DNA of 64,000 nt from the NCBI GenBank assembly GCA_947494975.1, contig CANLXA010000003.1, positions 682,001 through 746,000 of the forward strand, read 5' to 3'. Below, piece after piece: positions 1 to 64,000 of this stretch (within the stretch, counting starts at the first letter, position 1; every line of letters starts with the position of its first letter). The notes below the pieces were generated by a model. The model ran no database searches. It was not told the DNA's origin and saw nothing but the letters and a program-made list of their open reading frames with translations. The position numbers and the translations under genes are program-made. Origin of the DNA: an uncultured Roseicyclus sp. (GTDB taxonomy: Bacteria > Pseudomonadota > Alphaproteobacteria > Rhodobacterales > Rhodobacteraceae).

Positions 1-369
1 ATCCGCCTTTTCTCGGGCCTCCGCCCAGACCTCATGCGCCGACGCCCCAAGCTCCGTCTTGCGGCGCAGAAGTTCCGTCGGGATACGTTCGTGATAGGCA
101 ATCGCCTCGCGCACCTGGGCCACGATGCGCGCCTCGGGGCTGTCTTCGGGCTTGCCGGCAACCTCCGCCTCCGCCCCCTCCAGCGCGCGCTTCATCTCGT
201 CGGAGCACAGCAGGTTGCGCGCGGCCACAGCCAGGGTCGCCAATTGCTTGGCCCGCGTCTCCGCCCCGCCCTTGGGCATCATGGTACGCGCGTCCCATGA
301 CAACACCGATCCGGCATTCAGAAAATCGTTCACACGCCCCGTGGCTTCAATCAATCCGGCATAGCTCAT
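1..369 (-). CDS. Carboxypeptidase M32 (Taq-type), N-terminal part
   Basis: The frame opens with ATG at 369 on the minus strand and runs off the window, so only about 123 residues of a roughly 490-residue family are visible. The translation carries the M32 N-terminal signature, with SWDARTMMPKGGAETR at about residues 24-39 followed by a helical stretch containing QLATLAV. M32 enzymes are cytoplasmic HEXXH metallocarboxypeptidases that trim C-terminal residues; the zinc motif itself lies outside the window. The gene is divergent from the DUF4438 operon, sharing the 370-586 interval. Family assignment is fairly sure; substrate is unknown. Confidence 0.8.
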   Translation of the reverse strand, partial: MSYAGLIEATGRVNDFLNAGSVLSWDARTMMPKGGAETRAKQLATLAVAARNLLCSDEMKRALEGAEAEVAGKPEDSPEARIVAQVREAIAYHERIPTELLRRKTELGASAHEVWAEAREKAD

Positions 370-476
370 CGGTGGGCGTTCTCCCTTGAACATGTAGGGC
401 GGTCTGCAGGGCTTCGGGGGAAGCCGGCAGGCTCGGCGCAGGGCGCTTGACTATCCATTTCGCTCGTGTATCCCAT

Positions 477-505
477 TTGGACAAGCGCAATGTCGACAAT
501 ATACT
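477..505 (+). promoter_or_regulatory. Promoter of the DUF4438 operon with embedded GntR-type operator
   Basis: A -35 element TTGGAC (477-482) and a -10 element TATACT (500-505) are separated by 17 bases. The perfect palindrome TGTCGACA (491-498) fills the spacer and ends one base before the -10. A repressor bound there would block RNA polymerase. The same palindrome recurs at 12191, 14498 and 15257, the last upstream of a gntR gene. Transcription would start near 512, leaving about 75 bases of leader before the ATG at 587. Sequence elements are seen; binding by the GntR protein is inferred. Confidence 0.6.
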
Positions 506-586
506 GATGGCAAGGAAGCCATCGGGAGTCAAACCAAAACATTGCCTCTTTTCTGTCGCTTCTGCCTCGAAAGGATGCGCCGCCCG

Positions 587-1450
587 ATGCCAAGCCCGAA
601 CACCAACGAGGACGCCCTGGTCGAGATGGCCGTGGCTGGTGTGATCACCACGCCCGCCGTGCGGCCCGGCCAATACATTCCCCACCCCGATGGCCGCGCG
701 ACCGTGCTGCCCGGGATGTACGGGATCACTTATAATGTACGCTGCGGCGACCGGGCCTTTGGATGGGCCGGTGACCATGTGGAGCCCGGCGTGTCCATCG
801 ATGACGACGCCAATTCGGGCCGCCACCACGCGCTCCACTACCTCAATTGCATCGGCAACTCGGCGATGGTGACCTCTGGCATGGCAGCCGGGGCCGAGGG
901 CATCGTTGTCGGCGAACATGCGCGTATCCTGGTGCAGTTTGATCCCGACGCCCACGCCCTCATGGCGCCCGGCGACCGCATTCAGGTGATGACCAAGGGC
1001 CAGGGCCTGCGGCTCACTGATTTTCCCGATGTGGCACTCAAGAAGATGAGCCCGCGCCTATTTCATGCGCTTGGGATCACCGAAAAGGATGGTCGGTTGC
1101 ACGTGAATGTCGCGATGGAACTGCCGATCCGCATCATGGGATCGGGGGCGGAGCTGAACTCCGAATATGTGGATCAGGATCTGATGTCCGGTGACCGCGC
1201 GCTGATGGCCGAATTGGGCATCGATCAGATGCGCCTCGGCGACGTGATCGCCATCCGCCATGCGGATCACCATTGGGGCCGGTCCTATCGCGAAGGGGCC
1301 GTTTCCATCTGCCTGTGCATCCATGGCGACAGCGTGATGACAGGCCATGGCCCCGGCATCCTTACCCTGATGACCGCGCGCAACGGGGAGATCGATTTCA
1401 CTGTTGATCCCGCCGCTAACCTCGCCACCCTCCTCGATCTCGGAGCCTGA
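587..1450 (+). CDS. DUF4438 domain-containing protein (first paralogue)
   Basis: This 287-residue protein matches the DUF4438 family (N- and C-terminal domains), a structurally sampled but functionally unassigned family. Characteristic stretches are YNVRCGDRAFGWAGDH near residue 50, PDVALKKMSPRLFHAL near residue 145 and MRLGDVIAIRHADHHWG near residue 215. ATG 587 was chosen because GAAAGGA sits about 11 bases upstream; ATG 575 in the same frame is too close to that site. It has no signal peptide, so it is probably cytoplasmic. It is the first gene of an eight-gene operon and is followed one base later by a diverged paralogue. Histidine and aspartate conservation between the copies (GYG/GHG-PG near the C-terminus) suggests a catalytic or metal-binding role, which is inference. 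Confidence 0.8.
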   Translation: MPSPNTNEDALVEMAVAGVITTPAVRPGQYIPHPDGRATVLPGMYGITYNVRCGDRAFGWAGDHVEPGVSIDDDANSGRHHALHYLNCIGNSAMVTSGMAAGAEGIVVGEHARILVQFDPDAHALMAPGDRIQVMTKGQGLRLTDFPDVALKKMSPRLFHALGITEKDGRLHVNVAMELPIRIMGSGAELNSEYVDQDLMSGDRALMAELGIDQMRLGDVIAIRHADHHWGRSYREGAVSICLCIHGDSVMTGHGPGILTLMTARNGEIDFTVDPAANLATLLDLGA

Positions 1451-1451
1451 T

Positions 1452-2330
1452 ATGAGCATTGAAACCAACGCCGCCGATATCGTCACCGTCTCGGTCCTGG
1501 GCCAGGTCGCCAACCCGTCGCTCTCCGGCCTGCCCGCCGAGCCCTACCGCCTCGATGCCGATGGCAAGGCCTTCCTGTGGCCCACCTTCGGAGGCATCGT
1601 TTACAACGTCTCGGTGGGAGACAGCGCATTCGGATGGGCAGGCGATTGCATCCATCCATCGATCAGCATCGCGCATCCCGACGCCAACAAGAACCGCGGG
1701 CTGAACGTGTTCGCCTGTCTCGGGAATGAGGCGATGGTGGTCACTGGCGCGGCCAAAGGCGCAAAGGGCGTCGTTACCGGCAAATCCGGGCGGTTTTCGG
1801 ATCAGGTGATCGTGCATTTCGATATGGAAACGCGCCGCAAGATCGCCGTGGACGATCAGATCCTCGTCAAAAGCGAAGGTGTCGGACTGTCCGTTCCAAG
1901 CTGCCCCGATGTCGCGTTCAAATCCCTGTCCCCCGCCTTGTTCGACGCGCTGCCCAAGCACATGGATGGCAATGTGCTGAAGATGGGCGTCGTGGCTACC
2001 GTCCCCCCGCACATGGTCGGGGCGGGCGCGGGCCTGACCTCCGAGGGCGGCTCGCTCCACATTCAATCGACCGACCGGGCAGAGCTTGCGGCCCACGGCC
2101 TGGACCAACTCCGCCTTGGCGATGTCGTGGCCATTGAAGACACGGACAGCCGCTACAACCACGGCTACCTGCGCGGCGCGATGAGCATCGGGATCGTCGG
2201 CCAGACGGACGGCCCCCGCGCCGGATACGGGCCGGGCATGACGGTGGTGATGACGGCCCCGGCGGGCCAACTCGGTTGCTTTGGGGCGCCGGGCACAAAC
2301 ATCGCTGATCTTCTGGGGCTCTCTGCATGA
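1452..2330 (+). CDS. DUF4438 domain-containing protein (second paralogue)
   Basis: A 292-residue homologue of the preceding gene, clearly alignable over its length but diverged (I estimate about 40 percent identity by eye). Shared blocks include VGDSAFGWAGD, PDVAFKSLSPALFDAL, LDQLRLGDVVAIEDTDS and GYGPGMTVVMTAP. It starts one base after the stop of the first copy and its own stop overlaps the next ATG, so translation is coupled. Keeping two diverged copies side by side suggests a heteromeric complex or two related substrates rather than recent redundancy. Function unknown; the operon points to catabolism of an amide- or peptide-like compound. Confidence 0.8.
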   Translation: MSIETNAADIVTVSVLGQVANPSLSGLPAEPYRLDADGKAFLWPTFGGIVYNVSVGDSAFGWAGDCIHPSISIAHPDANKNRGLNVFACLGNEAMVVTGAAKGAKGVVTGKSGRFSDQVIVHFDMETRRKIAVDDQILVKSEGVGLSVPSCPDVAFKSLSPALFDALPKHMDGNVLKMGVVATVPPHMVGAGAGLTSEGGSLHIQSTDRAELAAHGLDQLRLGDVVAIEDTDSRYNHGYLRGAMSIGIVGQTDGPRAGYGPGMTVVMTAPAGQLGCFGAPGTNIADLLGLSA

Positions 2331-3415
2331 CCCAAGCCATCCCGATGACCAATGTTGACCGCGCGCAGCTCCGCACCTTTGTGGCGGAGGGGTTCGAGGT
2401 GCTCGGTCTCACCTCGGAAGACGCGGGCATTTTCGCGGATGCCCTGATCTTCTCCGAACTGCGGTTTCATCCCGGTCAGGGCCAAGGGGTCGCCCGCCTG
2501 CGGCGATATCACGAGCGCATCGGCAAGGGTGAGGTGAACACCCGTGCCCCGTGGAGCATCGTCAAGGAGGGCCCCGCGCTGGCGCTGGTGGACGCCCATA
2601 ATGGTATCGGCACGGTCGCGGCCGCCAAGGCGATGCGGCTGGCAATCAAGAAGGCGAAAGAGGGCGGGATCGGCACCGTCATCGTGCGCAATTCCACCCA
2701 TTACGGTTCCAGTGCTGTCCATGCCTGCCAGGCGCTGGATCATGGCTGCATCGGCATAGCCTTCACCAATGCGGGCCCTGAAATGGCGCCCTGGGGCGGG
2801 CGCGACGGCGTGACGGGCACCAACCCCTGGTCCATCGCCGCACCATCCGACCAGGGTTTTCCAACCGTTCTCGACATCGCGATCACCACCGCCGGCAAAG
2901 GCATGATGAACTGGCTGATCCGCGAGGGGAAGAAGATGCCGCTGGACTGGGCGCTCACGCCCGATGGGAAGGAAACAGATGATCCCGCCGCCGCGCTGAA
3001 AGGACCGCTCCTAGGGATCGGCGGGCATAAGGGCTACGGGCTGGCCTTCATGACAGAGGCCTTGACGGGTGTTCTGTCGGGCGGTGGCTTCGGCCTGACG
3101 CCCTATTCCGATCCGATGAAGCTCGACGTGAGCCACTACTTCCAAGCCATTGATATTTCATGGTTCATGGATGTGGCCGACTATGAATCCCGCATGGGTG
3201 AATTCGTCCAGATGGCCAAGACCCGCGCCTTGCGGCCCGGTTTTGACGAAATCCTGGTTCCGGGGGAACAGGAGGCCAGACGCACCGCCGCCAAGGCGGA
3301 ACACGGCGTGCCCATCGACGATGTGGTGCTAGCCGACATGCAGGATCTGGGCCGCGAACTCGGCCTGAAAACCGTGCTTGAGGGAACCGGCCCCCATACC
3401 GGCGACACATTGTGA
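2327..3415 (+). CDS. Ldh_2 (malate/L-lactate dehydrogenase) family NAD(P)-dependent oxidoreductase
   Basis: The 362-residue protein belongs to the Ldh_2/MDH2 family, which reduces or oxidises 2-oxo/2-hydroxy acids and cyclic imines (ureidoglycolate, sulfolactate, diketogulonate, piperideine-2-carboxylate). Visible motifs are RNSTHYGSSAVHA with the conserved catalytic histidine near residue 125, the GGRDGVTGTNPWSIAAP nucleotide-binding stretch near residue 160, and GGHKGYGLAFMTEALTGVLSG near residue 230. Length is normal. Its ATGA start overlaps the stop of the upstream DUF4438 gene. In this operon it could interconvert an alpha-hydroxy acid or imino acid with the keto acid handled by the downstream aminotransferase; that link is inference. 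Confidence 0.85.
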   Translation: MTQAIPMTNVDRAQLRTFVAEGFEVLGLTSEDAGIFADALIFSELRFHPGQGQGVARLRRYHERIGKGEVNTRAPWSIVKEGPALALVDAHNGIGTVAAAKAMRLAIKKAKEGGIGTVIVRNSTHYGSSAVHACQALDHGCIGIAFTNAGPEMAPWGGRDGVTGTNPWSIAAPSDQGFPTVLDIAITTAGKGMMNWLIREGKKMPLDWALTPDGKETDDPAAALKGPLLGIGGHKGYGLAFMTEALTGVLSGGGFGLTPYSDPMKLDVSHYFQAIDISWFMDVADYESRMGEFVQMAKTRALRPGFDEILVPGEQEARRTAAKAEHGVPIDDVVLADMQDLGRELGLKTVLEGTGPHTGDTL

Positions 3416-4575
3416 GCGACGGCCCGCACCCCCTTGATGCGGGCTTTTTCGCCCGTGCGCGAGACCGGTTGCGTAGCCGCGCGGAGGCGGCGGGGCTGGA
3501 CGGATTGCTGCTCCTGCGTGCACCCAATCTGGCCTATGCGACGGGCCTTTTCTTGTCCGCCAATGAGCGACCGATGGGTGTGTGGCTGCCGGTCGATGGC
3601 GAGCCGATCCTCATGCTGCCGGGGCTGGAGCGGGAGAATGCCGCGGGCACCGGCCTGAGCGATTCTCGCTTCTATGAAGAATTTCCCGGCGAAGTGCCTC
3701 CCGTTCTTTGGATGCTGGATCAGATCGGGCATCAACGCGTTGGCATCGACGCGCTGGACGCCGCCCTTCTCGACGCCGTGCGCGACAAGGTGTCGGCGCT
3801 CGACCTGACCGATCACGCGATGGCCGCCCGCACGATCAAGGAACCCGAAGAGATCGCCCTGACGGTTGAGGCCGCGTCTTTCGCCGATCTGTTCCTGACC
3901 CACCTGCACGCCGCGGCGGGTGATATCATCACGGCTGGCGGGACGGAGGCCGATCTGATGGCCGATGCGATGGCCCATGCCCGCAGCGCGCTGCTGGCCA
4001 AACACAAGCAGGCCTTTGCCGGCACACCCATGGGCATCACGGCCAGCGTGCATTCCGGCCCTCGCGCCGCTCTGCCCCATGGCGCTGTTCTGGAACGCGT
4101 CCCGCAGCCCGGTGAGACGTTGATTGCAGGCATAGGCGCCAGTATTGGCGGCTATCATGCCGAAAGCGGCGTGACGCTGATCGTGGGCGAGATCAGCGGC
4201 CAGCAGCGCCGGATCATGGAAGCGATGGAGGCTTGCAATGACGCCGCCATCGCTGCCTGCGCGGCGCGCCGGACATGTACCGAGGCCAACAATGCGGCAT
4301 TGGATGCGTTGCGAGACGCTGGCCTCGGCGACGCCATCCGCCACCGGATTGGTCACGGGATGGGTCTTGAGGGGCACGAGGCCCCGTGGCTCGCACCCGG
4401 CGACCCAACGCAGATCCAGACCCACATGATTTTCTCCAACGAGCCGGGCGTTTATCGCCCCGACCTGGACGGTTACCGCACCATCAACACCATGATCGTC
4501 ACCGAAAACGGCGTGGATGTTCCATCCCGTTTTCAAGCCAACACCCCCATCGACGCCCGCACCATCGCCATCTGA
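3412..4575 (+). CDS. M24 (creatinase/aminopeptidase P fold) hydrolase with substituted metal ligands
   Basis: The 387-residue protein has an N-terminal creatinase-type domain (about 1-135) and a C-terminal pita-bread domain. It starts at GTG 3412 in a GTGA overlap with the previous gene. Aligning with PepP-type M24 enzymes, the histidine (GHGMGLEGHE) and one glutamate (SNEPGVY) are kept. The two aspartates are not: the region reads LIAGIGASIGGYHAESG instead of the ID.G...GY..D.TRT pattern. The last glutamate of RIED is asparagine in RTINT. Three of five metal ligands are therefore changed. Creatinase, which works without metal, is the known precedent, so this is more likely an amidinohydrolase-type or other metal-free hydrolase than a prolidase. 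Confidence 0.8.
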   Translation: MSDGPHPLDAGFFARARDRLRSRAEAAGLDGLLLLRAPNLAYATGLFLSANERPMGVWLPVDGEPILMLPGLERENAAGTGLSDSRFYEEFPGEVPPVLWMLDQIGHQRVGIDALDAALLDAVRDKVSALDLTDHAMAARTIKEPEEIALTVEAASFADLFLTHLHAAAGDIITAGGTEADLMADAMAHARSALLAKHKQAFAGTPMGITASVHSGPRAALPHGAVLERVPQPGETLIAGIGASIGGYHAESGVTLIVGEISGQQRRIMEAMEACNDAAIAACAARRTCTEANNAALDALRDAGLGDAIRHRIGHGMGLEGHEAPWLAPGDPTQIQTHMIFSNEPGVYRPDLDGYRTINTMIVTENGVDVPSRFQANTPIDARTIAI

Positions 4576-4587
4576 GGAGCCTTCAAG

Positions 4588-5823
4588 ATGCCCGAACCAG
4601 CCGCCTGGAAATATCAGAAGATCACCAAACCGATGTTTGAGGCCGAGGCCGTGGATTGCGTCTTCTACGGGCGTGTCGTTACCTGCGTCGGCGACGAGGT
4701 GATCGAAGACGGCTATGTACATCTGAAGGATGGGAAGATTGCCGCCGTTGGTGCGCGATCTGACATGAACGTCGTCATGGAAGATTTTGATATCATTGAC
4801 ACCGATGGCAAGACACTGATGCCCGGCATGATGAACAGCCACGCGCATCTGTCGTGGGACGGTATCCATGAACTGAGCCAGCAGTCGATGTTCGACCCGC
4901 CCGAAATCCGCGCCTACAAGGCCGCCGGCAACATGCTCAAATCTCTGCGCGCGGGCATCACGCTGGTGCGCGATCTGGGGGTCCATGACGCCAACCTCTT
5001 CACCAAGCAGGCCGTGGCGCAGGGGATCTTTCCGGGCCCCCGCCTGCTGGTCTCTGGCGAGAGCATCATCCAGACCGGCGGGCACACCTATTGGGTCTGC
5101 CGAGAAGCGTCGGGCGCCGATGAGATGCGCCGCGCCGTACGCGATCAGGTCAAGGGCGGGGCCGATCTGATCAAGATCATGGCTTGCCACGACACGCTGG
5201 AATTCACCGATGAAGAATTGCACGCCGTCATCGACGAAGCGCATCGTAACCGTCTGCCGATCACGGCCCATGCCACCTATAACGACTGCATCGCGCGGGT
5301 CGCGGAGTTTGGCGTGGATTGTGTGGAGCATGGCGGGTCGATGACAGATGAGACGATCCAGATCCTGCTCGACAAGAAATTGCCTATCGTCACGACATTT
5401 TCCGCGCTGGTGATTCAGGCAAACGAAGAGATCGCGCGCGCCTTCGGCATACCCGAATGGAAGATCGAGGAGCGCAAGCGCGCTGTGGCCGATAAGTCCC
5501 GCTTCGACGGTCTGGTCCGCGCCGCGAAGGCGGGCGTGCCGATCATCTTCGGCACCGACGCGGGCAGCCCGGCGGTGGAGCACGACCGGATCGTGCCGGA
5601 ACTCGGTTTCATGGTGGAGGTGGGCGTCTGCCCCGACAATCTCGACGCCTTGCGCGCCATCACGGCGCGGGCGGCCACGCTCAACGGGTTCGGCGACACG
5701 CTCGGGACGCTGGAGGCCGGGAAACTGGCCGACATGATCGTGGTCGCCGGCAAGCCAGATCAGGACCTTACGGCACTGGAGAAGGTCGAGATGACCTTCA
5801 TTGACGGCAAAAGGATGCACTGA
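4588..5823 (+). CDS. Metal-dependent amidohydrolase (prolidase/imidazolonepropionase-like)
   Basis: A 411-residue amidohydrolase-superfamily enzyme with an intact binuclear centre: HAH in MMNSHAHLSWDG (about 85), the presumptive carboxylated lysine in DLIKIMACHD (about 195), histidines in ITAHATYND and VEHGG, and the aspartate in FGTDAGSP (about 315). These features match the Xaa-Pro dipeptidase-like and N-acyl/imide hydrolase branches, which cut C-N bonds using Zn. The start follows GAGGAG by eight bases. No signal peptide. It is the fifth gene of the operon and, with the second amidohydrolase at 8436, implies two successive C-N hydrolyses in the pathway. Exact substrate cannot be named. Confidence 0.85.
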   Translation: MPEPAAWKYQKITKPMFEAEAVDCVFYGRVVTCVGDEVIEDGYVHLKDGKIAAVGARSDMNVVMEDFDIIDTDGKTLMPGMMNSHAHLSWDGIHELSQQSMFDPPEIRAYKAAGNMLKSLRAGITLVRDLGVHDANLFTKQAVAQGIFPGPRLLVSGESIIQTGGHTYWVCREASGADEMRRAVRDQVKGGADLIKIMACHDTLEFTDEELHAVIDEAHRNRLPITAHATYNDCIARVAEFGVDCVEHGGSMTDETIQILLDKKLPIVTTFSALVIQANEEIARAFGIPEWKIEERKRAVADKSRFDGLVRAAKAGVPIIFGTDAGSPAVEHDRIVPELGFMVEVGVCPDNLDALRAITARAATLNGFGDTLGTLEAGKLADMIVVAGKPDQDLTALEKVEMTFIDGKRMH

Positions 5824-5824
5824 C

Positions 5825-7012
5825 ATGACCCAATCGCTTTTGCTGCAACGCACGGCGCCCCGCATCGTCGACGAGGACGGATCGTTTCGCACCAGAATGC
5901 TGGAGATCGCCGCCGGCCTCGACAATGTCATCGCGCTGGGGCGCGGCGACCCGGACTTTCACACACCCGCCCATGTGGTAGAGGCCGCGAAGGCCGCGCT
6001 GGACGACAACCAGCACCACTATACCGGGCCCACCGGGCTGCCCCAGCTTCGGCAGGCGATCTGCGATAACCTGAAGGCGGAATACGGGCTGGATTACACG
6101 GCGGACGAGATCATCGTCACGGCGGGCGTGCAGGAAAGCATCATGCTGTGCATGTTGGGTCTGGTGCATCCGGGCGACGAGGTGCTGATTACCTCGCCTC
6201 GCTTCACCACCTATGACACCGCCGTGCACCTGTGCGGTGGCGTGCCGATCCCGGTTCCGACATACCAGAAGGACGACTTCGCGCTCGATGTCGCAGAAAT
6301 CGAGAAACGGATCACGCCGAAGACGCGGATGTTCGTTCTCGTCTCTCCCAACAACCCCACGGGGGCGGTGACGCCACCCGATGTGATCCGGCAGATCGCC
6401 GATCTGGCGGTCAAACACGATATTCTGGTCATCGCCGACGAGATCTATGCCAAGCTGATCTATCCACCCCACGAGCACCTGTCGCTGGCGACGCTTCCGG
6501 GGATGAAGGAGCGGACCATCACGCTCAACGGCTTTTCCAAGACCTACGCCATGACCGGCTGGCGCGTGGGCTACATGGCTGCACCCGCCGACTTCGTGGA
6601 AAAACTGACAGAACCGCGCCACACGCTGTCGATCAACACCTGCACCGTATCGCAAATCGCGGCACTTGCCGCGCTGACCGGCCCGCAGGACGAGATTGAG
6701 GCGACGTTCGCCGACTACGCGAGGCGCCGGGATTACCTGATGGAGGCACTGAGTGATGCGGGCCTCAGCTACGGTGCACCCGGTGGCGCTTTCTACATCT
6801 ACACCAATATCTCTTCGACCGGCATGATGGCCAAGGATTTCTGCGAAACCCTGTTGCGCGACGCTGGCGTGATGGTCTTTCCCGGTGACATGTTCGGGGA
6901 ACCGGACAGCGATTTCATCCGCATCTCCTACCTGCAACCGCTACCGGTGATTGAAGAGGCGATGGCGCGGATCAAGGGGTTCATCGCCAGCCATAAGGGG
7001 GCGGCGGCATGA
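5825..7012 (+). CDS. Class I/II PLP-dependent aminotransferase
   Basis: The 395-residue protein has fold-type I aminotransferase landmarks: SPNNPTGAV (about 180), ADEIYAKLIY with the PLP aspartate (about 210), the PLP-binding lysine in NGFSKTYAMTGWRVGY (about 240) and the C-terminal FIRISYLQP arginine (about 375). It resembles aspartate/aromatic-type aminotransferases of about 390 residues. The start at 5825 lies one base after the previous stop, with AAAAGGA upstream. Cytoplasmic. In the operon it would remove or add an amino group on an amino acid released by the hydrolases, pairing with the Ldh_2 dehydrogenase; the amino acid involved is unknown. Confidence 0.87.
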   Translation: MTQSLLLQRTAPRIVDEDGSFRTRMLEIAAGLDNVIALGRGDPDFHTPAHVVEAAKAALDDNQHHYTGPTGLPQLRQAICDNLKAEYGLDYTADEIIVTAGVQESIMLCMLGLVHPGDEVLITSPRFTTYDTAVHLCGGVPIPVPTYQKDDFALDVAEIEKRITPKTRMFVLVSPNNPTGAVTPPDVIRQIADLAVKHDILVIADEIYAKLIYPPHEHLSLATLPGMKERTITLNGFSKTYAMTGWRVGYMAAPADFVEKLTEPRHTLSINTCTVSQIAALAALTGPQDEIEATFADYARRRDYLMEALSDAGLSYGAPGGAFYIYTNISSTGMMAKDFCETLLRDAGVMVFPGDMFGEPDSDFIRISYLQPLPVIEEAMARIKGFIASHKGAAA

Positions 7013-8439
7013 GCGACATGACCCCCAATCCAGAGGAGAAATTCGTCGGCATCCAGGTCTCGCCCATCAGTTTCATAGATGAAGGCGTGGAGACCGTGCT
7101 CGACACGCTCAAGGATCGCGTCGGCGTCAACGTCCTGATGCTCGGCACCGTGTCCTGGCTTGGCCTGAAGACCGGGCGCTCCATCGCGCACGATCTGGAC
7201 GGCTGGCCAGATCACGGGGTGCCCGAGCCGTTCACGATGAAGGGCGGGGCCTATTTCAACCCCGATCCGCGTTATTACACCAAGACGCTGATCAAGGAGT
7301 TCCGCGCGACCGATAAAGAGATGGAGGGGATTGATATCCTCGATCTGGTGATCCCCGAAGCCCATAAGCGCGACATGAAAGTCTATGTCGAACTGATGGA
7401 GCCGTTCTTCAAATATGCCGGCCACGGCTCCGCCAGCGCCGTCGATATCCCGAACCTCGCCACGTGCATGGAGGTCGACGTGTTCGGCCGCCGCAAGGAC
7501 GAACCCAGCACCTCGAACCCCGATTACCGCAACTGGATGCATGCCATCATCGAGGATCAGGTCCGCAATTGCGATCTCGACGGGATCATGTGGTGCAATG
7601 AGCGGAACTCACCGCTGGACCAGATGATGCAGGGCCAGGCGCCCGGCGATTTCTCGGAGGCCGCGCGGGCCGAGGCTATCGCCCGCGGCATCGATGTGGA
7701 AGCCTGCCGCCGCGCCTGCATCGCGATGTATGGCTTCATGCAGGATGCGCTTGGCGGCAAGGAATTTGACGACGGCGCGTTTATCACGTTCATCCGCACG
7801 CTGCTGGAGCATCCCGAGGTTCTAATCTGGGAGCGGTTCTGGCTGGAACGGAACAAGGATCTGGACCGGGAGCTTTATGGGCTGGTGAAATGGTGCAAGC
7901 CCGACTTGCCCTTTGGGCTGAACATCTGGAACCGAAATCATTTCAACATCTTCCGCCGCGCTCAATGGCCGTGGGACGAACAGACGATGTATGCCGATTG
8001 GGTCAAACCGATCACTTATCAGCATCAATCCGGTGAAATCTGGCACAAGGAATTCGGCTTCTTCCAGAAGACGATCCTGCGCGACTTCGACCCTGCCGCT
8101 GCGATGAAGGTGCTCGACGGCATTCTGGGCATTCGGGGCTCGGATCTGGACAGCGTGGTTCAGGACGGCCTTGATCCGGATACCTACGTTTATGGCCAAT
8201 GCGCCGAGGCGTTGAAGGGGGTACACGGCAAGGCCAAGGTCTTCATGGGCCTTGGCATCGACGCGCCACGAGTCCGCGCGGATCAGGCGAAATGCACGCC
8301 CGATATCGCCTATCGCTCGGTCATGGCGACCTACCGCGCGGGCGGACATGGGGTAGTGTTGTCGCCCAATTACGCATCCATGAAGCTGACCAATCTCGAC
8401 GGTGTAGCCAAGGCGCTCACCGAGTTGGGCCTGAAATGA
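7009..8439 (+). CDS. Uncharacterised TIM-barrel-like (glycoside-hydrolase-like) protein
   Basis: This 476-residue protein is not one I can assign to a named enzyme. Its layout resembles (beta/alpha)8 glycoside-hydrolase-like proteins: an early QVSPISFIDEG strand, VNVLMLGTVSW, RDMKVYVELMEPFFK, then NCDLDGIMWCNERNSP where an Asp-x-Ile-x-x-x-x-x-Glu arrangement could supply acidic catalytic residues, and later DLPFGLNIWNRNHFN and HGVVLSPNYASMKLTN. There is no signal peptide, so it acts in the cytoplasm. Its ATGA start overlaps the aminotransferase stop and its own stop overlaps the next ATG, so it belongs to the pathway. Several cysteines and tryptophans cluster around residues 195-200. Function unknown. 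Confidence 0.75.
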   Translation: MSDMTPNPEEKFVGIQVSPISFIDEGVETVLDTLKDRVGVNVLMLGTVSWLGLKTGRSIAHDLDGWPDHGVPEPFTMKGGAYFNPDPRYYTKTLIKEFRATDKEMEGIDILDLVIPEAHKRDMKVYVELMEPFFKYAGHGSASAVDIPNLATCMEVDVFGRRKDEPSTSNPDYRNWMHAIIEDQVRNCDLDGIMWCNERNSPLDQMMQGQAPGDFSEAARAEAIARGIDVEACRRACIAMYGFMQDALGGKEFDDGAFITFIRTLLEHPEVLIWERFWLERNKDLDRELYGLVKWCKPDLPFGLNIWNRNHFNIFRRAQWPWDEQTMYADWVKPITYQHQSGEIWHKEFGFFQKTILRDFDPAAAMKVLDGILGIRGSDLDSVVQDGLDPDTYVYGQCAEALKGVHGKAKVFMGLGIDAPRVRADQAKCTPDIAYRSVMATYRAGGHGVVLSPNYASMKLTNLDGVAKALTELGLK

Positions 8440-9812
8440 GCAGGCTGGATACGTTGATCGCGGGCGGAGAGGTTCTGTTGCCCGACGGTTTGGCGCAGCT
8501 TGATCTGGGTCTTACGGATGGCAAGGTGGCAGGCATCTATGCGCCGGGCAGCGCACCGGTGGCCAAAGAAACGATCAGCGCAATAGGCAAAACCGTTCTG
8601 CCCGGCATCGTCGATATCCATTTCCATGTCCGCGCGCCCGCCTATCCCGAACGCGGCACCGTCCAATCCGAAACCCGTGCCGCAGCGGCAGGGGGCATCA
8701 CGACCCTGTTCGAGATGCCGATCTCCAAACCCTGCTGCTCCACGCCCGAAGAGCTGGCGCGCCGCCGCGATCATTTTGCCGAAAACGCCGTGATCGACTT
8801 CGCGCTTTATGCGGCCCCGGGCGACCTGACCGAGGCGAGCCGGGACAAGATGATGGATCTGGGCTGCATCGCGTGGAAGATCTTCACCACACCCTCCCCG
8901 CCCGGGCGCGCCGATGAATTCGAAGGGCTCGCCTTTCCCGATGAGGCCGATCAGCTGCAGGCTTTGCGGTTGCTGGCGGGTACCGGCCTGCCCATCGTCG
9001 TTCATGCCGAAAGCGCGCAGTTGCTGGCCCATTTTGAGGATGCGGCCAAGGCGCTCGACCCCGCTGACGCTGCGACCCACGGTAAATCCCGCCCCGCCAT
9101 CTGCGAATCCGTCGCCGTGGCCAAGCTCCTGACGATGAACATGGAGGCGCAGGCGAAACTCCACATCGCCCATGTCACCAGCGCCGAAACTGTCGCCGTG
9201 CTGCGCGCCTTCGCCGGAACTTCGGACTTCACGGCAGAGACCTGCCCGCAATACCTGTTCGCCACTGAGGATGACGTGGCGAAGGCCGGGATCTACGCCA
9301 AGGTCAACCCGCCCATCCGCCATCGAGCCGATCAGGACGCCCTGTGGCAGGCCATTGAAGATGGTGTGATCACCTACGTCACGACCGACCACGCGCCGTT
9401 CGCCAAGGCAGAAAAACAGGCGGCAGAGGGCGACTTTCCCGGCGCGCCGCCCGGCGTTCCCGGCATCGAGTTCATCCTGCCCGCCATGCTCGACGCCGTA
9501 TCGCGCGGTCGCCTGACCCTCAAGGGGGCCCACGATCTGATCTGCGCCAACGGCGCCAAACGCTATGGCCTCTACCCGTCCAAAGGCGCGCTTCTGCCGG
9601 GCAGCCAGGCGGACGTGACGATTGTGGATCTGAAAGGTGAAACCATGTTCAGCCCCGAAACGATGCACACCCATGCCCGCGAGGTCGCGCATCTGTTCTA
9701 CGGGCGCATTCTGCGCGGCAAGGTGTGTGAAACGATCCTTGCGGGACGCAGCGTGTTCCGGGACGGCGAGGTGATAGGCGCGCCGGGCGGCGGACGATAC
9801 GTCCGGCCATAG
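8436..9812 (+). CDS. Dihydroorotase/allantoinase/hydantoinase-family amidohydrolase
   Basis: A 458-residue cyclic-amidohydrolase with all metal-site residues: DIHFHVR (about 55), the carboxylated lysine in CIAWKIFTTPS (about 150), VHAES (about 190), LHIAHVTS (about 245) and the catalytic aspartate in TTDHAPF (about 320). This family opens cyclic amides such as dihydroorotate, allantoin and hydantoins. Length and a C-terminal GSQADVTIVDLKGE metal-independent domain favour allantoinase/hydantoinase over PyrC. It is the last gene of the operon, ATGA-coupled to the TIM-barrel gene. A cyclic amide or imide is therefore a likely intermediate; that is inference. Confidence 0.85.
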   Translation: MSRLDTLIAGGEVLLPDGLAQLDLGLTDGKVAGIYAPGSAPVAKETISAIGKTVLPGIVDIHFHVRAPAYPERGTVQSETRAAAAGGITTLFEMPISKPCCSTPEELARRRDHFAENAVIDFALYAAPGDLTEASRDKMMDLGCIAWKIFTTPSPPGRADEFEGLAFPDEADQLQALRLLAGTGLPIVVHAESAQLLAHFEDAAKALDPADAATHGKSRPAICESVAVAKLLTMNMEAQAKLHIAHVTSAETVAVLRAFAGTSDFTAETCPQYLFATEDDVAKAGIYAKVNPPIRHRADQDALWQAIEDGVITYVTTDHAPFAKAEKQAAEGDFPGAPPGVPGIEFILPAMLDAVSRGRLTLKGAHDLICANGAKRYGLYPSKGALLPGSQADVTIVDLKGETMFSPETMHTHAREVAHLFYGRILRGKVCETILAGRSVFRDGEVIGAPGGGRYVRP

Positions 9813-9854
9813 CCATGCCCTACGACTGGGCCGCTGCCCTGTCGCCTTGGCGCG

Positions 9855-10062
9855 CTACTTTTCGCTAGTCTTCTGCACCGCGCGCAGCACCCATGTGCCG
9901 AGAAGGGCCACACCACAACAAATCAGGGCGTATGGAATGACATCAAAACGCTCGCGAATGCCATGCGCTGAAAAGGATCGGTTGGCCGGGAGTACGGCTC
10001 ATGTCGATCGGCCCCGCCACGGCGAGGCCCAGAAGAATTGGGACAACACCCCATTTGATCAT
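9855..10062 (-). pseudogene. Small two-helix membrane protein, apparently frameshifted
   Basis: Reading from ATG 10062 gives MIKWGVVPILLGLAVAGPID, a plausible first membrane segment, but this frame stops at 9943 after 39 residues. A second frame, open from about 9999 down to the TAG at 9855, encodes HGIRERFDVIPYALICCG followed by a second hydrophobic segment and a charged tail ending KTSEK, but has no start codon of its own. Together the pieces look like one small inner-membrane protein of about 68 residues with a one-base shift near 9985-10000. A sequencing error is equally possible. The rest of 9813-10101 shows no gene and no terminator I could support. Confidence 0.35.
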
Positions 10063-10101
10063 CTTCTGTCTTCTCTCAGGAGAACCCCAAGGTGCCTCGC
10101 G

Positions 10102-11025
10102 CTAGCCGTTTTCCTTCAACCGCGGATCTAGGAAATCTCTCAGCCAGTCGCCGATGATGTTGAAGGCCAGCACCGTGAAGACAATCGCAAGGCCCGGGAA
10201 GACGGCGAGCCACCATTTGTTCGACAGCAGGTGATCGCGGCTTTCCGACAACATGCTGCCCCAGGTCGGCACATCGGGCGGCACGCCCAGGCCGAGGAAG
10301 GACAGGGCCGCCTCCGAAAGGATCACACCGGCCACGTTGAACGAGGCAATGACGGTCAGCGGCGCGATGATGTTGGGCAGGATCGTTCGGAAGAGGATGG
10401 AAAACGTGCTATCCCCCATGGCGCGGGCGGCCTCGACATATTCCTTTTCGCGCAGGGACAGGGTCTGCGCCCGTACGATCCGCGCATAGGTGATCCATTG
10501 CCCGATCCCAAGGACGAGGATCATGTTCATCAGGCCAGGGCCGAGCACGACGAGGAACATGATCGCCAGCAGGATGAAGGGAAAGGCCAGCTGGATATCG
10601 CCCAGACGCATGATCACATCATCGACCCAGCCGCCAAAGTAACCCGAGACGAGCCCTGCGATGGTGCCAAGGGTACCGCCCACCGCAATCGAGGCGACAC
10701 CCACCAGCAACGAAACCCGCGCACCATAGAGCAGGCGCGAGAAGACATCGCGGCCCAACTGGTCCGAGCCGAGCCAGTAGGTGAGATCTCCGGCCCCCGC
10801 CTCACCCGGTTCCAAAAGACGCATCATGATATTCTGCCGGTTGGGGTCAAACGGCGCGAGCCACGGGCCGAAGATCGCCACGAAGGTCACAATCAGAAGG
10901 ATGATCATCCCGATCAGCGCCCAACGGCTGGCGACCATGCTTTGCATGGCGCGCCGAAACTCTCGCTTTCGGTGGGACACCGGCGGAGCAATGGCCGGTT
11001 GCGATGCGGGGGTGGTTTCAACCAT
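10102..11025 (-). CDS. Dpp-type peptide/solute ABC transporter permease (DppC-like)
   Basis: A 307-residue inner-membrane permease with about six hydrophobic segments. The first is near residue 40 and is followed by a periplasmic loop carrying the DppC/OppC signature WLGSDQLGRDVFSRLLYGAR (about 85-104). The cytoplasmic EAA loop reads EYVEAARAMGDSTFSILFRTI (about 195-215) and contacts the ATPases. The C-terminus keeps GLGVPPDVPTWGSML and ends LRDFLDPRLKENG, all normal for the family. It lies 11 bases downstream of the DppB-like gene in the same minus-strand unit. With the divergent ATPase genes and the binding protein at 16288 it makes a complete importer. Confidence 0.9.
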   Translation of the reverse strand: MVETTPASQPAIAPPVSHRKREFRRAMQSMVASRWALIGMIILLIVTFVAIFGPWLAPFDPNRQNIMMRLLEPGEAGAGDLTYWLGSDQLGRDVFSRLLYGARVSLLVGVASIAVGGTLGTIAGLVSGYFGGWVDDVIMRLGDIQLAFPFILLAIMFLVVLGPGLMNMILVLGIGQWITYARIVRAQTLSLREKEYVEAARAMGDSTFSILFRTILPNIIAPLTVIASFNVAGVILSEAALSFLGLGVPPDVPTWGSMLSESRDHLLSNKWWLAVFPGLAIVFTVLAFNIIGDWLRDFLDPRLKENG

Positions 11026-11036
11026 CGTGCAGGCCC

Positions 11037-12011
11037 CTATAGCTTCACGCGCGGATCAAGGCGCGCGTAGACCAGGTCGACGATCAGGTTGAGGAGAATG
11101 AAGATCAGCGCCAGCAAGATGACCGACGCCTGAACCACCGGAATGTCACGCTGATTGATCGCGTTGAACACAAGCCGCCCGATGCCGGGATAGGAAAACA
11201 CCGTCTCCACCACCACGACGCCGCCCAGAAGGAAGCCAAACTCCAGCCCGATCATGGTGACAACCGGCAGCCACGCGTTCCGCATGGCGTGATGGATCAC
11301 CACCCGGCGCTCCGAGATCCCCTTGGAGCGCGCCGTGCGCACATAATCCTGCTGCAACACTTCCAACATCGAGGATCGGATCAGCCGCGCATTGCGCGCC
11401 AGTGTATAGGTGCCCACCGCGAAGGCGGGCATCACCATGTAGTACATCGACCGGGGCAGATTGCTGAACGCAGTCTGGAAATCTCCATCGAACAGCGGTT
11501 CCAGAAACGGAACATGGCCCGAGATCGGGAACCAGCGCAGGTAGAGGCCGAAGAACATGATCATCATGATCCCCATCCAGAAGTTCGGGATCGATTGGCC
11601 CAACATCGCAAAGGTCATGATGCCACCATCGGCGGGTTTGCCACGGTTCAGCGCGGCATAGATGCCAAGCGGGATCGAAAGGCCGATGGCCAGCACGAGG
11701 GAAAAGAACGTGAGTTCGATCGTGGCGGGCATCGCCTCCAGCACCACATCCATGGCGGGTTGGCGGTAGCTCAGCGAATTGCCGAAATCGCCCTGCAACG
11801 CGTTCCAGACATAGCTGAGATACTGGATATGAAGCGGGCGATCAAAACCCAGGGCGATCCGCGCGGCCTCGATCTCTTCGGTGCTCGCATTTTCGGACAC
11901 GAACAGATAGGTCGGGTCGCCACCGATCTGAAGCGACACGAAGCTGATCAGGGTCACTCCGATGAGCACGATGATGCTTTGCAGCAGGCGCCTTACAAGG
12001 AATGTCCACAT
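11037..12011 (-). CDS. Dpp-type peptide/solute ABC transporter permease (DppB-like)
   Basis: The 324-residue product begins MWTFLVRRLLQSIIVLIGVTLI, a first membrane helix typical of DppB/OppB, and continues with about five more. The family's FDRPLHIQYLSYVWNALQGDFGNS stretch (split around residues 70-93), the EAA-loop YVRTARSKGISERRVVIHHAMRNA region and the C-terminal VYARLDPRVKL are all present. ATG 12011 was chosen over an upstream ATG at 12071 because the intervening residues are basic and unlike the family. It leads the minus-strand permease pair and is served by the promoter/operator at 12184-12211. Substrate probably a peptide- or amide-like solute. Confidence 0.9.
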   Translation of the reverse strand: MWTFLVRRLLQSIIVLIGVTLISFVSLQIGGDPTYLFVSENASTEEIEAARIALGFDRPLHIQYLSYVWNALQGDFGNSLSYRQPAMDVVLEAMPATIELTFFSLVLAIGLSIPLGIYAALNRGKPADGGIMTFAMLGQSIPNFWMGIMMIMFFGLYLRWFPISGHVPFLEPLFDGDFQTAFSNLPRSMYYMVMPAFAVGTYTLARNARLIRSSMLEVLQQDYVRTARSKGISERRVVIHHAMRNAWLPVVTMIGLEFGFLLGGVVVVETVFSYPGIGRLVFNAINQRDIPVVQASVILLALIFILLNLIVDLVYARLDPRVKL

Positions 12012-12183
12012 CCGCGTGCGTCTCCCTGCCTGAAAAACCCTCGGACCGCCCGGCAACCGCGCCTTGCCCAATTGCTCATTGCCTGTGCACCATCATCAGG
12101 CGATCGGACCAAGTTGGGCCGCTTTCGCATCGAAACCCGCCGGGAACGCTTGACAAGCAATTCGATGTTCTCCCACGGTAGGT

Positions 12184-12211
12184 GATAGATTGTCGACAGT
12201 AGAACAACCAA
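12184..12211 (-). promoter_or_regulatory. Promoter of dppBC with embedded TGTCGACA operator
   Basis: On the minus strand TTGGTT (12211-12206) and TCTATC (12189-12184) are separated by 16 bases. The palindrome TGTCGACA (12198-12191) occupies the spacer and ends one base before the -10, exactly as in the promoter at 477-505. The matched architecture is the main support, since the -10 itself is weak. The rest of the 12012-12369 divergent interval contains a CGCGGC/GCCGCG hairpin (12267-12284) without a T-run and a 24-codon upstream frame. Confidence 0.5.
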
Positions 12212-12305
12212 ATCACGCGGATTCCAAAGCGTCAAGCACGCAAATCAGCAAACGGGACCAGATTGGCGCGGCACAAGCGCCGCGTATGTCGGAAAGGCAC
12301 CAGCG

Positions 12306-12380
12306 ATGAAAATAGCCGCGCTTCGTGGACGACACAGCCCATGGCGCCCCGCTGACAGGGGATTTGGCCGTGCCATCTGA
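12306..12380 (+). other. Possible leader peptide upstream of the dppD-like gene
   Basis: A 24-codon frame starts at ATG 12306, eight bases after an excellent Shine-Dalgarno GGAAAGG (12291-12297), and stops with TGA at 12378-12380, eleven bases into the overlapping start region of the ATPase gene (GTG 12370). The product MKIAALRGRHSPW... is basic and unlike any family I know. It may couple translation to the ATPase gene or be a remnant of an earlier N-terminus. Codon-level evidence is too short to decide. Confidence 0.3.
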
Positions 12381-13386
12381 AACCGCCCCGCTTTTGCAGG
12401 TCGAGAACCTGCAAACGACGTTTGAACTGTCAAAAAAACTGTCGGTTTGCGCCGTGGATGGCGTGAGCTTCGAGGTTCATGCGGGCGAAACCCTCGCGAT
12501 TGTGGGCGAAAGCGGGTCTGGCAAATCGGTCACGAGCCTGTCGATCATGGGGCTTCTGCCGAAAGATGTGGGGCGGGTCAGCGGCGGCAGCATCACGTTG
12601 CAGGGCCGTGACATCACCCGTTTGAGCGATACCGAGATGCGCGATATTCGTGGCAAGGATATCGGCATGATTTTTCAGGAGCCGATGACGAGCCTCAATC
12701 CCGTACATACGGTGGGTCAGCAGATCGCCGAAATGGTGATCCGGCATCAGAACCTGTCAAACGCCAAGGCCCGAGCCCGGGCAATCGAGATGCTGGACCT
12801 TGTCGGCATCCCCGAACCGACCGCCCGCGTGGATACCTATCCGCACGAGATGTCCGGCGGCATGCGACAGCGCGCGATGATCGCCATGGCGCTGGCCTGC
12901 AAGCCGCGCATCCTGATCGCCGACGAGCCCACAACCGCGCTCGACGTCACAATCCAGGCCCAGATGCTGGAGCTGATGCAGGAGCTGCAGGACAAGCTCG
13001 GCATGGCCATCATCTTCATCACCCATGATCTGGGCGTGGTGGCCGAAGTCGCCGACCGGGTGGTGGTGATGTATGCCGCACAGGTGGTGGAAACCGGCCC
13101 GGTGGAAGACATATTCGCCAACCCGCGGATGCCTTATACGGCGGGCCTAATGAATTCGATCCCGCGGCTCGGCTCTTCGATCAACAAGACGCGGCTTGAG
13201 GCGATCCCCGGCACCGTACCTGCCCTCACCAGCCTGCCCGCCGGGTGCCGATTCCACCCCAGATGCTCCTTTGCCACGGATGTCTGCAAAGTCGGTAACC
13301 CGGTGCTGGAGGAAGCAAGCCCCGGCCACATGATCCGCTGCACGCGCTGGCGCGAGTTGACCCTTGGCGAAAGGCGGGCGTCATGA
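12370..13386 (+). CDS. Dpp-type ABC transporter ATP-binding protein (DppD-like)
   Basis: The protein has Walker A GESGSGKS (about 52-59), the Q-loop [11 protein letters not shown], the ABC signature EMSGGMRQR (about 155), Walker [13 protein letters not shown] and the H-loop THDLG. A C-terminal oligopeptide-transporter domain carries the cysteines of [15 protein letters not shown], typical of DppD/OppD. I prefer GTG 12370, seven bases after AGGGGA, giving 338 residues. GTG 12325 in the same frame gives 353 residues but lacks a ribosome-binding site. It is divergent from dppBC and its stop overlaps the next start. Confidence 0.88.
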
Positions 13387-14351
13387 CGGCTCCGCTCCTC
13401 GAGGTCGACAACCTCAAGAAATACTTCCCGATCCATGGCGGCGTGCTGCAACGCGTGGTCAACAATGTGAAGGCGGTCAACGACGTCTCGTTCGATATCA
13501 ATGCCGGTGAGGTTGTGGGGCTGGTCGGCGAAAGCGGCTCGGGCAAGACGACCGTGGGGCGCACCCTGTTGCGCCTGGAACAGGCGACATCCGGCAATGT
13601 GCGGTTCGGCGGCGTCGATGTGATGGGCCTGAACGCCACCGATATGCGCAGCTACCGCAAGCGGATGCAGATCATCTTTCAGGATCCCTATGCCAGCCTG
13701 AACCCGCGCGAGAAGGTCCGCGAGGTGCTGACCCATCCCTTGCGCCTGCATCGGATCGGCACCGCATCCGAGCATGAGGATCGCGCGGCGTCGCTGCTGG
13801 AGAAGGTCGGCCTGTCACGCGACCATCTGGACAGGTTTCCCCACGAGTTTTCCGGCGGTCAACGTCAGCGCATCGGCATCGCGCGGGCGCTGGCGGTGGA
13901 GCCCGAATTCATCGTCGCCGACGAGCCCGTCTCAGCGCTTGATGTGTCGATCCAGGCGCAGGTGATCAACCTTCTGGAAGACCTCAAGAACGATCTCGAC
14001 CTGACGATGCTGTTCATCGCCCATGATCTGGGCGTGGTGGAGCATATCTGCGACCGGGTGATCGTGATGTATCTGGGCCGGGTGATGGAAATCGCGTCGG
14101 CCGCCGACCTCTACGCCCGACCGAACCACCCCTACACGCAAGCGCTCCTGTCCGCCGTCCCGATCCCGGAGCCTGGCAAACGACGCAAGCGCACGGTTCT
14201 GAAGGGGGATATCCCCAGCCCGATCAATCCCCCGTCCGGCTGCGTGTTCCGCACCCGCTGCCCAATGGCAACCGAGGACTGCGCCAAAGTGGTGCCGGAG
14301 CTGAAATCGGTCGGCGACGGGCATACCAGCGCGTGCATTCACACGACTTGA
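13383..14351 (+). CDS. Dpp-type ABC transporter ATP-binding protein (DppF-like)
   Basis: A 322-residue ATPase: Walker A GESGSGKT (about 44-51), Q-loop IIFQDPYASLNPRE, signature EFSGGQRQRIGIARAL (about 155-170), Walker B FIVADEPVSALDV and switch histidine AHDLGVVEH. The C-terminal region GCVFRTRCPMATEDC is the cysteine-bearing tail of the oligopeptide branch. Translation starts in an ATGA overlap with the DppD-like gene, so the two ATPases are made together and should form the heterodimeric motor of the importer. The gene is followed by 155 bases before the acetyltransferase. Confidence 0.9.
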   Translation: MTAPLLEVDNLKKYFPIHGGVLQRVVNNVKAVNDVSFDINAGEVVGLVGESGSGKTTVGRTLLRLEQATSGNVRFGGVDVMGLNATDMRSYRKRMQIIFQDPYASLNPREKVREVLTHPLRLHRIGTASEHEDRAASLLEKVGLSRDHLDRFPHEFSGGQRQRIGIARALAVEPEFIVADEPVSALDVSIQAQVINLLEDLKNDLDLTMLFIAHDLGVVEHICDRVIVMYLGRVMEIASAADLYARPNHPYTQALLSAVPIPEPGKRRKRTVLKGDIPSPINPPSGCVFRTRCPMATEDCAKVVPELKSVGDGHTSACIHTT

Positions 14352-14497
14352 GCGGGGTGTGTGCGGAAGACGGTACCTGCTGAGTGGGCCTGCGAGACGG
14401 ATATTAACGATCGGTCTGCGGGATATTGATGTCGGTCGTGGTCCCCGTCATCGGCATCCGCTGATGCCACATTGCCGACAGCCCAAAAACTGGGCAA

Positions 14498-14505
14498 TGT
14501 CGACA
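14498..14505. promoter_or_regulatory. TGTCGACA palindrome at the acetyltransferase start
   Basis: The 8-base palindrome, in the context GCAA-TGTCGACA-TG, ends one base before the GTG start of the AAC(6')-like gene. A near copy, TGCCGACA, lies about 25 bases upstream, separated by a GCCCA/TGGGC hairpin with loop AAAAC (14481-14495). The A/T-flanked core matches the sites at 491 and 15257. A bound repressor here could block initiation of translation or transcription; no good -10/-35 was identified for this gene. Confidence 0.4.
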
Positions 14506-14506
14506 T

Positions 14507-14953
14507 GTGCCAATACGGATCGCTACTCTCTCGGATATCCAAGCTTGGGTCCCGCTGCGTGCCGAGCTATGGGGCGACACGTCGCTCGACGAACACCGCG
14601 TCGAAGCCGAGGCGATGCTCGCCAAATCCCCGGATGAAGGCATCGTCTTCCTGGATGTCGTGGATGGAGTTGGCATCCGCGCCTTCGCCGAGGCCGCCCT
14701 GCGCCATGATCACGTCAACGGATGCGAGACGTCGCCGGTTGCTTTCCTTGAAGGGATATACGTCAGCCCCGATGTCCAAGGCTCAGGCATTGGCAGGTTG
14801 CTCTTGGGATCGGTCCAGTCCTGGGCCCGTGAAAAGGGCTGCTCGGAGCTCGCATCCGACGCCGATATCGACAACGTGGCAAGCCGTGCCTTTCACATGG
14901 CCCTGGGTTTCGAAGAAACCCAACGTGTCATCTATTTCCGAAAAGCGCTCTAG
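14507..14953 (+). CDS. Aminoglycoside 6'-N-acetyltransferase-like GNAT protein
   Basis: The 148-residue protein closely follows the AAC(6')-I pattern: RAELWGDTSLDEH near residue 20, AEAALRHDHVNGCETSPV near residue 62, FLEGIYVSPDVQGSGIGRLLL (about 80-100) with the acetyl-CoA-binding loop QGSGIG, ELASDADIDN and the C-terminal GFEETQRVIYFRKAL. Family members transfer acetyl from acetyl-CoA to the 6'-amine of aminoglycosides in the cytoplasm. The only in-frame start is GTG 14507, without a convincing ribosome-binding site. Its position among transporter and gntR genes, next to a TGTCGACA site, suggests it might instead acetylate an amine in the imported substrate. Resistance activity is a family-based expectation, not demonstrated. 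Confidence 0.8.
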   Translation: MPIRIATLSDIQAWVPLRAELWGDTSLDEHRVEAEAMLAKSPDEGIVFLDVVDGVGIRAFAEAALRHDHVNGCETSPVAFLEGIYVSPDVQGSGIGRLLLGSVQSWAREKGCSELASDADIDNVASRAFHMALGFEETQRVIYFRKAL

Positions 14954-15155
14954 GTCGGACTTTCCACTATCTGGCCTCGATGGGGGCTGAAGCGTCTCCC
15001 CTATCAACCTTTGAGCCGCCATTCGATTCCGCCTCCACAACGACAATCACCGGTGCCTAAGGCGAGTCTCGCTCAACCAATCGGCGCTCCAAATCGGTCT
15101 CTTGCCAATGAGCCCTCAGGAGGCCGGAGTTCGTCAGCCCGATCCGTCACCGCCT

Positions 15156-15170
15156 AAATGCCCGGCATTT
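15156..15170. repeat. Short palindrome AAATGCC-C-GGCATTT in the gntR upstream region
   Basis: A perfect 7-base inverted repeat with a one-base centre lies in the 500-base interval between the acetyltransferase and gntR. It may be an operator or the remains of a hairpin; no T-run follows. The interval 14954-15453 otherwise shows a TTGACA (15215-15220), the TGTCGACA site at 15257 and no gene I can support. Confidence 0.3.
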
Positions 15171-15256
15171 GCTGCCGTGCTCCCTGCATAGCGCACCCGT
15201 CCGCCCATGAATCCTTGACAAGGGTTTTCCGCCTGCCGCATTGTCCACCTATGAAT

Positions 15257-15264
15257 TGTCGACA
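15257..15264. promoter_or_regulatory. TGTCGACA palindrome upstream of gntR (probable autoregulatory site)
   Basis: The palindrome sits in the context GAAT-TGTCGACA-TTCC, so the symmetry extends to GAATTGTCGACATTC with one mismatch. A possible promoter with TTGACA at 15215-15220 would place its -10 around 15239 and its start near 15250, putting the palindrome just downstream of the start site. FCD-type GntR regulators commonly repress their own genes and those of the linked pathway. The gene itself begins at 15454, leaving a leader of about 200 bases. Confidence 0.45.
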
Positions 15265-15453
15265 TTCCACAATTGCGGGGACGGCTCCGCAAACGGCGAC
15301 AAATGACACGGGTTGTATCCAATCGACCGGCCTCTTGCCGATTGGTGTTGCGCGATTTGCAACTGACACCGCTATGTATGCGCAAATTTCTGTTGGGCGG
15401 CCTTGCGCGGCGGTTCGGCAGGCCTTTTGCGAATGCTTCGGAGGACAGCCCGC

Positions 15454-16149
15454 ATGATCACCCCCAAACCCGCCCTCGCCCATCCCATGCCTGATGATAT
15501 CGCGCCGATCGAGAACGTGCCCCTGCGGGTCCAGGTGGCCGACCGCCTGCGCAGTGCGATCCTGAGCGGGCGCCTGCGGCCCGGCACCGGCCTCGTGGAA
15601 ACGGCGCTCGCCGAACAGATGAACGTCAGCCGCGCCCCGATCCGCGAGGCGATTCAGATCCTCGAAAATGACGGGTTGGTCGAGACGATTGCCTACAAGG
15701 GCAAGCGCGTGAAGCCGCTGACGGCGCGCGAAGTGGCGGAAACCTATTCGCTGCGTGAAGTGTTCGAGGTCATGGCCGTGCGGCGGATCATGGAAAACGG
15801 CGCCCCGCTCGATGCGCTGTATCAGCATTGCGACGAAATGAATGCCGCCGCGAAAGCCGATGATTTTGCGGCCCTTGTCGCCGCTGACGAAGCCTTTCAC
15901 CACGCCCTGATCCGCCTGGCCGATCACGACCTGCTGCTGGCATCTTGGAAAAACCTCTACCTGCGCATCCACCAGATCATGGCGTTGCGCAACCGCGACG
16001 AACGCAACCTCGCCGAGGTTGCCGGAAATCACCCACCCATCGTCCAGGCCCTGGCCGATGGCGATCGCGACCGCGCGATCAAGCTTATCTCTGACCACAC
16101 GCGCGCGTTGGCCGCCTTCGATCCGGCGACCATCGTGCAAGCCCTGTGA
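15454..16149 (+). CDS. GntR-family transcriptional regulator, FCD subfamily
   Basis: A 231-residue regulator with an N-terminal winged helix (about 20-85: VPLRVQVADRLRSAILSG, LAEQMNVSRAPIREAIQIL, LVETIAYKGKRV) and a C-terminal all-helical FCD effector domain. The FCD metal-site residues are visible as DEAFHHAL, GNHPPIVQAL and SDHTRAL. The ATG at 15454 follows GGAGG by nine bases; an upstream ATG at 15403 lacks this and adds a basic unlike extension. Regulators of this class bind short palindromes and respond to small carboxylates or amino acids. TGTCGACA sites at 491, 12191, 14498 and 15257 make it the likely regulator of the catabolic operon and importer. That assignment is inference. Confidence 0.85.
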   Translation: MITPKPALAHPMPDDIAPIENVPLRVQVADRLRSAILSGRLRPGTGLVETALAEQMNVSRAPIREAIQILENDGLVETIAYKGKRVKPLTAREVAETYSLREVFEVMAVRRIMENGAPLDALYQHCDEMNAAAKADDFAALVAADEAFHHALIRLADHDLLLASWKNLYLRIHQIMALRNRDERNLAEVAGNHPPIVQALADGDRDRAIKLISDHTRALAAFDPATIVQAL

Positions 16150-16287
16150 CGACCGATCACCTGATAAAGGGGCCATTGCGCCCCCGGACGGCGTTCGGTT
16201 CCTCGCAACCCCGGGACTGACAAAACAACGCAGAAAAAGACCAAACCCAGTTCCTCGACGTCGATCCAACAGGTGAAAGGAAAGCCA

Positions 16288-17841
16288 ATGCCAAGATACT
16301 ACCATTTGCTTGCAGCGGGCGCTGCCAGCCTCGCGCTGACGACGGGGGCCTATGCGCAACCCGCCGACGACACGATTGTCGTCGGGCTGAGTGCGGATAT
16401 CACGACCCTCGACCCGGCGCCGATCTCCTCCCGCGATAATTCCAATATCGCGCGCCACATCTTCGCGACGCTTTACACCATGAGCGGTGACGGCGAAGCG
16501 CTGCCGGTGCTGGCCAACAACCTGGAGATTTCGGACGATGGCCTGGCCTATGTCTACACGTTGAACGAGGGCCTCACCTGCCATGACGGCGAGCCGCTGA
16601 CGGCCGAGGATGCCGCCTATTCCTTCAACCGCGCCGCCGACCCGGAAAATGCCTTTACCGGCAACACACCGGGCTTCGTGTTCAGCTCCATCGACTTCCA
16701 AAGCGCCGAGGCGCTCGATGAGCTACGGGTGCAGATCAACATCGGGGCACCGAACCCCATCGCGTTCGGCCTGATCGCAGAAGTCTTTATCCATTGCATG
16801 GACAGCTACGAGGCCATGACGCTGGACGAGGCCGCGAGCAATCCCGTCGGCTCCGGTCCGTACCAGCTTGTCGAATGGCGCCGTGGGTCCGAGGTTGTGA
16901 TGGAAGCGGTTGAAGGGGCGGATGTCGGCTTCCAGCGGATCATCTGGCGGATCATCCCCGAAGCCTCCACCCGTTCGGCTGAGCTGATGGCTGGCAACGT
17001 GGACATCATCACCAATGTCGCCCCCGATCAGATGGATGTGATCAATGCCTCCGGCGTCGCCGAAGTGAACCCGATCCAGGGTACACGGCGGATGTATGTG
17101 GGCTTCAACCTCAGCGATACGATGGCCCAGGAACCGGGCGGTGATGCCATTCAGGACCCGGCCGTGCGCCGTGCGCTGCAATATGCAGTGGATGTCCCGG
17201 CGATCTGTTCACAGCTTCTGAACTTCGAATGCGAGCGGATGACCGGCATCGTGAACCCGCCCAATGCGAACCAGAGCATTGAGCCCTACCCATACGATCC
17301 CGAAGAGGCCGAGCGCCTGCTGGATGAGGCCGGTTGGCCCAGGGGTGACGATGGAACCCGCTTCTCCATCGCGTTCCAGGCCGGTCAGGGCCGCTACCTG
17401 AACGACGTCAACGTCGTGCAAGCGATTGCCCAGTACCTGTCGGATGTCGGCCTGGATATCGATCTGCAGATCATGGAATGGTCCAGCGTCTACATCCCGA
17501 TCATCCGCGAACGGAATGCGGGGCCCCTCTACTTCATCGGGTCCGGTGGCGCGCTCTGGAGCCCGCTCTACGACATGACCGATCTGGCAGCGGTGGATTC
17601 CGGCACCAACTACACCCATTGGGACGATCCGCGCTGGTTCGACCGGTGGGCTGATATTGCCGCGGCTGAAACCGAGGAAGAAACCCGCGAGATCGTCGAT
17701 GAGATGTTGCAGGTCTTCTACGACGACGGCCCGTGGCTGCACCTCTACTTCCAGCCGGATTTCTACGGCGTCAGCAATCGGGTCAACTGGACCCCGCGGC
17801 CCGACGAGAAAGTCTATCTCTTCGACGCGACGCTGAACTAA
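16288..17841 (+). CDS. Dpp-type ABC transporter substrate-binding protein (SBP family 5)
   Basis: A 517-residue periplasmic binding protein with a cleavable signal peptide ending around AYA-QPADD (residue 24). The family-5 pattern is complete: TLDPAPISSRDNSNIARHIF, DDGLAYVYTLNEGLTCHDGEPLTAEDAAYSF, NPVGSGPYQLVEWRRGSEVV and YPYDPEEAERLLDEAGW. The ATG at 16288 follows AAAGGAAAG closely; GTG 16273 is in frame but lies within that site. It is downstream of gntR and about 2 kb from the ATPases, so the importer is split over three transcripts. The four acidic or tryptophan-rich surface stretches do not reveal the ligand. A strong terminator follows. Confidence 0.9.
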   Translation: MPRYYHLLAAGAASLALTTGAYAQPADDTIVVGLSADITTLDPAPISSRDNSNIARHIFATLYTMSGDGEALPVLANNLEISDDGLAYVYTLNEGLTCHDGEPLTAEDAAYSFNRAADPENAFTGNTPGFVFSSIDFQSAEALDELRVQINIGAPNPIAFGLIAEVFIHCMDSYEAMTLDEAASNPVGSGPYQLVEWRRGSEVVMEAVEGADVGFQRIIWRIIPEASTRSAELMAGNVDIITNVAPDQMDVINASGVAEVNPIQGTRRMYVGFNLSDTMAQEPGGDAIQDPAVRRALQYAVDVPAICSQLLNFECERMTGIVNPPNANQSIEPYPYDPEEAERLLDEAGWPRGDDGTRFSIAFQAGQGRYLNDVNVVQAIAQYLSDVGLDIDLQIMEWSSVYIPIIRERNAGPLYFIGSGGALWSPLYDMTDLAAVDSGTNYTHWDDPRWFDRWADIAAAETEEETREIVDEMLQVFYDDGPWLHLYFQPDFYGVSNRVNWTPRPDEKVYLFDATLN

Positions 17842-17873
17842 CGCAAGACCTCCCTGTCGCTTGGCGACCTTGG

Positions 17874-17909
17874 GGTGCCGGACCTTCGGGTTCGGCACCT
17901 TTTTTCTTT
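17874..17909 (+). terminator. Rho-independent terminator after the binding-protein gene
   Basis: GGTGCCGGACC (17874-17884), a TTCG tetraloop (17885-17888) and GGTTCGGCACC (17889-17899) form an 11-base-pair stem with a single G-T pair. TTTTTTCTTT follows directly. It closes the transporter/gntR region 30 bases after the binding-protein stop. Confidence 0.92.
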
Positions 17910-18011
17910 GCCCGGGCCTGATCGACGCATTGGACCTTCACCGACCGCCGCACCGTACCGGCCCGATTTCTGGGGCTTGATGGCCGACGCATTGTTCCAA
18001 GGCTCCAAGCC

Positions 18012-18133
18012 ATGATCGATCAAGCGACCCTGTTCACCTATGTCCTGGCGTTCTGGGTTTTGCGTTCATTCCCGGCCCGGCAATCCTGTTGACCGTGGCG
18101 CGTGCGGCGATTTCGGGCACGCGCGTGGGGATC
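18012..18133 (+). pseudogene. LysE-family exporter remnant (N-terminal fragment, frameshifted)
   Basis: ATG 18012 begins MIDQATLFTYVLA; after one extra or missing base near 18051 the reading continues LGFAFIPGPAILLTVARAAISGTRVGI, which is the canonical first helix and GPA-x-x-L-x-V loop of LysE/RhtB amino-acid exporters. The homology then ends abruptly near 18133, and about 80 percent of the gene is missing. The fragment overlaps, in antisense, the 3' end of the dehydrogenase gene. It marks a deletion or recombination junction. Confidence 0.6.
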
Positions 18134-19206
18134 ACGACGATGTTGCCGGTATGCGTCTTCTCGATGAACGCCGTCTGGGCCGCATGCAACTGCTCCAGTG
18201 GGTAAGTCGCGGCAAGCGCAGGCTTGATCTCGCCTGCCTCGATGTAACGGATCAGGTTTGTCATCACTTCAGGGTCGATCACAGTGGAGCCCGTGAAGGT
18301 CAGATCGCGGAGGTAGAGTGTGCGCAGGTCCAGCTCTACAATCGGCCCGGCAATCGCGCCGGAGCACGTATAGCGGCCACCGCGCGCCAGAACATCGATC
18401 TGGGCCGCCCAGTTCGGCCCACCCACTACATCCGCCACAACGGTAATGCGCTCACCTGTAAGCGCTGATTTCAGGTTTTCCGGCATTCGCGGCAGGATCA
18501 TGTCGGGCCCAAGCGTGGCAACGTCGGCATGCTTGGCCTCCGATGCCATGGCAATCACTCGCGCACCGCGGCGCTTGGCAAGTTGAACCAATGCGCCGCC
18601 GACACCGCCCGACGCACCGGGTACAAGGACTGTATCGGCGCCCGTCACCCCTGCGCGGGTCAACATGCCCTCCGCTGTGGAGTAGGAGCACGAGAACGTC
18701 GCCAGCTCCGCATCGGATAGATCAGAGATGACCGCGCGCGCATTTGCCGAGGGCATCACCGTGTATTCCGCAAATCCGCCGTCACATTCCGAGCCGAAAT
18801 ATCCCGTCTTCTCCCTGTTCAGGGGATCACCCGGATCCCGCAACCAATTGTCGGTGATGATCCGGTCTCCGATGCGGCCCGGGTCAACGCCCGTACCCAC
18901 GGCCACGATCCGTCCGCAAGCATCCGCCCCCTGGATCCGTGGAAACACGATGGGCGCCCCGCCCCAGGATGGGTCGTCCTGGCCCACATCGTCGTAGGCA
19001 TCGCTGCCCGTCGCCGCACTTACCGCCCCAGAGTACCAGCCCGTGCGTGTGTTCACGTCAGTGTTGTTCAGCCCGCAGGCTCCGACCTGCACCAGAACCT
19101 CGCCATCACCGGGATCAGGTCGCGGCCAATCGGTGCGCATGACCATCTGCTCTATCCCACCATGGCCCATCGTCACCATCGCGCGCATCGTCTTGGGGAG
19201 TGTCAT
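18034..19206 (-). CDS. MDR-family (zinc-binding dehydrogenase/quinone oxidoreductase-like) protein
   Basis: A 390-residue medium-chain dehydrogenase/reductase. The GroES-like half contains VGACGLNNTDVNTRTG (about 50) and RIQGADACGRIVAVG (about 95). The Rossmann half has VLVPGASGGVGGALVQLAKR (about 195-214), and ARGGRYTCSGAIAGP lies near residue 285. Classic catalytic zinc ligands such as GHE are not evident, so it may be zinc-free. ATG 19206 follows GAGGTG by five bases. The last 30 residues after HTGNIVVIP are read from sequence antisense to the LysE relic and have no family counterpart, so the native stop codon seems to have been lost. It is downstream of otnI and may oxidise an alcohol feeding that pathway, which is inference. 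Confidence 0.8.
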   Translation of the reverse strand: MTLPKTMRAMVTMGHGGIEQMVMRTDWPRPDPGDGEVLVQVGACGLNNTDVNTRTGWYSGAVSAATGSDAYDDVGQDDPSWGGAPIVFPRIQGADACGRIVAVGTGVDPGRIGDRIITDNWLRDPGDPLNREKTGYFGSECDGGFAEYTVMPSANARAVISDLSDAELATFSCSYSTAEGMLTRAGVTGADTVLVPGASGGVGGALVQLAKRRGARVIAMASEAKHADVATLGPDMILPRMPENLKSALTGERITVVADVVGGPNWAAQIDVLARGGRYTCSGAIAGPIVELDLRTLYLRDLTFTGSTVIDPEVMTNLIRYIEAGEIKPALAATYPLEQLHAAQTAFIEKTHTGNIVVIPTRVPEIAARATVNRIAGPGMNAKPRTPGHR

Positions 19207-19321
19207 TGGATCACCTCGTCGCATCATATGGCATGAACGGGACGCCCGACCGCGCGGATGGCGTAGGACGGCACCGGTCGAAACGCGGAGGTCTTCCGCC
19301 CGGCTGTTGGTGGCCGCCCGT

Positions 19322-19342
19322 TAAGAGAATGAATTTCTCTTA
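19322..19342. repeat. Inverted repeat between otnI and the dehydrogenase gene
   Basis: TAAGAGAA (19322-19329) and TTCTCTTA (19335-19342) form a perfect 8-base stem with loop TGAAT. It starts nine bases past the otnI stop in the direction of transcription. It is AT-rich and lacks a T-run, so it is more likely an mRNA-processing/attenuation hairpin or operator than a terminator. Confidence 0.4.
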
Positions 19343-19351
19343 CTCCCTTCG

Positions 19352-20122
19352 TCACGCCCCTGCCTCCCAACGCGCTATCCACCCCAAGGTGGCATCGGTA
19401 TCCGCACCCGGCTTGTATTCCGCGCCCAACGGCTTGTTCCAACCCAGCCGCACGATCTCCGCAAAGACATGGCCATAGTCGATCTCGCCATGATCGGGCG
19501 CGCCGCGATCCGGCACGGAGGCAAACTGGATGTGCCCCACATGGGGCAGTAATGCCGTCAGGCGTGTGATGATGTCCCCTTCCGTCCGGCCCACATGGTA
19601 GCAGTCAAACATCAGCCGCAGGTTCGGGGCGCCGACCTCTGCAATGATCGCCACGGCCTGATCCGTGGTCTGCAGCAAATAGCCCGGCGCGTCATGGCGG
19701 TTCAGGGGCTCGATCAGCACGCCCGTGCCGTTTCGGGACGCCCGTTCGCAGGCATAGGCCAGGTTGGCCACGAAGGTCTCATGGGCCGCCCGCCCTTCGG
19801 CGAAACCGGCCATGACGTGGACGTTCGCCGCACCGATGGCCGCGGCATAATCGATGGCCTGATCGATGGCGGCACGGGCCTCTGGCTCACGCCCCGGCAG
19901 GGCGCCCAAGCCGTTTTCGCCAGCCGAGACATCGCCACGCGATGTATTGAGCCCAAGCATCGGCAGGCCGGTTTCGGCAAGCGCGTCCGCGACGTCTTCC
20001 GCGGCGACGTGATAGGGCCAGTAGCATTCCACGGCGTCAAACCCGGCGGTCCTTGCCGCGCGAATGGCATCGGGCAAGGGGCGGTCGGCCCAGAGAAAGC
20101 CGAGGTTGGCGGAGAATTTCAT
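19352..20122 (-). CDS. otnI: 2-oxo-tetronate isomerase (hydroxypyruvate isomerase family)
   Basis: The 256-residue protein is a TIM-barrel sugar isomerase of the Hyi/OtnI family: it opens MKFSANLGFLWADRPLPDAI and carries GFDAVECYWPY (about 30), VLIEPLNRHDAPGYLL (about 140, with the metal glutamate), LMFDCYHVGRTEGD (about 175, metal Asp/His) and HIQFASVPDRGAPDHGEIDY (about 210-229). OtnI interconverts 2-oxo- and 3-oxo-tetronate in the cytoplasm during tetronate catabolism. It is the third gene after otnK and otnC, with an ATGA-type overlap to otnC. Length is standard. Assignment to OtnI rather than Hyi rests on the neighbours. Confidence 0.87.
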   Translation of the reverse strand: MKFSANLGFLWADRPLPDAIRAARTAGFDAVECYWPYHVAAEDVADALAETGLPMLGLNTSRGDVSAGENGLGALPGREPEARAAIDQAIDYAAAIGAANVHVMAGFAEGRAAHETFVANLAYACERASRNGTGVLIEPLNRHDAPGYLLQTTDQAVAIIAEVGAPNLRLMFDCYHVGRTEGDIITRLTALLPHVGHIQFASVPDRGAPDHGEIDYGHVFAEIVRLGWNKPLGAEYKPGADTDATLGWIARWEAGA

Positions 20123-20769
20123 ATGTCCCAGTCCACGTTGAACTTGGTGACGACCGCTTGCACCTGCGCGTCGGTCAGGGCGCGGGGCGACAGGCCGCGC
20201 GTCAGCATCGCGAGGCGCGCGGTATCCTCCAACTCCTCCACCGCATTGCAGGCGGCCTCCACATCCTTGCCCGCCACCACCGGTCCGTGATTGGCGAGCA
20301 TCACCGCGCTGCGTTTGCCTGCCAGCCCACGCACCGCGTCGCCCATGGCCGGGTCGCCCGGCAAGAAAAAGGGCAGCAGCTTCACCCGGCCCAGTTTCAT
20401 GATGCCGTAGGGCGTGAGCGGCGGCAGGAAGTTCTCGGTGTCGGCATCGGGCATCATCGACAGCGCCACGGAGTGGCAGGAATGCAGGTGCACCACCGCG
20501 CCCGCGCTGCTGCGCGTTTCGTAAAATGCGGCGTGAAGTGGCATCTCCTTGGTCGGCGGATCCCCATCGATCAACTTGCCGCTGACATCGAAATGGCTGA
20601 GCCGCCCCGGATCAAGCCGCCCGAAGCTGATGCCCGTGGGGCTGACCAACAGCCCCCCATCCCCGGTGCGGGCCGAGATGTTTCCCGTGCTACCGCCTGT
20701 CAGGCCCCGGTCGAACATGGATTTGGCGAGGGTGCAGATCAGCTCCCTCAGCTTGCTGTCATCGCTCAT
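20119..20769 (-). CDS. otnC: 3-oxo-tetronate 4-phosphate decarboxylase (class II aldolase family)
   Basis: A 216-residue class II aldolase/adducin-domain enzyme. Visible are GGSTGNISARTGDGGLLVSP (about 25-45), the phosphate-handling SPTGISFG region, the paired metal histidines in VHLHSCHSVAL (about 102-112) and a third in ANHGPVVAGKD (about 165). OtnC decarboxylates 3-oxo-tetronate 4-phosphate to dihydroxyacetone phosphate. ATG 20769 overlaps the otnK stop by four bases, so the kinase and decarboxylase are coupled, and its own stop overlaps otnI. The gene order kinase-decarboxylase-isomerase is that of known tetronate modules. Confidence 0.9.
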   Translation of the reverse strand: MSDDSKLRELICTLAKSMFDRGLTGGSTGNISARTGDGGLLVSPTGISFGRLDPGRLSHFDVSGKLIDGDPPTKEMPLHAAFYETRSSAGAVVHLHSCHSVALSMMPDADTENFLPPLTPYGIMKLGRVKLLPFFLPGDPAMGDAVRGLAGKRSAVMLANHGPVVAGKDVEAACNAVEELEDTARLAMLTRGLSPRALTDAQVQAVVTKFNVDWDI

Positions 20770-22037
20770 GCCGCCTCCAGCCGCGCGCGGGCGTCGGAAA
20801 AGAAACTCTCCGCACCGAAGTTCCCAGATTTCAGGGTCAGGGCGATCTGATGACCGGCGGAGCGGCAGAAGGTCCATGGCACGCCGGGCGCGATTTCCGC
20901 CCCGATGTCGAGCTGCGCGACCTCCAGTGCCTTGGTCACGGCACCCGACGTCTCGCCCCCCGCCACGATGAACCGCCGCGCCCCGGCTTCGCGGGACGCC
21001 AGGGCACACTGCGCCAGTGCCTGCTCCACAAGCTCTCCCGCCCGCGCAACACCAAGCTTCGCTTGCGCCTTTTTCACCTTCGCCGGGTCCGCCGTGGCGT
21101 AGATCAGTGGAGCATCATTCAGATGCTGCGTACCGATCCAATCCAGCGCAGCCTCCGGCCCGTACTGCGCGAGCTCCAGCGGGTCCAGCCGGTATCCCGG
21201 TGCGCCGGTTGCCATATAGGCGGCGACCTGGGCATTGGTCATCGCTGAGCAGCTGCCCGACAGAACAATCGTCCCCGCAGCAAGCTCCGGCACCTCGGTC
21301 TTTGGTGCGTCGGCCGCCAAGGTCCCATCGGCCTGATAAAGCGCAGGCAACGGCATCGCGAGGGCACTTCCACCCGTCATCAAAGGCATGTCACGGCAGG
21401 CTTCCGCAATCGCGAAAAGATCCTCGTTCGCCACGGCGTCAACCACCACATGAGCGACGCCCTCACCCCTCAACCGGGCAAGCTCGCTCGTGATTGCCCC
21501 TGCCCCCCGCGCCACAGTCAGGCGATCCACAAGGCCCACGGGCTTGGTCACCTGCGGCGTCAGCAGGCGCATCAGATTGCTGTCCCGCATCGGGGTCAGC
21601 GGGTGATCCCTCATCGGGCTTTCCGCCAACGGCACCCTCCCCACAAAGAGGTTACCCATGAAGATTGAGCGCCCGTTTTCCGGGAAGGCGGGGCAATAGA
21701 TCGTCTGATCCGTCTCTAGATCGGCCATCAACGCCTCGGCCACCGGGCCGATATTGCCCTCCGCCGTGCTGTCGAAGGTGGAGCAGTACTTCCAGAAGAA
21801 CCGCGCCGCACCTGCCCGCTTCAGCCAGGATAACGCTGCACGAGCCTCCCCCACCGCCTCGGCCACCGGCGCGGTCCGCGACTTCAGGGCAATCACCTCG
21901 AACGCCGCTGTGTCTTCTGGTGGAGTATCCGGCACACCGATCCTGAGCGACACGCGCACGCCCGAACGCGCCAGGAGCCCCGCAAGATCCGTGGCCCCGG
22001 TGAAATCATCGGCAATGCATCCCAGAATGGTTCCCAT
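20766..22037 (-). CDS. otnK: 3-oxo-tetronate kinase (four-carbon acid sugar kinase family)
   Basis: A 423-residue DUF1537-type kinase. The N-terminal substrate domain opens MGTILGCIADDFTGATDLAGLLA with the catalytic DDFTGATD, then FWKYCSTFDSTAEGNIGPV (about 85) and FPENGRSIFMGNLFVG (about 118). The C-terminal ATP domain has VLSGSCSAMTNAQV (about 260) and VAGGETSGAVTKALEV (about 365). OtnK phosphorylates 3-oxo-tetronate at C4. It is the first gene of the otn operon, 88 bases downstream of the 22126 palindrome, and no dedicated LtnD-type tetronate dehydrogenase is present nearby. Confidence 0.92.
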   Translation of the reverse strand: MGTILGCIADDFTGATDLAGLLARSGVRVSLRIGVPDTPPEDTAAFEVIALKSRTAPVAEAVGEARAALSWLKRAGAARFFWKYCSTFDSTAEGNIGPVAEALMADLETDQTIYCPAFPENGRSIFMGNLFVGRVPLAESPMRDHPLTPMRDSNLMRLLTPQVTKPVGLVDRLTVARGAGAITSELARLRGEGVAHVVVDAVANEDLFAIAEACRDMPLMTGGSALAMPLPALYQADGTLAADAPKTEVPELAAGTIVLSGSCSAMTNAQVAAYMATGAPGYRLDPLELAQYGPEAALDWIGTQHLNDAPLIYATADPAKVKKAQAKLGVARAGELVEQALAQCALASREAGARRFIVAGGETSGAVTKALEVAQLDIGAEIAPGVPWTFCRSAGHQIALTLKSGNFGAESFFSDARARLEAA

Positions 22038-22125
22038 CCCGCGGGCTCCTCCCCAGCCTGCGCAGCATTGCGAAGGCTTTCATCGGTGTCACGTCGAAAA
22101 TTCGGCGCGGTCCGGAGCATCCTAC

Positions 22126-22141
22126 ATAATGTATACATTAT
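22126..22141. promoter_or_regulatory. 16-base perfect palindrome upstream of otnK
   Basis: ATAATGTATACATTAT is perfectly symmetric and AT-rich within GC-rich surroundings, 89 bases upstream of the otnK start. TGTATACA-type cores are common operators of GntR/FCD regulators, and this core (TATA centre) differs from the TGTCGACA sites to the left, so a separate regulator is implied. That regulator is not encoded in the adjoining genes. The site also overlaps possible -10 sequence on the minus strand. Confidence 0.6.
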
Positions 22142-22179
22142 TGACAGGCCGATCTTTGGCCCGCATCCAGATGGGTAGC

Positions 22180-23628
22180 CTAGCGGCCGTCTTGGTTGGC
22201 CCGATGCGCCTCAACATGCGCGGCGGCGCGGCTGATGTCTTCCACGAAGGCCTGCATTGCCAGTGCCTTGTCCTCTTCCGGCAGTCGCAAGAGATAGGAG
22301 GGATGCATGGTGATCATCACGTGACCGCCATGGTGACCTGTTTCGATGCGCCCACGACGCTCCCTGATCGCCCCGCCATCACCAGTCAGCGCCCGCGCAG
22401 CCGTGGCTCCCAGGGCAAGGGTCAGGCGTGGTTTGACGTGGCGCAATTCCAGATCCAGCCACCATTTGCAGGCGATGACTTCCCCAGTATTCGGACGCTG
22501 ATGGATGCGGCGTCGGCCCCGGGGCCGGAATTTGAAGTGCTTCACCGCGTTGGTGACATAAGCCTGCCTCAGATCGAGGCCCGCATTCTGCGCCACCTCG
22601 CGCAGCAACTGGCCCGCGGGCCCGACAAAGGGGCGACCTTGCAGATCCTCCTGATCGCCCGGCTGTTCGCCCACAACCATCAGCGGCGCATTCTCCGGCC
22701 CCTCACCCCACACCAATTGCGTTGCATGGCAGGCGAGCTCGCACCGGGCGCAGCGCGCCGCCTGCGCCTTCAACCCGGCCAAGCCACCATGTATCGGCGC
22801 ACCAGCCACCCGGCCTTCGGCCCGCGCGATGGCTTCGAAGAACGCCGGCGGTTGGGTCGGGGCGGCCTCTTGCATGGCGCGGCTGCGCGCGTGGGCGCCA
22901 TGCACAAGATCGGGGATCAGGCGGGCCTCCGGCAGGTTCTTCCAGTATTTCTTCGGCATCTCCGATTGCATCGCGTGTGTCATCAGGCGTGCCGGGTTGA
23001 AGATCGAGGCGTAGTAGGTGCACCACAAATCCTCCGTTGCGTCCTCGGGCGGCGGGGTCGTGTCGGATGTCTCCTTAAAGCTAAGCGTGCCGTCCTTGAA
23101 CGTGGCCGTCAGGATCAGCGTGGCGATGACCCAGTCCATGTCACCGAAGCGTTTGGCGAAAAACGGCGTCGCGGCCTCCACAATCGGATGCTCCGGCTCG
23201 AACCACGCCGCGAAGGCGCGCCGGTTGCCGTGGCCCGGCCCTTCCCGGAACCGGACAAAGGCGTGCATCTTGTGGATGTCGCGGCGCACCGCCTTGGCCT
23301 GATCCAGCAGCTTGCGCATCTGCGGGTCCGACCGGTCCCCGAACCGCAACCGCTCATGGGCCATGCGCCACAGCACCTGATAGGCGCGCGCATACCGGTC
23401 CGGATCGCTGTGGGACAAGGCCGTTTCGATGGCGGAAAGCGCTGCCTTTCCAACGGAATAGGATGCGCCCGCCCGCGGCACGGCATTTGGCGGCGACAGC
23501 GTGTCGAACAACGTCCCGCCGCCACGCCAGTCGATCTCCTCGGGGCGAATCCCATCCCACAGAAAGCCCCGCGCCTGCGCCCGCCAGGCCGCCACGGCTC
23601 CTATCACGGGCAACTGCACCGCATGCAT
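22180..23628 (-). CDS. DUF4130 / UdgX-type uracil-DNA-binding fusion protein
   Basis: The 482-residue protein joins an N-terminal DUF4130-type DNA-repair domain (about 1-250, with YQVLWRMAHERLRFGDRSDP) to a C-terminal family-4-like uracil-DNA glycosylase domain (about 285-475). The latter has four Fe-S cysteines, starting with CARCELACHATQLVWGEG, then GEQPGDQEDLQGRPFVGPAG and NAVKHFKF. It also has the UdgX-specific RRRIHQRPN loop, whose histidine forms a covalent link to uracil-containing DNA in studied homologues. MHPSYLLR closes the fold. The start codon overlaps the stop of the radical SAM gene, and the two are a conserved pair. Confidence 0.9.
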   Translation of the reverse strand: MHAVQLPVIGAVAAWRAQARGFLWDGIRPEEIDWRGGGTLFDTLSPPNAVPRAGASYSVGKAALSAIETALSHSDPDRYARAYQVLWRMAHERLRFGDRSDPQMRKLLDQAKAVRRDIHKMHAFVRFREGPGHGNRRAFAAWFEPEHPIVEAATPFFAKRFGDMDWVIATLILTATFKDGTLSFKETSDTTPPPEDATEDLWCTYYASIFNPARLMTHAMQSEMPKKYWKNLPEARLIPDLVHGAHARSRAMQEAAPTQPPAFFEAIARAEGRVAGAPIHGGLAGLKAQAARCARCELACHATQLVWGEGPENAPLMVVGEQPGDQEDLQGRPFVGPAGQLLREVAQNAGLDLRQAYVTNAVKHFKFRPRGRRRIHQRPNTGEVIACKWWLDLELRHVKPRLTLALGATAARALTGDGGAIRERRGRIETGHHGGHVMITMHPSYLLRLPEEDKALAMQAFVEDISRAAAHVEAHRANQDGR

Positions 23629-24854
23629 CAGATCAGCGAAAGTTGTTCAGGCGGCGGTGCAAACCGCGCGCGCAGGTTGGCGGCATCCGTCAACCCGCCG
23701 GGGGACCAGCCATCGGCCACAATAAAGGGCTTCGCGTTCTTCATCACCGCGCCGATGGCGGCCAGATCCTCATACCGCAGCTGCCGGTGGCGTCGTGCGC
23801 CCAGGATGCGCTGCACGGAACGGGTCCCAAAGCCCGGCACGCGCAGCAGTTCCTCGCGACTGGCGCGGTTCACATCCACCGGAAAGGCCGCGCGGTGGCG
23901 CAGCGCCCAGGCCAGCTTGGGGTCGACCTCCAGATCCAGCATCCCGCCATCGGCCAACTCCCCGGCCTCAAACCCGTAGAACCGCAACAACCAATCGGCC
24001 TGATAGAGCCGATGTTCCCGCACCAGCGGCGGCGATTTCAGGGGGAGCACCTTGGAACTGTCGGGGATGGGCGAGAAGGCGGAATAATAAACCCGCGACA
24101 GGCTGTAATTGGCGTAGAGATTGGCGCTTTGATGCAGGATCGTCGTGTCATTGGCCCCATCGGCCCCGACAATCATCTGCGTCGATTGCCCGGCAGGCGC
24201 GAACTTGGCCTTCCGTTTGCCACGATAGGTTTTTTCGCGCGACGCCTCCCGGCGCAGGCGCACTTCGCCCATCGTCTTGCGGATCTCGCCCAAATTCTTC
24301 TCGGGCGCCAGCGCATCGAGCCCCTTCTGCGTCGGCAGTTCCACGTTGATCGACAGGCGGTCGGCCCATGTCCCGGCCTCCTCCAACAATTCCGGTGAGG
24401 CATCGGGAATGGTTTTCAGATGCACGTAGCCACGGAAATTCTCCTGCTCCCGTAATGTCCGCACGATCCGCACCATATCGGACATCGTGTCATCGGGGCT
24501 GCGGATGATGCCGGAGGACAGGAACAGACCTTCGATGTAATTGCGCCGGTAGAACTCCACCGTCAGATGCACCACTTCTTCCACCGTGAACCGCGCCCGT
24601 TCGATCCGGCTGGAGGCGCGGTTCACGCAATAGGCGCAATCGTAGATGCAGAAATTCGTCATCAGGATCTTCAGAAGGCTGATGCAGCGCCCGTCCGGCG
24701 CATAGGAATGGCAGATGCCACTGCCGCCCGACGAGCCGAGCCCCGTGCCATCGCGCGAATTGCGCCGCTCGCCACCCGACGACGCGCAGGAGGCATCGTA
24801 TTTCGCCGCATCCGCAAGTATCGACAGCTTTTCTGAAAGGGAACGCGGGGCCAT
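23628..24854 (-). CDS. Putative DNA modification/repair radical SAM protein
   Basis: A 408-residue radical SAM enzyme with the cluster motif CIYDCAYC (about 70-77) near the N-terminus, FLSSGIIRSPDDTM as the S-adenosylmethionine-proximal GGE-equivalent region (about 112) and LSINVELPTQKGLDAL (about 170). A C-terminal helix-hairpin-helix-like segment, VDVNRASREELLRVPGFGTRSVQRIL (about 330), fits DNA binding. A cysteine near residue 48 (SGICHSYAPDGRC) may add ligands. The family is recognised only through its linkage to the UdgX-type partner, present here with overlapping stop and start. The chemistry is undetermined. Confidence 0.88.
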   Translation of the reverse strand: MAPRSLSEKLSILADAAKYDASCASSGGERRNSRDGTGLGSSGGSGICHSYAPDGRCISLLKILMTNFCIYDCAYCVNRASSRIERARFTVEEVVHLTVEFYRRNYIEGLFLSSGIIRSPDDTMSDMVRIVRTLREQENFRGYVHLKTIPDASPELLEEAGTWADRLSINVELPTQKGLDALAPEKNLGEIRKTMGEVRLRREASREKTYRGKRKAKFAPAGQSTQMIVGADGANDTTILHQSANLYANYSLSRVYYSAFSPIPDSSKVLPLKSPPLVREHRLYQADWLLRFYGFEAGELADGGMLDLEVDPKLAWALRHRAAFPVDVNRASREELLRVPGFGTRSVQRILGARRHRQLRYEDLAAIGAVMKNAKPFIVADGWSPGGLTDAANLRARFAPPPEQLSLI

Positions 24855-24931
24855 TTGTTCATCTTATGTTCTCACTCCATGCAAGGAAAGAGATCATTAC
24901 CAAGATGCGTCAAATTTGACCGATCGTCGCC

Positions 24932-26119
24932 TCAGGTCACCCGCTGCCGGGCAAGGTATTCCGGCCGATCCCAGAGGCGGTTCGTGATGATATCTTCCAA
25001 GATCTCAGCGGCCCGGATCACATCGCCCTCATCGAGGTAAAGCGGCGTGAAGCCAAATCTCATGATATCCGGCGCGCGAAAATCACCGATCACATCCCGC
25101 GCGATAAGCGCCTGCATCGCGGCATATCCATGCTCGAAATGAAACGAGACCTGACTGCCGCGCAGCGCCGGATCGCGGGGGCTGGCCAGGTGCAGATTGG
25201 GGCAGCGCGCCTCGACCTCGGCAATGAAGACCTCTGACAATCGCACGGAGGCGGTGCGCAGATCGTTCATGTCGACATCGTCCCAGACCGTCATCGCCTC
25301 CTCCAGCGCGGTCAGTTGCAAAACGGGCGGCGTGCCCACGCGCATCCGCTCCACGCCACCGGCCGGGCGGTAGGAGCGTTCAAACGCAAAGGGCGCATCG
25401 TGCCCCAGCCATCCCGCCAGCGCCGGATCGATGGTGTCGGCGACGTCGGGGCGCACATAGATGAAGGCCGGCGCGCCCGGTCCGCCATTGAGGTATTTAT
25501 AGGTACACCCGACCGCGAATTCCGCGTTTGACGCGGCCATATCCACCGGGATCGCACCCGCGGAATGGGCCAGATCCCAGATCATCACGGCCCCTGCCCC
25601 ATGGGCTTTGGCGGTGATTTTGTCCATGTCGTGGACCCGACCTGTGCGATAATCGACCTGTGTGATCATCACTGCGGCAACGTCCTCGTTGATCGCGCCC
25701 GCCACCTCCTCCGGGGCTACAACGCGCAATTCATGACCTGCATCCAGATGCCGGATCAGACCCTCGGCCATATAAAGATCGGTTGGGAAATTGCCGTTGT
25801 CGGAGATCACAACCTTCCGGTCCGGCCGCATCTGCAACGCGGCTGACAGCGTCTGGTAGACCTTCAGCGACAAGGTATCGCCCATCACCACGCTGCCGGG
25901 CGCGGCCCCGATGATCCGGCCCACCTGATCGCCCACGCGCATCGGTTGCGCCATCCAGCCATTGACGTTCCAGCCCTTGATGAGGTTCGCGCCCCATTCG
26001 GCCGTCATCGCCTCGACAACACGCTCTGTCACGCCCTTGGGCAAGGGCCCAAGCGAGTTCCCGTCGAGGTAAATCACGCCTTCGGGCAAGTCGAAGCGGT
26101 CCTTCATCGGCAAGCTCAT
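24932..26119 (-). CDS. kynU: Kynureninase
   Basis: The 395-residue PLP enzyme shows [14 protein letters not shown] (about 18), [16 protein letters not shown] (about 80), [15 protein letters not shown] (about 105), [14 protein letters not shown] (about 190) and the PLP lysine in [16 protein letters not shown] (about 220). Kynureninase cleaves L-kynurenine to anthranilate and alanine (or the 3-hydroxy analogue). ATG 26119 overlaps the kynA stop and follows AGGGGA, so a longer upstream-starting reading was rejected. With kynA it gives two steps of tryptophan degradation; a formamidase was not found in the window. Confidence 0.93.
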
Positions 26120-26937
26120 AGCTGTCCCCTTACGTTCCACAGTTCCGGGAATAGCTCGACCTCCAGCATCCGGCGGAGGTATTGCACGCCCGACGTGCCG
26201 CCGGTGCCGCGTTTGAAGCCGATGATCCGCTCCACTGTCGTGACATGGTTGAACCGCCACCGCCGGAAGTAATCTTCCAGATCCACAAGCTTTTCGGCCA
26301 GTTCGTAAAGCGTCCAATGGGCCTGCGGATCGCGGTAGATCTGCGCCCAGGCATCTTCGATGGCAGGCTGTGCCGTGTGGGGCGCATCACGCACGGGGGC
26401 GGGCAGGTTCAGGCCGAGGCCCCGGCCCAGATGATCCACGGCCACCTCGTAGAGCGACGGTTGTGTCAATTCCTGCTGCAACATCGCATGGAGGTCCTTG
26501 CGGTGCTCATGAACCTTCATCATCGCTAGATTACGATTGCCGAGGATGTATTCGATCAGCCGATACTGATGGGACTGAAAGCCGCTCGATTGGCCCAGAT
26601 CCTCCCGGAAGGCGGTGTATTCCGAAGGCGTCATGGTACGCAGGACGTCCCACGCGCCGTTCAATTGCTCGAAGATACGCGCCACGCGGGTGAGCATCTT
26701 GAAGACCGGCGGAAAGTCGGCGGTCTGCAACGCCCCGCGCGCCGCATCCAGTTCGTGGAGCGCCAGACGCATCCAAAGCTCCGACGTCTGATGCTGAATG
26801 ATGAACAGCATCTCGTCATGGGCATTGCTGAGCGGTCGGGACGCGCCGAGGATCGGATCCAGCGCGAGGTAATCGACATAGCTCATCGCACCGTCAAACG
26901 ACATGCGCGCGCCGTCCTGTTCCGGGTTCTCGGCCAT
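26116..26937 (-). CDS. kynA: Tryptophan 2,3-dioxygenase
   Basis: A 273-residue heme dioxygenase with the family signatures [20 protein letters not shown] (about 41-60, containing the catalytic histidine), [20 protein letters not shown] (about 110-129), [20 protein letters not shown] (about 212-231, with the heme-ligand histidine) and [14 protein letters not shown] (about 235). It opens the indole ring of L-tryptophan to N-formylkynurenine in the cytoplasm. Its stop overlaps kynU. A Rieske protein gene ends 66 bases upstream on the same strand, and the Mn/Zn transporter genes precede that, so co-transcription over the whole block is possible. Confidence 0.95.
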
Positions 26938-27003
26938 GATCGTGGTCCTCCCGCACCTGATGTCGCCCAGATCGGAGGCCGCGCCAAGGGCTAATTGCGC
27001 GGC

Positions 27004-27363
27004 TCAGCCGATGATGATCTGGTCGTCCACTGCGCGGATCGGCACCGGATCAAGCGCACAGCCCTGGCCTGGCCCGTCCACCCCCTGCCCGGTCGTCGCG
27101 TCGAACCCGGCATCGTGATTGGAGCAGCGCAGCAGCGCGCCATCGGACGACAGGATGTTGGCCGACCGCCAATCCAGCGGCAGAAACTGATGCGGACAGG
27201 CATTCACAAAGGCCTTCAGCCCATCGGCAGAGGCCACGAGCAGGACAGGAAAGCCATTCAGATCAAAGCTCCGGCACCCGCTCTGCGGCACGTCAGCCTG
27301 CGAACACAGGATCGTGCCGGGCGCAGGTGCATTGGGGAAACTGGCCCAGGCGTCGTGGTTCAC
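27004..27363 (-). CDS. Rieske [2Fe-2S] domain protein
   Basis: A 119-residue single-domain Rieske protein with the cluster ligands in ACPHQFLPLD (C-x-H, about 61-63) and RCSNHDAGFD (C-x-x-H, about 86-89). It starts at GTG 27363 in a GTGA overlap with the stop of the upstream metal permease, which excludes the longer reading extending into that gene. Stand-alone Rieske proteins of this size act as ferredoxin-like electron carriers for oxygenases or as NirD-like subunits. It lies between the transporter genes and kynA, and no partner oxygenase with a non-heme iron domain is adjacent. Soluble, cytoplasmic. Role unknown. Confidence 0.85.
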   Translation of the reverse strand: MNHDAWASFPNAPAPGTILCSQADVPQSGCRSFDLNGFPVLLVASADGLKAFVNACPHQFLPLDWRSANILSSDGALLRCSNHDAGFDATTGQGVDGPGQGCALDPVPIRAVDDQIIIG

Positions 27364-28295
27364 GGTGCCTCGCCCCCCGCCGCCACGCCAACCCGGCCCC
27401 GGGCCGGTCCAAAGAGACACGCGAGCAGCAGGATCACACCGGAGACCGCCGCCACCATCCCGGCGGCCGAAACCGAACTGGCCGCCCCAAGCCAGATCGG
27501 CCCGTACCCGGCCAGAACATAGCCAAGCACGGCGGACAGAACCGCAAAGGCGATGCTCCACGCCACTTGCGTGCTCAACCGGTTGGTCATCAGGCGGGCC
27601 GCTGCGGGCGGGCAGATGAACATGGCGATCACGATGATGGAGCCCACCGCGTCAAAGGCCGCAACGGCGGCGGCAGCGGCGGTTGCGACAAGCCCCAGCG
27701 CGATCAGGTTCACCGGGAGGCCGATGGCCCGCGCGAAACCTTCGTCAAAGCTGGTGAGCTTCAGCGGGCGCCAGAACAACACCGTGAGAACCATGATGAT
27801 CACGGCCACAATCGCCATCCGCGGCAGTTCCGGCGGCAGCGCGGCCAGCGCAACGGGATCGACCAGCGATCCCCATCCGTCGGCGCGCAGCCAGATCAAC
27901 TGTTCCAGGTTGCCCATCAACGCGTGTTCGACATCCAGGTGGACGCTGGACGTGTCGGATTGTTCCAGCAACAGCACCCCGCCCGCAAACAAAGCGGTGA
28001 AGACCACGCCCATGGCCGCGCCCGGTTCGATCTTGCCCAACCGGCGGACGGTTTCGATCAGGACAACGGCAACAAGTGCCGCCCCCGCAGCGCCAAGGAG
28101 CATCGGGCCGGTTGCAATCGTGCCCGTCACCAGAAACGCCACCACGATCCCCGGCAGAACCACGTGGGAAATTGCGTCGCCGATCAGGGCCTGACGGCGC
28201 AGGATCAGGAAATTGCCCGGCAGCGCGCAGGCAATGGCGGCAAAGATCCCGATCAGGATCGGGGTCAGGGAGAATTGCACGAATTCCGCGCCCAT
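27360..28295 (-). CDS. Manganese/zinc ABC transporter permease (second)
   Basis: A 311-residue ABC-3 family permease with eight or nine hydrophobic segments. Family landmarks include CALPGNFLILRRQALIGDAISHVVLPGIVVAF (about 25-55; ALIGDAISH is the conserved cytoplasmic loop) and VNLIALGLVATAAAAAVAAFDAVGSI. It starts directly after the stop of the first permease and its stop overlaps the Rieske start. Together the two permeases would form the heterodimeric membrane channel of the importer encoded through 31254. Confidence 0.88.
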   Translation of the reverse strand: MGAEFVQFSLTPILIGIFAAIACALPGNFLILRRQALIGDAISHVVLPGIVVAFLVTGTIATGPMLLGAAGAALVAVVLIETVRRLGKIEPGAAMGVVFTALFAGGVLLLEQSDTSSVHLDVEHALMGNLEQLIWLRADGWGSLVDPVALAALPPELPRMAIVAVIIMVLTVLFWRPLKLTSFDEGFARAIGLPVNLIALGLVATAAAAAVAAFDAVGSIIVIAMFICPPAAARLMTNRLSTQVAWSIAFAVLSAVLGYVLAGYGPIWLGAASSVSAAGMVAAVSGVILLLACLFGPARGRVGVAAGGEAP

Positions 28296-29510
28296 CTACG
28301 TGCCTCCGGCCAGGTTCGGGCCGCCGATCGCGGCGTCGAAATGGGTGATCTCGTCGGGTGTGAAGACCTGTTCGATCGGGGTCAGGCCGTCATAGCGCCC
28401 GGTCAGCGCCGTGTCGTGATGCAACTGACGCGCGATCGACCAGCGCCGCTCATCGCGGGCGACCTTGGCCGCCGCCGCGCGACCGGTATCGGTGGCCACA
28501 CCGTCCGGCCGGATCAGATCCTCTCGCCGCAAGATGCGCAGCGTCAGCGGGTCATGGATCGGTTCCGCCCGACTGAGAGCCAGCAGCCCCTGGCGCCGAT
28601 GCACGCGCCGTTGGAACGCCCGACGGGCCATCAGCGACGCCGCCACACCCCGCGCCGGTGCGAACAGCAAGGACAGCGCGAAAAGCCCCGCCGCGACCAG
28701 CACGATAATCGGCCCCGTGGGCAGTGCCGGCGCCGATGCCGACAGGGCCGCACCGACCCAACCCGATACCGCACCGATACAGCCCGCCGTCCAGACCACC
28801 GTTTCCGCCCGCTCCGACCAGAACCGGGCAGTCACCGGCGGAATGATCAGCAGCGCCACGATCAGGATCAGGCCAACCAGTTTCAGGCCGATGACGGTGA
28901 CGGCCAGAACCAGCCCCATCATCGCAAGATCCACCCGCCGCACATTCACGCCGCGCGCGGCGGCAAAGGCCGGGTCAAAGGCCACCAATGTCATCGGCCG
29001 CCTCAAGAGCCAGATCGCGACCACAACCAACGCGCCACCACCGGCAATCAGCACCGCATCCTGAAACAGCATCCCCGCCGTGGAGCCGAGCAGAAAATCC
29101 TCAAGCCCGGCCTGTCGACCCCGGCTCATGCCCTGAATGATCGTCAAGAGAACTATGCCAAGGCCGAAGAAGACCGACAGGATCGCGCCGATGGCGGCGT
29201 CCTCGGACAGCCGGGTGCGACGTACCATCCATTCCACGGCCAGAAGGCCGATCCAGGCCGAGACGGCCGAGCCGATCAGCAGGCCCCAGAGGCTGCGACC
29301 ATCCCCACCCAGGGCGACCATGATGATAAAGGCGATCCCGACGCCGGGCAGCGTGGCATGGGCCACCGCATCGGAGACCAGCGCGCGTTTGCGCAAGAAC
29401 AGGAAACTGCCCCCCGCCCCCGCGGCGAAGCCCAGAAGGGCGGCGCCAATCGCGACAAGCGCGGCGTTGTACCCGGCCTGAAATGACAGCGCCTCAAGGA
29501 ACGGGCCCAT
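28296..29510 (-). CDS. Manganese/zinc ABC transporter permease with C-terminal regulator-like domain
   Basis: The 404-residue protein has an ABC-3 permease part (about 1-290), with FLFLRKRALVSDAVAHATLPGVGIAFI near residue 40. Beyond it is a soluble tail of about 110 residues. The tail, containing HDPLTLRILRREDLIRPDGVATDTGRAAAAK and RRWSIARQLH, resembles the winged-helix/iron-dependent-repressor-like C-terminal extension of TroC/MntC-type permeases. Typical permeases of the family are about 280-300 residues, so the length is explained by this extension. Stop and start codons abut the flanking genes. The tail may sense metal or bind the ATPase. Confidence 0.85.
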   Translation of the reverse strand: MGPFLEALSFQAGYNAALVAIGAALLGFAAGAGGSFLFLRKRALVSDAVAHATLPGVGIAFIIMVALGGDGRSLWGLLIGSAVSAWIGLLAVEWMVRRTRLSEDAAIGAILSVFFGLGIVLLTIIQGMSRGRQAGLEDFLLGSTAGMLFQDAVLIAGGGALVVVAIWLLRRPMTLVAFDPAFAAARGVNVRRVDLAMMGLVLAVTVIGLKLVGLILIVALLIIPPVTARFWSERAETVVWTAGCIGAVSGWVGAALSASAPALPTGPIIVLVAAGLFALSLLFAPARGVAASLMARRAFQRRVHRRQGLLALSRAEPIHDPLTLRILRREDLIRPDGVATDTGRAAAAKVARDERRWSIARQLHHDTALTGRYDGLTPIEQVFTPDEITHFDAAIGGPNLAGGT

Positions 29511-30305
29511 TCAGGCCCCCTGCAAGATCAGCGTGTCGATCTGTGTTGCGCCCAACCGCCCGCCATAGGTCTCGGAGAGGGCGGCGGCGGTGAAAACCTG
29601 GCGCACGGGGCCTTCGGCAATCCGGCGCAGGTTCACCAACATGACGTGATCGAAGTAATCCGGCACCGTCGACAGATCGTGATGCACGGCAACGATGCTC
29701 CGCCCCTCGGCCTGCAGCGATTTCAAAACGTCGATGATGGCGCGCTCGGTGGCGGCGTCGACGCCCGCAAACGGCTCATCGAGCAAGAACAGATCGGCCT
29801 CCTGCGCCAGGGCGCGGGCCAGGAACACACGTTGCTGCTGTCCGCCTGACAACTGCCCGATCTGGCGATCCGCGAATTCACCCATGCCCACCCGGTCAAG
29901 GCAGGCCCGTGCGCGCGCCTTGTATTGGCCGGAGATCCGGCGCCACAGGCCGATCTGGCCGTAGAGCCCCATCAGGACGACATCTATTGCGGTGGTCGGA
30001 AAATCCCAATCGACACTGGCCCGTTGCGGGACATAAGCGATGCGGTCACGCACGCGGTCCACATCCCGGCCAAACACCTGCACCTCCCCCGACACGCGGG
30101 GGATCAGGCCCAAGGCGGCCTTCAGAAACGTCGATTTCCCGGCCCCGTTCGGGCCCACGATGGCCGACATCGCCCCCGCCGGAAACGTGGCGTCCAGCGA
30201 GAATAGCGCGGGCTTTTCGCCGTAGGACACTGTCAGCCCGCGCACGGCCAGGGGGCTGGCCGGGTCAAGGGCATTTCGTGTGTCGACCAGGGAAATCTCT
30301 GCCAT
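29511..30305 (-). CDS. Manganese/zinc ABC transporter ATP-binding protein
   Basis: A 264-residue ATPase of the metal-chelate class: Walker A GPNGAGKS (about 52-59), Q-loop VPQRASVDWDFPTTAIDVVL (about 93-112, the ZnuC/MntB-type QR...VDWDFP motif), signature LSGGQQQRVFLARALAQ (about 153), Walker B LFLLDEPFAGVD and H-loop VHHDL. It is preceded by the binding-protein gene with one base between and abuts the first permease. The VDWDFP motif is usual in Mn/Fe systems such as SitB/MntB, favouring manganese. Confidence 0.9.
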   Translation of the reverse strand: MAEISLVDTRNALDPASPLAVRGLTVSYGEKPALFSLDATFPAGAMSAIVGPNGAGKSTFLKAALGLIPRVSGEVQVFGRDVDRVRDRIAYVPQRASVDWDFPTTAIDVVLMGLYGQIGLWRRISGQYKARARACLDRVGMGEFADRQIGQLSGGQQQRVFLARALAQEADLFLLDEPFAGVDAATERAIIDVLKSLQAEGRSIVAVHHDLSTVPDYFDHVMLVNLRRIAEGPVRQVFTAAALSETYGGRLGATQIDTLILQGA

Positions 30306-30306
30306 A

Positions 30307-31254
30307 TCAGTTCACCGCCAAAGCCCCACGCATCCCTGCTTCGGGCGCGTTACCACCCAATGCGCGGGTGATAAGCGTCACGTTATGATCGATCATGCCA
30401 AGCCACGTGCCTTCATAGGTCCCGGCCTCGCCCATGGCGTCAGAATACAATTCGCCCCCGATCACCACCTCGTGGCCGCGCGACGCGGCGCCTTCGATCA
30501 GCGCGCGGATATTGCGGTCGGAGACGGAGCTTTCCACGAACACCGCGCCGATATCGCGCTCCACCAGCAGGTCCACCAACTCCCCGATGCGCTGCAATCC
30601 CGCTTCGCTTTCGGTCGATATGCCCTGAATGCCCACCACCTCGAACCTGTAGGCCGCGCCGAAATAGCTGAACGCGTCATGGGCCGTCACCAGCACGCGC
30701 GCGTGTTCCGGAACCGTTGCAAGTACCTCCTGCGAATAGGCCGACAGGGCCGCGATGTCTTCAAGATAGGAAGCGGTGTTGGTCGCAATCATCTCCGCGT
30801 GCTCCGGCATCACCTCGGTCAGGGCCACGGACACCTCCTGCACCACATCGTCCCACAGGTCCGGATCCATCCAGACATGGGGATCCACCTGATCCTGATA
30901 ATCCGCCGAGCCCAACAACCTGTTGCGCGGCAAGGTTTCGGCCACGGCGATCACCGAATTCGTCTCGGCCAGGTCCAGCAAAAACTCTTCCATCTGCGCT
31001 TCAAGGTAGAGGCCGTGCCACAGGACCAGATCCGCGCGGGCGGTCGCCACGATGTCTGAGCGGGTCTGGCGGTAGGCATGGGGATCCACCCCCGGCCCCA
31101 TCAGCGCGCGCACCTCGACGGCCTCACCGCCCACAACGGCGGCCGCATCGGCAATCATGCCGGTCGTCGCCACAACGTTCACGGGCCCATCGGCCGAAAC
31201 GGTGGCGGGCAGGAAGGCGGCGCCAAGCGCCAAAAGATGGGTCAGTCGTGTCAT
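30307..31254 (-). CDS. Manganese/zinc ABC transporter substrate-binding protein
   Basis: A 315-residue cluster A-I (ZnuA/MntA-type) periplasmic protein with a signal peptide ending near VSA-DGPVN (residue 22). The metal ligands are visible: His in GPGVDPHAYR (about 58), His in VDPHVWMDP (about 124), Glu in AVFVESSVSD (about 224) and Asp in GELYSDAMGEAGTYEG (about 260). The His-His-Glu-Asp set is typical of Mn/Fe binders, and the long His-rich loop of zinc-specific ZnuA is absent. First gene of the transporter operon, 73 bases from a Mur/Fur-like box. Confidence 0.9.
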   Translation of the reverse strand: MTRLTHLLALGAAFLPATVSADGPVNVVATTGMIADAAAVVGGEAVEVRALMGPGVDPHAYRQTRSDIVATARADLVLWHGLYLEAQMEEFLLDLAETNSVIAVAETLPRNRLLGSADYQDQVDPHVWMDPDLWDDVVQEVSVALTEVMPEHAEMIATNTASYLEDIAALSAYSQEVLATVPEHARVLVTAHDAFSYFGAAYRFEVVGIQGISTESEAGLQRIGELVDLLVERDIGAVFVESSVSDRNIRALIEGAASRGHEVVIGGELYSDAMGEAGTYEGTWLGMIDHNVTLITRALGGNAPEAGMRGALAVN

Positions 31255-31326
31255 GTCCGTAGATCTCCCAGATCATACGCCGTCTGGAATGTATATGAGA
31301 GGCATTCGCAACTTCGTCAAGCTAAA

Positions 31327-31341
31327 TGCGAATGATTTGCA
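31327..31341 (-). promoter_or_regulatory. Mur/Fur-like metal-regulatory box upstream of the Mn transporter
   Basis: TGCGAAT-G-ATTTGCA is a 7-1-7 inverted repeat with one mismatch, close to the TGCAAAT-type MUR (manganese-responsive Fur) boxes of alphaproteobacteria. A second half-like element, GCATTCGC, lies about 20 bases nearer the gene. The box is 73-87 bases upstream of the binding-protein start, in a 108-base gap that also carries the AT-rich GTATATGAG stretch. Confidence 0.5.
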
Positions 31342-31362
31342 ACAAGCTCAGCCGAAGTGAGT

Positions 31363-32736
31363 CTACTGGATGATGTGGTGCAGCTTGGTGAAGTTCTGCC
31401 GGAACCGCGCGGTCTCCGCGGCCAAGGCCTCCGGCGTATCGCTGGCCAGGGCCGCAGCGATCAAACCGGTGAGCTGTTCCACCTCCCCCGTTTCTCGGCC
31501 TACACCCCACCGAACCAGTTCGGGTGTGCCAATGCGGATGGCGTTCATGTCGCCCTCCACCACCGGCCCCGGCACACCGATACCGCAGGCGATCAGCCCG
31601 GCCTTGTAGAGATGTTTCGATGCTGCCTGCCCGCCGCCATATCCCACGGCATCCACGGCGAATTGGTGGGATCGGGTGGCACCCTGCCCGGTTGCGATCA
31701 CCGGCACGCCACCTGCCTCAAGGGCGACGACCAAGGCCTGCGCGACGCGGATCATTTCGGCTGCATAAGCGACGCCATGTACGCGCCAATCCAGAAGGGT
31801 TCGCGCCAGTGCGGCGGATTTCGAGGCGTCGAAGTTGGCGGTCATGCCAGGAAAAGCAATGGCGTCGAGCCGTTTGGCGATGTCCGCATCGTTGGTCACG
31901 ATCAGGCCACCTGCCGGGCCACCAAGGCTCTTGTAAGTGGACATCGTCATCAGATCCGCGCCCTGCGACAGCGGATCGGGCCACGCGCGCCCGGCAAAGA
32001 GGCCACATTGGTGGGCGGCATCCATCAACAGGGCGGCGCCGACCTCATCGGCAATCGCGCGGACTTCGGCCACCGGATGGGGCAGCAGGTTCAGCGATCC
32101 GCCAAGGGTAATCAGCGCCGGCCGCTCTCGAAGTGCCATGTCGCGCAGGCCGTCCAGATCGACGCTGTAGCGTGCGGCATCCACTGGCGCATGCACGATG
32201 CGCAACCCGTAGAGCCCCGCACATCCATCCATATGGTGGGTCACGTGGCCACCGATCTCGGCGGGCGGCGCGATGATTGTATCGCCGGGCTGGCAGGTCG
32301 CCATGAAGGCGTAGAGGTTTGCCATCGCGCCGGACGCCACACGGATTTCGGCGTGTCTGGCGCCGAACACCTCCGCCGCAAGGCTGGCGGCGATCACCTC
32401 GACCTCTTCGATGGCCTCCAGCCCCATCTCGTATTTGTCGCCGGGATAGCCAAGCGACGGGCGGGACCCCATGCCATTGGCCAAAAGTGCCTCGGCGGCG
32501 GGGTTCATCACGTTCGTCGCGGGGTTGAGGTTGAAGCAATCCACCTCGTGAATACGGCGGTTTTCAATGGCGAGAGCATCCAGGCGGGCAATGATATCCC
32601 CGTCGCTATCCGTTGCGGTGCGCGCCGCGATCCGCTGCACAAGGGCCTCGGACGGTTCTGGAACCCAATCCCGCCTTGCCAGCGCCATCGCCATCGCGGC
32701 CGACCCCGCCCTAATCCGGCGAGCGGCGCCGATCAC
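31363..32736 (-). CDS. Serine hydroxymethyltransferase-like PLP enzyme
   Basis: A 457-residue fold-type I PLP enzyme of the SHMT branch. It has NLNPATNVMNPAAEALLANG (about 68-87), SLGYPGDKYEMGLEAIEEVE (about 94-113), MDAAHQCGLFAG (about 240) and the presumed PLP lysine in TMSTYKSLGGPAGG (about 265). In housekeeping GlyA the corresponding motif is TTTTHKTLRGPRGG, and several folate-site residues look altered, so this is probably a paralogue acting on another beta-hydroxy amino acid. It lies 27 bases after ugpC on the same strand, suggesting it is the last gene of the Pho-controlled ugp operon. The N-terminus has alternative starts at 32736 and further in. Confidence 0.75.
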   Translation of the reverse strand: MIGAARRIRAGSAAMAMALARRDWVPEPSEALVQRIAARTATDSDGDIIARLDALAIENRRIHEVDCFNLNPATNVMNPAAEALLANGMGSRPSLGYPGDKYEMGLEAIEEVEVIAASLAAEVFGARHAEIRVASGAMANLYAFMATCQPGDTIIAPPAEIGGHVTHHMDGCAGLYGLRIVHAPVDAARYSVDLDGLRDMALRERPALITLGGSLNLLPHPVAEVRAIADEVGAALLMDAAHQCGLFAGRAWPDPLSQGADLMTMSTYKSLGGPAGGLIVTNDADIAKRLDAIAFPGMTANFDASKSAALARTLLDWRVHGVAYAAEMIRVAQALVVALEAGGVPVIATGQGATRSHQFAVDAVGYGGGQAASKHLYKAGLIACGIGVPGPVVEGDMNAIRIGTPELVRWGVGRETGEVEQLTGLIAAALASDTPEALAAETARFRQNFTKLHHIIQ

Positions 32737-32763
32737 GGCGCATGGCGTTCCGAAAAAGCGCCG

Positions 32764-33813
32764 TCACAACCGGCGGCCGGCATCCGTGTCGAACAGATGC
32801 ACCGCACCGGGCTTCACCGACAGGCGCATCGTGTCGGCGGCGGCCGCCTTATCCTTGGGCACAGCGACCGAAAAGGCCTGCCCGGCCACACGCCCGTGGA
32901 GCAGCCGCTGCGCGCCCAGTTCTTCGACGATATCGACATCGAAGCCAAGCTCGCCCTCCGGCGACGGCTGAACATCCTCGGGGCGGATCCCGACGATAAG
33001 CCCCCCTGCATGGCCATTCACGTGGGCCTCGGGCACCACCTGCCCACCCGTCAGCGTCACCCGACCCTGGGCCGCTTCCCCGTCCAGCAGGTTCATCGGC
33101 GGCGCGCCCATGAAGCTGGCCACAAACGTGGAGGCGGGATGCTCGTAGATCTCGTTCGGGGTGCCGATCTGTTCGATCTTTCCGGTGTTCAGCACGATGA
33201 TGCGATCCGCCATCGTCATGGCCTCCACCTGATCGTGGGTGACGTACATCGCGGTCGTACCGAGGCGACGTTGCAGGGCCCGGATCTCGATCCGCATCTG
33301 GTTGCGCAGCTTGGCGTCGAGGTTCGACAGCGGCTCGTCGAACAAGAACAGATCGGGTTTGCGCACGATGGCGCGGCCCATGGCAACGCGTTGGCGCTGG
33401 CCGCCGGACAGCTGGCTCGGGCGGCGGGTGAGAAACTCCGTCAGCTCCAGCATCTCGGCCGCTTCGCGCACGCGTTCGTTGATCTCGGATTTCGGAAGGC
33501 CACGGTTCTTGAGCCCGTAGCCCATGTTCCGCTCCACCGTCATGTGGGGATAAAGCGCGTAATTCTGGAACACCATGGCGATGTTGCGGTCCGCCGGGTC
33601 GATGTCGTTGACCACCCGGTCGCCGATCGAAATCTCCCCCTCGGTCACCGTTTCAAGCCCCGCCACCATACGCAGCATCGTGGATTTTCCGCAGCCCGAT
33701 GGACCGACAAGCACGGTCAGTTCCCCATCGGGGATGGTGAAGGTCGACGGCTCCAACGCCTCCGCGCCATTGGGGTAGACCTTGCGGACCTTATCGAGTG
33801 TGACTTGTGCCAT
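32764..33813 (-). CDS. ugpC: sn-Glycerol-3-phosphate ABC transporter ATP-binding protein
   Basis: A 349-residue CUT1-type ATPase: Walker A GPSGCGKS (about 37-44), Q-loop [20 protein letters not shown], signature [17 protein letters not shown] (about 133), Walker [17 protein letters not shown] and H-loop [14 protein letters not shown]. The C-terminal TOBE region has [14 protein letters not shown] and [16 protein letters not shown], as in UgpC/MalK proteins. It is the fourth gene of ugpBAEC, 42 bases after ugpE. It energises glycerol-3-phosphate or glycerophosphodiester import. Confidence 0.88.
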
Positions 33814-33855
33814 TCTTGGTGAATTCCTTGGTTTGCGGGCTTCGTGCCCGCGCGG

Positions 33856-34773
33856 TCATTTATCGGATTCGGTGAGGCCTTTGACGAACCAGCTTTGGAA
33901 GAAGACGACGATCAGAACCGGCGGTGTCATCGCGATGATGGCCAAGGCCGCCGCCTGTCCGTAATCCGGCGTTTCCGAGCCGTCCGCATAGGATTGGATG
34001 ATCTGCCGGATGCCGCGCACCAGGGTGAACAGGCTTTCGTCCGTGGTGATCAGCGTCGGCCAGAGATACTGGTTCCAGCCGAAGACGAACATGATGATGA
34101 ACATCGCGGCGATCATGGTCTTCGACAGCGGGACGAGGATGTCGATGAAGAATTTCACCGGCCCCGCCCCGTCGATCCGCGCGGCCTCGATCAATTCCTC
34201 GGGGATAGAGCGAAAATATTGCCGGAAGAAGAAGGTCGCGGTAGCAGAGGCGATCAGCGGGACGATCAGGCCGGTATAGGTATTGCCGAGGTTCATCCAG
34301 GTGATGACCTCGTAGGACGGCAAGATACGCACCTCCAGCGGCAGAAGCAGCGTGGTGAAAATCATCCAGAAGGCCAGCGTGGCGAATTTCAGGCGGAAAT
34401 AGACGATGGCATAGGCCGCCATCATGCCCACGATGATCTTGCCGATGGCAAAGCCCAGACCCAGGATCATGGAATTGGCCAGCATCGTCATGCCGTTCAC
34501 GCTGTCGGTGAAACCGCCATATTCGAAGAGCGCCGCGTCGTAGTTCACGCCGAATTGGTCGCCGAAGCCAAATTGCATCCCCTGCCGGTGGATGGTGATC
34601 GCGTCCCAGCTGGACGTGGCGAAAACCATGTAGACCGGCACCAGCATCAAAAGCGCGCCCGCAATCAGGATGGCGTGGTCGCCCACGGCCTCCCACTTGA
34701 TACGCTTGGCAGGGCGGGTCGGTGCGGCGGCTTGCGTCGCGCTTCCGGTCGAGGTTTCGGTGATGTCGGCCAT
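33856..34773 (-). CDS. ugpE: sn-Glycerol-3-phosphate ABC transporter permease UgpE
   Basis: A 305-residue binding-protein-dependent permease with six predicted membrane segments. It opens with a hydrophilic stretch of about 30 residues before DHAILIAGALLMLVPVYMVF. The WDAITIHRQGMQFGFGDQFGVNYDAAL periplasmic loop is typical of UgpE, and the EAA loop appears as ELIEAARIDGAGPVKFFIDILVPLSK (about 205-230). The C-terminus ends FFQSWFVKGLTESDK, the family's conserved VKGL tail. It lies 12 bases from ugpA. Confidence 0.88.
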   Translation of the reverse strand: MADITETSTGSATQAAAPTRPAKRIKWEAVGDHAILIAGALLMLVPVYMVFATSSWDAITIHRQGMQFGFGDQFGVNYDAALFEYGGFTDSVNGMTMLANSMILGLGFAIGKIIVGMMAAYAIVYFRLKFATLAFWMIFTTLLLPLEVRILPSYEVITWMNLGNTYTGLIVPLIASATATFFFRQYFRSIPEELIEAARIDGAGPVKFFIDILVPLSKTMIAAMFIIMFVFGWNQYLWPTLITTDESLFTLVRGIRQIIQSYADGSETPDYGQAAALAIIAMTPPVLIVVFFQSWFVKGLTESDK

Positions 34774-34785
34774 GTCCCTGCCCCC

Positions 34786-35667
34786 CTACGTGTAATGGAT
34801 CCGGCGTTCCAGGAAGCGGAACTGCACGATGGTGAGGATCAGGACGAGGACCATGAGGACGACCGATTGCGCCGAGGATCCGCCCAGATCCTGTCCCCGG
34901 AAGCCGTCCACGAAGACGCGATAGACCAGCGTCATCGGGTTATTGCCGGGCTCCCCCTTCACGATGGTGTCGACGATGCCGAACGTGTCGAACAGCGAAT
35001 AAGTGATGTTGATGATCAGCAGGAAAAAGCCTGTGGGCGCCAGCAGCGGGAAGGTGATGTCCCAGAACCGGCGCGTGCCGGAGCGGTTGTCGATCATCGC
35101 GGCCTCGCGCACCGATTTCGGGATTGCCTGCAGGCCGGAGAGGAAGAAGATGAAGTTGACGGGGATCTGTTTCCAGATCGAAACGGTGATCATCGCTGTG
35201 GCGGTGTCCCAGTAGTTCACGCCCAAGCGAAACTCGATCCCCATCATGCCCAGAAGCTGCGTGATGTTGCCACGCGACTGGTCGAACAGCATCACGCCGA
35301 TCAGGCCCGCGACGGGAGGCGCGATGGCATAGACCCACATCAGAAGCGTCCGGTACGTCTTGGCGCCGCGGATCACCTTGTCAGCCTTGACCGCCAGCAG
35401 CAGCGCGATGCCGAGCGCGAAGAAGGTCACAAGCGATGTGAAGATCAGCGTGAACCACGCGCTGGAGAGGTAATTGGAAGACCGCGCGAGGCGGGTGTAG
35501 TTCTCGACCCCCACGAAGGTGGAGCCGAAGCCGAACGGATCTTCAAGGTAGAACGACGACTGGATCGCGTAGCCCGCGGGCCAATAGAAGAAGATCGCGA
35601 TGATGGCCAATTGCGGGATCAGTAGCAGGATCGGAAATCCGACATGTCCAAATGCGGCGCGTTTCAA
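34786..35667 (-). CDS. ugpA: sn-Glycerol-3-phosphate ABC transporter permease UgpA
   Basis: A 293-residue inner-membrane permease beginning MKRAAFGHVGFPILLLIPQL with the first helix, then FFYWPAGYAIQSSFYLEDPFG, a loop characteristic of UgpA. GVENYTRLARSSNYLSSAWFTLIFT and the EAA region KSVREAAMIDNRSGTRRFWDITFPLL (about 185-210) are also present. It ends RFLERRIHYT, the usual UgpA C-terminus. Six membrane segments fit the family. It is separated from ugpB by 89 bases containing CGGGTCTTGCG-type partial repeats but no clear terminator. Confidence 0.88.
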   Translation of the reverse strand: MKRAAFGHVGFPILLLIPQLAIIAIFFYWPAGYAIQSSFYLEDPFGFGSTFVGVENYTRLARSSNYLSSAWFTLIFTSLVTFFALGIALLLAVKADKVIRGAKTYRTLLMWVYAIAPPVAGLIGVMLFDQSRGNITQLLGMMGIEFRLGVNYWDTATAMITVSIWKQIPVNFIFFLSGLQAIPKSVREAAMIDNRSGTRRFWDITFPLLAPTGFFLLIINITYSLFDTFGIVDTIVKGEPGNNPMTLVYRVFVDGFRGQDLGGSSAQSVVLMVLVLILTIVQFRFLERRIHYT

Positions 35668-35756
35668 TGGCCCGTTCTCCCCAGACGTCTCATTTTATTG
35701 GCGGCGATGGCCGGATCGCAAGACCCGGCCATCGGCAATCTTGTATCAGATCAGGC

Positions 35757-37061
35757 TCAGCCCTGGGTCTGGGCGAAGCGGGACAGAAGCTCGTTGGCTT
35801 CCGTTTCGATGATCTCGAAGGCTTCGTCCACGGTGGCTTCCCCGGTCAGGATGCGGCCGTATTCCCGGTTCATCACGTCGCGGATCTGGACGTAGAAGCC
35901 CATGCGATAGCCGCGGGTGAATTCACCGGCCTCAAGCGACAGCTGCTGGATGCCCACCTCGGCGGCAGGGAATTCCTCGTAATGACCCTGCTCACCGGCG
36001 GCCTCATAGGCAGCGGTGGTGATCGGAACATAACCCGTTTCCGTGTGCCACATGACCTGTGCATCGACGCTGTCGAGGTAGTCGAAGAAGGCGGCGGTGG
36101 CTGCATTCTGCTCCTCATCGAAGCCGGACATGGCAAACAGCGCCGCGCCGCCGATGAAGGTCTGCGTGGGCTCGGTCGTCACGGCCTCCCAATAGGGTAG
36201 CATGGCCGCGGAGAAGTTGAATTCGACACGGTCGGCAATGCCCCCGAACGAGCCTGAGGAGCCGAGCCACATGGCCACTTCACCGGCCTCAAACGGGTCC
36301 TGGTTGTCGGCCCAACCGGTGCCGTACCATTCGAAGTAACCGGCCTCCTGCCATTCGGTCAGCGCCTGGAAATGCGCACGGATGGCGGGGTGGTTCACCA
36401 TGATCTCGGTGTCCGTGCCCGTATAGCCGTTGTCGTTGGAGGCGAATTGGAGATTGTGGCGCGAGAAGAAATTCTCGGTGAAGATCCACGGCAGGTGCGA
36501 TTGCGCCAGCGGGATGTAGCCCGCTTCCAGAAGCGCGGGCGCGGTGGTCTCGGCGAATTCTTCCCACGTGGTCGGCGGCTCCACCCCGGCCTCGGCCAGC
36601 GCATCGGCGTTATAATACATGATCGGCGTGGACGAGTTGAACGGCATGCCGATCATCTGGCCATCAGCATCGGCGTAGAAGTACCGCACGCCGGGGATGT
36701 AATCCTCGATGTCGAAATTCACGCCGTTCTCGGACAAAAGCTGCTCAACGGGGATGGTCGCACCCTGCGCGCCGATCACGGTGGCGGCACCGGCATCGAA
36801 GACCTGCACGATGTTGGGCTGCTCGCCCGCGCGGAAGGCGGCGATGGCCGAGGTCAGGGTTTCCTCGTAAGTGCCCTTGAAGACCGGCGTGATGACGTAT
36901 TGGTCCTGGCTTGCGTTGAAATTCTCGGCCATCTGGTTGACGGTTTCGCCAAGTTGGCCGCCCATGGCGTGCCAGAATTCAATCTCGGTCTGGGCCTGGG
37001 CCACGCCCGCCATCATACCGACGGCAAGTCCCAGGGTTGCAGTTGTTTTCACGAAGGTCAT
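35757..37061 (-). CDS. ugpB: sn-Glycerol-3-phosphate ABC transporter substrate-binding protein
   Basis: A 434-residue periplasmic protein with a signal peptide ending AQA-QTEIE (residue 24). The mature N-terminus EIEFWHAMGGQLGETVNQMA is the UgpB signature, followed by FKGTYEETLTSAIAAFRAGE and IVQVFDAGAATV, and later IPLAQSHLPWIF and GFDEEQNAATAAFFDYL. UgpB binds sn-glycerol-3-phosphate and glycerophosphodiesters. It is first in the ugpBAEC operon. A Pho box at 37273-37290 lies about 212 bases upstream, and the leader contains a CCGGGCCGG/CCGGTCCCGG hairpin with one bulged base near 37083-37107. Confidence 0.93.
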   Translation of the reverse strand: MTFVKTTATLGLAVGMMAGVAQAQTEIEFWHAMGGQLGETVNQMAENFNASQDQYVITPVFKGTYEETLTSAIAAFRAGEQPNIVQVFDAGAATVIGAQGATIPVEQLLSENGVNFDIEDYIPGVRYFYADADGQMIGMPFNSSTPIMYYNADALAEAGVEPPTTWEEFAETTAPALLEAGYIPLAQSHLPWIFTENFFSRHNLQFASNDNGYTGTDTEIMVNHPAIRAHFQALTEWQEAGYFEWYGTGWADNQDPFEAGEVAMWLGSSGSFGGIADRVEFNFSAAMLPYWEAVTTEPTQTFIGGAALFAMSGFDEEQNAATAAFFDYLDSVDAQVMWHTETGYVPITTAAYEAAGEQGHYEEFPAAEVGIQQLSLEAGEFTRGYRMGFYVQIRDVMNREYGRILTGEATVDEAFEIIETEANELLSRFAQTQG

Positions 37062-37272
37062 TCATCTCTCCCATATGTCTTTCCCGGGCCGGTACGTTCC
37101 GGTCCCGGCAGGTGTTCGGCTTTGGCGGGGACGCCCCGGCCACTTTGATGCGGTCCTGAGGATGCGCAGGCATGTCTCCCCCAACCGACCTGCGCGATCA
37201 TGCTAACCCTGTTTTGGCAAAGACGCCAAGGGGTAACGCACGGTCGCGCGATTGCGTGGTTAAAGCGCGACG

Positions 37273-37290
37273 GTGACAGGCACGTGACAA
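37273..37290 (-). promoter_or_regulatory. Pho box upstream of ugpB
   Basis: On the minus strand TTGTCAC (37290-37284), four bases GTGC, and CTGTCAC (37279-37273) form the two 7-base direct repeats with 4-base spacing recognised by PhoB. A TTTAAC (37264-37259) eight bases further is a possible -10. The box lies just past the mgsA stop codon and points towards ugpB, so ugp should be induced by phosphate limitation. Confidence 0.8.
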
Positions 37291-37304
37291 TCGCCGCCGC
37301 GCGG

Positions 37305-37676
37305 TCAATCTTCGGCGAGGCTTCGGATGATGCCCGTTGCGGTCGCCTCGTTCACCGCCATCAGGGTGTCATAGAGGATGGCCAGTCGGATCAGCGACTT
37401 GATGTCGACGTCATGGGGCATGGCCGACAGCGGATCGACAAAGAAGATCAACGCATCGAGGCGGCCCTCGGCGATCATCGCCCCCAATTGCGCGTCCCCG
37501 CCCAACGGCCCGGATTTCAGCGGCGTGATTTCCAATGCGGTCTCATCGCGGATGCGGCCTCCCGTGGTGCCGGTGCCGAACAGCGTGTGGCCCGCAAGCT
37601 CGGCCTCGTGGGCCTTGGCCCAGGCCACAAGCTCGTCTTTCTTGGCATCGTGGGCCACAAGCGCGATGTTGGTCAT
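37305..37676 (-). CDS. mgsA: Methylglyoxal synthase
   Basis: A 123-residue enzyme with the family pattern [20 protein letters not shown] (about 3-22), [11 protein letters not shown] (about 32, phosphate-binding), [22 protein letters not shown] (split around 53-74) and [20 protein letters not shown] with the catalytic aspartate (about 76). It converts dihydroxyacetone phosphate to methylglyoxal and phosphate. Known homologues are inhibited by phosphate, so placement next to a Pho-controlled operon that imports a precursor of that substrate is suggestive. Length is slightly short of the usual 125-150. It is separated from ugpB by the Pho-box promoter. Confidence 0.93.
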
Positions 37677-37782
37677 GGGGTCTCCCTGGGAAATGTCAGG
37701 TCCGCCGCCGATGCATAGCCTCTGGCGGGGGCCGCGTCATCCCTGGCCGCCACATCACCGCCCCACGGGATACGCTGCGTGG

Positions 37783-38613
37783 TTACGCGCCGCGGCCCAT
37801 CGACGGGTGCCGGTTCACATCCTTGTAGAGCAGATAGCGGAACCGCCCCGGCCCCCCGGCATAGCAGGCCTGCGGGCAAAACGCGCGGAGCCACATGAAA
37901 TCCCCGGCCTCAACCTCGACCCAATCGGTGTTCAGCCGGTAAACCGCTTTCCCCTCAAGCACGTAGAGGCCGTGTTCCATGACATGTGTTTCGGCAAAGG
38001 GAATGCAGCCGCCGGGCTCGAACGTGACGATATTAACGTGCATGTCATGGCGCAGATCCGCGGGATCGACGAAACGTGTCGTGGACCAGGCGCCGTCGGT
38101 ATCCGGCATCACATTGGGGGCCACATCGACTTCGTTGAGGAATGACGGATCGGGCCGATCAAGGCCGTCGACCGCCTCATACCGCTTGCGGATCCAGTGA
38201 AACCGGGCCGGGCTTCCGCCCGTGTTGCGCAGGCTCCACCGGCATCCGGCCGGCAGATACGCATAGCCGCCCGGGCCCAGCGTTTCCGCCATGCCGTCGC
38301 AGGTGACGGCCACCTCCCCCTCCACCACGAACAGCACGCCTTGCACCGCCGCGTCGGGTTCCGGCGCGTCAGACCCACCGCCGGGGGCAACCTCCATGAT
38401 GTATTGTGCGAAGGTTTCGGCAAAGCCCGTCATCGGGCGCGCCAGGATCCATGCACGCGTTTCCTCCCAGAACGGCAGCGCGCTGGTGACGATATCCTGC
38501 ATCACACCCCGGGGGATCACGGCATAGGCCTCGGTGAACACGGCCCGATCCGTCATGATCTGCGTTTGCGGCGGGTGGCCGCCCCGGGGCGCGAAATAGC
38601 TGCGATCTGTCAT
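37783..38613 (-). CDS. allE: (S)-Ureidoglycine aminohydrolase (bicupin)
   Basis: A 276-residue bicupin. After YFAPRGGHPPQTQIMTDRAV (about 6-25) it has a first cupin (VQGVLFVVEGEVAV, about 90) and a second with HMHVNIVTFEPGGCIPFAETHVMEHGLYVL split around 185-214. The second holds the manganese ligands Glu/His/His/Gln, including FCPQACYAGG near residue 245. AllE hydrolyses ureidoglycine to ureidoglycolate and ammonia in purine/allantoin breakdown. ATG 38613 was chosen because the family starts MTDRSYFAPRGG-like; upstream residues look untranslated. No other allantoin gene adjoins it in this window, apart from the distant allantoinase-like amidohydrolase at 8436. Confidence 0.87.
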   Translation of the reverse strand: MTDRSYFAPRGGHPPQTQIMTDRAVFTEAYAVIPRGVMQDIVTSALPFWEETRAWILARPMTGFAETFAQYIMEVAPGGGSDAPEPDAAVQGVLFVVEGEVAVTCDGMAETLGPGGYAYLPAGCRWSLRNTGGSPARFHWIRKRYEAVDGLDRPDPSFLNEVDVAPNVMPDTDGAWSTTRFVDPADLRHDMHVNIVTFEPGGCIPFAETHVMEHGLYVLEGKAVYRLNTDWVEVEAGDFMWLRAFCPQACYAGGPGRFRYLLYKDVNRHPSMGRGA

Positions 38614-38655
38614 CGGGCGAACAATCCTTCCATAGGCGCGCCCAGCGACGCCCAC

Positions 38656-38966
38656 CCCTAATGCCCCGATCGCGCGCCGCGATCAATCAGGGGGTGGATA
38701 CACACGGTTGCGGTAACCGCTCCCTGACCCCAAGCCGGACCTTCGGAAGCCGCGCGGCGACGGTCCGCTCTGAAACGGGATTCTCCTTGATAGGTACCAA
38801 GTCAGACTGTTGGTGGCGGCTGGAAAGGCGGATGTGAACCGACAACTCGCCCATACGGGCTGACCTTCTGGGCATCACATAAGCGCTTGGCGACGTAGGT
38901 TTCGTTTTGCACCCGCGCTGCCGATGCCTTTGGGTCCGCGCCGCCGACGTCGACCACGCCACCCGC
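38656..38966. other. Interval between allE and the cdiI candidate; no supported gene
   Basis: About 310 bases. On the minus strand a frame continues for 50 codons directly after the cdiI stop, in the same phase (…VQNETYVAKRLCDAQKVSPYG…), with a usable GTG. The composition looks coding-like but matches nothing I know. It could be a degenerate remnant of an orphan toxin/immunity module, which often lie downstream of cdiI. No terminator was identified. Confidence 0.3.
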
Positions 38967-39413
38967 TCACCGCACCCTGTCACCCCTGTCGATAAGGATG
39001 AAGGACTTCTCAGACCGCCGTTCAAGACGGATGCGCAGATCATCGTTCAGGCGATCGATGGCAAACGGATAACTCCGCTTGGTGGGCACAAACCCAAGCC
39101 GTTCCATGGTCGTTTCAAACGGCTGGCTGTCCTGCGCATCCAGGATCTCCCGCCCTATCATGTCGGTTGTTCCGCCGAAGCGTCCACATTCCTCCGGCGC
39201 GCCACTCAGATGCAGGAAGATCGTGGCAAGACGGTCGTCCTCGAACACCAGTTCGACGCCTTCGCCCAGCACGGTCAGATAGGCGCGCCTGATCTCCGGA
39301 TCTTCGGAACACTCGATGTCGTGCCCGTTGAACTTGGAGCGCACCAGCGCCAGCGGCTCACCCAGCACCAGCGGGATACGATCAGTATCTAATCTGAGTT
39401 CCAAACTCGACAT
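38967..39413 (-). CDS. Candidate CDI immunity protein
   Basis: A 148-residue protein with no family I recognise. It starts at ATG 39413 (MSSLELRLDTDRIPLVLG) inside the last codons of cdiA, a 32-base overlap in a different frame; ATG 39422 is an alternative. Acidic residues dominate the first two-thirds (GHDIECSEDPEIRRAY, GVELVFEDDRLATIF), the C-terminus is basic, and there is no signal peptide or membrane segment, as expected for a cytoplasmic antitoxin. In contact-dependent inhibition loci the gene directly after cdiA encodes the cognate immunity protein. The call rests on that position. Confidence 0.6.
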   Translation of the reverse strand: MSSLELRLDTDRIPLVLGEPLALVRSKFNGHDIECSEDPEIRRAYLTVLGEGVELVFEDDRLATIFLHLSGAPEECGRFGGTTDMIGREILDAQDSQPFETTMERLGFVPTKRSYPFAIDRLNDDLRIRLERRSEKSFILIDRGDRVR

Positions 39414-42400
39414 TGATGTCATTGATAATCGATCCGTTGAGGATGTGAAGGCGCTGCCGCGCGGCATCGATCTGCGCGGCGGTCATGCCATTGGCCCGCA
39501 GATCCGGGATCATGGCCGTGAAATCACTATCGGCCGCCGCGCGCAGGTTCGCCGCATCGTCCTGGATACGGGTCGGATCATTGCGCCCTCCAAACGTGTT
39601 GGACATGGCACAATGCCCCGCCCCCGTCACGATGACACACCCTGTCGCGTCGCGCAGGCGGGTGGCCTCATCCGCGGTCAGGGAACGGCCAAGGTCATCT
39701 TCCAGTCGCGCCTGCATCGCGGCGCGTGACGGCATGTGATCGCCGGTCAACCCATCGCCGACAACCGCATTCGTCGTGCTGTCGCCATAGGTTCGTGTCT
39801 GCCCGATCTGGACGGGACCGTCATAGGGGTCCAATTCCGTGATCGCCCGGCCGGCCCGCGGGGCCGCCGCCACGATAACGGCGATATCCGCCAGGCCGAG
39901 GCCCATGCCGGTCCAGAATTCGATCTGTTCAGCCGTCTCTTGATCAAAGCCAAGCTCCATCAGGCCCTGGACACTGTTGGTCAGTTCCGCATCGAACAGG
40001 GCCGTGGTGTTATCAAGGCCGGTTTCAAGTTGGTCGGCCGACATCGCGCCGCCGCCCAGAAGGATGAAGCAACCGGCAACCCCGCCGCACCCGGTGGACA
40101 CAAGGGCAACAACCGTACCGATTGTCCCCAGCGCCCCCAGCTGCGTTTGCCGATCCCCCATCTGGCGGATGGAGACGGTCGTCTCGAACGACCGCACACA
40201 ATCCGCATTGCTCATCGCGCCGCAATGGGTGGCGTGGAAATCGTTATATTCCAGATCTTCGCCGGTCAGCCCGGTATCGCGGTGGGCATAGCCGTAAATC
40301 CGGTTTCCGCGTGAATTGTAATAGGCGGCGTTTTGCAGGCCGACCACCAGCTCGGAGCCATTGCCAAATTGACGGCGCAGAGCCTCCGCCCCGTCCAATT
40401 CCGCGATGATGTCGCTGCACGTGCCCGCCGCGCGGCAGGTCATCATCCGGTGCTGGTTTTCGAGCGAGGTGACCTCCGCCCATTGATGCGCCTCTTCGGT
40501 GCAGGCGGCGTTGTCTCCGCATTCCTCAAGGGCGGCGAGGTAGACCTCCCATTCGTTGTGGTTGAGGTAATTGTTCTCGTGGGCCGACCCGCCGATGCTG
40601 CCCGCGATGGAAGCACCGTCAACGCCCGCCCCGGCCAGCAACGCGGCCGTCGTGGCAATCAGGTTTTGCAACTCGATTTGACGTTCGGGCGTCAGGTCCG
40701 AGCCGCCCACCAACGGCCCTGCGATCGCCGCAAGCGCCGCCCCAAGGGCGCCATCCTCAAAGCTTTCTCCCGCCAGTTCGGCGGCCAATCCGCCCGCAAC
40801 CGCATGGGCCAGCGCGTGAGAGAGGGAGCCTTCGGGAATATCGTTCACGGCGGCGAAATCGCCGATCCGCTCCTGCACCGCACCCAACCCGGCCATGACC
40901 ATGGCGTTGGTCCAGCCATCGACGAAGGCATCCCCAAGATCGCCACCATTGATCGCGACGTCGACGGTTGCGTTGACGCTGTCCCGGATCAGGTCGGCCT
41001 GGAGGGTGTGAAGCGTGCGGTCCACAAGGGATGCACCATCGGGCAAATTGACATCGAGGCCGGTCGCGGACACCAGCTGTGATCCCAATCCGGCCGAGAC
41101 CATGGCCGTTACCAAGCCACGAAGGCTGTCCGCCGATCCAAGCTCGTCCAGAACCGCGCCGATATCACCCTGATTGTTGATCAGGGACACGGCAGCCTGG
41201 TTGGTCAGCGTGGTCAGCCCCGCGTTGATCGCGGCATTCAGCGCCGCGCTGCCGCCAAGCTGGCCCGTGAGGTTCAGGGCAAGCGCATCGATGCCGGGCC
41301 CCAGCGCAAAGGTGGTGACGACCGTCACCAGAAGCGCGCCTGCCTCGGTCAGACCCTGATCTTCGTAATCCCATTCCTCGAACGCGGTCTCGGCGCGCTG
41401 CCAGGCGACGTTGTCCATGGCTTCGAGTTGCGCCATCCATTCCAGCCCCGGCGCGGCGGCCAGCTGGGCGATGCCATCCTCGAAATTTCCGGTGGCGGTG
41501 TATTCGACCATGATCTCACCGCCGGAGATGATCTGAAGGCCGCCCCCCGCTTCGATCTGCGTGAAGGTGCGGGTGGTCTCGGTGCTGCCCTCGTCCTCGG
41601 AATTCCACCACAGAAGGTCTTCTTCCCGGCGTTCATCGCGGGTGAAGGCGCTGTCTTCGGTTGTCAGGATCGAGACCTGTCCGTTTTCGGCGGACACGAC
41701 GGTTTCCTCACCACTCGTCAGCGCCGGAGCCTCTAGGGTCACGTCCCCTGCGCCGGACGCGATGGTGAGGATGCCGCCAGCGTCGATGGTCGCCCGTTCG
41801 GTGCTGAGCACCTGATCCTGGCGCCGGATATCCGTCTCGACGCCGAACAGGCCGCCACTGTCGATATCCAAGACCATATCGTCTTGCCGGATCTCCTGCA
41901 CCGAAGAGATCTCGATGTCGCCCACCGCCGTAAGGGACGCATCGCCACCTGCTTCTATCGCGCCCCCTGCAATTGTCAGGTCTTCGCCTGCGCCAAGGGT
42001 GACGTTGCCGCTCACCGTTATCTCAGCCAGCTGCACGTCCAGCGAGTAGCTGTTGTCGTAGCCGTCGCTGAACTCCTGCTCGCGCAAGGTTTCCAGCCGC
42101 AACGCGCTGATGGCGATGTCACCACCGGCGTTCAGAGCCGCATCGCCACCCGCGCTGAACTGACCGCCTTCCGATGTCAGATCGCCCTCAATATCGATCC
42201 CAAGATTGCCCGTTGCCGCGATCAGGCCGGTGGCCTGCGGTCGGTCGCTGAAGCCGAACTCGGTTTCGTCGCGAATGACAGCGGCGGAGTTCTCAAACTC
42301 CGCGGCCGCAATGGAAATGTCCGCGCCCGTGATCTCGCCCGACACATTCGCGAAGCGGCCTCCCGCATCAAGGGCGATATCGCCGTCGGAGGTGATCTGC

Positions 42401-45400
42401 CCACCGATGTTCAGCAGGTCACCCACCGTCTCGATCTCAAGCCCTTCGACCCCGGCAATCAGGCCGGTATTGGCAACGGTGCTTGCATCGACATCCACGC
42501 GATTGGCCGCGATCTGACCGCTGGTCAAAGAGATCTCATCCAGCCCCTCCGCCCCCAGATAGACGACGGGCACAAGAACGGCCTGGCCGTCGATGATCTG
42601 TTCCTCCAGCCAGATGATGGTCTCCGTCAGGGCCGCAACCTGCTCGGCGCTGAGCGCCACACCCGGCGTCAATTGCAGCGCACCCGTCGCGTCCACAGCG
42701 TTGTCGTACAGCCGCTGCATCAACGCGCGCAGATCGTCGGGGTTCGTGGCGGTCTGGCGACCTGTCAGGGCAAACAATTGCTCCTGGATCAGGCGGGCTT
42801 CCACGTAGGCGTCCCCAAACCGGCGTTGTGTAAGGTCGGGGTCGTATCCGCCGATCTGATCGAGGAAGTAATCGGACGAGAGGAATTCGCTGACATCGAT
42901 GAATTCGGGCCGCGTTTCGATCAGGAACGGCGTGTTCGGATCGCCGGAGGGCTGGAACAGCCCGGACCGCCCGAGGATGGCGTTGGGATTGACGGCGCCG
43001 ATCTGCGGTGGCGTGGCAAGCGCACGGTCGCCGGAGGTGAGCCCGACCTGGCTGGCGCCCGCCCGCACAGCGTTATTGCCAAGATATCCGTCCACATCGG
43101 CCGACAAGGTGCCCGCGGCCTGGATTGTGGCAAAGACCGCGCCGCTGGTGGCCGTTTCCCGGTCCGTCGTTGTGCGGGTCCGGTTGCGGTAATCGTAGTC
43201 GAAACAGATGCCCAGAATACGGATGTCGCAATAGCGCTCCCGGTAGAAGGATTCGGTGCTGATCACGACGGTCTCAACCAGATCCTGCCCGGTATTGACG
43301 ATGCTGCCCGCATTCAGCGTGACGTCGCCATTGGCGGCCAAGGCGCTGTAATCGTTGGTGATCGCATCCGCATTGATCGTCAGGTCGCCGCCGGCCACGA
43401 TTCGGGCAGGCGCATTCGTAACGGGATCGGCGATCATGCGCGTGGTCGTGATGGTCTGGACCACGTCGTAGGTGCGGCTGGGGTGGCTGATGCCCGGGAA
43501 ATCCCCGGGCGGACCTGAACGGGTTTCGACGGTGACTTGCGGCACGATCGTCGGTGTGGGCTGGCTGTTTTCCACCAAGGCCGCCGCAATCAGGATCGAC
43601 CCGGTGATGGCCTCGATATTGGCGGACCGGTTCAGCAGGGCCGCCGCGCGCGCGCCGCTTGTGCCCTGGATGGTCAGGCCGCCCTCGGAAATGATATCCG
43701 CAAAATCATTCTCCAGCGTTCCATCCAGCGCCAACAGCATGCCGCCGCCGCTGTAGAGGAGGCCGGTATTGGTGATGTCGCCAAGGGTGGTGATGGCAAC
43801 GTCCGCCCCGGACGACCCCAAGGGGCCGCGGTTGACCACGTTAGCGGCCTCAACGCTCAGGGGGCCACCCGTCACCACCGCGCCATCGTTCGTCAGCGTG
43901 CCACCGGCGGACAGCAGGCCGGTTGTGCCCGCGCGCAGATCACCTCCGATATTCAGATCACCGGCGGATGCCAGGGCCAGCGCACCTTCCGTCGCCACGT
44001 CACCTGTGACACCCAGATCACCGGACCGCGTGGACAGGTCCGCGTTGCCGCCCGCCTCGAACTCGGCACTGCTGGACAGGGTTTCGGCGGCGATGTCGAT
44101 GCCACCACCAACGTCGTAGTCACCGCCCGTGATCGTCAGGCCGCCAGTGCTTGCAATTGCAAGGTCATCCCCGATGCTCAGCGTTGCGCCTGTGGCAGAC
44201 AAGACCGCCGTTTCAATATCGACATCACCCAGAACGGTCAGGGCCTCCGCGCCGCCGGTTTGGTTCAGCGTGATTGCATCGGCCAGCAATCTTGCGTCCC
44301 CCGAGGCGGCAATCTGCGCACCGGTCGCCGCCAAGACATCCGTGGTGATCGCGATATCCGCCGCAGCCCCGAGGGTCCCGTTCACGTCCATGCCCGCCGC
44401 CGCCAAGGCCCCTGAGCCAAGTGTCACGGTGTCGGCGGTCACGGTCAGATCAGCGGCAGAGGCGATTGTCGCACCCGCCGATATCTCGGCAGAGGAGCCC
44501 GTCAGTTCGATCGCGTCGTCGGCAAACAGGGATGTCTCCACCACAACGGGCCCGGCGTTTGAGCGTATTGTGGCCGGTCCGCTGGCTTGTGCCCGGCCAA
44601 TGACCAGGCGGCCATCGGCCGTCAGCGTCATGCCGCCCGCACTTGCGCTCATCTCCCGCGGGGCCCGCACGGCCACACCGGTCCCCGTCGACAGGAGGGA
44701 GATGCGGCCCGCGTAAAGCCCGCCCACGGCCGTGCTATCGATGGCAAAGGCGGGGCCGGTGCTGCCGTCATCGGCAAGCGCCGTGACCGCACCGGTGGCA
44801 TAGGCAAAACTGTTGCGCCCCGTGGCGACGCGCACATCTTGGCCAGCGACTGATCCCTCGAACGTGACCTGGCGGGAGATGATGTCGAACAGGCTGACGC
44901 CGCTAAGGTCGGCCCCATTCACACCAAACATGATTTCGCCGTCATCGACGGTGAACCCCTGCAACGACCCGCCCACAATGTCCGGCGTCCCGGTGGTCAG
45001 CACCACACGTGGGGTGCGAATGAAACCGCAGCCATTGCAGGTGATGCCATTGGGGTTGGCGACGATCACATCCGCCGATTGCCCCGCAACCTCGGTCACG
45101 CCGTTGAGCGCCGATCCGTTGCCGCTCACCACCTCGTTCAGGATTACACGCGCCGCACCGGATCCTGCCAAGTTCGCGTTGCCCGGCGTCACACCGCCCA
45201 GCTGCGTCTGCCCAAATGTCCCGGCCTCGTTGTTGAGGATCAGGCCGTCCGTGCCGACGTTGAATTCATCATACAGATTGTGAGACAGGCCCTGCCCGTT
45301 CGGCGTGGCGATGTTGACCAAAGGAACGCCATTGGGGGCGTCCTGGACGTTGAGGCCACCGGTGGCCGCTGGGTCAACGGCGACCTGTGCCAGGATTGGC

Positions 45401-45486
45401 TGCACTCCGATCGCAAGGATCGAAATACCGGTCACAAGACCATGGGCTATTTGGGAAAATGACGGCCGGAAAATAGGCGGCAACAT
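39382..45486 (-). CDS. cdiA: CdiA-type two-partner-secretion exoprotein with C-terminal toxin
   Basis: A 2034-residue exoprotein. The signal peptide ends near ILAQ (residue 34). The TPS secretion domain (about 35-280) has the diagnostic VANPNGITCNGCGFI. Long glycine-rich hemagglutinin-type repeats follow (AGGDAALNAGGDIAIS and relatives, to about 1260). A helical region leads to a pretoxin segment with HENNYLNHNEWE (about 1636), comparable to the VENN/ENNYL boundary motif. A hydrophobic glycine-rich stretch lies near 1800. The last roughly 130 residues contain GDHMPSRAAM (about 1914) and TGAGHCAMSNTFGGRND (about 1955), a two-histidine arrangement suggesting an HNH-like nuclease; that is tentative. 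It is secreted by the adjacent CdiB. Confidence 0.88.
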   Translation of the reverse strand: MLPPIFRPSFSQIAHGLVTGISILAIGVQPILAQVAVDPAATGGLNVQDAPNGVPLVNIATPNGQGLSHNLYDEFNVGTDGLILNNEAGTFGQTQLGGVTPGNANLAGSGAARVILNEVVSGNGSALNGVTEVAGQSADVIVANPNGITCNGCGFIRTPRVVLTTGTPDIVGGSLQGFTVDDGEIMFGVNGADLSGVSLFDIISRQVTFEGSVAGQDVRVATGRNSFAYATGAVTALADDGSTGPAFAIDSTAVGGLYAGRISLLSTGTGVAVRAPREMSASAGGMTLTADGRLVIGRAQASGPATIRSNAGPVVVETSLFADDAIELTGSSAEISAGATIASAADLTVTADTVTLGSGALAAAGMDVNGTLGAAADIAITTDVLAATGAQIAASGDARLLADAITLNQTGGAEALTVLGDVDIETAVLSATGATLSIGDDLAIASTGGLTITGGDYDVGGGIDIAAETLSSSAEFEAGGNADLSTRSGDLGVTGDVATEGALALASAGDLNIGGDLRAGTTGLLSAGGTLTNDGAVVTGGPLSVEAANVVNRGPLGSSGADVAITTLGDITNTGLLYSGGGMLLALDGTLENDFADIISEGGLTIQGTSGARAAALLNRSANIEAITGSILIAAALVENSQPTPTIVPQVTVETRSGPPGDFPGISHPSRTYDVVQTITTTRMIADPVTNAPARIVAGGDLTINADAITNDYSALAANGDVTLNAGSIVNTGQDLVETVVISTESFYRERYCDIRILGICFDYDYRNRTRTTTDRETATSGAVFATIQAAGTLSADVDGYLGNNAVRAGASQVGLTSGDRALATPPQIGAVNPNAILGRSGLFQPSGDPNTPFLIETRPEFIDVSEFLSSDYFLDQIGGYDPDLTQRRFGDAYVEARLIQEQLFALTGRQTATNPDDLRALMQRLYDNAVDATGALQLTPGVALSAEQVAALTETIIWLEEQIIDGQAVLVPVVYLGAEGLDEISLTSGQIAANRVDVDASTVANTGLIAGVEGLEIETVGDLLNIGGQITSDGDIALDAGGRFANVSGEITGADISIAAAEFENSAAVIRDETEFGFSDRPQATGLIAATGNLGIDIEGDLTSEGGQFSAGGDAALNAGGDIAISALRLETLREQEFSDGYDNSYSLDVQLAEITVSGNVTLGAGEDLTIAGGAIEAGGDASLTAVGDIEISSVQEIRQDDMVLDIDSGGLFGVETDIRRQDQVLSTERATIDAGGILTIASGAGDVTLEAPALTSGEETVVSAENGQVSILTTEDSAFTRDERREEDLLWWNSEDEGSTETTRTFTQIEAGGGLQIISGGEIMVEYTATGNFEDGIAQLAAAPGLEWMAQLEAMDNVAWQRAETAFEEWDYEDQGLTEAGALLVTVVTTFALGPGIDALALNLTGQLGGSAALNAAINAGLTTLTNQAAVSLINNQGDIGAVLDELGSADSLRGLVTAMVSAGLGSQLVSATGLDVNLPDGASLVDRTLHTLQADLIRDSVNATVDVAINGGDLGDAFVDGWTNAMVMAGLGAVQERIGDFAAVNDIPEGSLSHALAHAVAGGLAAELAGESFEDGALGAALAAIAGPLVGGSDLTPERQIELQNLIATTAALLAGAGVDGASIAGSIGGSAHENNYLNHNEWEVYLAALEECGDNAACTEEAHQWAEVTSLENQHRMMTCRAAGTCSDIIAELDGAEALRRQFGNGSELVVGLQNAAYYNSRGNRIYGYAHRDTGLTGEDLEYNDFHATHCGAMSNADCVRSFETTVSIRQMGDRQTQLGALGTIGTVVALVSTGCGGVAGCFILLGGGAMSADQLETGLDNTTALFDAELTNSVQGLMELGFDQETAEQIEFWTGMGLGLADIAVIVAAAPRAGRAITELDPYDGPVQIGQTRTYGDSTTNAVVGDGLTGDHMPSRAAMQARLEDDLGRSLTADEATRLRDATGCVIVTGAGHCAMSNTFGGRNDPTRIQDDAANLRAAADSDFTAMIPDLRANGMTAAQIDAARQRLHILNGSIINDINVEFGTQIRY

Positions 45487-45510
45487 AACGAAAGTCCCAT
45501 TCTAAGACGA

Positions 45511-47076
45511 TCAAAAAGTCAGGCGGGCCTGGAGTGTGAACAGCCCGTCTTGGGGCGCTTGCGCAGCACTGGAAGCAGACAGGATTTCGCTATAAGTTGC
45601 ATCAATGTTGAAGTGGCGACCGGTCATAGTAAAGCCGACGGAATAGGAGGTCAGCGAACCACCGCCGATGCCAAACCTCGATTGGGCATAAATGCGCCCG
45701 GCATCCAGGCCGATATAGGGGGTGACGCTCATATTATCGCCAAATGCCAATGCATTGGGCGCACTGAGCGTATTGATCAGCTGCACGCCCCGATTGCCGA
45801 ATAGCAGGCTCGTACGGCTGCCCCGGACGCTGGAAAAGCCGCCAATGGAAAATTGCTCCGACCCGAACAAATTATCGTTGGAATACTGGCCCGACAGGCG
45901 CGACGACAACACAAACGCCTGATCGCCCGCCTCCCAGGTCCTTTGATAGGACGCGTCGAACAGCAGCGCCGTGTACTGGGCAATCGGTGAGCCTGTCGGC
46001 GCGGTCGCATCATCAAAGGCCCCGAACAGCGACAGGCCCTGGCGCAGGGTCAGCGTGGCATTCACCTGCCCGCCCAAGGCCGGTTGGAACCGGCGAAGAA
46101 ATGCGTCCAACACCGTCAGGCGACGCGAGGACGTATCTATCGTCGTTCCAAGGATCTGGTTTTTATTGTCGGTCCATCGCAGGGCGACACCCGCATCCCA
46201 CCGCCCCGCCTGGGATAGCGACAGAAGTCGCTCGGCCGACAGGCGGATCGATTGCGACCGGCCGGAGCTTTCGATGGGCCCGGTCACACCGGGAACGTCT
46301 ATCAGATAATCCGATGCACTGGCCGACAGGCCATAGGTCCAGAACCCGAACGGCAGCGAACCCGAAACACTGTAGGAATTGCCCACAGGGCTGTTCGGTC
46401 CGAAGGAAAGTGCGCCCGGCTCCATGCTGCGCTGGTAGGAAAAACTCCAACTGTCATTCAGGCCGAACAGGTTATCGTAGCCGAAGGTCTGCCCATAGTT
46501 GAATTCGCCGGTGGAGGTGGTGCCGCGATTGTCCACGGCGATACTTGCGCTCCACGGCTGGCCCTGCGTCACATCCACGGCCACGACGCTATCGCCGGGC
46601 TCGGCGCCGGGTACGAGTTGGCTGGTGGCATCGCTTGAGGGCAACCGGTTGATCTGGGCCAGGCCTTGTTCCAGCCGCCGCAACTCAAACGGGCGGCCCA
46701 CCATGCCCGGAAACGCGGTCGCGGCGCGCAGGGGGGCTGGCACGCCGTTTTCCGCGACAAGAATGTCAGACACCTGCCCTTCCACCACGGTGATCGTCAG
46801 CGTTCCGTCCGACAGGTCCTGTTCCGGCAGATAGGCCCGCGCGGCGACATAGCCCGCGTCGATATAGGCCAGCGTCACGCTCTCCAACAGCGCGTTGAGG
46901 CCCTCGATACCGATACAGCCGAGTTGACCCGCGAAGCCTGCCTGCAGGTCAGCCTCCGAAATCAAGGTCACGCCGCTCAGGGTCACTTGGGTGACGTCAA
47001 CACAGGTTTGGCTATCGGCAGGCGCGGCCAAACCGAGGCCAAGCACGGCGCAGGCGCAACGCGTGAGCTTATTCAT
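45511..47076 (-). CDS. cdiB: ShlB/FhaC/HecB-type two-partner-secretion transporter
   Basis: A 521-residue outer-membrane TpsB protein. After a signal peptide ending near ADS-QTC (residue 23) come POTRA domains (VTLSGVTLISEADL and GYVAARAYLPEQDLSDGTLTI, about 30-110) and a 16-strand barrel. The barrel has the conserved RGSRTSLLFGNRG region equivalent to the tip of loop 6 (about 425) and a C-terminal aromatic LQARLTF. The start at 47076 overlaps the end of the IalB-like gene by eight bases. It exports the CdiA protein encoded 24 bases downstream. Confidence 0.92.
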   Translation of the reverse strand: MNKLTRCACAVLGLGLAAPADSQTCVDVTQVTLSGVTLISEADLQAGFAGQLGCIGIEGLNALLESVTLAYIDAGYVAARAYLPEQDLSDGTLTITVVEGQVSDILVAENGVPAPLRAATAFPGMVGRPFELRRLEQGLAQINRLPSSDATSQLVPGAEPGDSVVAVDVTQGQPWSASIAVDNRGTTSTGEFNYGQTFGYDNLFGLNDSWSFSYQRSMEPGALSFGPNSPVGNSYSVSGSLPFGFWTYGLSASASDYLIDVPGVTGPIESSGRSQSIRLSAERLLSLSQAGRWDAGVALRWTDNKNQILGTTIDTSSRRLTVLDAFLRRFQPALGGQVNATLTLRQGLSLFGAFDDATAPTGSPIAQYTALLFDASYQRTWEAGDQAFVLSSRLSGQYSNDNLFGSEQFSIGGFSSVRGSRTSLLFGNRGVQLINTLSAPNALAFGDNMSVTPYIGLDAGRIYAQSRFGIGGGSLTSYSVGFTMTGRHFNIDATYSEILSASSAAQAPQDGLFTLQARLTF

Positions 47077-47692
47077 AGGCGGCGCGGGCCTGCTCAAAGG
47101 CTGCGACCGCCGCCGTGAATCCACGAAGGGAAAAGCTGATCCGCACCGTCTCTCCTTCGATCAGGCTCAAGGCGGCTTCCGCCGTGATGCCGCGCCTGAA
47201 TTGGTTCAGAAGGGGCGCATCGGCCTCGATCAGGACCCAGCACCCCGTTTCGTTACAGTTGCGATAGCGCACGCGGCGCTCATTTGCTCCATCGACGCGT
47301 AATCCAAAATCCGCCGGCAGATAGACGTCGAGCGGCATCTGGATCAGCAGCGCAAGGCCCGTGTCTGCGGGGGCCAAGGACACAGCCATCACATCCTGTG
47401 CGACATCGCCATGCTGCACCTGCACCCGCTGCCATACACGGCAGCTATCCGCCGAACTCTGCGGGCAACTGACGCGCCAATCGTCAAAAACCTGCACGTC
47501 GGGGATTGACCGCGCGTCTTGCGCCCAAACGGCGACGGCACCAAGGCTGAGCGCCGATGCGACGCCAACGATCCATGGGAACGGTCGACGCAAAAAGCGC
47601 AGCAATGCTATCGTCTTGCGTGGTGAGGAAGGGGTCACGAGAAACGCTTTCGGCACGGAGTTGTCGATTTTCCTAGCGGGGTTCGCCCGCAT
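47069..47692 (-). CDS. IalB-family (invasion-associated locus B) protein
   Basis: About 207 residues with one N-terminal hydrophobic segment (PFPWIVGVASALSLGAVAVWA, an uncleaved anchor or signal peptide) followed by the IalB domain. In it, VFDDWRVSCP, SCRVWQRVQV, a VDGA-type strand and the paired cysteines of RNCNETGCWVLIEAD are visible. IalB-like proteins are secreted or periplasmic in alphaproteobacteria. The start is uncertain: ATG 47692 is used here, with ATG 47701, ATG 47770 and GTG 47638 as alternatives, none with a strong ribosome-binding site. Overlap with cdiB indicates it is the first gene of the CDI operon, an unusual partner. Confidence 0.75.
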   Translation of the reverse strand: MRANPARKIDNSVPKAFLVTPSSPRKTIALLRFLRRPFPWIVGVASALSLGAVAVWAQDARSIPDVQVFDDWRVSCPQSSADSCRVWQRVQVQHGDVAQDVMAVSLAPADTGLALLIQMPLDVYLPADFGLRVDGANERRVRYRNCNETGCWVLIEADAPLLNQFRRGITAEAALSLIEGETVRISFSLRGFTAAVAAFEQARAAYE

Positions 47693-47770
47693 TCTCCACA
47701 TGGCGCAGGCCCAATCGGAGTCAAACTGACAGGCGACCTCCTGCGCGTCCTTCGATCCCGTCATTGCCAT

Positions 47771-48470
47771 CGCGAACGCCGACGTTATCCCTCGCGCCGT
47801 TCAAACCGCGAAGACACCTAACTCCACCCCGTGCCAAGGCCGTCCGAGCACACGACGTTGGAGGAAAACAGCGAGGCGAAAGTCCGAGAGTTGTTTTTGT
47901 AGGTGCGCCCCAAGCCATTTAAGTCAATGAAATCGACGTCTTTGCGAGTTGCACTTCATGCGGCAGAACATGCGATAACAAACGATGGGGATCGTGAGCT
48001 GACGAAGGTCTAGCAGGAAGTGACCATATCCCCGAATGCACCGATCACGCACAATGCTCTCGCCTGTCGGGCCCATCCCGGCGGAAGCTGGCAACATTCG
48101 AGCCGCAATCACGACTCGAAGCACCTGTGCTTCCGACCCGAAGGCACAACACCTCTTGCGTGTTCAACCCGCACAGAACGCCCTAATGACAAGTAGGATC
48201 GACACGCTTTCGGAATACTTCACGGCAGAAAGCTCGCAATTGTCGGTCTGGAATTCGACCGGTGCGTCGTGAGAAATTTATCTGTGACGCGCTATCGAAG
48301 GTACGGCGTAGTCATCGTCAAGCCAGCAACCCTGCGGTCGGGCGAAAAGATTAGGCGCCAAACGCGTCCGCCACGGATCCTGTCGCCATGCAGTAGAGCG
48401 GCATATGCGGGACGGCACCTCTGCGTCTTGAGCCGAGACCCATGAAACCGCGACGGTAGACGGCCGGACA
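47771..48470. other. 700-base interval upstream of the CDI operon; no supported gene
   Basis: This stretch is lower in coding signal than its neighbours. A 66-codon minus-strand frame (47924-48124) and a 78-codon plus frame have no recognisable family. Segments around 48278-48470 on the minus strand read as a continuous frame after the CPBP gene's stop (GGRVWRLIFSPDRRVAGL) and may be a decayed gene. No transposase signature or flanking inverted repeats were identified. It probably holds the CDI promoter. Confidence 0.4.
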
Positions 48471-49118
48471 TCAGGTCGAACCTGTTTGAAAAAACGGGAT
48501 GAAGGCGCCGATGTTGACCAGCGCATGGCTGACGGCGGGCCAGCCGACCGAGTTGGTTGCTCGGGTCATCATCAACCATACAAACCCCATGAAAAACGCA
48601 CCGCCCAGCAAGCCCAGAGCACCGAATTCGTAGGAAACCCCCGAAAAGAGCAACAACGGGACATGCCAAAGCGTAAACATCACAAGGCCCACGGCTTCGA
48701 AACGCCAACTTCCGTATGCATTTGATCTGTAGGTCCGCCGCCACGCGAATTCTTCCAGCGGTCCGTTGATTGCGCCCACCGCAATCGCGAGAAGGATCAA
48801 CTCGATGTCGCCAAAGCGGGCACCTGGCGTTCCTGCGCCAATCGCGACAAGGCAGGGCAAGGCCAGGGCGGCCGCAATCACCGGCCAGCGCACCCCAGAC
48901 AGGCGCACCGTGACTTTGGGATGGTCGCCCGCACATCCGACGGCGACCGGGATGCAATAGATGATCCAGTAGATCGCAAGGATGCAGACGTAGCCGTAGG
49001 GAAAAGCGACAGCAGCCGATGCCGCAGGAACCGCTGCCGACATGACAATGATCAACGCACATCCTGCCGCAACAAGTCTGACCTGTGCGGCAGGAAGCTG
49101 GAGGCGTTCTCTGGTCAC
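48471..49118 (-). CDS. CPBP-family intramembrane metalloprotease
   Basis: A 215-residue membrane protein with about six hydrophobic segments. The CPBP/Abi signature is present: GPLEEFAWRRTYRS (EExxxR motif, about 117-130), FTLWHVPLLLF (F-x-x-x-H, about 146) and VSHALVNIGAF (H-x-x-x-N/B, about 198). Members are glutamate-type intramembrane proteases, sometimes protecting against self-made bacteriocins. Its nearness to the CDI locus, upstream and on the same strand, is noted without proof of linkage. ATG 49118 gives a complete family-length product. Confidence 0.85.
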   Translation of the reverse strand: MTRERLQLPAAQVRLVAAGCALIIVMSAAVPAASAAVAFPYGYVCILAIYWIIYCIPVAVGCAGDHPKVTVRLSGVRWPVIAAALALPCLVAIGAGTPGARFGDIELILLAIAVGAINGPLEEFAWRRTYRSNAYGSWRFEAVGLVMFTLWHVPLLLFSGVSYEFGALGLLGGAFFMGFVWLMMTRATNSVGWPAVSHALVNIGAFIPFFQTGST

Positions 49119-49250
49119 GCTGATCGCTCGAGCAGGTTCATTGGATCTCGGGCTGTCATGACTTGTATTGGCAGATTGAGGGATTGGAGCTGTTCACACC
49201 AACGGTCCGCCCGCTTTCCTTGATATGTCGACGATCATGCGCATGACCGC

Positions 49251-49541
49251 TCACCCGCAGGTGAGGTCATGAATGCGCCCATTGTCATCGACATGGATGT
49301 TCACCCTGTCAGGCACGAAATCCATCGTCACGATATCGCCCGCCATGATGAGGCGAAGGTTGGGGTCGGCGGGAAACGTGACCGCCGCCAGGCTCGCGCC
49401 AAGAAAGCCTCTGTAGCTTTCCAAATCGCAGGTCTCCTCGGTTTGCGGGGCGCAGGCGGCGATCCCCAGAAGAGCCGCAAGGCAGAAGGCAACACTCACA
49501 GGTCGCGATGGAATGTGGGGCACGGTTTTTTCCCTTTTCAT
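49251..49541 (-). CDS. I78-family peptidase-inhibitor-like lipoprotein
   Basis: A 96-residue protein with a lipoprotein signal, lipobox LGIAAC (Cys about residue 30), followed by a short domain with the I78 pattern: ESYRGFLGASLAAV, RLIMAGDIVTMDFVPDRVNIHVD and GRIHDLTCG. Mature size of about 66 residues and the disulfide between the early cysteine of EETCDLES and the C-terminal TCG fit the family. Homologues are proposed serine-protease inhibitors in the periplasm. It lies 30 bases downstream of the AraC-type regulator on the same strand. Confidence 0.82.
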   Translation of the reverse strand: MKREKTVPHIPSRPVSVAFCLAALLGIAACAPQTEETCDLESYRGFLGASLAAVTFPADPNLRLIMAGDIVTMDFVPDRVNIHVDDNGRIHDLTCG

Positions 49542-49571
49542 GTGTAAAGCTCTGGCCGATCCGACGCATGA

Positions 49572-50756
49572 TCAGCCGATGTCTGCTACGTATCCCTGTG
49601 CGTCGTCGTGGTACTGGCTTGGCGTCATTCCGGTGTTTTTCTTGAACGCCGTGTAGAAGGACGACCGCGAATTGAAACCGGCCTCGTAAGCGATAAGCGT
49701 TATCGGCTGGTCACCCTGCACGATCATCGGTTTGGACGCCTCGACGCGCCACCCGTTCACGAAGTCGAAGAACGAGATGCCAAGATGCGCGTTCAATGTC
49801 TGAGAGACGTAATTCGTCGTCACGCCCACATGCTGGGACAGCCCCATCAACGACAGGTTCGCATCGCGAAACAACTGATCGCGGTCCATCGCGACGTGCA
49901 GCTTTCTGGCGATCCGATCCGCCCGCTCGGGGTCCAGCGCGCTCTTCTCGTATTTGACGTGGGTTATCTCATCATGCGCGTCCGCATCCGCCGCAAGTTC
50001 CGCCAGGCCCGGCGATTGTCGCAAACCCCAAAGTCCCAGTGTCAGGACGATCATCAACTCCAACGCGCTGTCGACAGCACCGGGCAAGCCGAGCGCGCCG
50101 TCCAGCCGCGCATTGACGAGTGACAGCAAATTCAGGATTGCAAAACTGCCGAACAAAATCGCCATACCAGTGATCCATCGGATTTCGTGGGGTTCGGTGC
50201 TCGCGAAGAGATCCTTCAGCCGTTCGCGATGTCGCATCTGCGCGCGCATCACGAGCGCCGCGTAGATCATGCACTGAAGATAGAAGGCAAATGGCAAGGC
50301 CTCGATCAGCCCGACGAACAATATGACGATGCCCGGCGCTTCATCGACCGGGGGCGGGACACCCACAGCGGTGGCTGGCGGTACCAGCAGGACGAGGGCG
50401 GCACCGGACAGGGCCGCGACGCCGGGCAGAGCAAGGTGCGCCAACGCTTCGCCGCGGCCGCGGACCAAGCTTTGGCCGGTCACGGAACGCACGTAGATCA
50501 GCAGCGCCGGCGACACGAAGAAGGCCGATATGTAAGATACCACCAATAGCTGCGCCGCCGTCCCCGGCCCCATGTCGCGCACCACGATGGAGGCGACATC
50601 AAAGAGATCGCTGAGCATCAGCGTCAGAAACAGGCAGGCCAAGAGGCCGTAGGCCGCCATCAGGCGCCACTGCGTGACGCTCAGGATCAGCGCGAAGCAA
50701 CAGATGGAAAACCCCGCGATCTCGATCGCCGCGCCCCATGTACCGATGGTCTGCAC
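49572..50756 (-). CDS. AraC-family transcriptional regulator with membrane-spanning sensor half
   Basis: A 394-residue protein in two parts. Residues 1-245 contain about seven hydrophobic segments (AAIEIAGFSICCFALILSV, LALPGVAALSGAALVLLVP, IVILFVGLIEALPFAFYL and others). The C-terminal AraC-type DNA-binding domain (about 285-390) has SLMGLSQHVGVTTNYVSQTLN as the first helix-turn-helix and ITLIAYEAGFNSRSSFYTAFKKNTGMTPSQY as the second. Such membrane-anchored AraC proteins sense envelope or hydrophobic signals. It is divergent from the alpha/beta-hydrolase operon at 51271 and probably controls it, or the I78 gene. Confidence 0.88.
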   Translation of the reverse strand: MQTIGTWGAAIEIAGFSICCFALILSVTQWRLMAAYGLLACLFLTLMLSDLFDVASIVVRDMGPGTAAQLLVVSYISAFFVSPALLIYVRSVTGQSLVRGRGEALAHLALPGVAALSGAALVLLVPPATAVGVPPPVDEAPGIVILFVGLIEALPFAFYLQCMIYAALVMRAQMRHRERLKDLFASTEPHEIRWITGMAILFGSFAILNLLSLVNARLDGALGLPGAVDSALELMIVLTLGLWGLRQSPGLAELAADADAHDEITHVKYEKSALDPERADRIARKLHVAMDRDQLFRDANLSLMGLSQHVGVTTNYVSQTLNAHLGISFFDFVNGWRVEASKPMIVQGDQPITLIAYEAGFNSRSSFYTAFKKNTGMTPSQYHDDAQGYVADIG

Positions 50757-51270
50757 TTTCCCGATCCTCGTGTTTCAGAACTTGCCCGGCATTGGTGTGT
50801 GGCCTTCCCTACCACGGCCCGGCCAAGACCTTAATGTCCGGCGGTCCGACACGTGTCCGCCCCTGACGGAACAGACAGCGCGTCGCTGCCCCAAGTGCGG
50901 GTCGCGTGCAAAACGGAAACGGCGCGATCCGCACACGTCCCCATGGGTGTGGTCATCCCGTATTCTACGGCACCGCTTCAATCCATGGTTGTTGGCTTGG
51001 GGTATTTCCGATGATGGCGGATTGCGGCAGGTCTCTGGTGGCCTGTCGTTTTTCGGTGTTCCCAAGGTTGACGGTTGCACAAAGGCCCGCGCCCCCAAAA
51101 TACCGGTCGCCACACCCGAGCGACCACAACCGGTCCTTGCCTACCGGGCCGGAGCGCTTTGCAGGGCAGAGGTCTTTAGTCGCCGAGCGCACGGTCGTAC
51201 GACGTCTCAGAACTCACGAAGCCGCGCAAGACGCGGGGCAGAGCTTCACCTCCGGGAAGGAACGTCAGCC
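50757..51270. other. Divergent regulatory interval between araC-type gene and hydrolase operon
   Basis: This 514-base gap contains no gene I can support, although open frames cross it. It carries short GC-rich symmetric elements such as GGTCCGACACGTGTCCGCC near 50843 (core GACACGTGTC, a perfect 10-base palindrome) that may be operators. The length is generous for a divergent promoter pair, so an untranslated leader or small RNA is possible. Confidence 0.4.
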
Positions 51271-52041
51271 ATGCTCTACTACACCACCTCAGGGGACAGC
51301 ATCCACGATCCGCTGCTGTTCTTGCATGCGGGAAACTACTCGGGAACGATGTGGCGTGACATCGCCGAGCACGTGTCGGGCCTGCACTGCATCTTTGTCG
51401 ACTTGCCCGGCCATGGCTATTCGCGCGATATCGACCTGACGTCTCTCGATCAGGCGGCGGATGCCGTCGCCATGGTGATCGAACAGGATTTCGAGGGCCG
51501 GCAGATCAACCTCGTCGGGCTTTCGTTCGGCGGCTATGTCGGATTGACGCTGATGGCGCGCCATCCACACCTGATCCGCCGGGCGATGCTCAGCGGGATC
51601 CATATCGGCAAGATCCCAAATGCACGCGCGATCAACTTGTTCGCCAGGCTCATGTCGCCCCTGATCCGCCTGCGCTGGATGCGCCGAAAACTCGCTGAAC
51701 CTCTGGGCGTTACCGATATGTCGATCATCGACCGCACCGACGGTCAACCCAACCTGACCCCGCGCACGATGCGCGCCATCCTCAGGCTCGTATCGGTATT
51801 CGATGTGCAAGACGATTTGCGCTCGATCCGTACCCCGACCCTGATGATCGCCGGGGGCAATGAACACGCCACGATTGTCGAGTCTCTCCATGTTTTCGAA
51901 GCGGCTATGCCCGCATGTACGACGCGCATCGTTCCCGAAATGGGCCATGCCTGGTGCAATGAAGATCCGCCTCTCTTCGCCCGGACCGTGCAGGCCTGGT
52001 GTGACGGCGACGCCCTTCCGCCCCTGCTGATCCCTGTCTGA
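51271..52041 (+). CDS. Alpha/beta-fold hydrolase (first)
   Basis: A 256-residue hydrolase with oxyanion region LLFLHAGNYSGTMWRDI (about 13), the nucleophile elbow GLSFGGYVG (about 88, serine in G-x-S-x-G), the acid in IAGGNEHATIV region (about 195) and the histidine of EMGHAWCNEDP (about 228). HAGN replaces the common HGxG motif. No signal peptide. ATG 51271 follows GGGAAGGAAC; the longer open frame upstream is non-coding in character. It is the first of three plus-strand genes with short spacings, divergent from the AraC-type regulator. Substrate unknown, probably an ester or lactone. Confidence 0.85.
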   Translation: MLYYTTSGDSIHDPLLFLHAGNYSGTMWRDIAEHVSGLHCIFVDLPGHGYSRDIDLTSLDQAADAVAMVIEQDFEGRQINLVGLSFGGYVGLTLMARHPHLIRRAMLSGIHIGKIPNARAINLFARLMSPLIRLRWMRRKLAEPLGVTDMSIIDRTDGQPNLTPRTMRAILRLVSVFDVQDDLRSIRTPTLMIAGGNEHATIVESLHVFEAAMPACTTRIVPEMGHAWCNEDPPLFARTVQAWCDGDALPPLLIPV

Positions 52042-52079
52042 GCACCCGGTTGCAAACATCGTCGAAAGGAGGCCGACAT

Positions 52080-52805
52080 ATGAACCTCAAATGGTCAACC
52101 CATGGGGAAGGAGCGCCGCTTCTGCTGTTGCACGGATTTACCGGCACCGGTGACGACTGGCATCAGGTTTTCGGCCGGACGCCAACCGGCATGACCCACT
52201 TGATGCCCGACCTCCCGGGCCATGGTGGCTCCCCCTCGCTCGCACACTTCACGTTTCGCGAGGCTGCAAACCTCATTCGGGAGGACCTCGATGATATGGG
52301 GATCCGTGCCCTGCCAGCTATCGGTATGAGCGGTGGCGCTCAGGCGCTCATCCATCTCGCCACATCACAGCCAGATCGCATCAACGAAACGATCCTGATC
52401 AGCACCGCACCCTACTTTCCTCAGCAGGCGCGCGCTCTGATGCAAGCCGCCGGACCGGAGCACCAATCTCAAGACGCCTGGGCCGATATGCGACGGACAC
52501 ACGGCGATGACGACCAGCGCATCCGAACCCTGTTCGAAACTGCGCGCGATTTCCACAAGAGCTACGACGACGTGAACTTCACCCCTCCCCTGCTCGGGCG
52601 CATGCGCGGCCCGAGCCTGATCGTTCACGGCGACAGCGATCCACTTTACCCGGTCTCTTGCGCGGTCGGCCTGTTCGAGGCGATCCCGGATGCACGTTTG
52701 TGGATCATGCCGGGACAGGGACATTGCCCTGTGTTCGGTGCGAACGCAGGTGTGTTCCGCGCCACAGCGCTCGACTTCCTGGGCGGGAGGGCTGAGGTGA
52801 GATGA
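52080..52805 (+). CDS. Alpha/beta-fold hydrolase (second)
   Basis: A 241-residue hydrolase related to but diverged from its neighbour. It shows LLLLHGFTGTGDDWHQVF (about 14), LPGHGGSP (about 46), the nucleophile elbow GMSGGAQAL (serine, about 84), VHGDSDPLYP with the aspartate (about 182) and PGQGHCPVFGA with the histidine (about 212). ATG 52080 follows a consensus AAGGAGG. Its stop codon overlaps the start of the next gene. The full triad predicts esterase/lipase-like activity in the cytoplasm. Confidence 0.87.
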   Translation: MNLKWSTHGEGAPLLLLHGFTGTGDDWHQVFGRTPTGMTHLMPDLPGHGGSPSLAHFTFREAANLIREDLDDMGIRALPAIGMSGGAQALIHLATSQPDRINETILISTAPYFPQQARALMQAAGPEHQSQDAWADMRRTHGDDDQRIRTLFETARDFHKSYDDVNFTPPLLGRMRGPSLIVHGDSDPLYPVSCAVGLFEAIPDARLWIMPGQGHCPVFGANAGVFRATALDFLGGRAEVR

Positions 52806-53266
52806 CCTACACCGTCTTCGTCGAGGCCACCTACCCGTCGGATGCCGACGCCACCTTTCGAGAGGCGTTGGATCTGGCCGAGATGCAGGAGGCCATGCGC
52901 GGGCTTGCCGTCTATCACGGCCTCCCACAGCGCAACATCCTGGAAGGCGACACAATCATCGTCGATGTCACCCTGTTCAAGCTGTTCACGACAAAAAACC
53001 ATATGATGCATGTGGAACGATTGGATCCTGAGGCGCGCATCATTCAAAGTCGCGAGCGCAACAGCCGCATCGACCGCTGGGATCACATGTTGAACATCCA
53101 ACCCACCACCACGGGCTGCGTCTGGCGCGACAGGGTGACCCTCGATGCCGGGATCAGCACCTTCCTGACGGCGCGGTTTTGCCGGTTCATCTATGTACGG
53201 CGGCATCGCATGCGAAAGGCGCGCAACATCCGCTCCCTGATCATGCGCGGTGACTGCACGGCCTGA
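52802..53266 (+). CDS. Uncharacterised small protein, possibly SRPBCC-like
   Basis: A 154-residue protein translated in an ATGA overlap with the second hydrolase. I do not recognise it firmly. Alternating strands and the block RIDRWDHMLNIQPTTTGCVWRDRVTLDAG (split around 88-116) resemble START/SRPBCC ligand-binding domains, and the basic tail CRFIYVRRHRMRKARNIRS follows. No signal peptide. Its fixed place after two hydrolases suggests it binds their substrate or product. Confidence 0.6.
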   Translation: MTYTVFVEATYPSDADATFREALDLAEMQEAMRGLAVYHGLPQRNILEGDTIIVDVTLFKLFTTKNHMMHVERLDPEARIIQSRERNSRIDRWDHMLNIQPTTTGCVWRDRVTLDAGISTFLTARFCRFIYVRRHRMRKARNIRSLIMRGDCTA

Positions 53267-53349
53267 GAGATTGGCGGCTAGACGCGATCAAGAGGTCTCT
53301 TTGCGGCGTTGCCGACGTCCGGCGGGCATTGTTCGCCCGGCCCTCGCGG

Positions 53350-54666
53350 TCAGTCTGTCCGCGACTCTTCGGCAAGTTCGGCCGCAAGCGCGATGGCCCG
53401 ATCAAGCTGAGGGTCGTGCCCTGCCGCAAATGGCGGATCGAACGGAACCACATGGTCCGGTCGGACCCCCTGCCCCTCCAGCCGAACACCGTCGACGCGC
53501 GTTTCGGCAACGGCAACATAAAGCAGGCTGCCATCCGTCAGCGCATTTATCCGCCCCGCCAACACGGCACCCGCGGTCGTCTCGCCGACGATCGGGCCGA
53601 GGCCAAGCATGCGAAACCCATGCGCGAAAACCTCCTTGCCGGACCGGGTGCCTTCATCGACCAACAAGACAACCGGTCTGTCCCAAGCGCTTGCAAACGC
53701 CCGTTCCTCTCCATCCCGTCCGGTACTTGAGAGTTGCACGCTTTGGGCCGCGAACAGGTTCAGATAGGTGCTGTTCGCCCCACCCCATCCCCCCCTCAAA
53801 TCAAGGACAAGCGCCTCGGCGTCTCTCAGCTGCCCATAAAGCAGGGTCTCCACCAGAATGTCTTGGTACCGCTGCCCCGCATAGGACCAGGCGTGGATGT
53901 AGCCGACCGCGCTTCCGCCGACATCAAACACTCCGGTACTGTCCCGCATGGCCGTTTCAAACATCGTGCGGCCGTCAAGGAGGATGGGCGTCACCTCCAG
54001 TGACAAAAACACACCCGGGCGACGCTCGATACGCAGCGTATTTGTCTGTCCCGCCTGCCCCTCGAACGACCGGATCGGATGGAAGCTTCGGCCATCGACC
54101 GACACGATCCGATCCCCCACGACGACACCGGCCTCGTCCGCCGGGTGTCCATCGAGAACGCCGACCACGAAGTCCCCTTCGGGCCGCGTTTCAACGAAAA
54201 CGCCGATCCCCGCATAGATCGGCGCCCCATCCGTCAGATAGGGGCCCAGATCGTCTGCCAGCGCCGCGTAGCCCGGCAGGAATATCCCCGCGAGCTGATA
54301 CCATAGCGGGCTGTCGCGCACGTATAGCCGGGTGTGCGAGGCCTCCAGGACCGCCAGCATTTCATTGATGGTTTCTGCAAAGAGCTCCACGTCCATGTCG
54401 GGCACGACGCGCTCGCGATATGTCGCGACATGGGCGGCCCAGTCGATCCCGTTCATCGATGGATCGAAAAACTGATCACTGACGGTCGCCGCAATCTCAT
54501 CGAAGGTGGTCAGACGATCATCGGCCCACAGGGGCGAGGCGTGCAGAACACTCAACGCGACACACAGGGCGGTTGGACCTCTCAACAGTCGCTTCAATGG
54601 AGTTGAGTAGCGTCGCGGGAGGCGCGGCGGAGCTTTGAATGGTTCCCAAAAGGTGGCTCGGTCCAT
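53350..54666 (-). CDS. S41-family (tail-specific-protease-like) peptidase with PDZ domain
   Basis: A 438-residue secreted peptidase. An unusually long, basic N-terminus precedes a signal segment ending LWA-DDRLT (residue 49). Then come an N-terminal helical region, a PDZ domain (YAGIGVFVETRPEGDFVVGVLDGHPADEAGVVVGDRIVSVDG, about 155-195) and the catalytic domain. The last has VLDLRGGWGGANS, the nucleophile serine in DEGTRSGKEVFA (about 345) and VGETTAGAV (about 370). The GETTAGA form is closer to tricorn/S41B members than to CtpA, whose lysine is missing here. It is 30 bases downstream of the mipA-like gene. Confidence 0.85.
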   Translation of the reverse strand: MDRATFWEPFKAPPRLPRRYSTPLKRLLRGPTALCVALSVLHASPLWADDRLTTFDEIAATVSDQFFDPSMNGIDWAAHVATYRERVVPDMDVELFAETINEMLAVLEASHTRLYVRDSPLWYQLAGIFLPGYAALADDLGPYLTDGAPIYAGIGVFVETRPEGDFVVGVLDGHPADEAGVVVGDRIVSVDGRSFHPIRSFEGQAGQTNTLRIERRPGVFLSLEVTPILLDGRTMFETAMRDSTGVFDVGGSAVGYIHAWSYAGQRYQDILVETLLYGQLRDAEALVLDLRGGWGGANSTYLNLFAAQSVQLSSTGRDGEERAFASAWDRPVVLLVDEGTRSGKEVFAHGFRMLGLGPIVGETTAGAVLAGRINALTDGSLLYVAVAETRVDGVRLEGQGVRPDHVVPFDPPFAAGHDPQLDRAIALAAELAEESRTD

Positions 54667-54696
54667 GTCTTCACAATCCCTTCGTGGTCCTCGACG

Positions 54697-55440
54697 TTAG
54701 AACGAATAAGCGATGCCGAAGCTGATCAAGGATGCGTGGGCCTGCTCCACCAGCGGGCTGTCACGATAGGCACGGCCCAGATATTCGTACTCGACATTGC
54801 CGATCATCGCGACATTCTCGCCGACCGGATAAGTGACGGAGATCCCGACGAACGGGGTTGTGGTGGAGCCCGGCGAGTAGGCATTCGGCGCCGCCGTCGC
54901 TTCGGAGGCCGAAACGCCGATCAGATAGGCGTTGAGGTCGTCGTCGCGGTGTCGGGCCCCCGCGGATGCCTCGACAAGTGCGGGACCGGCGGCAATGCCG
55001 CGCCGCGCGGCGAGTTCCAGCGCGTACCCGCCGTGTTCGTCAAGCAGATCGTGACGAAAGTCCAACGTGGCGCGGAGCTCGGCATTCAGCCGAAACGCGG
55101 CAGACACTGTCCCTTCCAGTGTGCCGTCGCGGTCAAGCCCCGAGAAACGCGCCGTCTCGGGAAAATCAGGCGCCCAGCGCGGCGCAAGACCGACCCTGAA
55201 CTGAAACCGCTCGCCCTGGACGACACCAATCGACACCCCGTCGAGCCCCAGATGCAGAGCTTCGGTATCATACGCGACAAACCCGCCCGCCCCGAAATCC
55301 GACTCCTCACCGACATAGATGCCAGCCTCCGAGCCAACACCCGCGCCGATGGTCCATTGCCCGTCCGCAGCTACGGATGAAGGAGACGTCAGCGCCATCG
55401 CCACAAAGAGAAGAGACGATATTTTTGGATTCTTTTTCAT
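54697..55440 (-). CDS. MipA/OmpV-family outer-membrane protein
   Basis: A 247-residue beta-barrel protein with a signal peptide ending SVAA-DGQ (residue 25). The MipA/OmpV features include GLDGVSIGVVQGERFQFRVGLA (split around 66-88), amphipathic strands ending in aromatic residues, and the C-terminal LISFGIAYSF with terminal phenylalanine recognised by the BAM machinery. Family members are linked to murein-synthase scaffolding or outer-membrane adaptation. It begins an apparent two-gene unit with the S41 peptidase. The divergent interval of 267 bases upstream serves the serine hydrolase at 55708. Confidence 0.85.
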   Translation of the reverse strand: MKKNPKISSLLFVAMALTSPSSVAADGQWTIGAGVGSEAGIYVGEESDFGAGGFVAYDTEALHLGLDGVSIGVVQGERFQFRVGLAPRWAPDFPETARFSGLDRDGTLEGTVSAAFRLNAELRATLDFRHDLLDEHGGYALELAARRGIAAGPALVEASAGARHRDDDLNAYLIGVSASEATAAPNAYSPGSTTTPFVGISVTYPVGENVAMIGNVEYEYLGRAYRDSPLVEQAHASLISFGIAYSF

Positions 55441-55707
55441 GTCAGACCTGCTCGATATTTGTTCGAGCGAGATGTCTGCATTGCGACGCTGTTTGTCGTC
55501 TCACCCCGTCGGCAAGGACGGCAATTGGCGTCCGTTCCTGCCCTTCGGGACTGCACAGGTTCTCCGGACAATCACGTCGCGCCTGCGCGATTCCATCGCC
55601 TGTCCGGGCCGTTCGGCACGGACGCCGAAACCGATGCCATCCCTTGGAACCATCGGCTTGTCACACATATCTTTTCGAGCGATGCCATCCTCCGGGGACC
55701 GCTTTCC

Positions 55708-56859
55708 ATGACCAGCATTCGGATCAAGCCGGGCATGATTGTCTTATCCTTATGGACGGCGGGCTGCGCCGTTGCCGAACCTTCCGGTCCGGAAGCGTGC
55801 CGGGCCCTTGCGGCCTATACCGGGCCACCGATGCGGGATGATCTTACGCTGTCCGCCCTGACACGCGCCGCCGCAAACCAATCCGGCCTGTCGTCGTCCG
55901 AGGTTCTACGCCTCGACACCGCCTTCGACGCCGCGTTCGGGGCAACGAACGCCCGATCAATGACCGCGGCCGTCTGGCAAGGTGGCGGCGAAAGCTGGAC
56001 CATGCAACAGGGCGCCTCGCAGGCCCAGCTTCACTACTGGGCGAGCGTTGGAAAAATCATCACCGCGCTGACCGTGATGCAGCTGGATGCAACCGGTCGG
56101 CTGTCACTCGACGATCCGATTTCAGCTTTCGTCGGCGACGTTCCGAATGGGGATCGCATCACTCTGCGCATGCTCCTGAACCATACATCCGGGCTCTTCA
56201 GCGCCAACGAGGACCCGCGACAACAGGCGCGCCGCGGCCCGCTGACGCTGTCCGAAGAACTCGAAATCCTGGCGCGACGCGGCCCTTACTCCTGTCCCGG
56301 CGCGATCTGGCGTTATTCCAATTCGGGATATGCGCTGCTCGGTGCGGTGATTGAAGAGGTCACCGGACACCCCTATCACGTTGCGGCGACGGACCTGGTC
56401 CTGTCACGCAGCCGCGCGAGAGGTCTGCGGATGGTCGCGCCTGACGACCCGCTCGACGACACCGTCCCCCTGGCCGGGCCAGCCGAACCGACCGCCTTCC
56501 AGCCGACTTACGCGCAAGCGGCGGGCGGGCTGGTCGCCGACGCAGGCAGCATGAGCGTCTTGTTGCAAGATATCTTCAGCGGACGGATTGTACCCGAGGG
56601 GCAGCTTCACGAGATGGTCGATGACCTTTTCCCCATGGGCGGCCCGGGTCTTTGGTACGGATTGGGCGTCATGGTCTACGATGTGCCTGGCGAACGGGGG
56701 CCGACGACTTGGATTGGTCATTCCGGAGGGGTGGCGGGCGGACGCGCCGTCATTGCATACGTGCCATCACGGCACGCCATCGTCGCGGTGGCATTCACCG
56801 GCGAAGGCTCTGCCGAGGCCACTGCCAATCTCCTCATTTCTGCTCTGGATCAGGATTGA
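55708..56859 (+). CDS. Class C beta-lactamase-like serine hydrolase lipoprotein
   Basis: A 383-residue serine hydrolase of the beta-lactamase/D-Ala-D-Ala-carboxypeptidase-like fold. The signal has lipobox WTAGC (Cys about residue 20). Active-site motifs are SVGK (S-x-x-K, about 114), YSNSGY (Y-x-N, about 206) and HSGG (in place of K-T-G, about 342). ITLRMLLNHTSGLF is the hallmark of the family. ATG 55708 was chosen because the signal peptide begins there; longer upstream reading lacks it. HSGG is usual in esterase-like or peptidase members, so clinical-type beta-lactamase activity is unlikely. Confidence 0.87.
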   Translation: MTSIRIKPGMIVLSLWTAGCAVAEPSGPEACRALAAYTGPPMRDDLTLSALTRAAANQSGLSSSEVLRLDTAFDAAFGATNARSMTAAVWQGGGESWTMQQGASQAQLHYWASVGKIITALTVMQLDATGRLSLDDPISAFVGDVPNGDRITLRMLLNHTSGLFSANEDPRQQARRGPLTLSEELEILARRGPYSCPGAIWRYSNSGYALLGAVIEEVTGHPYHVAATDLVLSRSRARGLRMVAPDDPLDDTVPLAGPAEPTAFQPTYAQAAGGLVADAGSMSVLLQDIFSGRIVPEGQLHEMVDDLFPMGGPGLWYGLGVMVYDVPGERGPTTWIGHSGGVAGGRAVIAYVPSRHAIVAVAFTGEGSAEATANLLISALDQD

Positions 56860-57445
56860 TGATCCCTGCCCTCGTGCCTGATTTTCTGGCAATGGTGAAC
56901 CGAGAGATGTTGCAGTACAAAACAGTTCCGCTGGCGGCCGTCCCTATCCCATCGGCCCTTCCGGCCTATGCGGGGCGCTTGAGCGACGGCTGCATCGACC
57001 CGTCGCAACAAACCCAATGTAACCTTGTTCCTTCGGCGGGCGCGCACAACATCGCAATGAATTGAAGGCCCTGACAGGGTTGCGGGTCTACGCATTGCCG
57101 CCAATCGCCGCAAACGCAAAAGTGGCCTGAACTCCCCCGGTAGGGCAACAAAGGTTGCTTCCCCTTTTTCGACCGTTGAGCGTGCCATGCGAATTGGGTC
57201 GGATGCGGATGGCAACCCGGTGCGTCCTTGGTTTTGAACCAAGAACCTAATGCTGACAAAATGTCTCTCATTGTGTCTAGGTTTCCAATCCAGCTCAGTT
57301 CTATACATTTCGCGGTAAGAGCGACTGCGCGACCATCTGCGCGGGTCGAAGGCATCAAATCACTGCTGTGACGCGCCGGGCAGCGAAACCGAATAAGGGC
57401 AGACGTCTCCGTGTGTTGATGTCAATCATTGGACAAGGAAAAGGC
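56860..57445. other. Interval before the FGE gene; no firmly supported gene
   Basis: A 68-codon frame (56859-57065, MIPALVPDFLAMVNREML…) starts in overlap with the hydrolase stop, but it is of low complexity and unrecognised. The following 250 bases are comparatively AT-rich around 57240-57310 (ACATTTCGCGGTAAG) and may contain the FGE promoter. No repeats or insertion-sequence ends were found. Confidence 0.4.
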
Positions 57446-58378
57446 ATGACCTGCTGCACGCCGCCACGGGACGGGTCCCTTGAATACTCCCATCAAAGCG
57501 CAAAGAGTGGCGAGGATCACAGCGGCATCGAAACGGTGACCATCTCCGGTGGATCCGCCATCGTCGGAACCGGCGCTCCGCAAATTCCGGACGACGGAGA
57601 AGGGCCACTCCGCACAGTCACGATCAAACCTTTCCGCATGGCCGCCACGACCGTCACCAACGATGCCTTTCGCGCCTTCGTCGAGTCCACCGGATACGTG
57701 ACGGAGGCCGAACGCTTCGGCTGGTCGTTTGTCTTCTGGAGCCAGGTGCCCGAGCATGTGGGCCCCACGCAGGCCGTCAGCGAGGTCGAATGGTGGCGCC
57801 GCGTCGACGGGGCCTGCTGGTCTGCGCCGAACGGCCCCACGACCGAGGATGCCTGCTTGCCCGATCATCCTGTTGTCCACATCTCATGGAACGACGCCCG
57901 GGCTTATGCCGATTGGGTCGGTGGACGACTTCCGACCGAGGCCGAATGGGAACACGCCGCCCGCGCAGGTCAGGGCGACGTGAAGTTCCCCTGGGGCGAT
58001 ACCGAGCCAAATGATACCGACTTTACGCCCTGTAATATCTGGCAAGGTCACTTCCCGAAGGAAAACACCGCTGTCGATGGCTTCGTCACGACGGCACCTG
58101 CTCGGTCATATGAGCCGAATGCTTGGGGGATTTATAATCTGTCTGGCAATGTCTGGGAGTGGACGTCTGACGCTTATCGGGTGCGATCGTTGAAAAAGGC
58201 GGTCAAAGAGCGGCTGTCGGGCATGAAAGGCTACAAACTGTCAAAAGGCGGATCGTTCCTTTGCCATCGTAGCTATTGCTATCGGTATCGCATAGCCGCT
58301 CGGTCAGGCTCATCACCAGACAGCTCGACAACGCATCACGGGTTCCGGGTGGTCTGGTCGGACGGAGCGGTCAGATGA
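57446..58378 (+). CDS. Formylglycine-generating enzyme (sulfatase-modifying factor)
   Basis: A 310-residue FGE-sulfatase-domain protein. It begins MTCCTPPRDGS, an N-terminal di-cysteine as in other bacterial FGEs, then GGSAIVGTGAPQIPDDGEGP (about 34), HPVVHISWNDARAYADWVGG (about 142), LPTEAEWEHAARAG and NLSGNVWEWTSDAY. The copper-binding catalytic pair sits in GGSFLCHRSYCYRYRIAARSG (cysteines about 272 and 277). It oxidises the cysteine of C-x-P-x-R in sulfatases to formylglycine. ATG 57446 follows AAGGAAAAGG. The client is probably the sulfatase at 63370. Its 3' end overlaps the convergent gene by eight bases. Confidence 0.92.
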   Translation: MTCCTPPRDGSLEYSHQSAKSGEDHSGIETVTISGGSAIVGTGAPQIPDDGEGPLRTVTIKPFRMAATTVTNDAFRAFVESTGYVTEAERFGWSFVFWSQVPEHVGPTQAVSEVEWWRRVDGACWSAPNGPTTEDACLPDHPVVHISWNDARAYADWVGGRLPTEAEWEHAARAGQGDVKFPWGDTEPNDTDFTPCNIWQGHFPKENTAVDGFVTTAPARSYEPNAWGIYNLSGNVWEWTSDAYRVRSLKKAVKERLSGMKGYKLSKGGSFLCHRSYCYRYRIAARSGSSPDSSTTHHGFRVVWSDGAVR

Positions 58379-59507
58379 TCTCAGCATGAAGTGTCTGGAA
58401 TGGTGCCAGCGCATCCGGGATATGGTCTATTCCCAGACCCGGTCCATTGCCGCAGGTCCACATGCCGTCGACGACCGGTTCTTGCCCGTCAAAGAACCAT
58501 GACCGGAGCGGGTTTTCGTTCACGTCGACTTCCAGAAGGCCGTCCCCTCCCGCGCCCGCGAGCAATTCCGCCGATGCGGCCAGTCCGATGCCGGCCCCCA
58601 GAAAGTGCGGGAAATACCGACGACCGTTGGCAAGCGCGCTCCGGGCCACAGAAAGGCATGCGGTAACGCCGCCCCATTTGGCCACGTCTGGTTGGATCAC
58701 CGACAAAACCCCTGCCTTGACCGCCTGATCGAAGTTATCTTCGCCGACGATGTTCTCACCGCCTGCCAAAGGGATTGACGAGATCTCGGCCAAGGTCCGC
58801 CACTGTGCCGGATCGGCGAAGACCGGCAACGGCTCTTCCAGCCAATGCAACGGAATGTCGGAAACGCCGGCGACGAATTCCCGCGCTTGTGCCAGCGACC
58901 ATGCCTGATTTGCATCACAGGCGATCAGCTCCTGGTTTTTCAATCCGGCCTGAACCTCGTGAACGGCCGAGATGTCAGGGCCCATGTCGAAGCCCACTTT
59001 CAACTTGAACCGTTTGTGTCCCGCAGCACGGGCACGAGGCAGTAGATCGCCCGCTGCGACAATCTGGATCCCGCTGGCATAAGCGGGCACGTGGTCGGGC
59101 GCATCGGCGCGGATCAGCCGCCTTAGCGGCACCTCCGCGCGCCGCGCGGTCATATCCCAGACGGCTACATCAAGGCCCGCGATGACCTGTGCAAAGGGGC
59201 CGACCTCGCCGCATTGTACGGCGCGTATCTTGGTTTGGGCATCAAGTTTGCGGAACAATTCGGCTGGTGTTTCCACCGCCGCTTCCATTGCCAATTGTGC
59301 GATGTCCATCTCCAATAGCCGCACGCGATGTTCGGCTCCGGCGGCAGGCCAGTTGGCCCAGATCTCACCCCAACCAAACGCGCCGTCGCGGTCTTCGACG
59401 CGCACCAGCACCGCCGGGCGGTCGTGCATCACGCCAAAGGACGTCGCGACAGGTCTGTTGGTTGGTGACCGAAACGCCCAGGCCTGAATACGGGCGATGT
59501 CAATCAT
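58371..59507 (-). CDS. Mandelate racemase/muconate lactonizing (enolase-superfamily) enzyme
   Basis: A 378-residue enolase-superfamily enzyme. The capping domain is followed by a barrel with KLKVGFD (K-x-K, about 168), CDANQAW (metal Asp, about 198), LEEPLP (Glu, about 223), GGENIVGE (Glu, about 248), QPDVAKWGG (Asp, about 270) and the histidine of FPHFLGAG (about 300). The Asp-His pair places it in the mandelate-racemase subgroup, which includes acid-sugar dehydratases. The start overlaps the stop of the GntR gene (ATGA). Substrate unclear; its role in a sulfate-ester locus is discussed as a finding. Confidence 0.85.
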   Translation of the reverse strand: MIDIARIQAWAFRSPTNRPVATSFGVMHDRPAVLVRVEDRDGAFGWGEIWANWPAAGAEHRVRLLEMDIAQLAMEAAVETPAELFRKLDAQTKIRAVQCGEVGPFAQVIAGLDVAVWDMTARRAEVPLRRLIRADAPDHVPAYASGIQIVAAGDLLPRARAAGHKRFKLKVGFDMGPDISAVHEVQAGLKNQELIACDANQAWSLAQAREFVAGVSDIPLHWLEEPLPVFADPAQWRTLAEISSIPLAGGENIVGEDNFDQAVKAGVLSVIQPDVAKWGGVTACLSVARSALANGRRYFPHFLGAGIGLAASAELLAGAGGDGLLEVDVNENPLRSWFFDGQEPVVDGMWTCGNGPGLGIDHIPDALAPFQTLHAEII

Positions 59508-60250
59508 GCAAGAAGGTCCATTTCGAGGCGGACAAAGTCACTGCGATATGTGACGTCCGCAAGATAGATCACCCGATCTTGACTGTCGCAAAGGACGCGG
59601 CGGACCTCGACCACTGGGTCACCAACGGCGAGCCTCAGCAACCCGGCCGTGTCAAAGTCACACTTCCCGATCATCAGGGATTGCTGTGCCCGCGCCACAT
59701 CGACGTCGGCTGAATCGACCAAGACTGGCAAGGCAAGCTGGGTTCGGAATTCATCTTCATGACGGGCAAACACCTCTTTCTCGAAATAGATCGAGATCAC
59801 ACAATAGGTTTCGCCGTCACGGGTATGGGTGCGTCGCAGAAGGTGATAGCCCTTGTCTGACAGCACACCGATTTTGGGAAGGCCGGGCACGTCGGCGTCG
59901 CGGTCTTCCAAAAGGTCGAGCGCCGGTTTGTCACCACGATAATGATCGGCTAGCGTCGACAAGCGAGTGCCAAGATGCAGGCGGTCGCGCACTGGCGGCG
60001 GTGGCAGGACGGTCGTTCCGCGCCCGCGCCGCGATTCCAACAGCCCCTCTTCCTCGAGGATCTTCAACGCCTGCCGCACTGTGATCTTGGCGACGGAATA
60101 CTCTGCCGAAAGATCTGAAATCGTTGGCAAAAGATCACCCGTCTTCCAGACGCCGCGATCAAGATCCTGGCGCAGGATCTCGGCGATCTGAAGGTATAAC
60201 GGTGATCGGCTTTGCCGCAGCGTATCTATCATGGCGTGGGTTGGCCTCAT
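59504..60250 (-). CDS. GntR-family regulator, HutC/UTRA subfamily
   Basis: A 248-residue regulator with a winged-helix domain (SPLYLQIAEILRQDL, GDLLPTISDLSAEYSVAKIT and VRQALKILEEEGLLESRRGRG, about 16-82) and a UTRA ligand domain (GYHLLRRTHTRDGETYCVIS, about 132-152, and VEVRRVLCDSQDRVIYLADVTYRSD near the end). UTRA proteins bind sugar or organic-acid effectors. It is coupled to the enolase-superfamily gene and divergent from the GMC oxidoreductase gene. The intervening 90 bases carry nested palindromes that are its likely operators. A canonical TetR-type BetI is absent, so this locus is not controlled like standard bet genes. Confidence 0.88.
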   Translation of the reverse strand: MRPTHAMIDTLRQSRSPLYLQIAEILRQDLDRGVWKTGDLLPTISDLSAEYSVAKITVRQALKILEEEGLLESRRGRGTTVLPPPPVRDRLHLGTRLSTLADHYRGDKPALDLLEDRDADVPGLPKIGVLSDKGYHLLRRTHTRDGETYCVISIYFEKEVFARHEDEFRTQLALPVLVDSADVDVARAQQSLMIGKCDFDTAGLLRLAVGDPVVEVRRVLCDSQDRVIYLADVTYRSDFVRLEMDLLA

Positions 60251-60252
60251 TA

Positions 60253-60332
60253 AGTTCTAAAAACCTATATATAGAATTTTTGTTGCGGTGCCAGCCCAAC
60301 TCAATTAGTCCTAAAGTTAGAACTTTTTAGGA
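60253..60332. promoter_or_regulatory. Nested operators between gntR(UTRA) and the GMC oxidoreductase gene
   Basis: The AT-rich gap contains TTCTA…TAGAA (60255-60276) overlapping the palindrome CTATATATAG (60265-60274). A second site, TCCTAAA…TTTAGGA (60309-60332), has an inner AAGTT-AG-AACTT palindrome (60314-60325). The second repeat ends in TAGGA, which doubles as the ribosome-binding site of the TTG start at 60341. A bound repressor could block both divergent promoters and that start. Sites are seen; the binding protein is inferred. Confidence 0.55.
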
Positions 60333-60340
60333 TCGGTAGC

Positions 60341-61942
60341 TTGGCGGGCTATGATTACATCATTGTCGGATCAGGAACGGCAGGCGCCACGCTGGCCGCT
60401 CGATTGTCCGAGGATGAAGCGGCGCGCGTGCTTGTTTTGGAGAGCGGCGGGGCTGACACCGGCTTCTGGCTGAAGCTGCCGGTGGGGTACTACAAGTCGA
60501 TCTACGATAGCCGCGTATCGCACCTCTATAGGGGTGAACAAGACCCCGGCATCGCAGGACGGCAGATGGATTGTCCCCGCGGGCGGGTGGTTGGCGGATC
60601 CAGTTCGATCAACGGCTTGATCTATATCCGGGGGCAGCATGCTGACTTCGATGATTGGCAGGCCCTCGGCGCGGAGGGATGGTCGTTCAACGATGTGCTG
60701 CCGCATTTCAGGGCCTTTGAAACCTACTCTGGCCCGCCCTCTCAATTTCGGGGTGCGCATGGGCCGCTACAGGTCTCGGATCTTCGCAACGACAATGCCG
60801 CTTGCAAGGATTGGCTGAAGGCGGCGATGGCACATGGATTGCCCCGCAACGATGACTTCAACGGCGAGACGGCATACGGCGTGGGCGCCTACCAACTGAC
60901 GTTGCGCGGGCGGTGGCGCGAAAGCGCGGCGACGGCATTCCTGCATCCAGCCTTGCAGCGGCCCAACCTGACGCTTGAAACCAACGCTCACGTGACCGAG
61001 ATCACCTTCGACCGGCTTCGCGCTACTGGCATCCGCTATGTCAAAAACGGCGCGACGCACGAGGTTCACGCCGATTGCGAAGTGATCCTTTGCGGCGGGT
61101 CCGTCCAGACGCCGCAGCTTCTGCAATTGTCCGGGATCGGGCCTGCGACGCTGTTGCGTGAGCATGGGCTTGCTGTGCGCCATGATGCGCCCGAGGTTGG
61201 TGAGAACCTGCAAGACCACTTGCAAATGCGCACGATTGTCGAGCTGGACCAACGCGGCGCGTCCCTGAATGACCATATTCGCAACCCCCTCAGCCTCGCA
61301 AAGATGGGGCTGGAATGGCTTGCGCAGGCGCGCGGGCCGCTGACTGTGGGCGCGGGCCAGGTCGGGGGGGCAGCCTGCACCAAATATGCCGAGGGCGGAC
61401 GGCCTGATCTGCAGCTGTTTGTCATGCCGCTATCTGTCGATAAACCCGGGACGCCTCTGCATCGCTACTCCGGTTTCACAACATCGTTCTGGCAATGTCA
61501 TCCTGAAAGCCGTGGCTCTGTACGGATTGCAAGCACCGATCCCTTTGCCGATCCGCACATTCGCACCAACTATCTTGCGGCCGAGAAAGACCGACAAGTC
61601 ATCGTCGAGGGCGTCCGCCTTGTTCGTGAGCTCTATGATCGGCCCGAGTTTCGGCACCGCTGGACGCGTGAGGTTGTTCCCGGCGCCGAATATCAAAGCG
61701 ATGCCGAGGTCTTGGACGCCGTGCGCCAGATGGCGGGAACCGTGTACCATCTGGTCGGCACCTGCCGCATGGGCAGCGATGCAAACGCCGTTGTTGACCC
61801 GAAACTGCACGTGAACGGTGTCGATGGCCTCCGCGTCGTCGACGCCTCGGTGATGCCCAAGATCACATCCGCCAACACGAACGCGCCCACCTTCATGATC
61901 GCGGAAAAGGCGGCGGGGATGATCCGCGCCGCCGCGAGGTAG
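60341..61942 (+). CDS. GMC-family FAD-dependent oxidoreductase (choline dehydrogenase-like)
   Basis: A 533-residue flavoprotein. It has the ADP-binding VGSGTAGATLAARLSE (about 9-24), the GMC signature PRGRVVGGSSSINGLIYIRG (about 82-101), LCGGSVQTPQLLQLSGIG (about 250), VYHLVGTCRMG with the catalytic histidine (about 468) and ITSANTNAPTFMIAEKAA (about 506, second active-site Asn). The start is TTG 60341; no ATG fits. Such enzymes oxidise alcohols to aldehydes and resemble BetA. Here it would oxidise the alcohol freed by the sulfatase, with the next gene's aldehyde dehydrogenase completing the step. Choline specificity is not proven. Confidence 0.88.
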   Translation: MAGYDYIIVGSGTAGATLAARLSEDEAARVLVLESGGADTGFWLKLPVGYYKSIYDSRVSHLYRGEQDPGIAGRQMDCPRGRVVGGSSSINGLIYIRGQHADFDDWQALGAEGWSFNDVLPHFRAFETYSGPPSQFRGAHGPLQVSDLRNDNAACKDWLKAAMAHGLPRNDDFNGETAYGVGAYQLTLRGRWRESAATAFLHPALQRPNLTLETNAHVTEITFDRLRATGIRYVKNGATHEVHADCEVILCGGSVQTPQLLQLSGIGPATLLREHGLAVRHDAPEVGENLQDHLQMRTIVELDQRGASLNDHIRNPLSLAKMGLEWLAQARGPLTVGAGQVGGAACTKYAEGGRPDLQLFVMPLSVDKPGTPLHRYSGFTTSFWQCHPESRGSVRIASTDPFADPHIRTNYLAAEKDRQVIVEGVRLVRELYDRPEFRHRWTREVVPGAEYQSDAEVLDAVRQMAGTVYHLVGTCRMGSDANAVVDPKLHVNGVDGLRVVDASVMPKITSANTNAPTFMIAEKAAGMIRAAAR

Positions 61943-61949
61943 CCCTGAC

Positions 61950-63365
61950 ATGCTGACAAACGTGGAACGCAACCTGATGACGATTGAAGTTCGAAACCCT
62001 GCTGCTCCGGACGAAATCGTGGCGACTTATGACGAAACCCCCTTGGACAAGCTGGACGATCTGCTGTCGAGGGTACGGGAAGCGCAGACCAGGTGGGCCA
62101 AGACACCGCAGCCGACCCGGGGCGCGTTGGTTGCCAAGTTTGTCGACGCTCTGGAGGCGCGGGCCGCCGAGATCGCCTTGGCGATCACCAAGGAAATGGG
62201 CAAGCCGCTGGCCGAGGCGCGCGGTGAGGTTGCCAAGGCAATTGGCGAGGCACGCGCTTGTGTGGCCCGAGCGAGCGCCCCGATTGGCGAGATATTTCCG
62301 TCGCAAGTTCCGGGAACCGTGGCCTATTCGACGCGCCGCCCGCGCGGCGTGATCCTGGGCATCAACCCTTGGAATTTTCCATTCAGCACACCGATGCGCA
62401 AAGCGATTCCGGCACTGGTTTATGGCAACGCGATCATCCTCAAACCCGCCTCTCTGACACCGGGCGCCATTGCCCTGATGGCTGAAGTTGCGGCTGAAAT
62501 CCTGCCGTCAAACCTCGTGCAGGCCACCATTGGGGGCGGCGCTTTGGGGCAGGCTTTGGCGGGACACGCAGGCATCGACGCCGTCAGCTTCACCGGCTCC
62601 GTCGGTATCGGCAAACGGGTCGCCATCGCGGCGGCGGGTCATCTGGCCGAAGTATCGCTGGAACTTGGCGGCAAGAACCCTGCGATCGTGAATGATGCAA
62701 GCGACCTGGACAAAGCGCTCGACCAGATCATGGCATCGGCCTTCGCTGTTTGCGGTCAACGCTGCACCGCCGTCAGCCGGGTCATTGTGCATCGCAATCT
62801 GGAACAGGCTGTCGTGGCGGGGCTGGCCGCGCGGGCACAGGATATGCGTCCCATGGATGGGGCCGTGGACGGCGCGAAGATTGGGCCACTGTCCAGTGCC
62901 CAGCAACTGGACGATGTGGCAGGGTTCGTTTCGCGTGCTGTTGCGGAAGGCGCGGTCGTTGCGGCGGGGGGCAAGCGGCTTGCCTCCGATACCGGCGGAT
63001 ACTTCTACGCGCCGACGGTGCTCTCAGGCGTGACACGGAACATGGAAGTGGCACGGGACGAAGTGTTTGGTCCTGTCGTGTCAGTGATTGCCTATGACAC
63101 CGTGGATGAGGCCATGAGTATCGCCAACGACGTCGCATTTGGCCTGTCGTCATGCCTCTACTCCGAGCGCACAGATGTTGTGGAGCGGTTTGTTGCGGAA
63201 AGCGAAAGCGGCATGATCCATGTCAACGCTGGCAGTTTCCCGGAAAATCACCTGCCGTTTGTGGGCGTCAAGGACAGCGCCTTGGGGGTCGGCGGATCAA
63301 ACGGGCCATCGACCATCCAATTCTATACCACCGAGCACGCCGTTTATCGCAGGGCTGGGGTCTGA
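61950..63365 (+). CDS. NAD(P)-dependent aldehyde dehydrogenase
   Basis: A 471-residue ALDH (462 if started at ATG 61977). It contains GINPWNFPFSTPMRKAIPAL (about 140-160), KPASLTPGAIAL, FTGSVGIGKRVA (about 220), the catalytic glutamate in LELGGKNPAIV (about 245) and the catalytic cysteine in VCGQRCTAVSRV (about 278), ending with the EVFGPVVSV motif. It is nearest to succinate-semialdehyde or ketoglutarate-semialdehyde types rather than BetB. Seven bases separate it from the GMC gene and four bases from the sulfatase gene, so the three form one operon. Confidence 0.9.
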   Translation: MLTNVERNLMTIEVRNPAAPDEIVATYDETPLDKLDDLLSRVREAQTRWAKTPQPTRGALVAKFVDALEARAAEIALAITKEMGKPLAEARGEVAKAIGEARACVARASAPIGEIFPSQVPGTVAYSTRRPRGVILGINPWNFPFSTPMRKAIPALVYGNAIILKPASLTPGAIALMAEVAAEILPSNLVQATIGGGALGQALAGHAGIDAVSFTGSVGIGKRVAIAAAGHLAEVSLELGGKNPAIVNDASDLDKALDQIMASAFAVCGQRCTAVSRVIVHRNLEQAVVAGLAARAQDMRPMDGAVDGAKIGPLSSAQQLDDVAGFVSRAVAEGAVVAAGGKRLASDTGGYFYAPTVLSGVTRNMEVARDEVFGPVVSVIAYDTVDEAMSIANDVAFGLSSCLYSERTDVVERFVAESESGMIHVNAGSFPENHLPFVGVKDSALGVGGSNGPSTIQFYTTEHAVYRRAGV

Positions 63366-63369
63366 CATC

Positions 63370-64000
63370 ATGACCGACAAGCCGAACATTCTGGTGATCA
63401 TGGCCGACCAGCTGGCCCCGCAGGCTCTCCCGTTCTACGGCAACACGGTGTGCAAAACCCCGCATCTGGATCGTCTGGCGGCCAACAGCGTGGTCTTCGA
63501 CAACGCCTATTGCAACTATCCCGTCTGCGTGCCGTCGCGTGCCTCGATGATGTCGGGGCGGCTAACGCCCGCGATAGAGGTTTGGGACAACGCCTGCGAG
63601 CTGGCAACCAGCCAACCGACCATGGCCCATCACCTACGGCATTTGGGCTATCACACGGTACTGTCGGGCAAGATGCATTTTATCGGACCGGATCAATTGC
63701 ACGGCTTTGAAGTGCGCACGGTGACGGATGTGTATCCATCGGGGTTTGACTGGGTGGCGGATTGGACCGCGGGCCCGGCATTCGTTCCGTCGGCCACGGG
63801 CCTGAATGGTGTGGTTGATGCCGGCCCGGCGGCACGGACCTTGCAGGAAGATTTTGACGAGGAAGTGGCCCATGCCACCGTGCAATCCATTTATGATCTT
63901 GCGCGGCGCGGCGACGACGCGGGCCCCTGGTTTCAGGTGGTCTCCTTCACCAGCCCCCACACACCGTTTGTGGCGGATCAACGATATTGGGACCGCTATG
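63370..64000 (+). CDS. Choline-sulfatase-type sulfatase, N-terminal part
   Basis: The first 210 residues of a family of about 500 are visible before the window ends. NILVIMADQL (about 5) carries the metal aspartate. The modification motif CVPSR is in NYPVCVPSRASMMSGR (about 48-63; Cys becomes formylglycine). AHHLRHLGYHTVLSGKMHFIGPDQLHGFE is split over about 78-108, and TDVYPSGFDWVADW follows. The GKMHFIGPDQLHGFE and TD-x-YP-x-x-F-x-W blocks are typical of BetC choline sulfatases. It would hydrolyse a choline-type sulfate ester in the cytoplasm, matured by the FGE at 57446. The rest of the active site is not visible. Confidence 0.88.
   Translation, partial: MTDKPNILVIMADQLAPQALPFYGNTVCKTPHLDRLAANSVVFDNAYCNYPVCVPSRASMMSGRLTPAIEVWDNACELATSQPTMAHHLRHLGYHTVLSGKMHFIGPDQLHGFEVRTVTDVYPSGFDWVADWTAGPAFVPSATGLNGVVDAGPAARTLQEDFDEEVAHATVQSIYDLARRGDDAGPWFQVVSFTSPHTPFVADQRYWDRY

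Follow-up and report, generated by a model that had tools for sequence, protein, structure and literature searches.

We analysed a window of 64,000 nucleotides, the whole stretch of DNA considered here, and called eight consecutive open reading frames (ORFs) on its + strand between positions 587 and 9812. The first two encode DUF4438 proteins, D1 (587 to 1450; PF14505, 2.3e-50; PF20999, 7e-45) and D2 (1452 to 2330, with an ATG at 1452; PF14505, 1.4e-50), and they are followed by an Ldh_2 family NAD(P)-dependent reductase/dehydrogenase (2327 to 3415; PF02615, 1.2e-105), an M24 protein of the creatinase/prolidase fold (3412 to 4575, with a GTG start; PF00557, 2.5e-37, and Creatinase_N), an amidohydrolase with a complete binuclear metal site (AH1; 4588 to 5823; Amidohydro_1), a class I/II aminotransferase (AT; 5825 to 7012; PF00155 [Aminotran_1_2], 3.1e-69), a predicted glycoside-hydrolase-fold protein with a distant GHL10 relationship (the barrel; 7009 to 8439), and a hydantoinase/allantoinase-like cyclic amidohydrolase (AH2; 8436 to 9812; Amidohydro_1). 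Four junctions are 4-base overlaps (at 2327, 3412, 7009, and 8436), and the remaining intergenic gaps are 1, 12, and 1 bases. An earlier note on this DNA had described this coupling, and the gene content that it listed was recovered in the Pfam matches, apart from the barrel, for which no Pfam family was above the cut-off.

The Dpp-type importer and GntR regulator that the same note had placed nearby lie downstream, in a stretch that ends at 17841. ORFs that we take to be dppC-like and dppB-like permeases (10102 to 11025 and 11037 to 12011, both on the − strand) and dppD-like and dppF-like ATPases (12325 to 13386 and 13383 to 14351, both on the + strand) have homologues in relatives. They are followed on the + strand by a GntR/FCD regulator (15403 to 16149; PF00392 and PF07729) and an SBP_bac_5 solute-binding protein (16273 to 17841; PF00496, 1.1e-67). 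On the other side of D1, an M32 carboxypeptidase gene starts on the − strand (1 to 393, continuing to the left; L069:8843-10393; PF02074, 9e-173). It is the first gene of a divergent arm that also encodes a second aminotransferase, a VOC protein, AstE-like, PuuE-like, and AllA-like proteins, an SDR protein, and Gfo/Idh/MocA dehydrogenases; an M20 gene and an M14-like gene, the latter recognised by eye, also belong to the island. The island of some two dozen genes is two-sided, with the eight genes forming one arm and the second arm lying beyond the left edge of the window, and it is much larger than the eight-gene unit first proposed.

A candidate operator, AATGTCGACAAT, lies in the divergent M32/D1 promoter (489 to 500). 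All 21 Rhodobacterales-type loci that were scanned carry the palindrome TGTCGACA in this promoter, a count that includes the window and some genomes twice. In Rhodobacterales relatives it is also kept in the dppB/dppD interval (12189 to 12200), where all 9 scanned loci with these two genes divergent carry it, and upstream of the GntR gene (15255 to 15266), where 7 loci do; both counts include the window. Because the palindrome recurs at three promoters, both arms, the importer, and the GntR gene are linked. Genome-wide, WTGTCGACAW occurs at 25 places. Outside the Rhodobacterales, L124 alone had a site near D1; the scan showed none there in L019, L122, L125, L126, or L129. A copy of TGTCGACA at G000:C3:671606 is within the M20 ORF and was left out of the promoter-site count, and further copies lie within genes in L012, L015, L020, and L082.

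The order of all eight genes was identical in 12 of 15 Rhodobacterales-type loci, and the other three (L009, L065, and L067) end at contig ends. Of 248 genomes from the window's family, 7 carry the barrel and these same 7 carry DUF4438; within the genus, the two likewise coincide in 8 of 13 genomes, so these genes do not scatter independently among related genomes. This co-occurrence, together with the kept gene order, rules out a chance neighbourhood, and its patchiness suggests that the island spread horizontally as a unit. Plasmid carriage was considered and set aside: among PLSDB plasmids the barrel matched 2 records, at about 31% identity, and D1 matched none. D1, D2, and the barrel had no match in PHROGs.

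In other phyla, the barrel and DUF4438 are often apart. D1/D2 lay within the fetched flanks of 13 of 66 barrel loci, and, in genomes whose completeness was not given, DUF4438 was absent from 15 of the 25 barrel-bearing genomes searched and the barrel from 15 of 16 Chloroflexota genomes with DUF4438. Other partners among the 66 barrel loci were AH1 (59), AT (50), dppC (45), Gfo/Idh (36), and AH2 (22), and distances between the barrel and its partners correlated (r, 0.71 to 0.96), although these are raw distances that include shared species history. The widest core consists of the barrel, AH1, the aminotransferase, and the Dpp importer, and it was found in Alphaproteobacteria, Gemmatimonadota, Chloroflexota, Deinococcota, and Acidobacteriota. 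The earlier view of one catabolic unit with an importer, a regulator, and C-N-cleaving, transaminating, and reducing enzymes is supported, but its placing of DUF4438 at the centre is not, and the unit extends well past eight genes.

The N and C domains of DUF4438 (PF14505/PF20999) were above the Pfam cut-offs in both D1 and D2, and the two proteins, 39% identical when aligned, are a tandem diverged pair. D1 matches TM1086 at about 5e-60, and its structure model matches that protein (PDB 3dcl and 3n99) at 39 to 40% identity with a TM-score of about 0.85; TM1086 was deposited as uncharacterised and, unlike it, the island DUF4438 proteins come as a pair. A gene for a 2-oxoacid or 2-hydroxyacid reductase usually adjoins the DUF4438 pair, and single-copy DUF4438 relatives in Chloroflexota have different gene surroundings. 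Crystal structures of the family have been available since 2008; the part of the literature covered by our search on the family contained no paper on its function, and a crystallisation methods paper (PMC2661377) may name TM1086.

The metal ligands of M24 metallopeptidases are D, D, H, E, and E. In the M24 protein of the island, three of these five positions are replaced (G240, E251, and I358) and two are kept (H315 and E344) in 13 of 13 orthologues compared; the protein lacks the full ligand set, and the earlier note had called it metal-free-looking. Its nearest structures are prolidase and aminopeptidase P. Both amidohydrolases, conversely, are complete, again as first described. All six metal-site residues of AH1 are kept in 58 of 58 homologues, and the cyclic amidohydrolase metal site of AH2 (HxH, Lys, His, His, Asp) is kept at four positions in 22 of 22 homologues and at two positions in 21 of 22, with one gapped sequence. 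AH1 aligns, with its metal site kept, to its nearest relatives, amide-cleaving amidohydrolases such as Arg-carboxypeptidase and ochratoxinase (3mtw, 3be7, and 4c5y), but its best NCBIfam model, Xaa-Pro dipeptidase, scored 204.7 bits, far below the cut-off of 500.

The structure model of the barrel (pLDDT, 89.2) has a TIM-barrel fold of the glycoside hydrolase type, with Cwp19, PgaB glycoside hydrolase domains, and GH42 as nearest folds (Foldseek E value down to 1.8e-11), and, like such barrels, has an N-E pair where strand 4 ends. From the model, we regard the barrel as a glycoside-hydrolase-fold protein that is distantly GHL10-like. The window protein scored 15.1 bits against GHL10 (PF02638), below the cut-off of 27.9; 42 of 45 barrel members matched GHL10 weakly (E ≤ 10; best E, 4.7e-6), and distant homologues scored 11.5, 24.8, and 19.3 bits. 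For the pair of catalytic acids, E198 is a candidate, being invariant in 45 members and kept in three homologues of 32 to 33% identity, whereas D418, considered as the second acid, is N in two distant homologues. Genes for a TonB receptor, a SusD-type protein, and a glycerate kinase adjoin 2 of these three homologues. Glycerate was considered as a product on account of that kinase gene and rejected, as a search of the fetched loci showed no homologue of the gene.

We consider it probable (roughly 0.6) that the eight genes form one arm of a catabolic island that is co-regulated and has spread horizontally, and that its substrate, brought in from outside, is a peptide-like or N-acyl-amino-acid-like conjugate that may be glycosylated and may carry a cyclic amide or ureido group. 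The solute-binding protein and Dpp transporter would import the substrate, and AH1 with the M32, AstE-like, M14-like, and M20 enzymes would cleave its amide bonds. The barrel may remove a sugar-like part, to be oxidised by the Gfo/Idh/MocA enzymes, while AH2 and the PuuE-like and AllA-like proteins would open and split the cyclic amide or ureide part and the metal-poor M24 protein would cleave another C-N bond. Aminotransferases would then yield a 2-oxo acid that the Ldh_2 enzyme could reduce, with the D1/D2 pair acting on the resulting oxo or hydroxy acid. In the presence of the substrate, the GntR protein, which presumably binds TGTCGACA, would release the genes. The earlier note knew of no named pathway with this gene set, and we came to the same result: no island protein searched against NCBIfam, a set that left out the M32 and dpp proteins, reached a curated cut-off, and no such pathway was named in the portion of the literature that the search covered. 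That portion also contained nothing bearing on mycosporine-type amino acids, a substrate suggested by habitats, which we do not claim.

Scavenging of peptides, for example, proline- or hydroxyproline-rich ones, is an unlikely alternative, in which a prolidase-like M24 protein, AH1, and several carboxypeptidases would act together and the barrel would deal with the sugar that glycosylated hydroxyproline or serine carries. The Xaa-Pro dipeptidase match of AH1, the structural neighbours of the M24 protein, and the M32, M20, and M14-like genes all fit it. In Granulicella, a barrel homologue (31% identity) also has M1 peptidase/peptidylprolyl isomerase genes on one side and an aminopeptidase P-type gene on the other, with genes of the proline racemase and DHDPS families and genes for aldehyde dehydrogenase and GH127 nearby, neighbours that we take to be hydroxyproline catabolism genes. 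However, the fetched loci gave no match to the proline racemase, FAD oxidoreductase, or M1 neighbours, and the matches to DHDPS (in 4 loci), aldehyde dehydrogenase (in 2), and aminopeptidase P (in 1) were weak, at 23 to 28% identity. Moreover, the M24 metal ligands are gone, and plain peptides need no cyclic amidohydrolases, PuuE/AllA-like proteins, or DUF4438.

Still less probable is a cyclic-amidine, guanidine, or hydantoin-type substrate, with the M24 protein working like creatinase or ectoine hydrolase, both of which are metal-free, and the AstE-like protein working like DoeB. Besides the metal-poor M24 protein, a match of the AstE-like protein to DoeB, hydantoinase B homologues in 7 of the 66 barrel loci, and an ORF near AH2 in L138, presumably related to N-carbamoyl-amino-acid hydrolases, point this way. 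Ectoine degradation also pairs an M24-fold protein with an AstE/AspA-type protein. Yet the M24 protein scored 38.4 and 34.1 bits against ectoine hydrolase (DoeA) models with cut-offs of 575 and 613, and the AstE-like protein scored 101.8 against 402.7 for DoeB. Both fall far below equivalog cut-offs, and the ectoine pathway itself was rejected; the broader reading also leaves the glycoside-hydrolase-fold barrel and several carboxypeptidases unexplained. Purine breakdown by an allantoin/ureide route, or by a functional second copy of that route, is very improbable: AH2 (281 bits on AllB, TIGR03178; cut-off, 357.85), the PuuE-like protein (357.8 bits on TIGR03212; cut-off, 424.6), the AllA-like protein (69.5 bits on PF04115, above the cut-off of 23, with every NCBIfam ureidoglycolate lyase cut-off missed), and the Ldh_2 protein (below-cut-off matches to ureidoglycolate dehydrogenase) belong to homologous families, but the island copies are divergent, and contig C2 of the genome carries a better-matching operon with PuuE above its cut-off (513.7 bits, against 357 for the island copy), AllA (182 bits, against 68), and an ORF that we take to be HIU-hydrolase-like.

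The conjugate-degrading island that we favour provides a functional setting for DUF4438 and for the unnamed barrel family. Since its core recurs across the bacterial groups named above, the compound that it degrades may be common in nature. More tentatively, and with less confidence than in the island itself, the island could represent a catabolic system that is widespread and moves horizontally, directed at an environmental compound that is abundant but unrecognised, namely an amino-acid conjugate that is glycosylated or bears a ureido or imide group. In it, a new GHL10-related enzyme family would cut on the sugar side, and the two tandem DUF4438 proteins would form a heteromeric enzyme, of a fold without functionally characterised relatives, for the oxo or hydroxy acid that the aminotransferase and Ldh_2 enzyme make. 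A binding protein and a candidate operator lie within one island, which makes the question directly testable.

The earlier note had described eight tightly coupled genes at 587-9812, and ORF reading bore this out, placing all eight on the plus strand, with four 4-base overlaps and gaps of 1, 12, and 1 bases. Seven of the eight were named by Pfam; the remaining one, encoding a glycoside-hydrolase-fold protein (the barrel), matched nothing in Pfam or NCBIfam at an E value of 0.001, nor any PDB sequence at an E value of 1. Past the window's left end, the opposite strand encodes an M32 carboxypeptidase, another aminotransferase, and VOC, AstE/AspA-type, PuuE-like (allantoinase family), and AllA-like (ureidoglycolate lyase family) proteins, as well as an epimerase-type SDR and a dehydrogenase of the Gfo/Idh/MocA family. 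A further ORF of this arm was taken as Gfo/Idh/MocA from the Pfam assignment of a 44% relative in L026, and another is presumably an SDR. Farther out are an M20 dipeptidase-type gene, a gene resembling AH1 (one of the eight-gene set's two amidohydrolases, AH1 and AH2), an ORF matched by eye to M14 relatives, and transporter genes whose binding protein matches branched-chain amino-acid models below cut-off. Dpp-type, GntR, and SBP_bac_5 genes lie to the right of the eight. After the binding protein gene there, minus-strand ORFs at 18034-20122 resemble quinone oxidoreductase and hydroxypyruvate isomerase genes; a relative of the former was seen only in L003 among the fetched loci.

The best reading, to which we give a probability of about 0.6, is that these genes form a co-regulated catabolic island, not described before, that acts on a peptide- or N-acyl-amino-acid-like conjugate. 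The PuuE-like and AllA-like proteins recall the allantoin pathway, which is disfavored because better-matching PuuE and AllA occur together on another contig of this genome, C2. Ectoine degradation was rejected, as the island proteins miss the ectoine cut-offs. A motif scan of the window gave a candidate operator, TGTCGACA, at 489-500, 12189-12200, and 15255-15266. It was found at the M32/D1 promoter (D1 and D2 being the DUF4438 proteins) in all 21 Rhodobacterales-type loci scanned, window included, between dppB and dppD in 9, and ahead of GntR in 7, counts that include some genomes reached twice (e.g., L010 and L084). Outside Rhodobacterales, it was near D1 in L124 only and was not found near D1 in L019, L122, L125, L126, or L129. 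The island arms and importer genes likely form one regulon. WTGTCGACAW occurs at 25 genomic places, whereas the reversed control occurs at 1; sites of this kind may therefore also serve other regulators. A fourth TGTCGACA-type site, at 14496-14507, runs into the first base of a short ORF (14507-14953), which we take to resemble a GNAT acetyltransferase.

The barrel scan gave 66 loci in Rhodobacterales, other Alphaproteobacteria, Gemmatimonadota, Chloroflexota, Deinococcota, Acidobacteriota, and others, grouped by record title. Partners were AH1 (59), the aminotransferase AT (50), dppC (45), dppB (43), Gfo/Idh (36), AH2 (22), VOC (20), M32 (18), M24 (15), Ldh_2 (14), D1 (13), and D2 (13), all lower bounds on presence because flanks did not exceed 10 kb and were often cut shorter by contig ends. 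Gfo/Idh, PuuE, and AllA were absent from all 15 Rhodobacterales loci because they sit past the flank, as longer stretches show. Barrel distances correlated with those of AH1 (r = 0.71, 54 loci), AT (0.92, 45), Gfo/Idh (0.96, 36), AH2 (0.90, 22), and dppC (0.93, 31), shared species history included.

Within the window's family, the barrel and DUF4438 were found in the same 7 of 248 genomes, and within its genus in the same 8 of 13. Beyond the family the tie is loose. DUF4438 was present in 10 of 25 barrel genomes, one of them (G284) from Rhodobacterales; in eight of the other nine, island-type genes lay near DUF4438 (most of the island in L124 and L129, parts in L019, L122, L123, L125, L126, and L128), and none did in L127. 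DUF4438 occurred in 16 of 301 Chloroflexota genomes, 1 also with the barrel and 10 with a single copy. Five single-copy loci (L130-L133, L137) had no island-enzyme match besides DUF4438; the sole exceptions were weak hits with the generic queries for ABC, enolase-superfamily, and aldo-keto reductase proteins. An ORF in L132 (2468-3127), ∼6 kb from the DUF4438 gene, looked AllA-like by eye.

D1 and D2 aligned as distinct tandem paralogues; D1 retains the motif GDHVEPGVS of single-copy relatives, whereas D2 mostly has DC then HP. The predicted D1 model (pLDDT 88) matched nothing in the PDB significantly except the DUF4438 protein TM1086. An Ldh_2 or 2-hydroxyacid dehydrogenase gene adjoined 9 of 12 pairs outside Rhodobacterales (L019, L123, L124, L125, L129, L134-L136, L138; not L122, L126, or L128), a set in which L134-L136 look closely related and that leaves out pair genomes G459 and G547. 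We therefore infer an oxo or hydroxy acid as the pair's substrate. Similar amidohydrolase-like ORFs sharing AHAGHG adjoin the pair in L126 (10833-12359, Methylobacterium) and L128 (7901-9334, Anaerolineales) and are perhaps a further pathway member. In L134-L136 (Chloroflexota, without the barrel), D1/D2 are accompanied by several Gfo/Idh-type genes as well as a 2-hydroxyacid dehydrogenase gene; two ORFs in each of L134 and L136 presumably resemble TldD/TldE.

For the predicted barrel model (pLDDT 89), Foldseek ranked Cwp19, PgaB domains, and GH42 and GH164 enzymes high (E values of 1.8e-11 and weaker; TM-scores about 0.4 to 0.5 by query). The glycoside-hydrolase-like family GHL10 (PF02638) was matched by 42 of 45 barrel members (best E value, 4.7e-6), the window's barrel scoring 15.1 bits, below the required 27.9. 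At the end of strand 4, which we take to be the acid/base site of clan GH-A enzymes, residues N197 and E198 are invariant in the 45, and E198 is retained in three homologues of 32 to 33% identity. Distant homologues occur on plasmids: two adjacent ones in Parabacteroides distasonis (L150, 11857-14890), beside TonB receptor, SusD-type, glycerate kinase, and SLC13 permease genes, and one on Granulicella pACIX901 (L151, 9848-11392), among M1 peptidase, aminopeptidase P-type, proline racemase-family, and GH127 genes.
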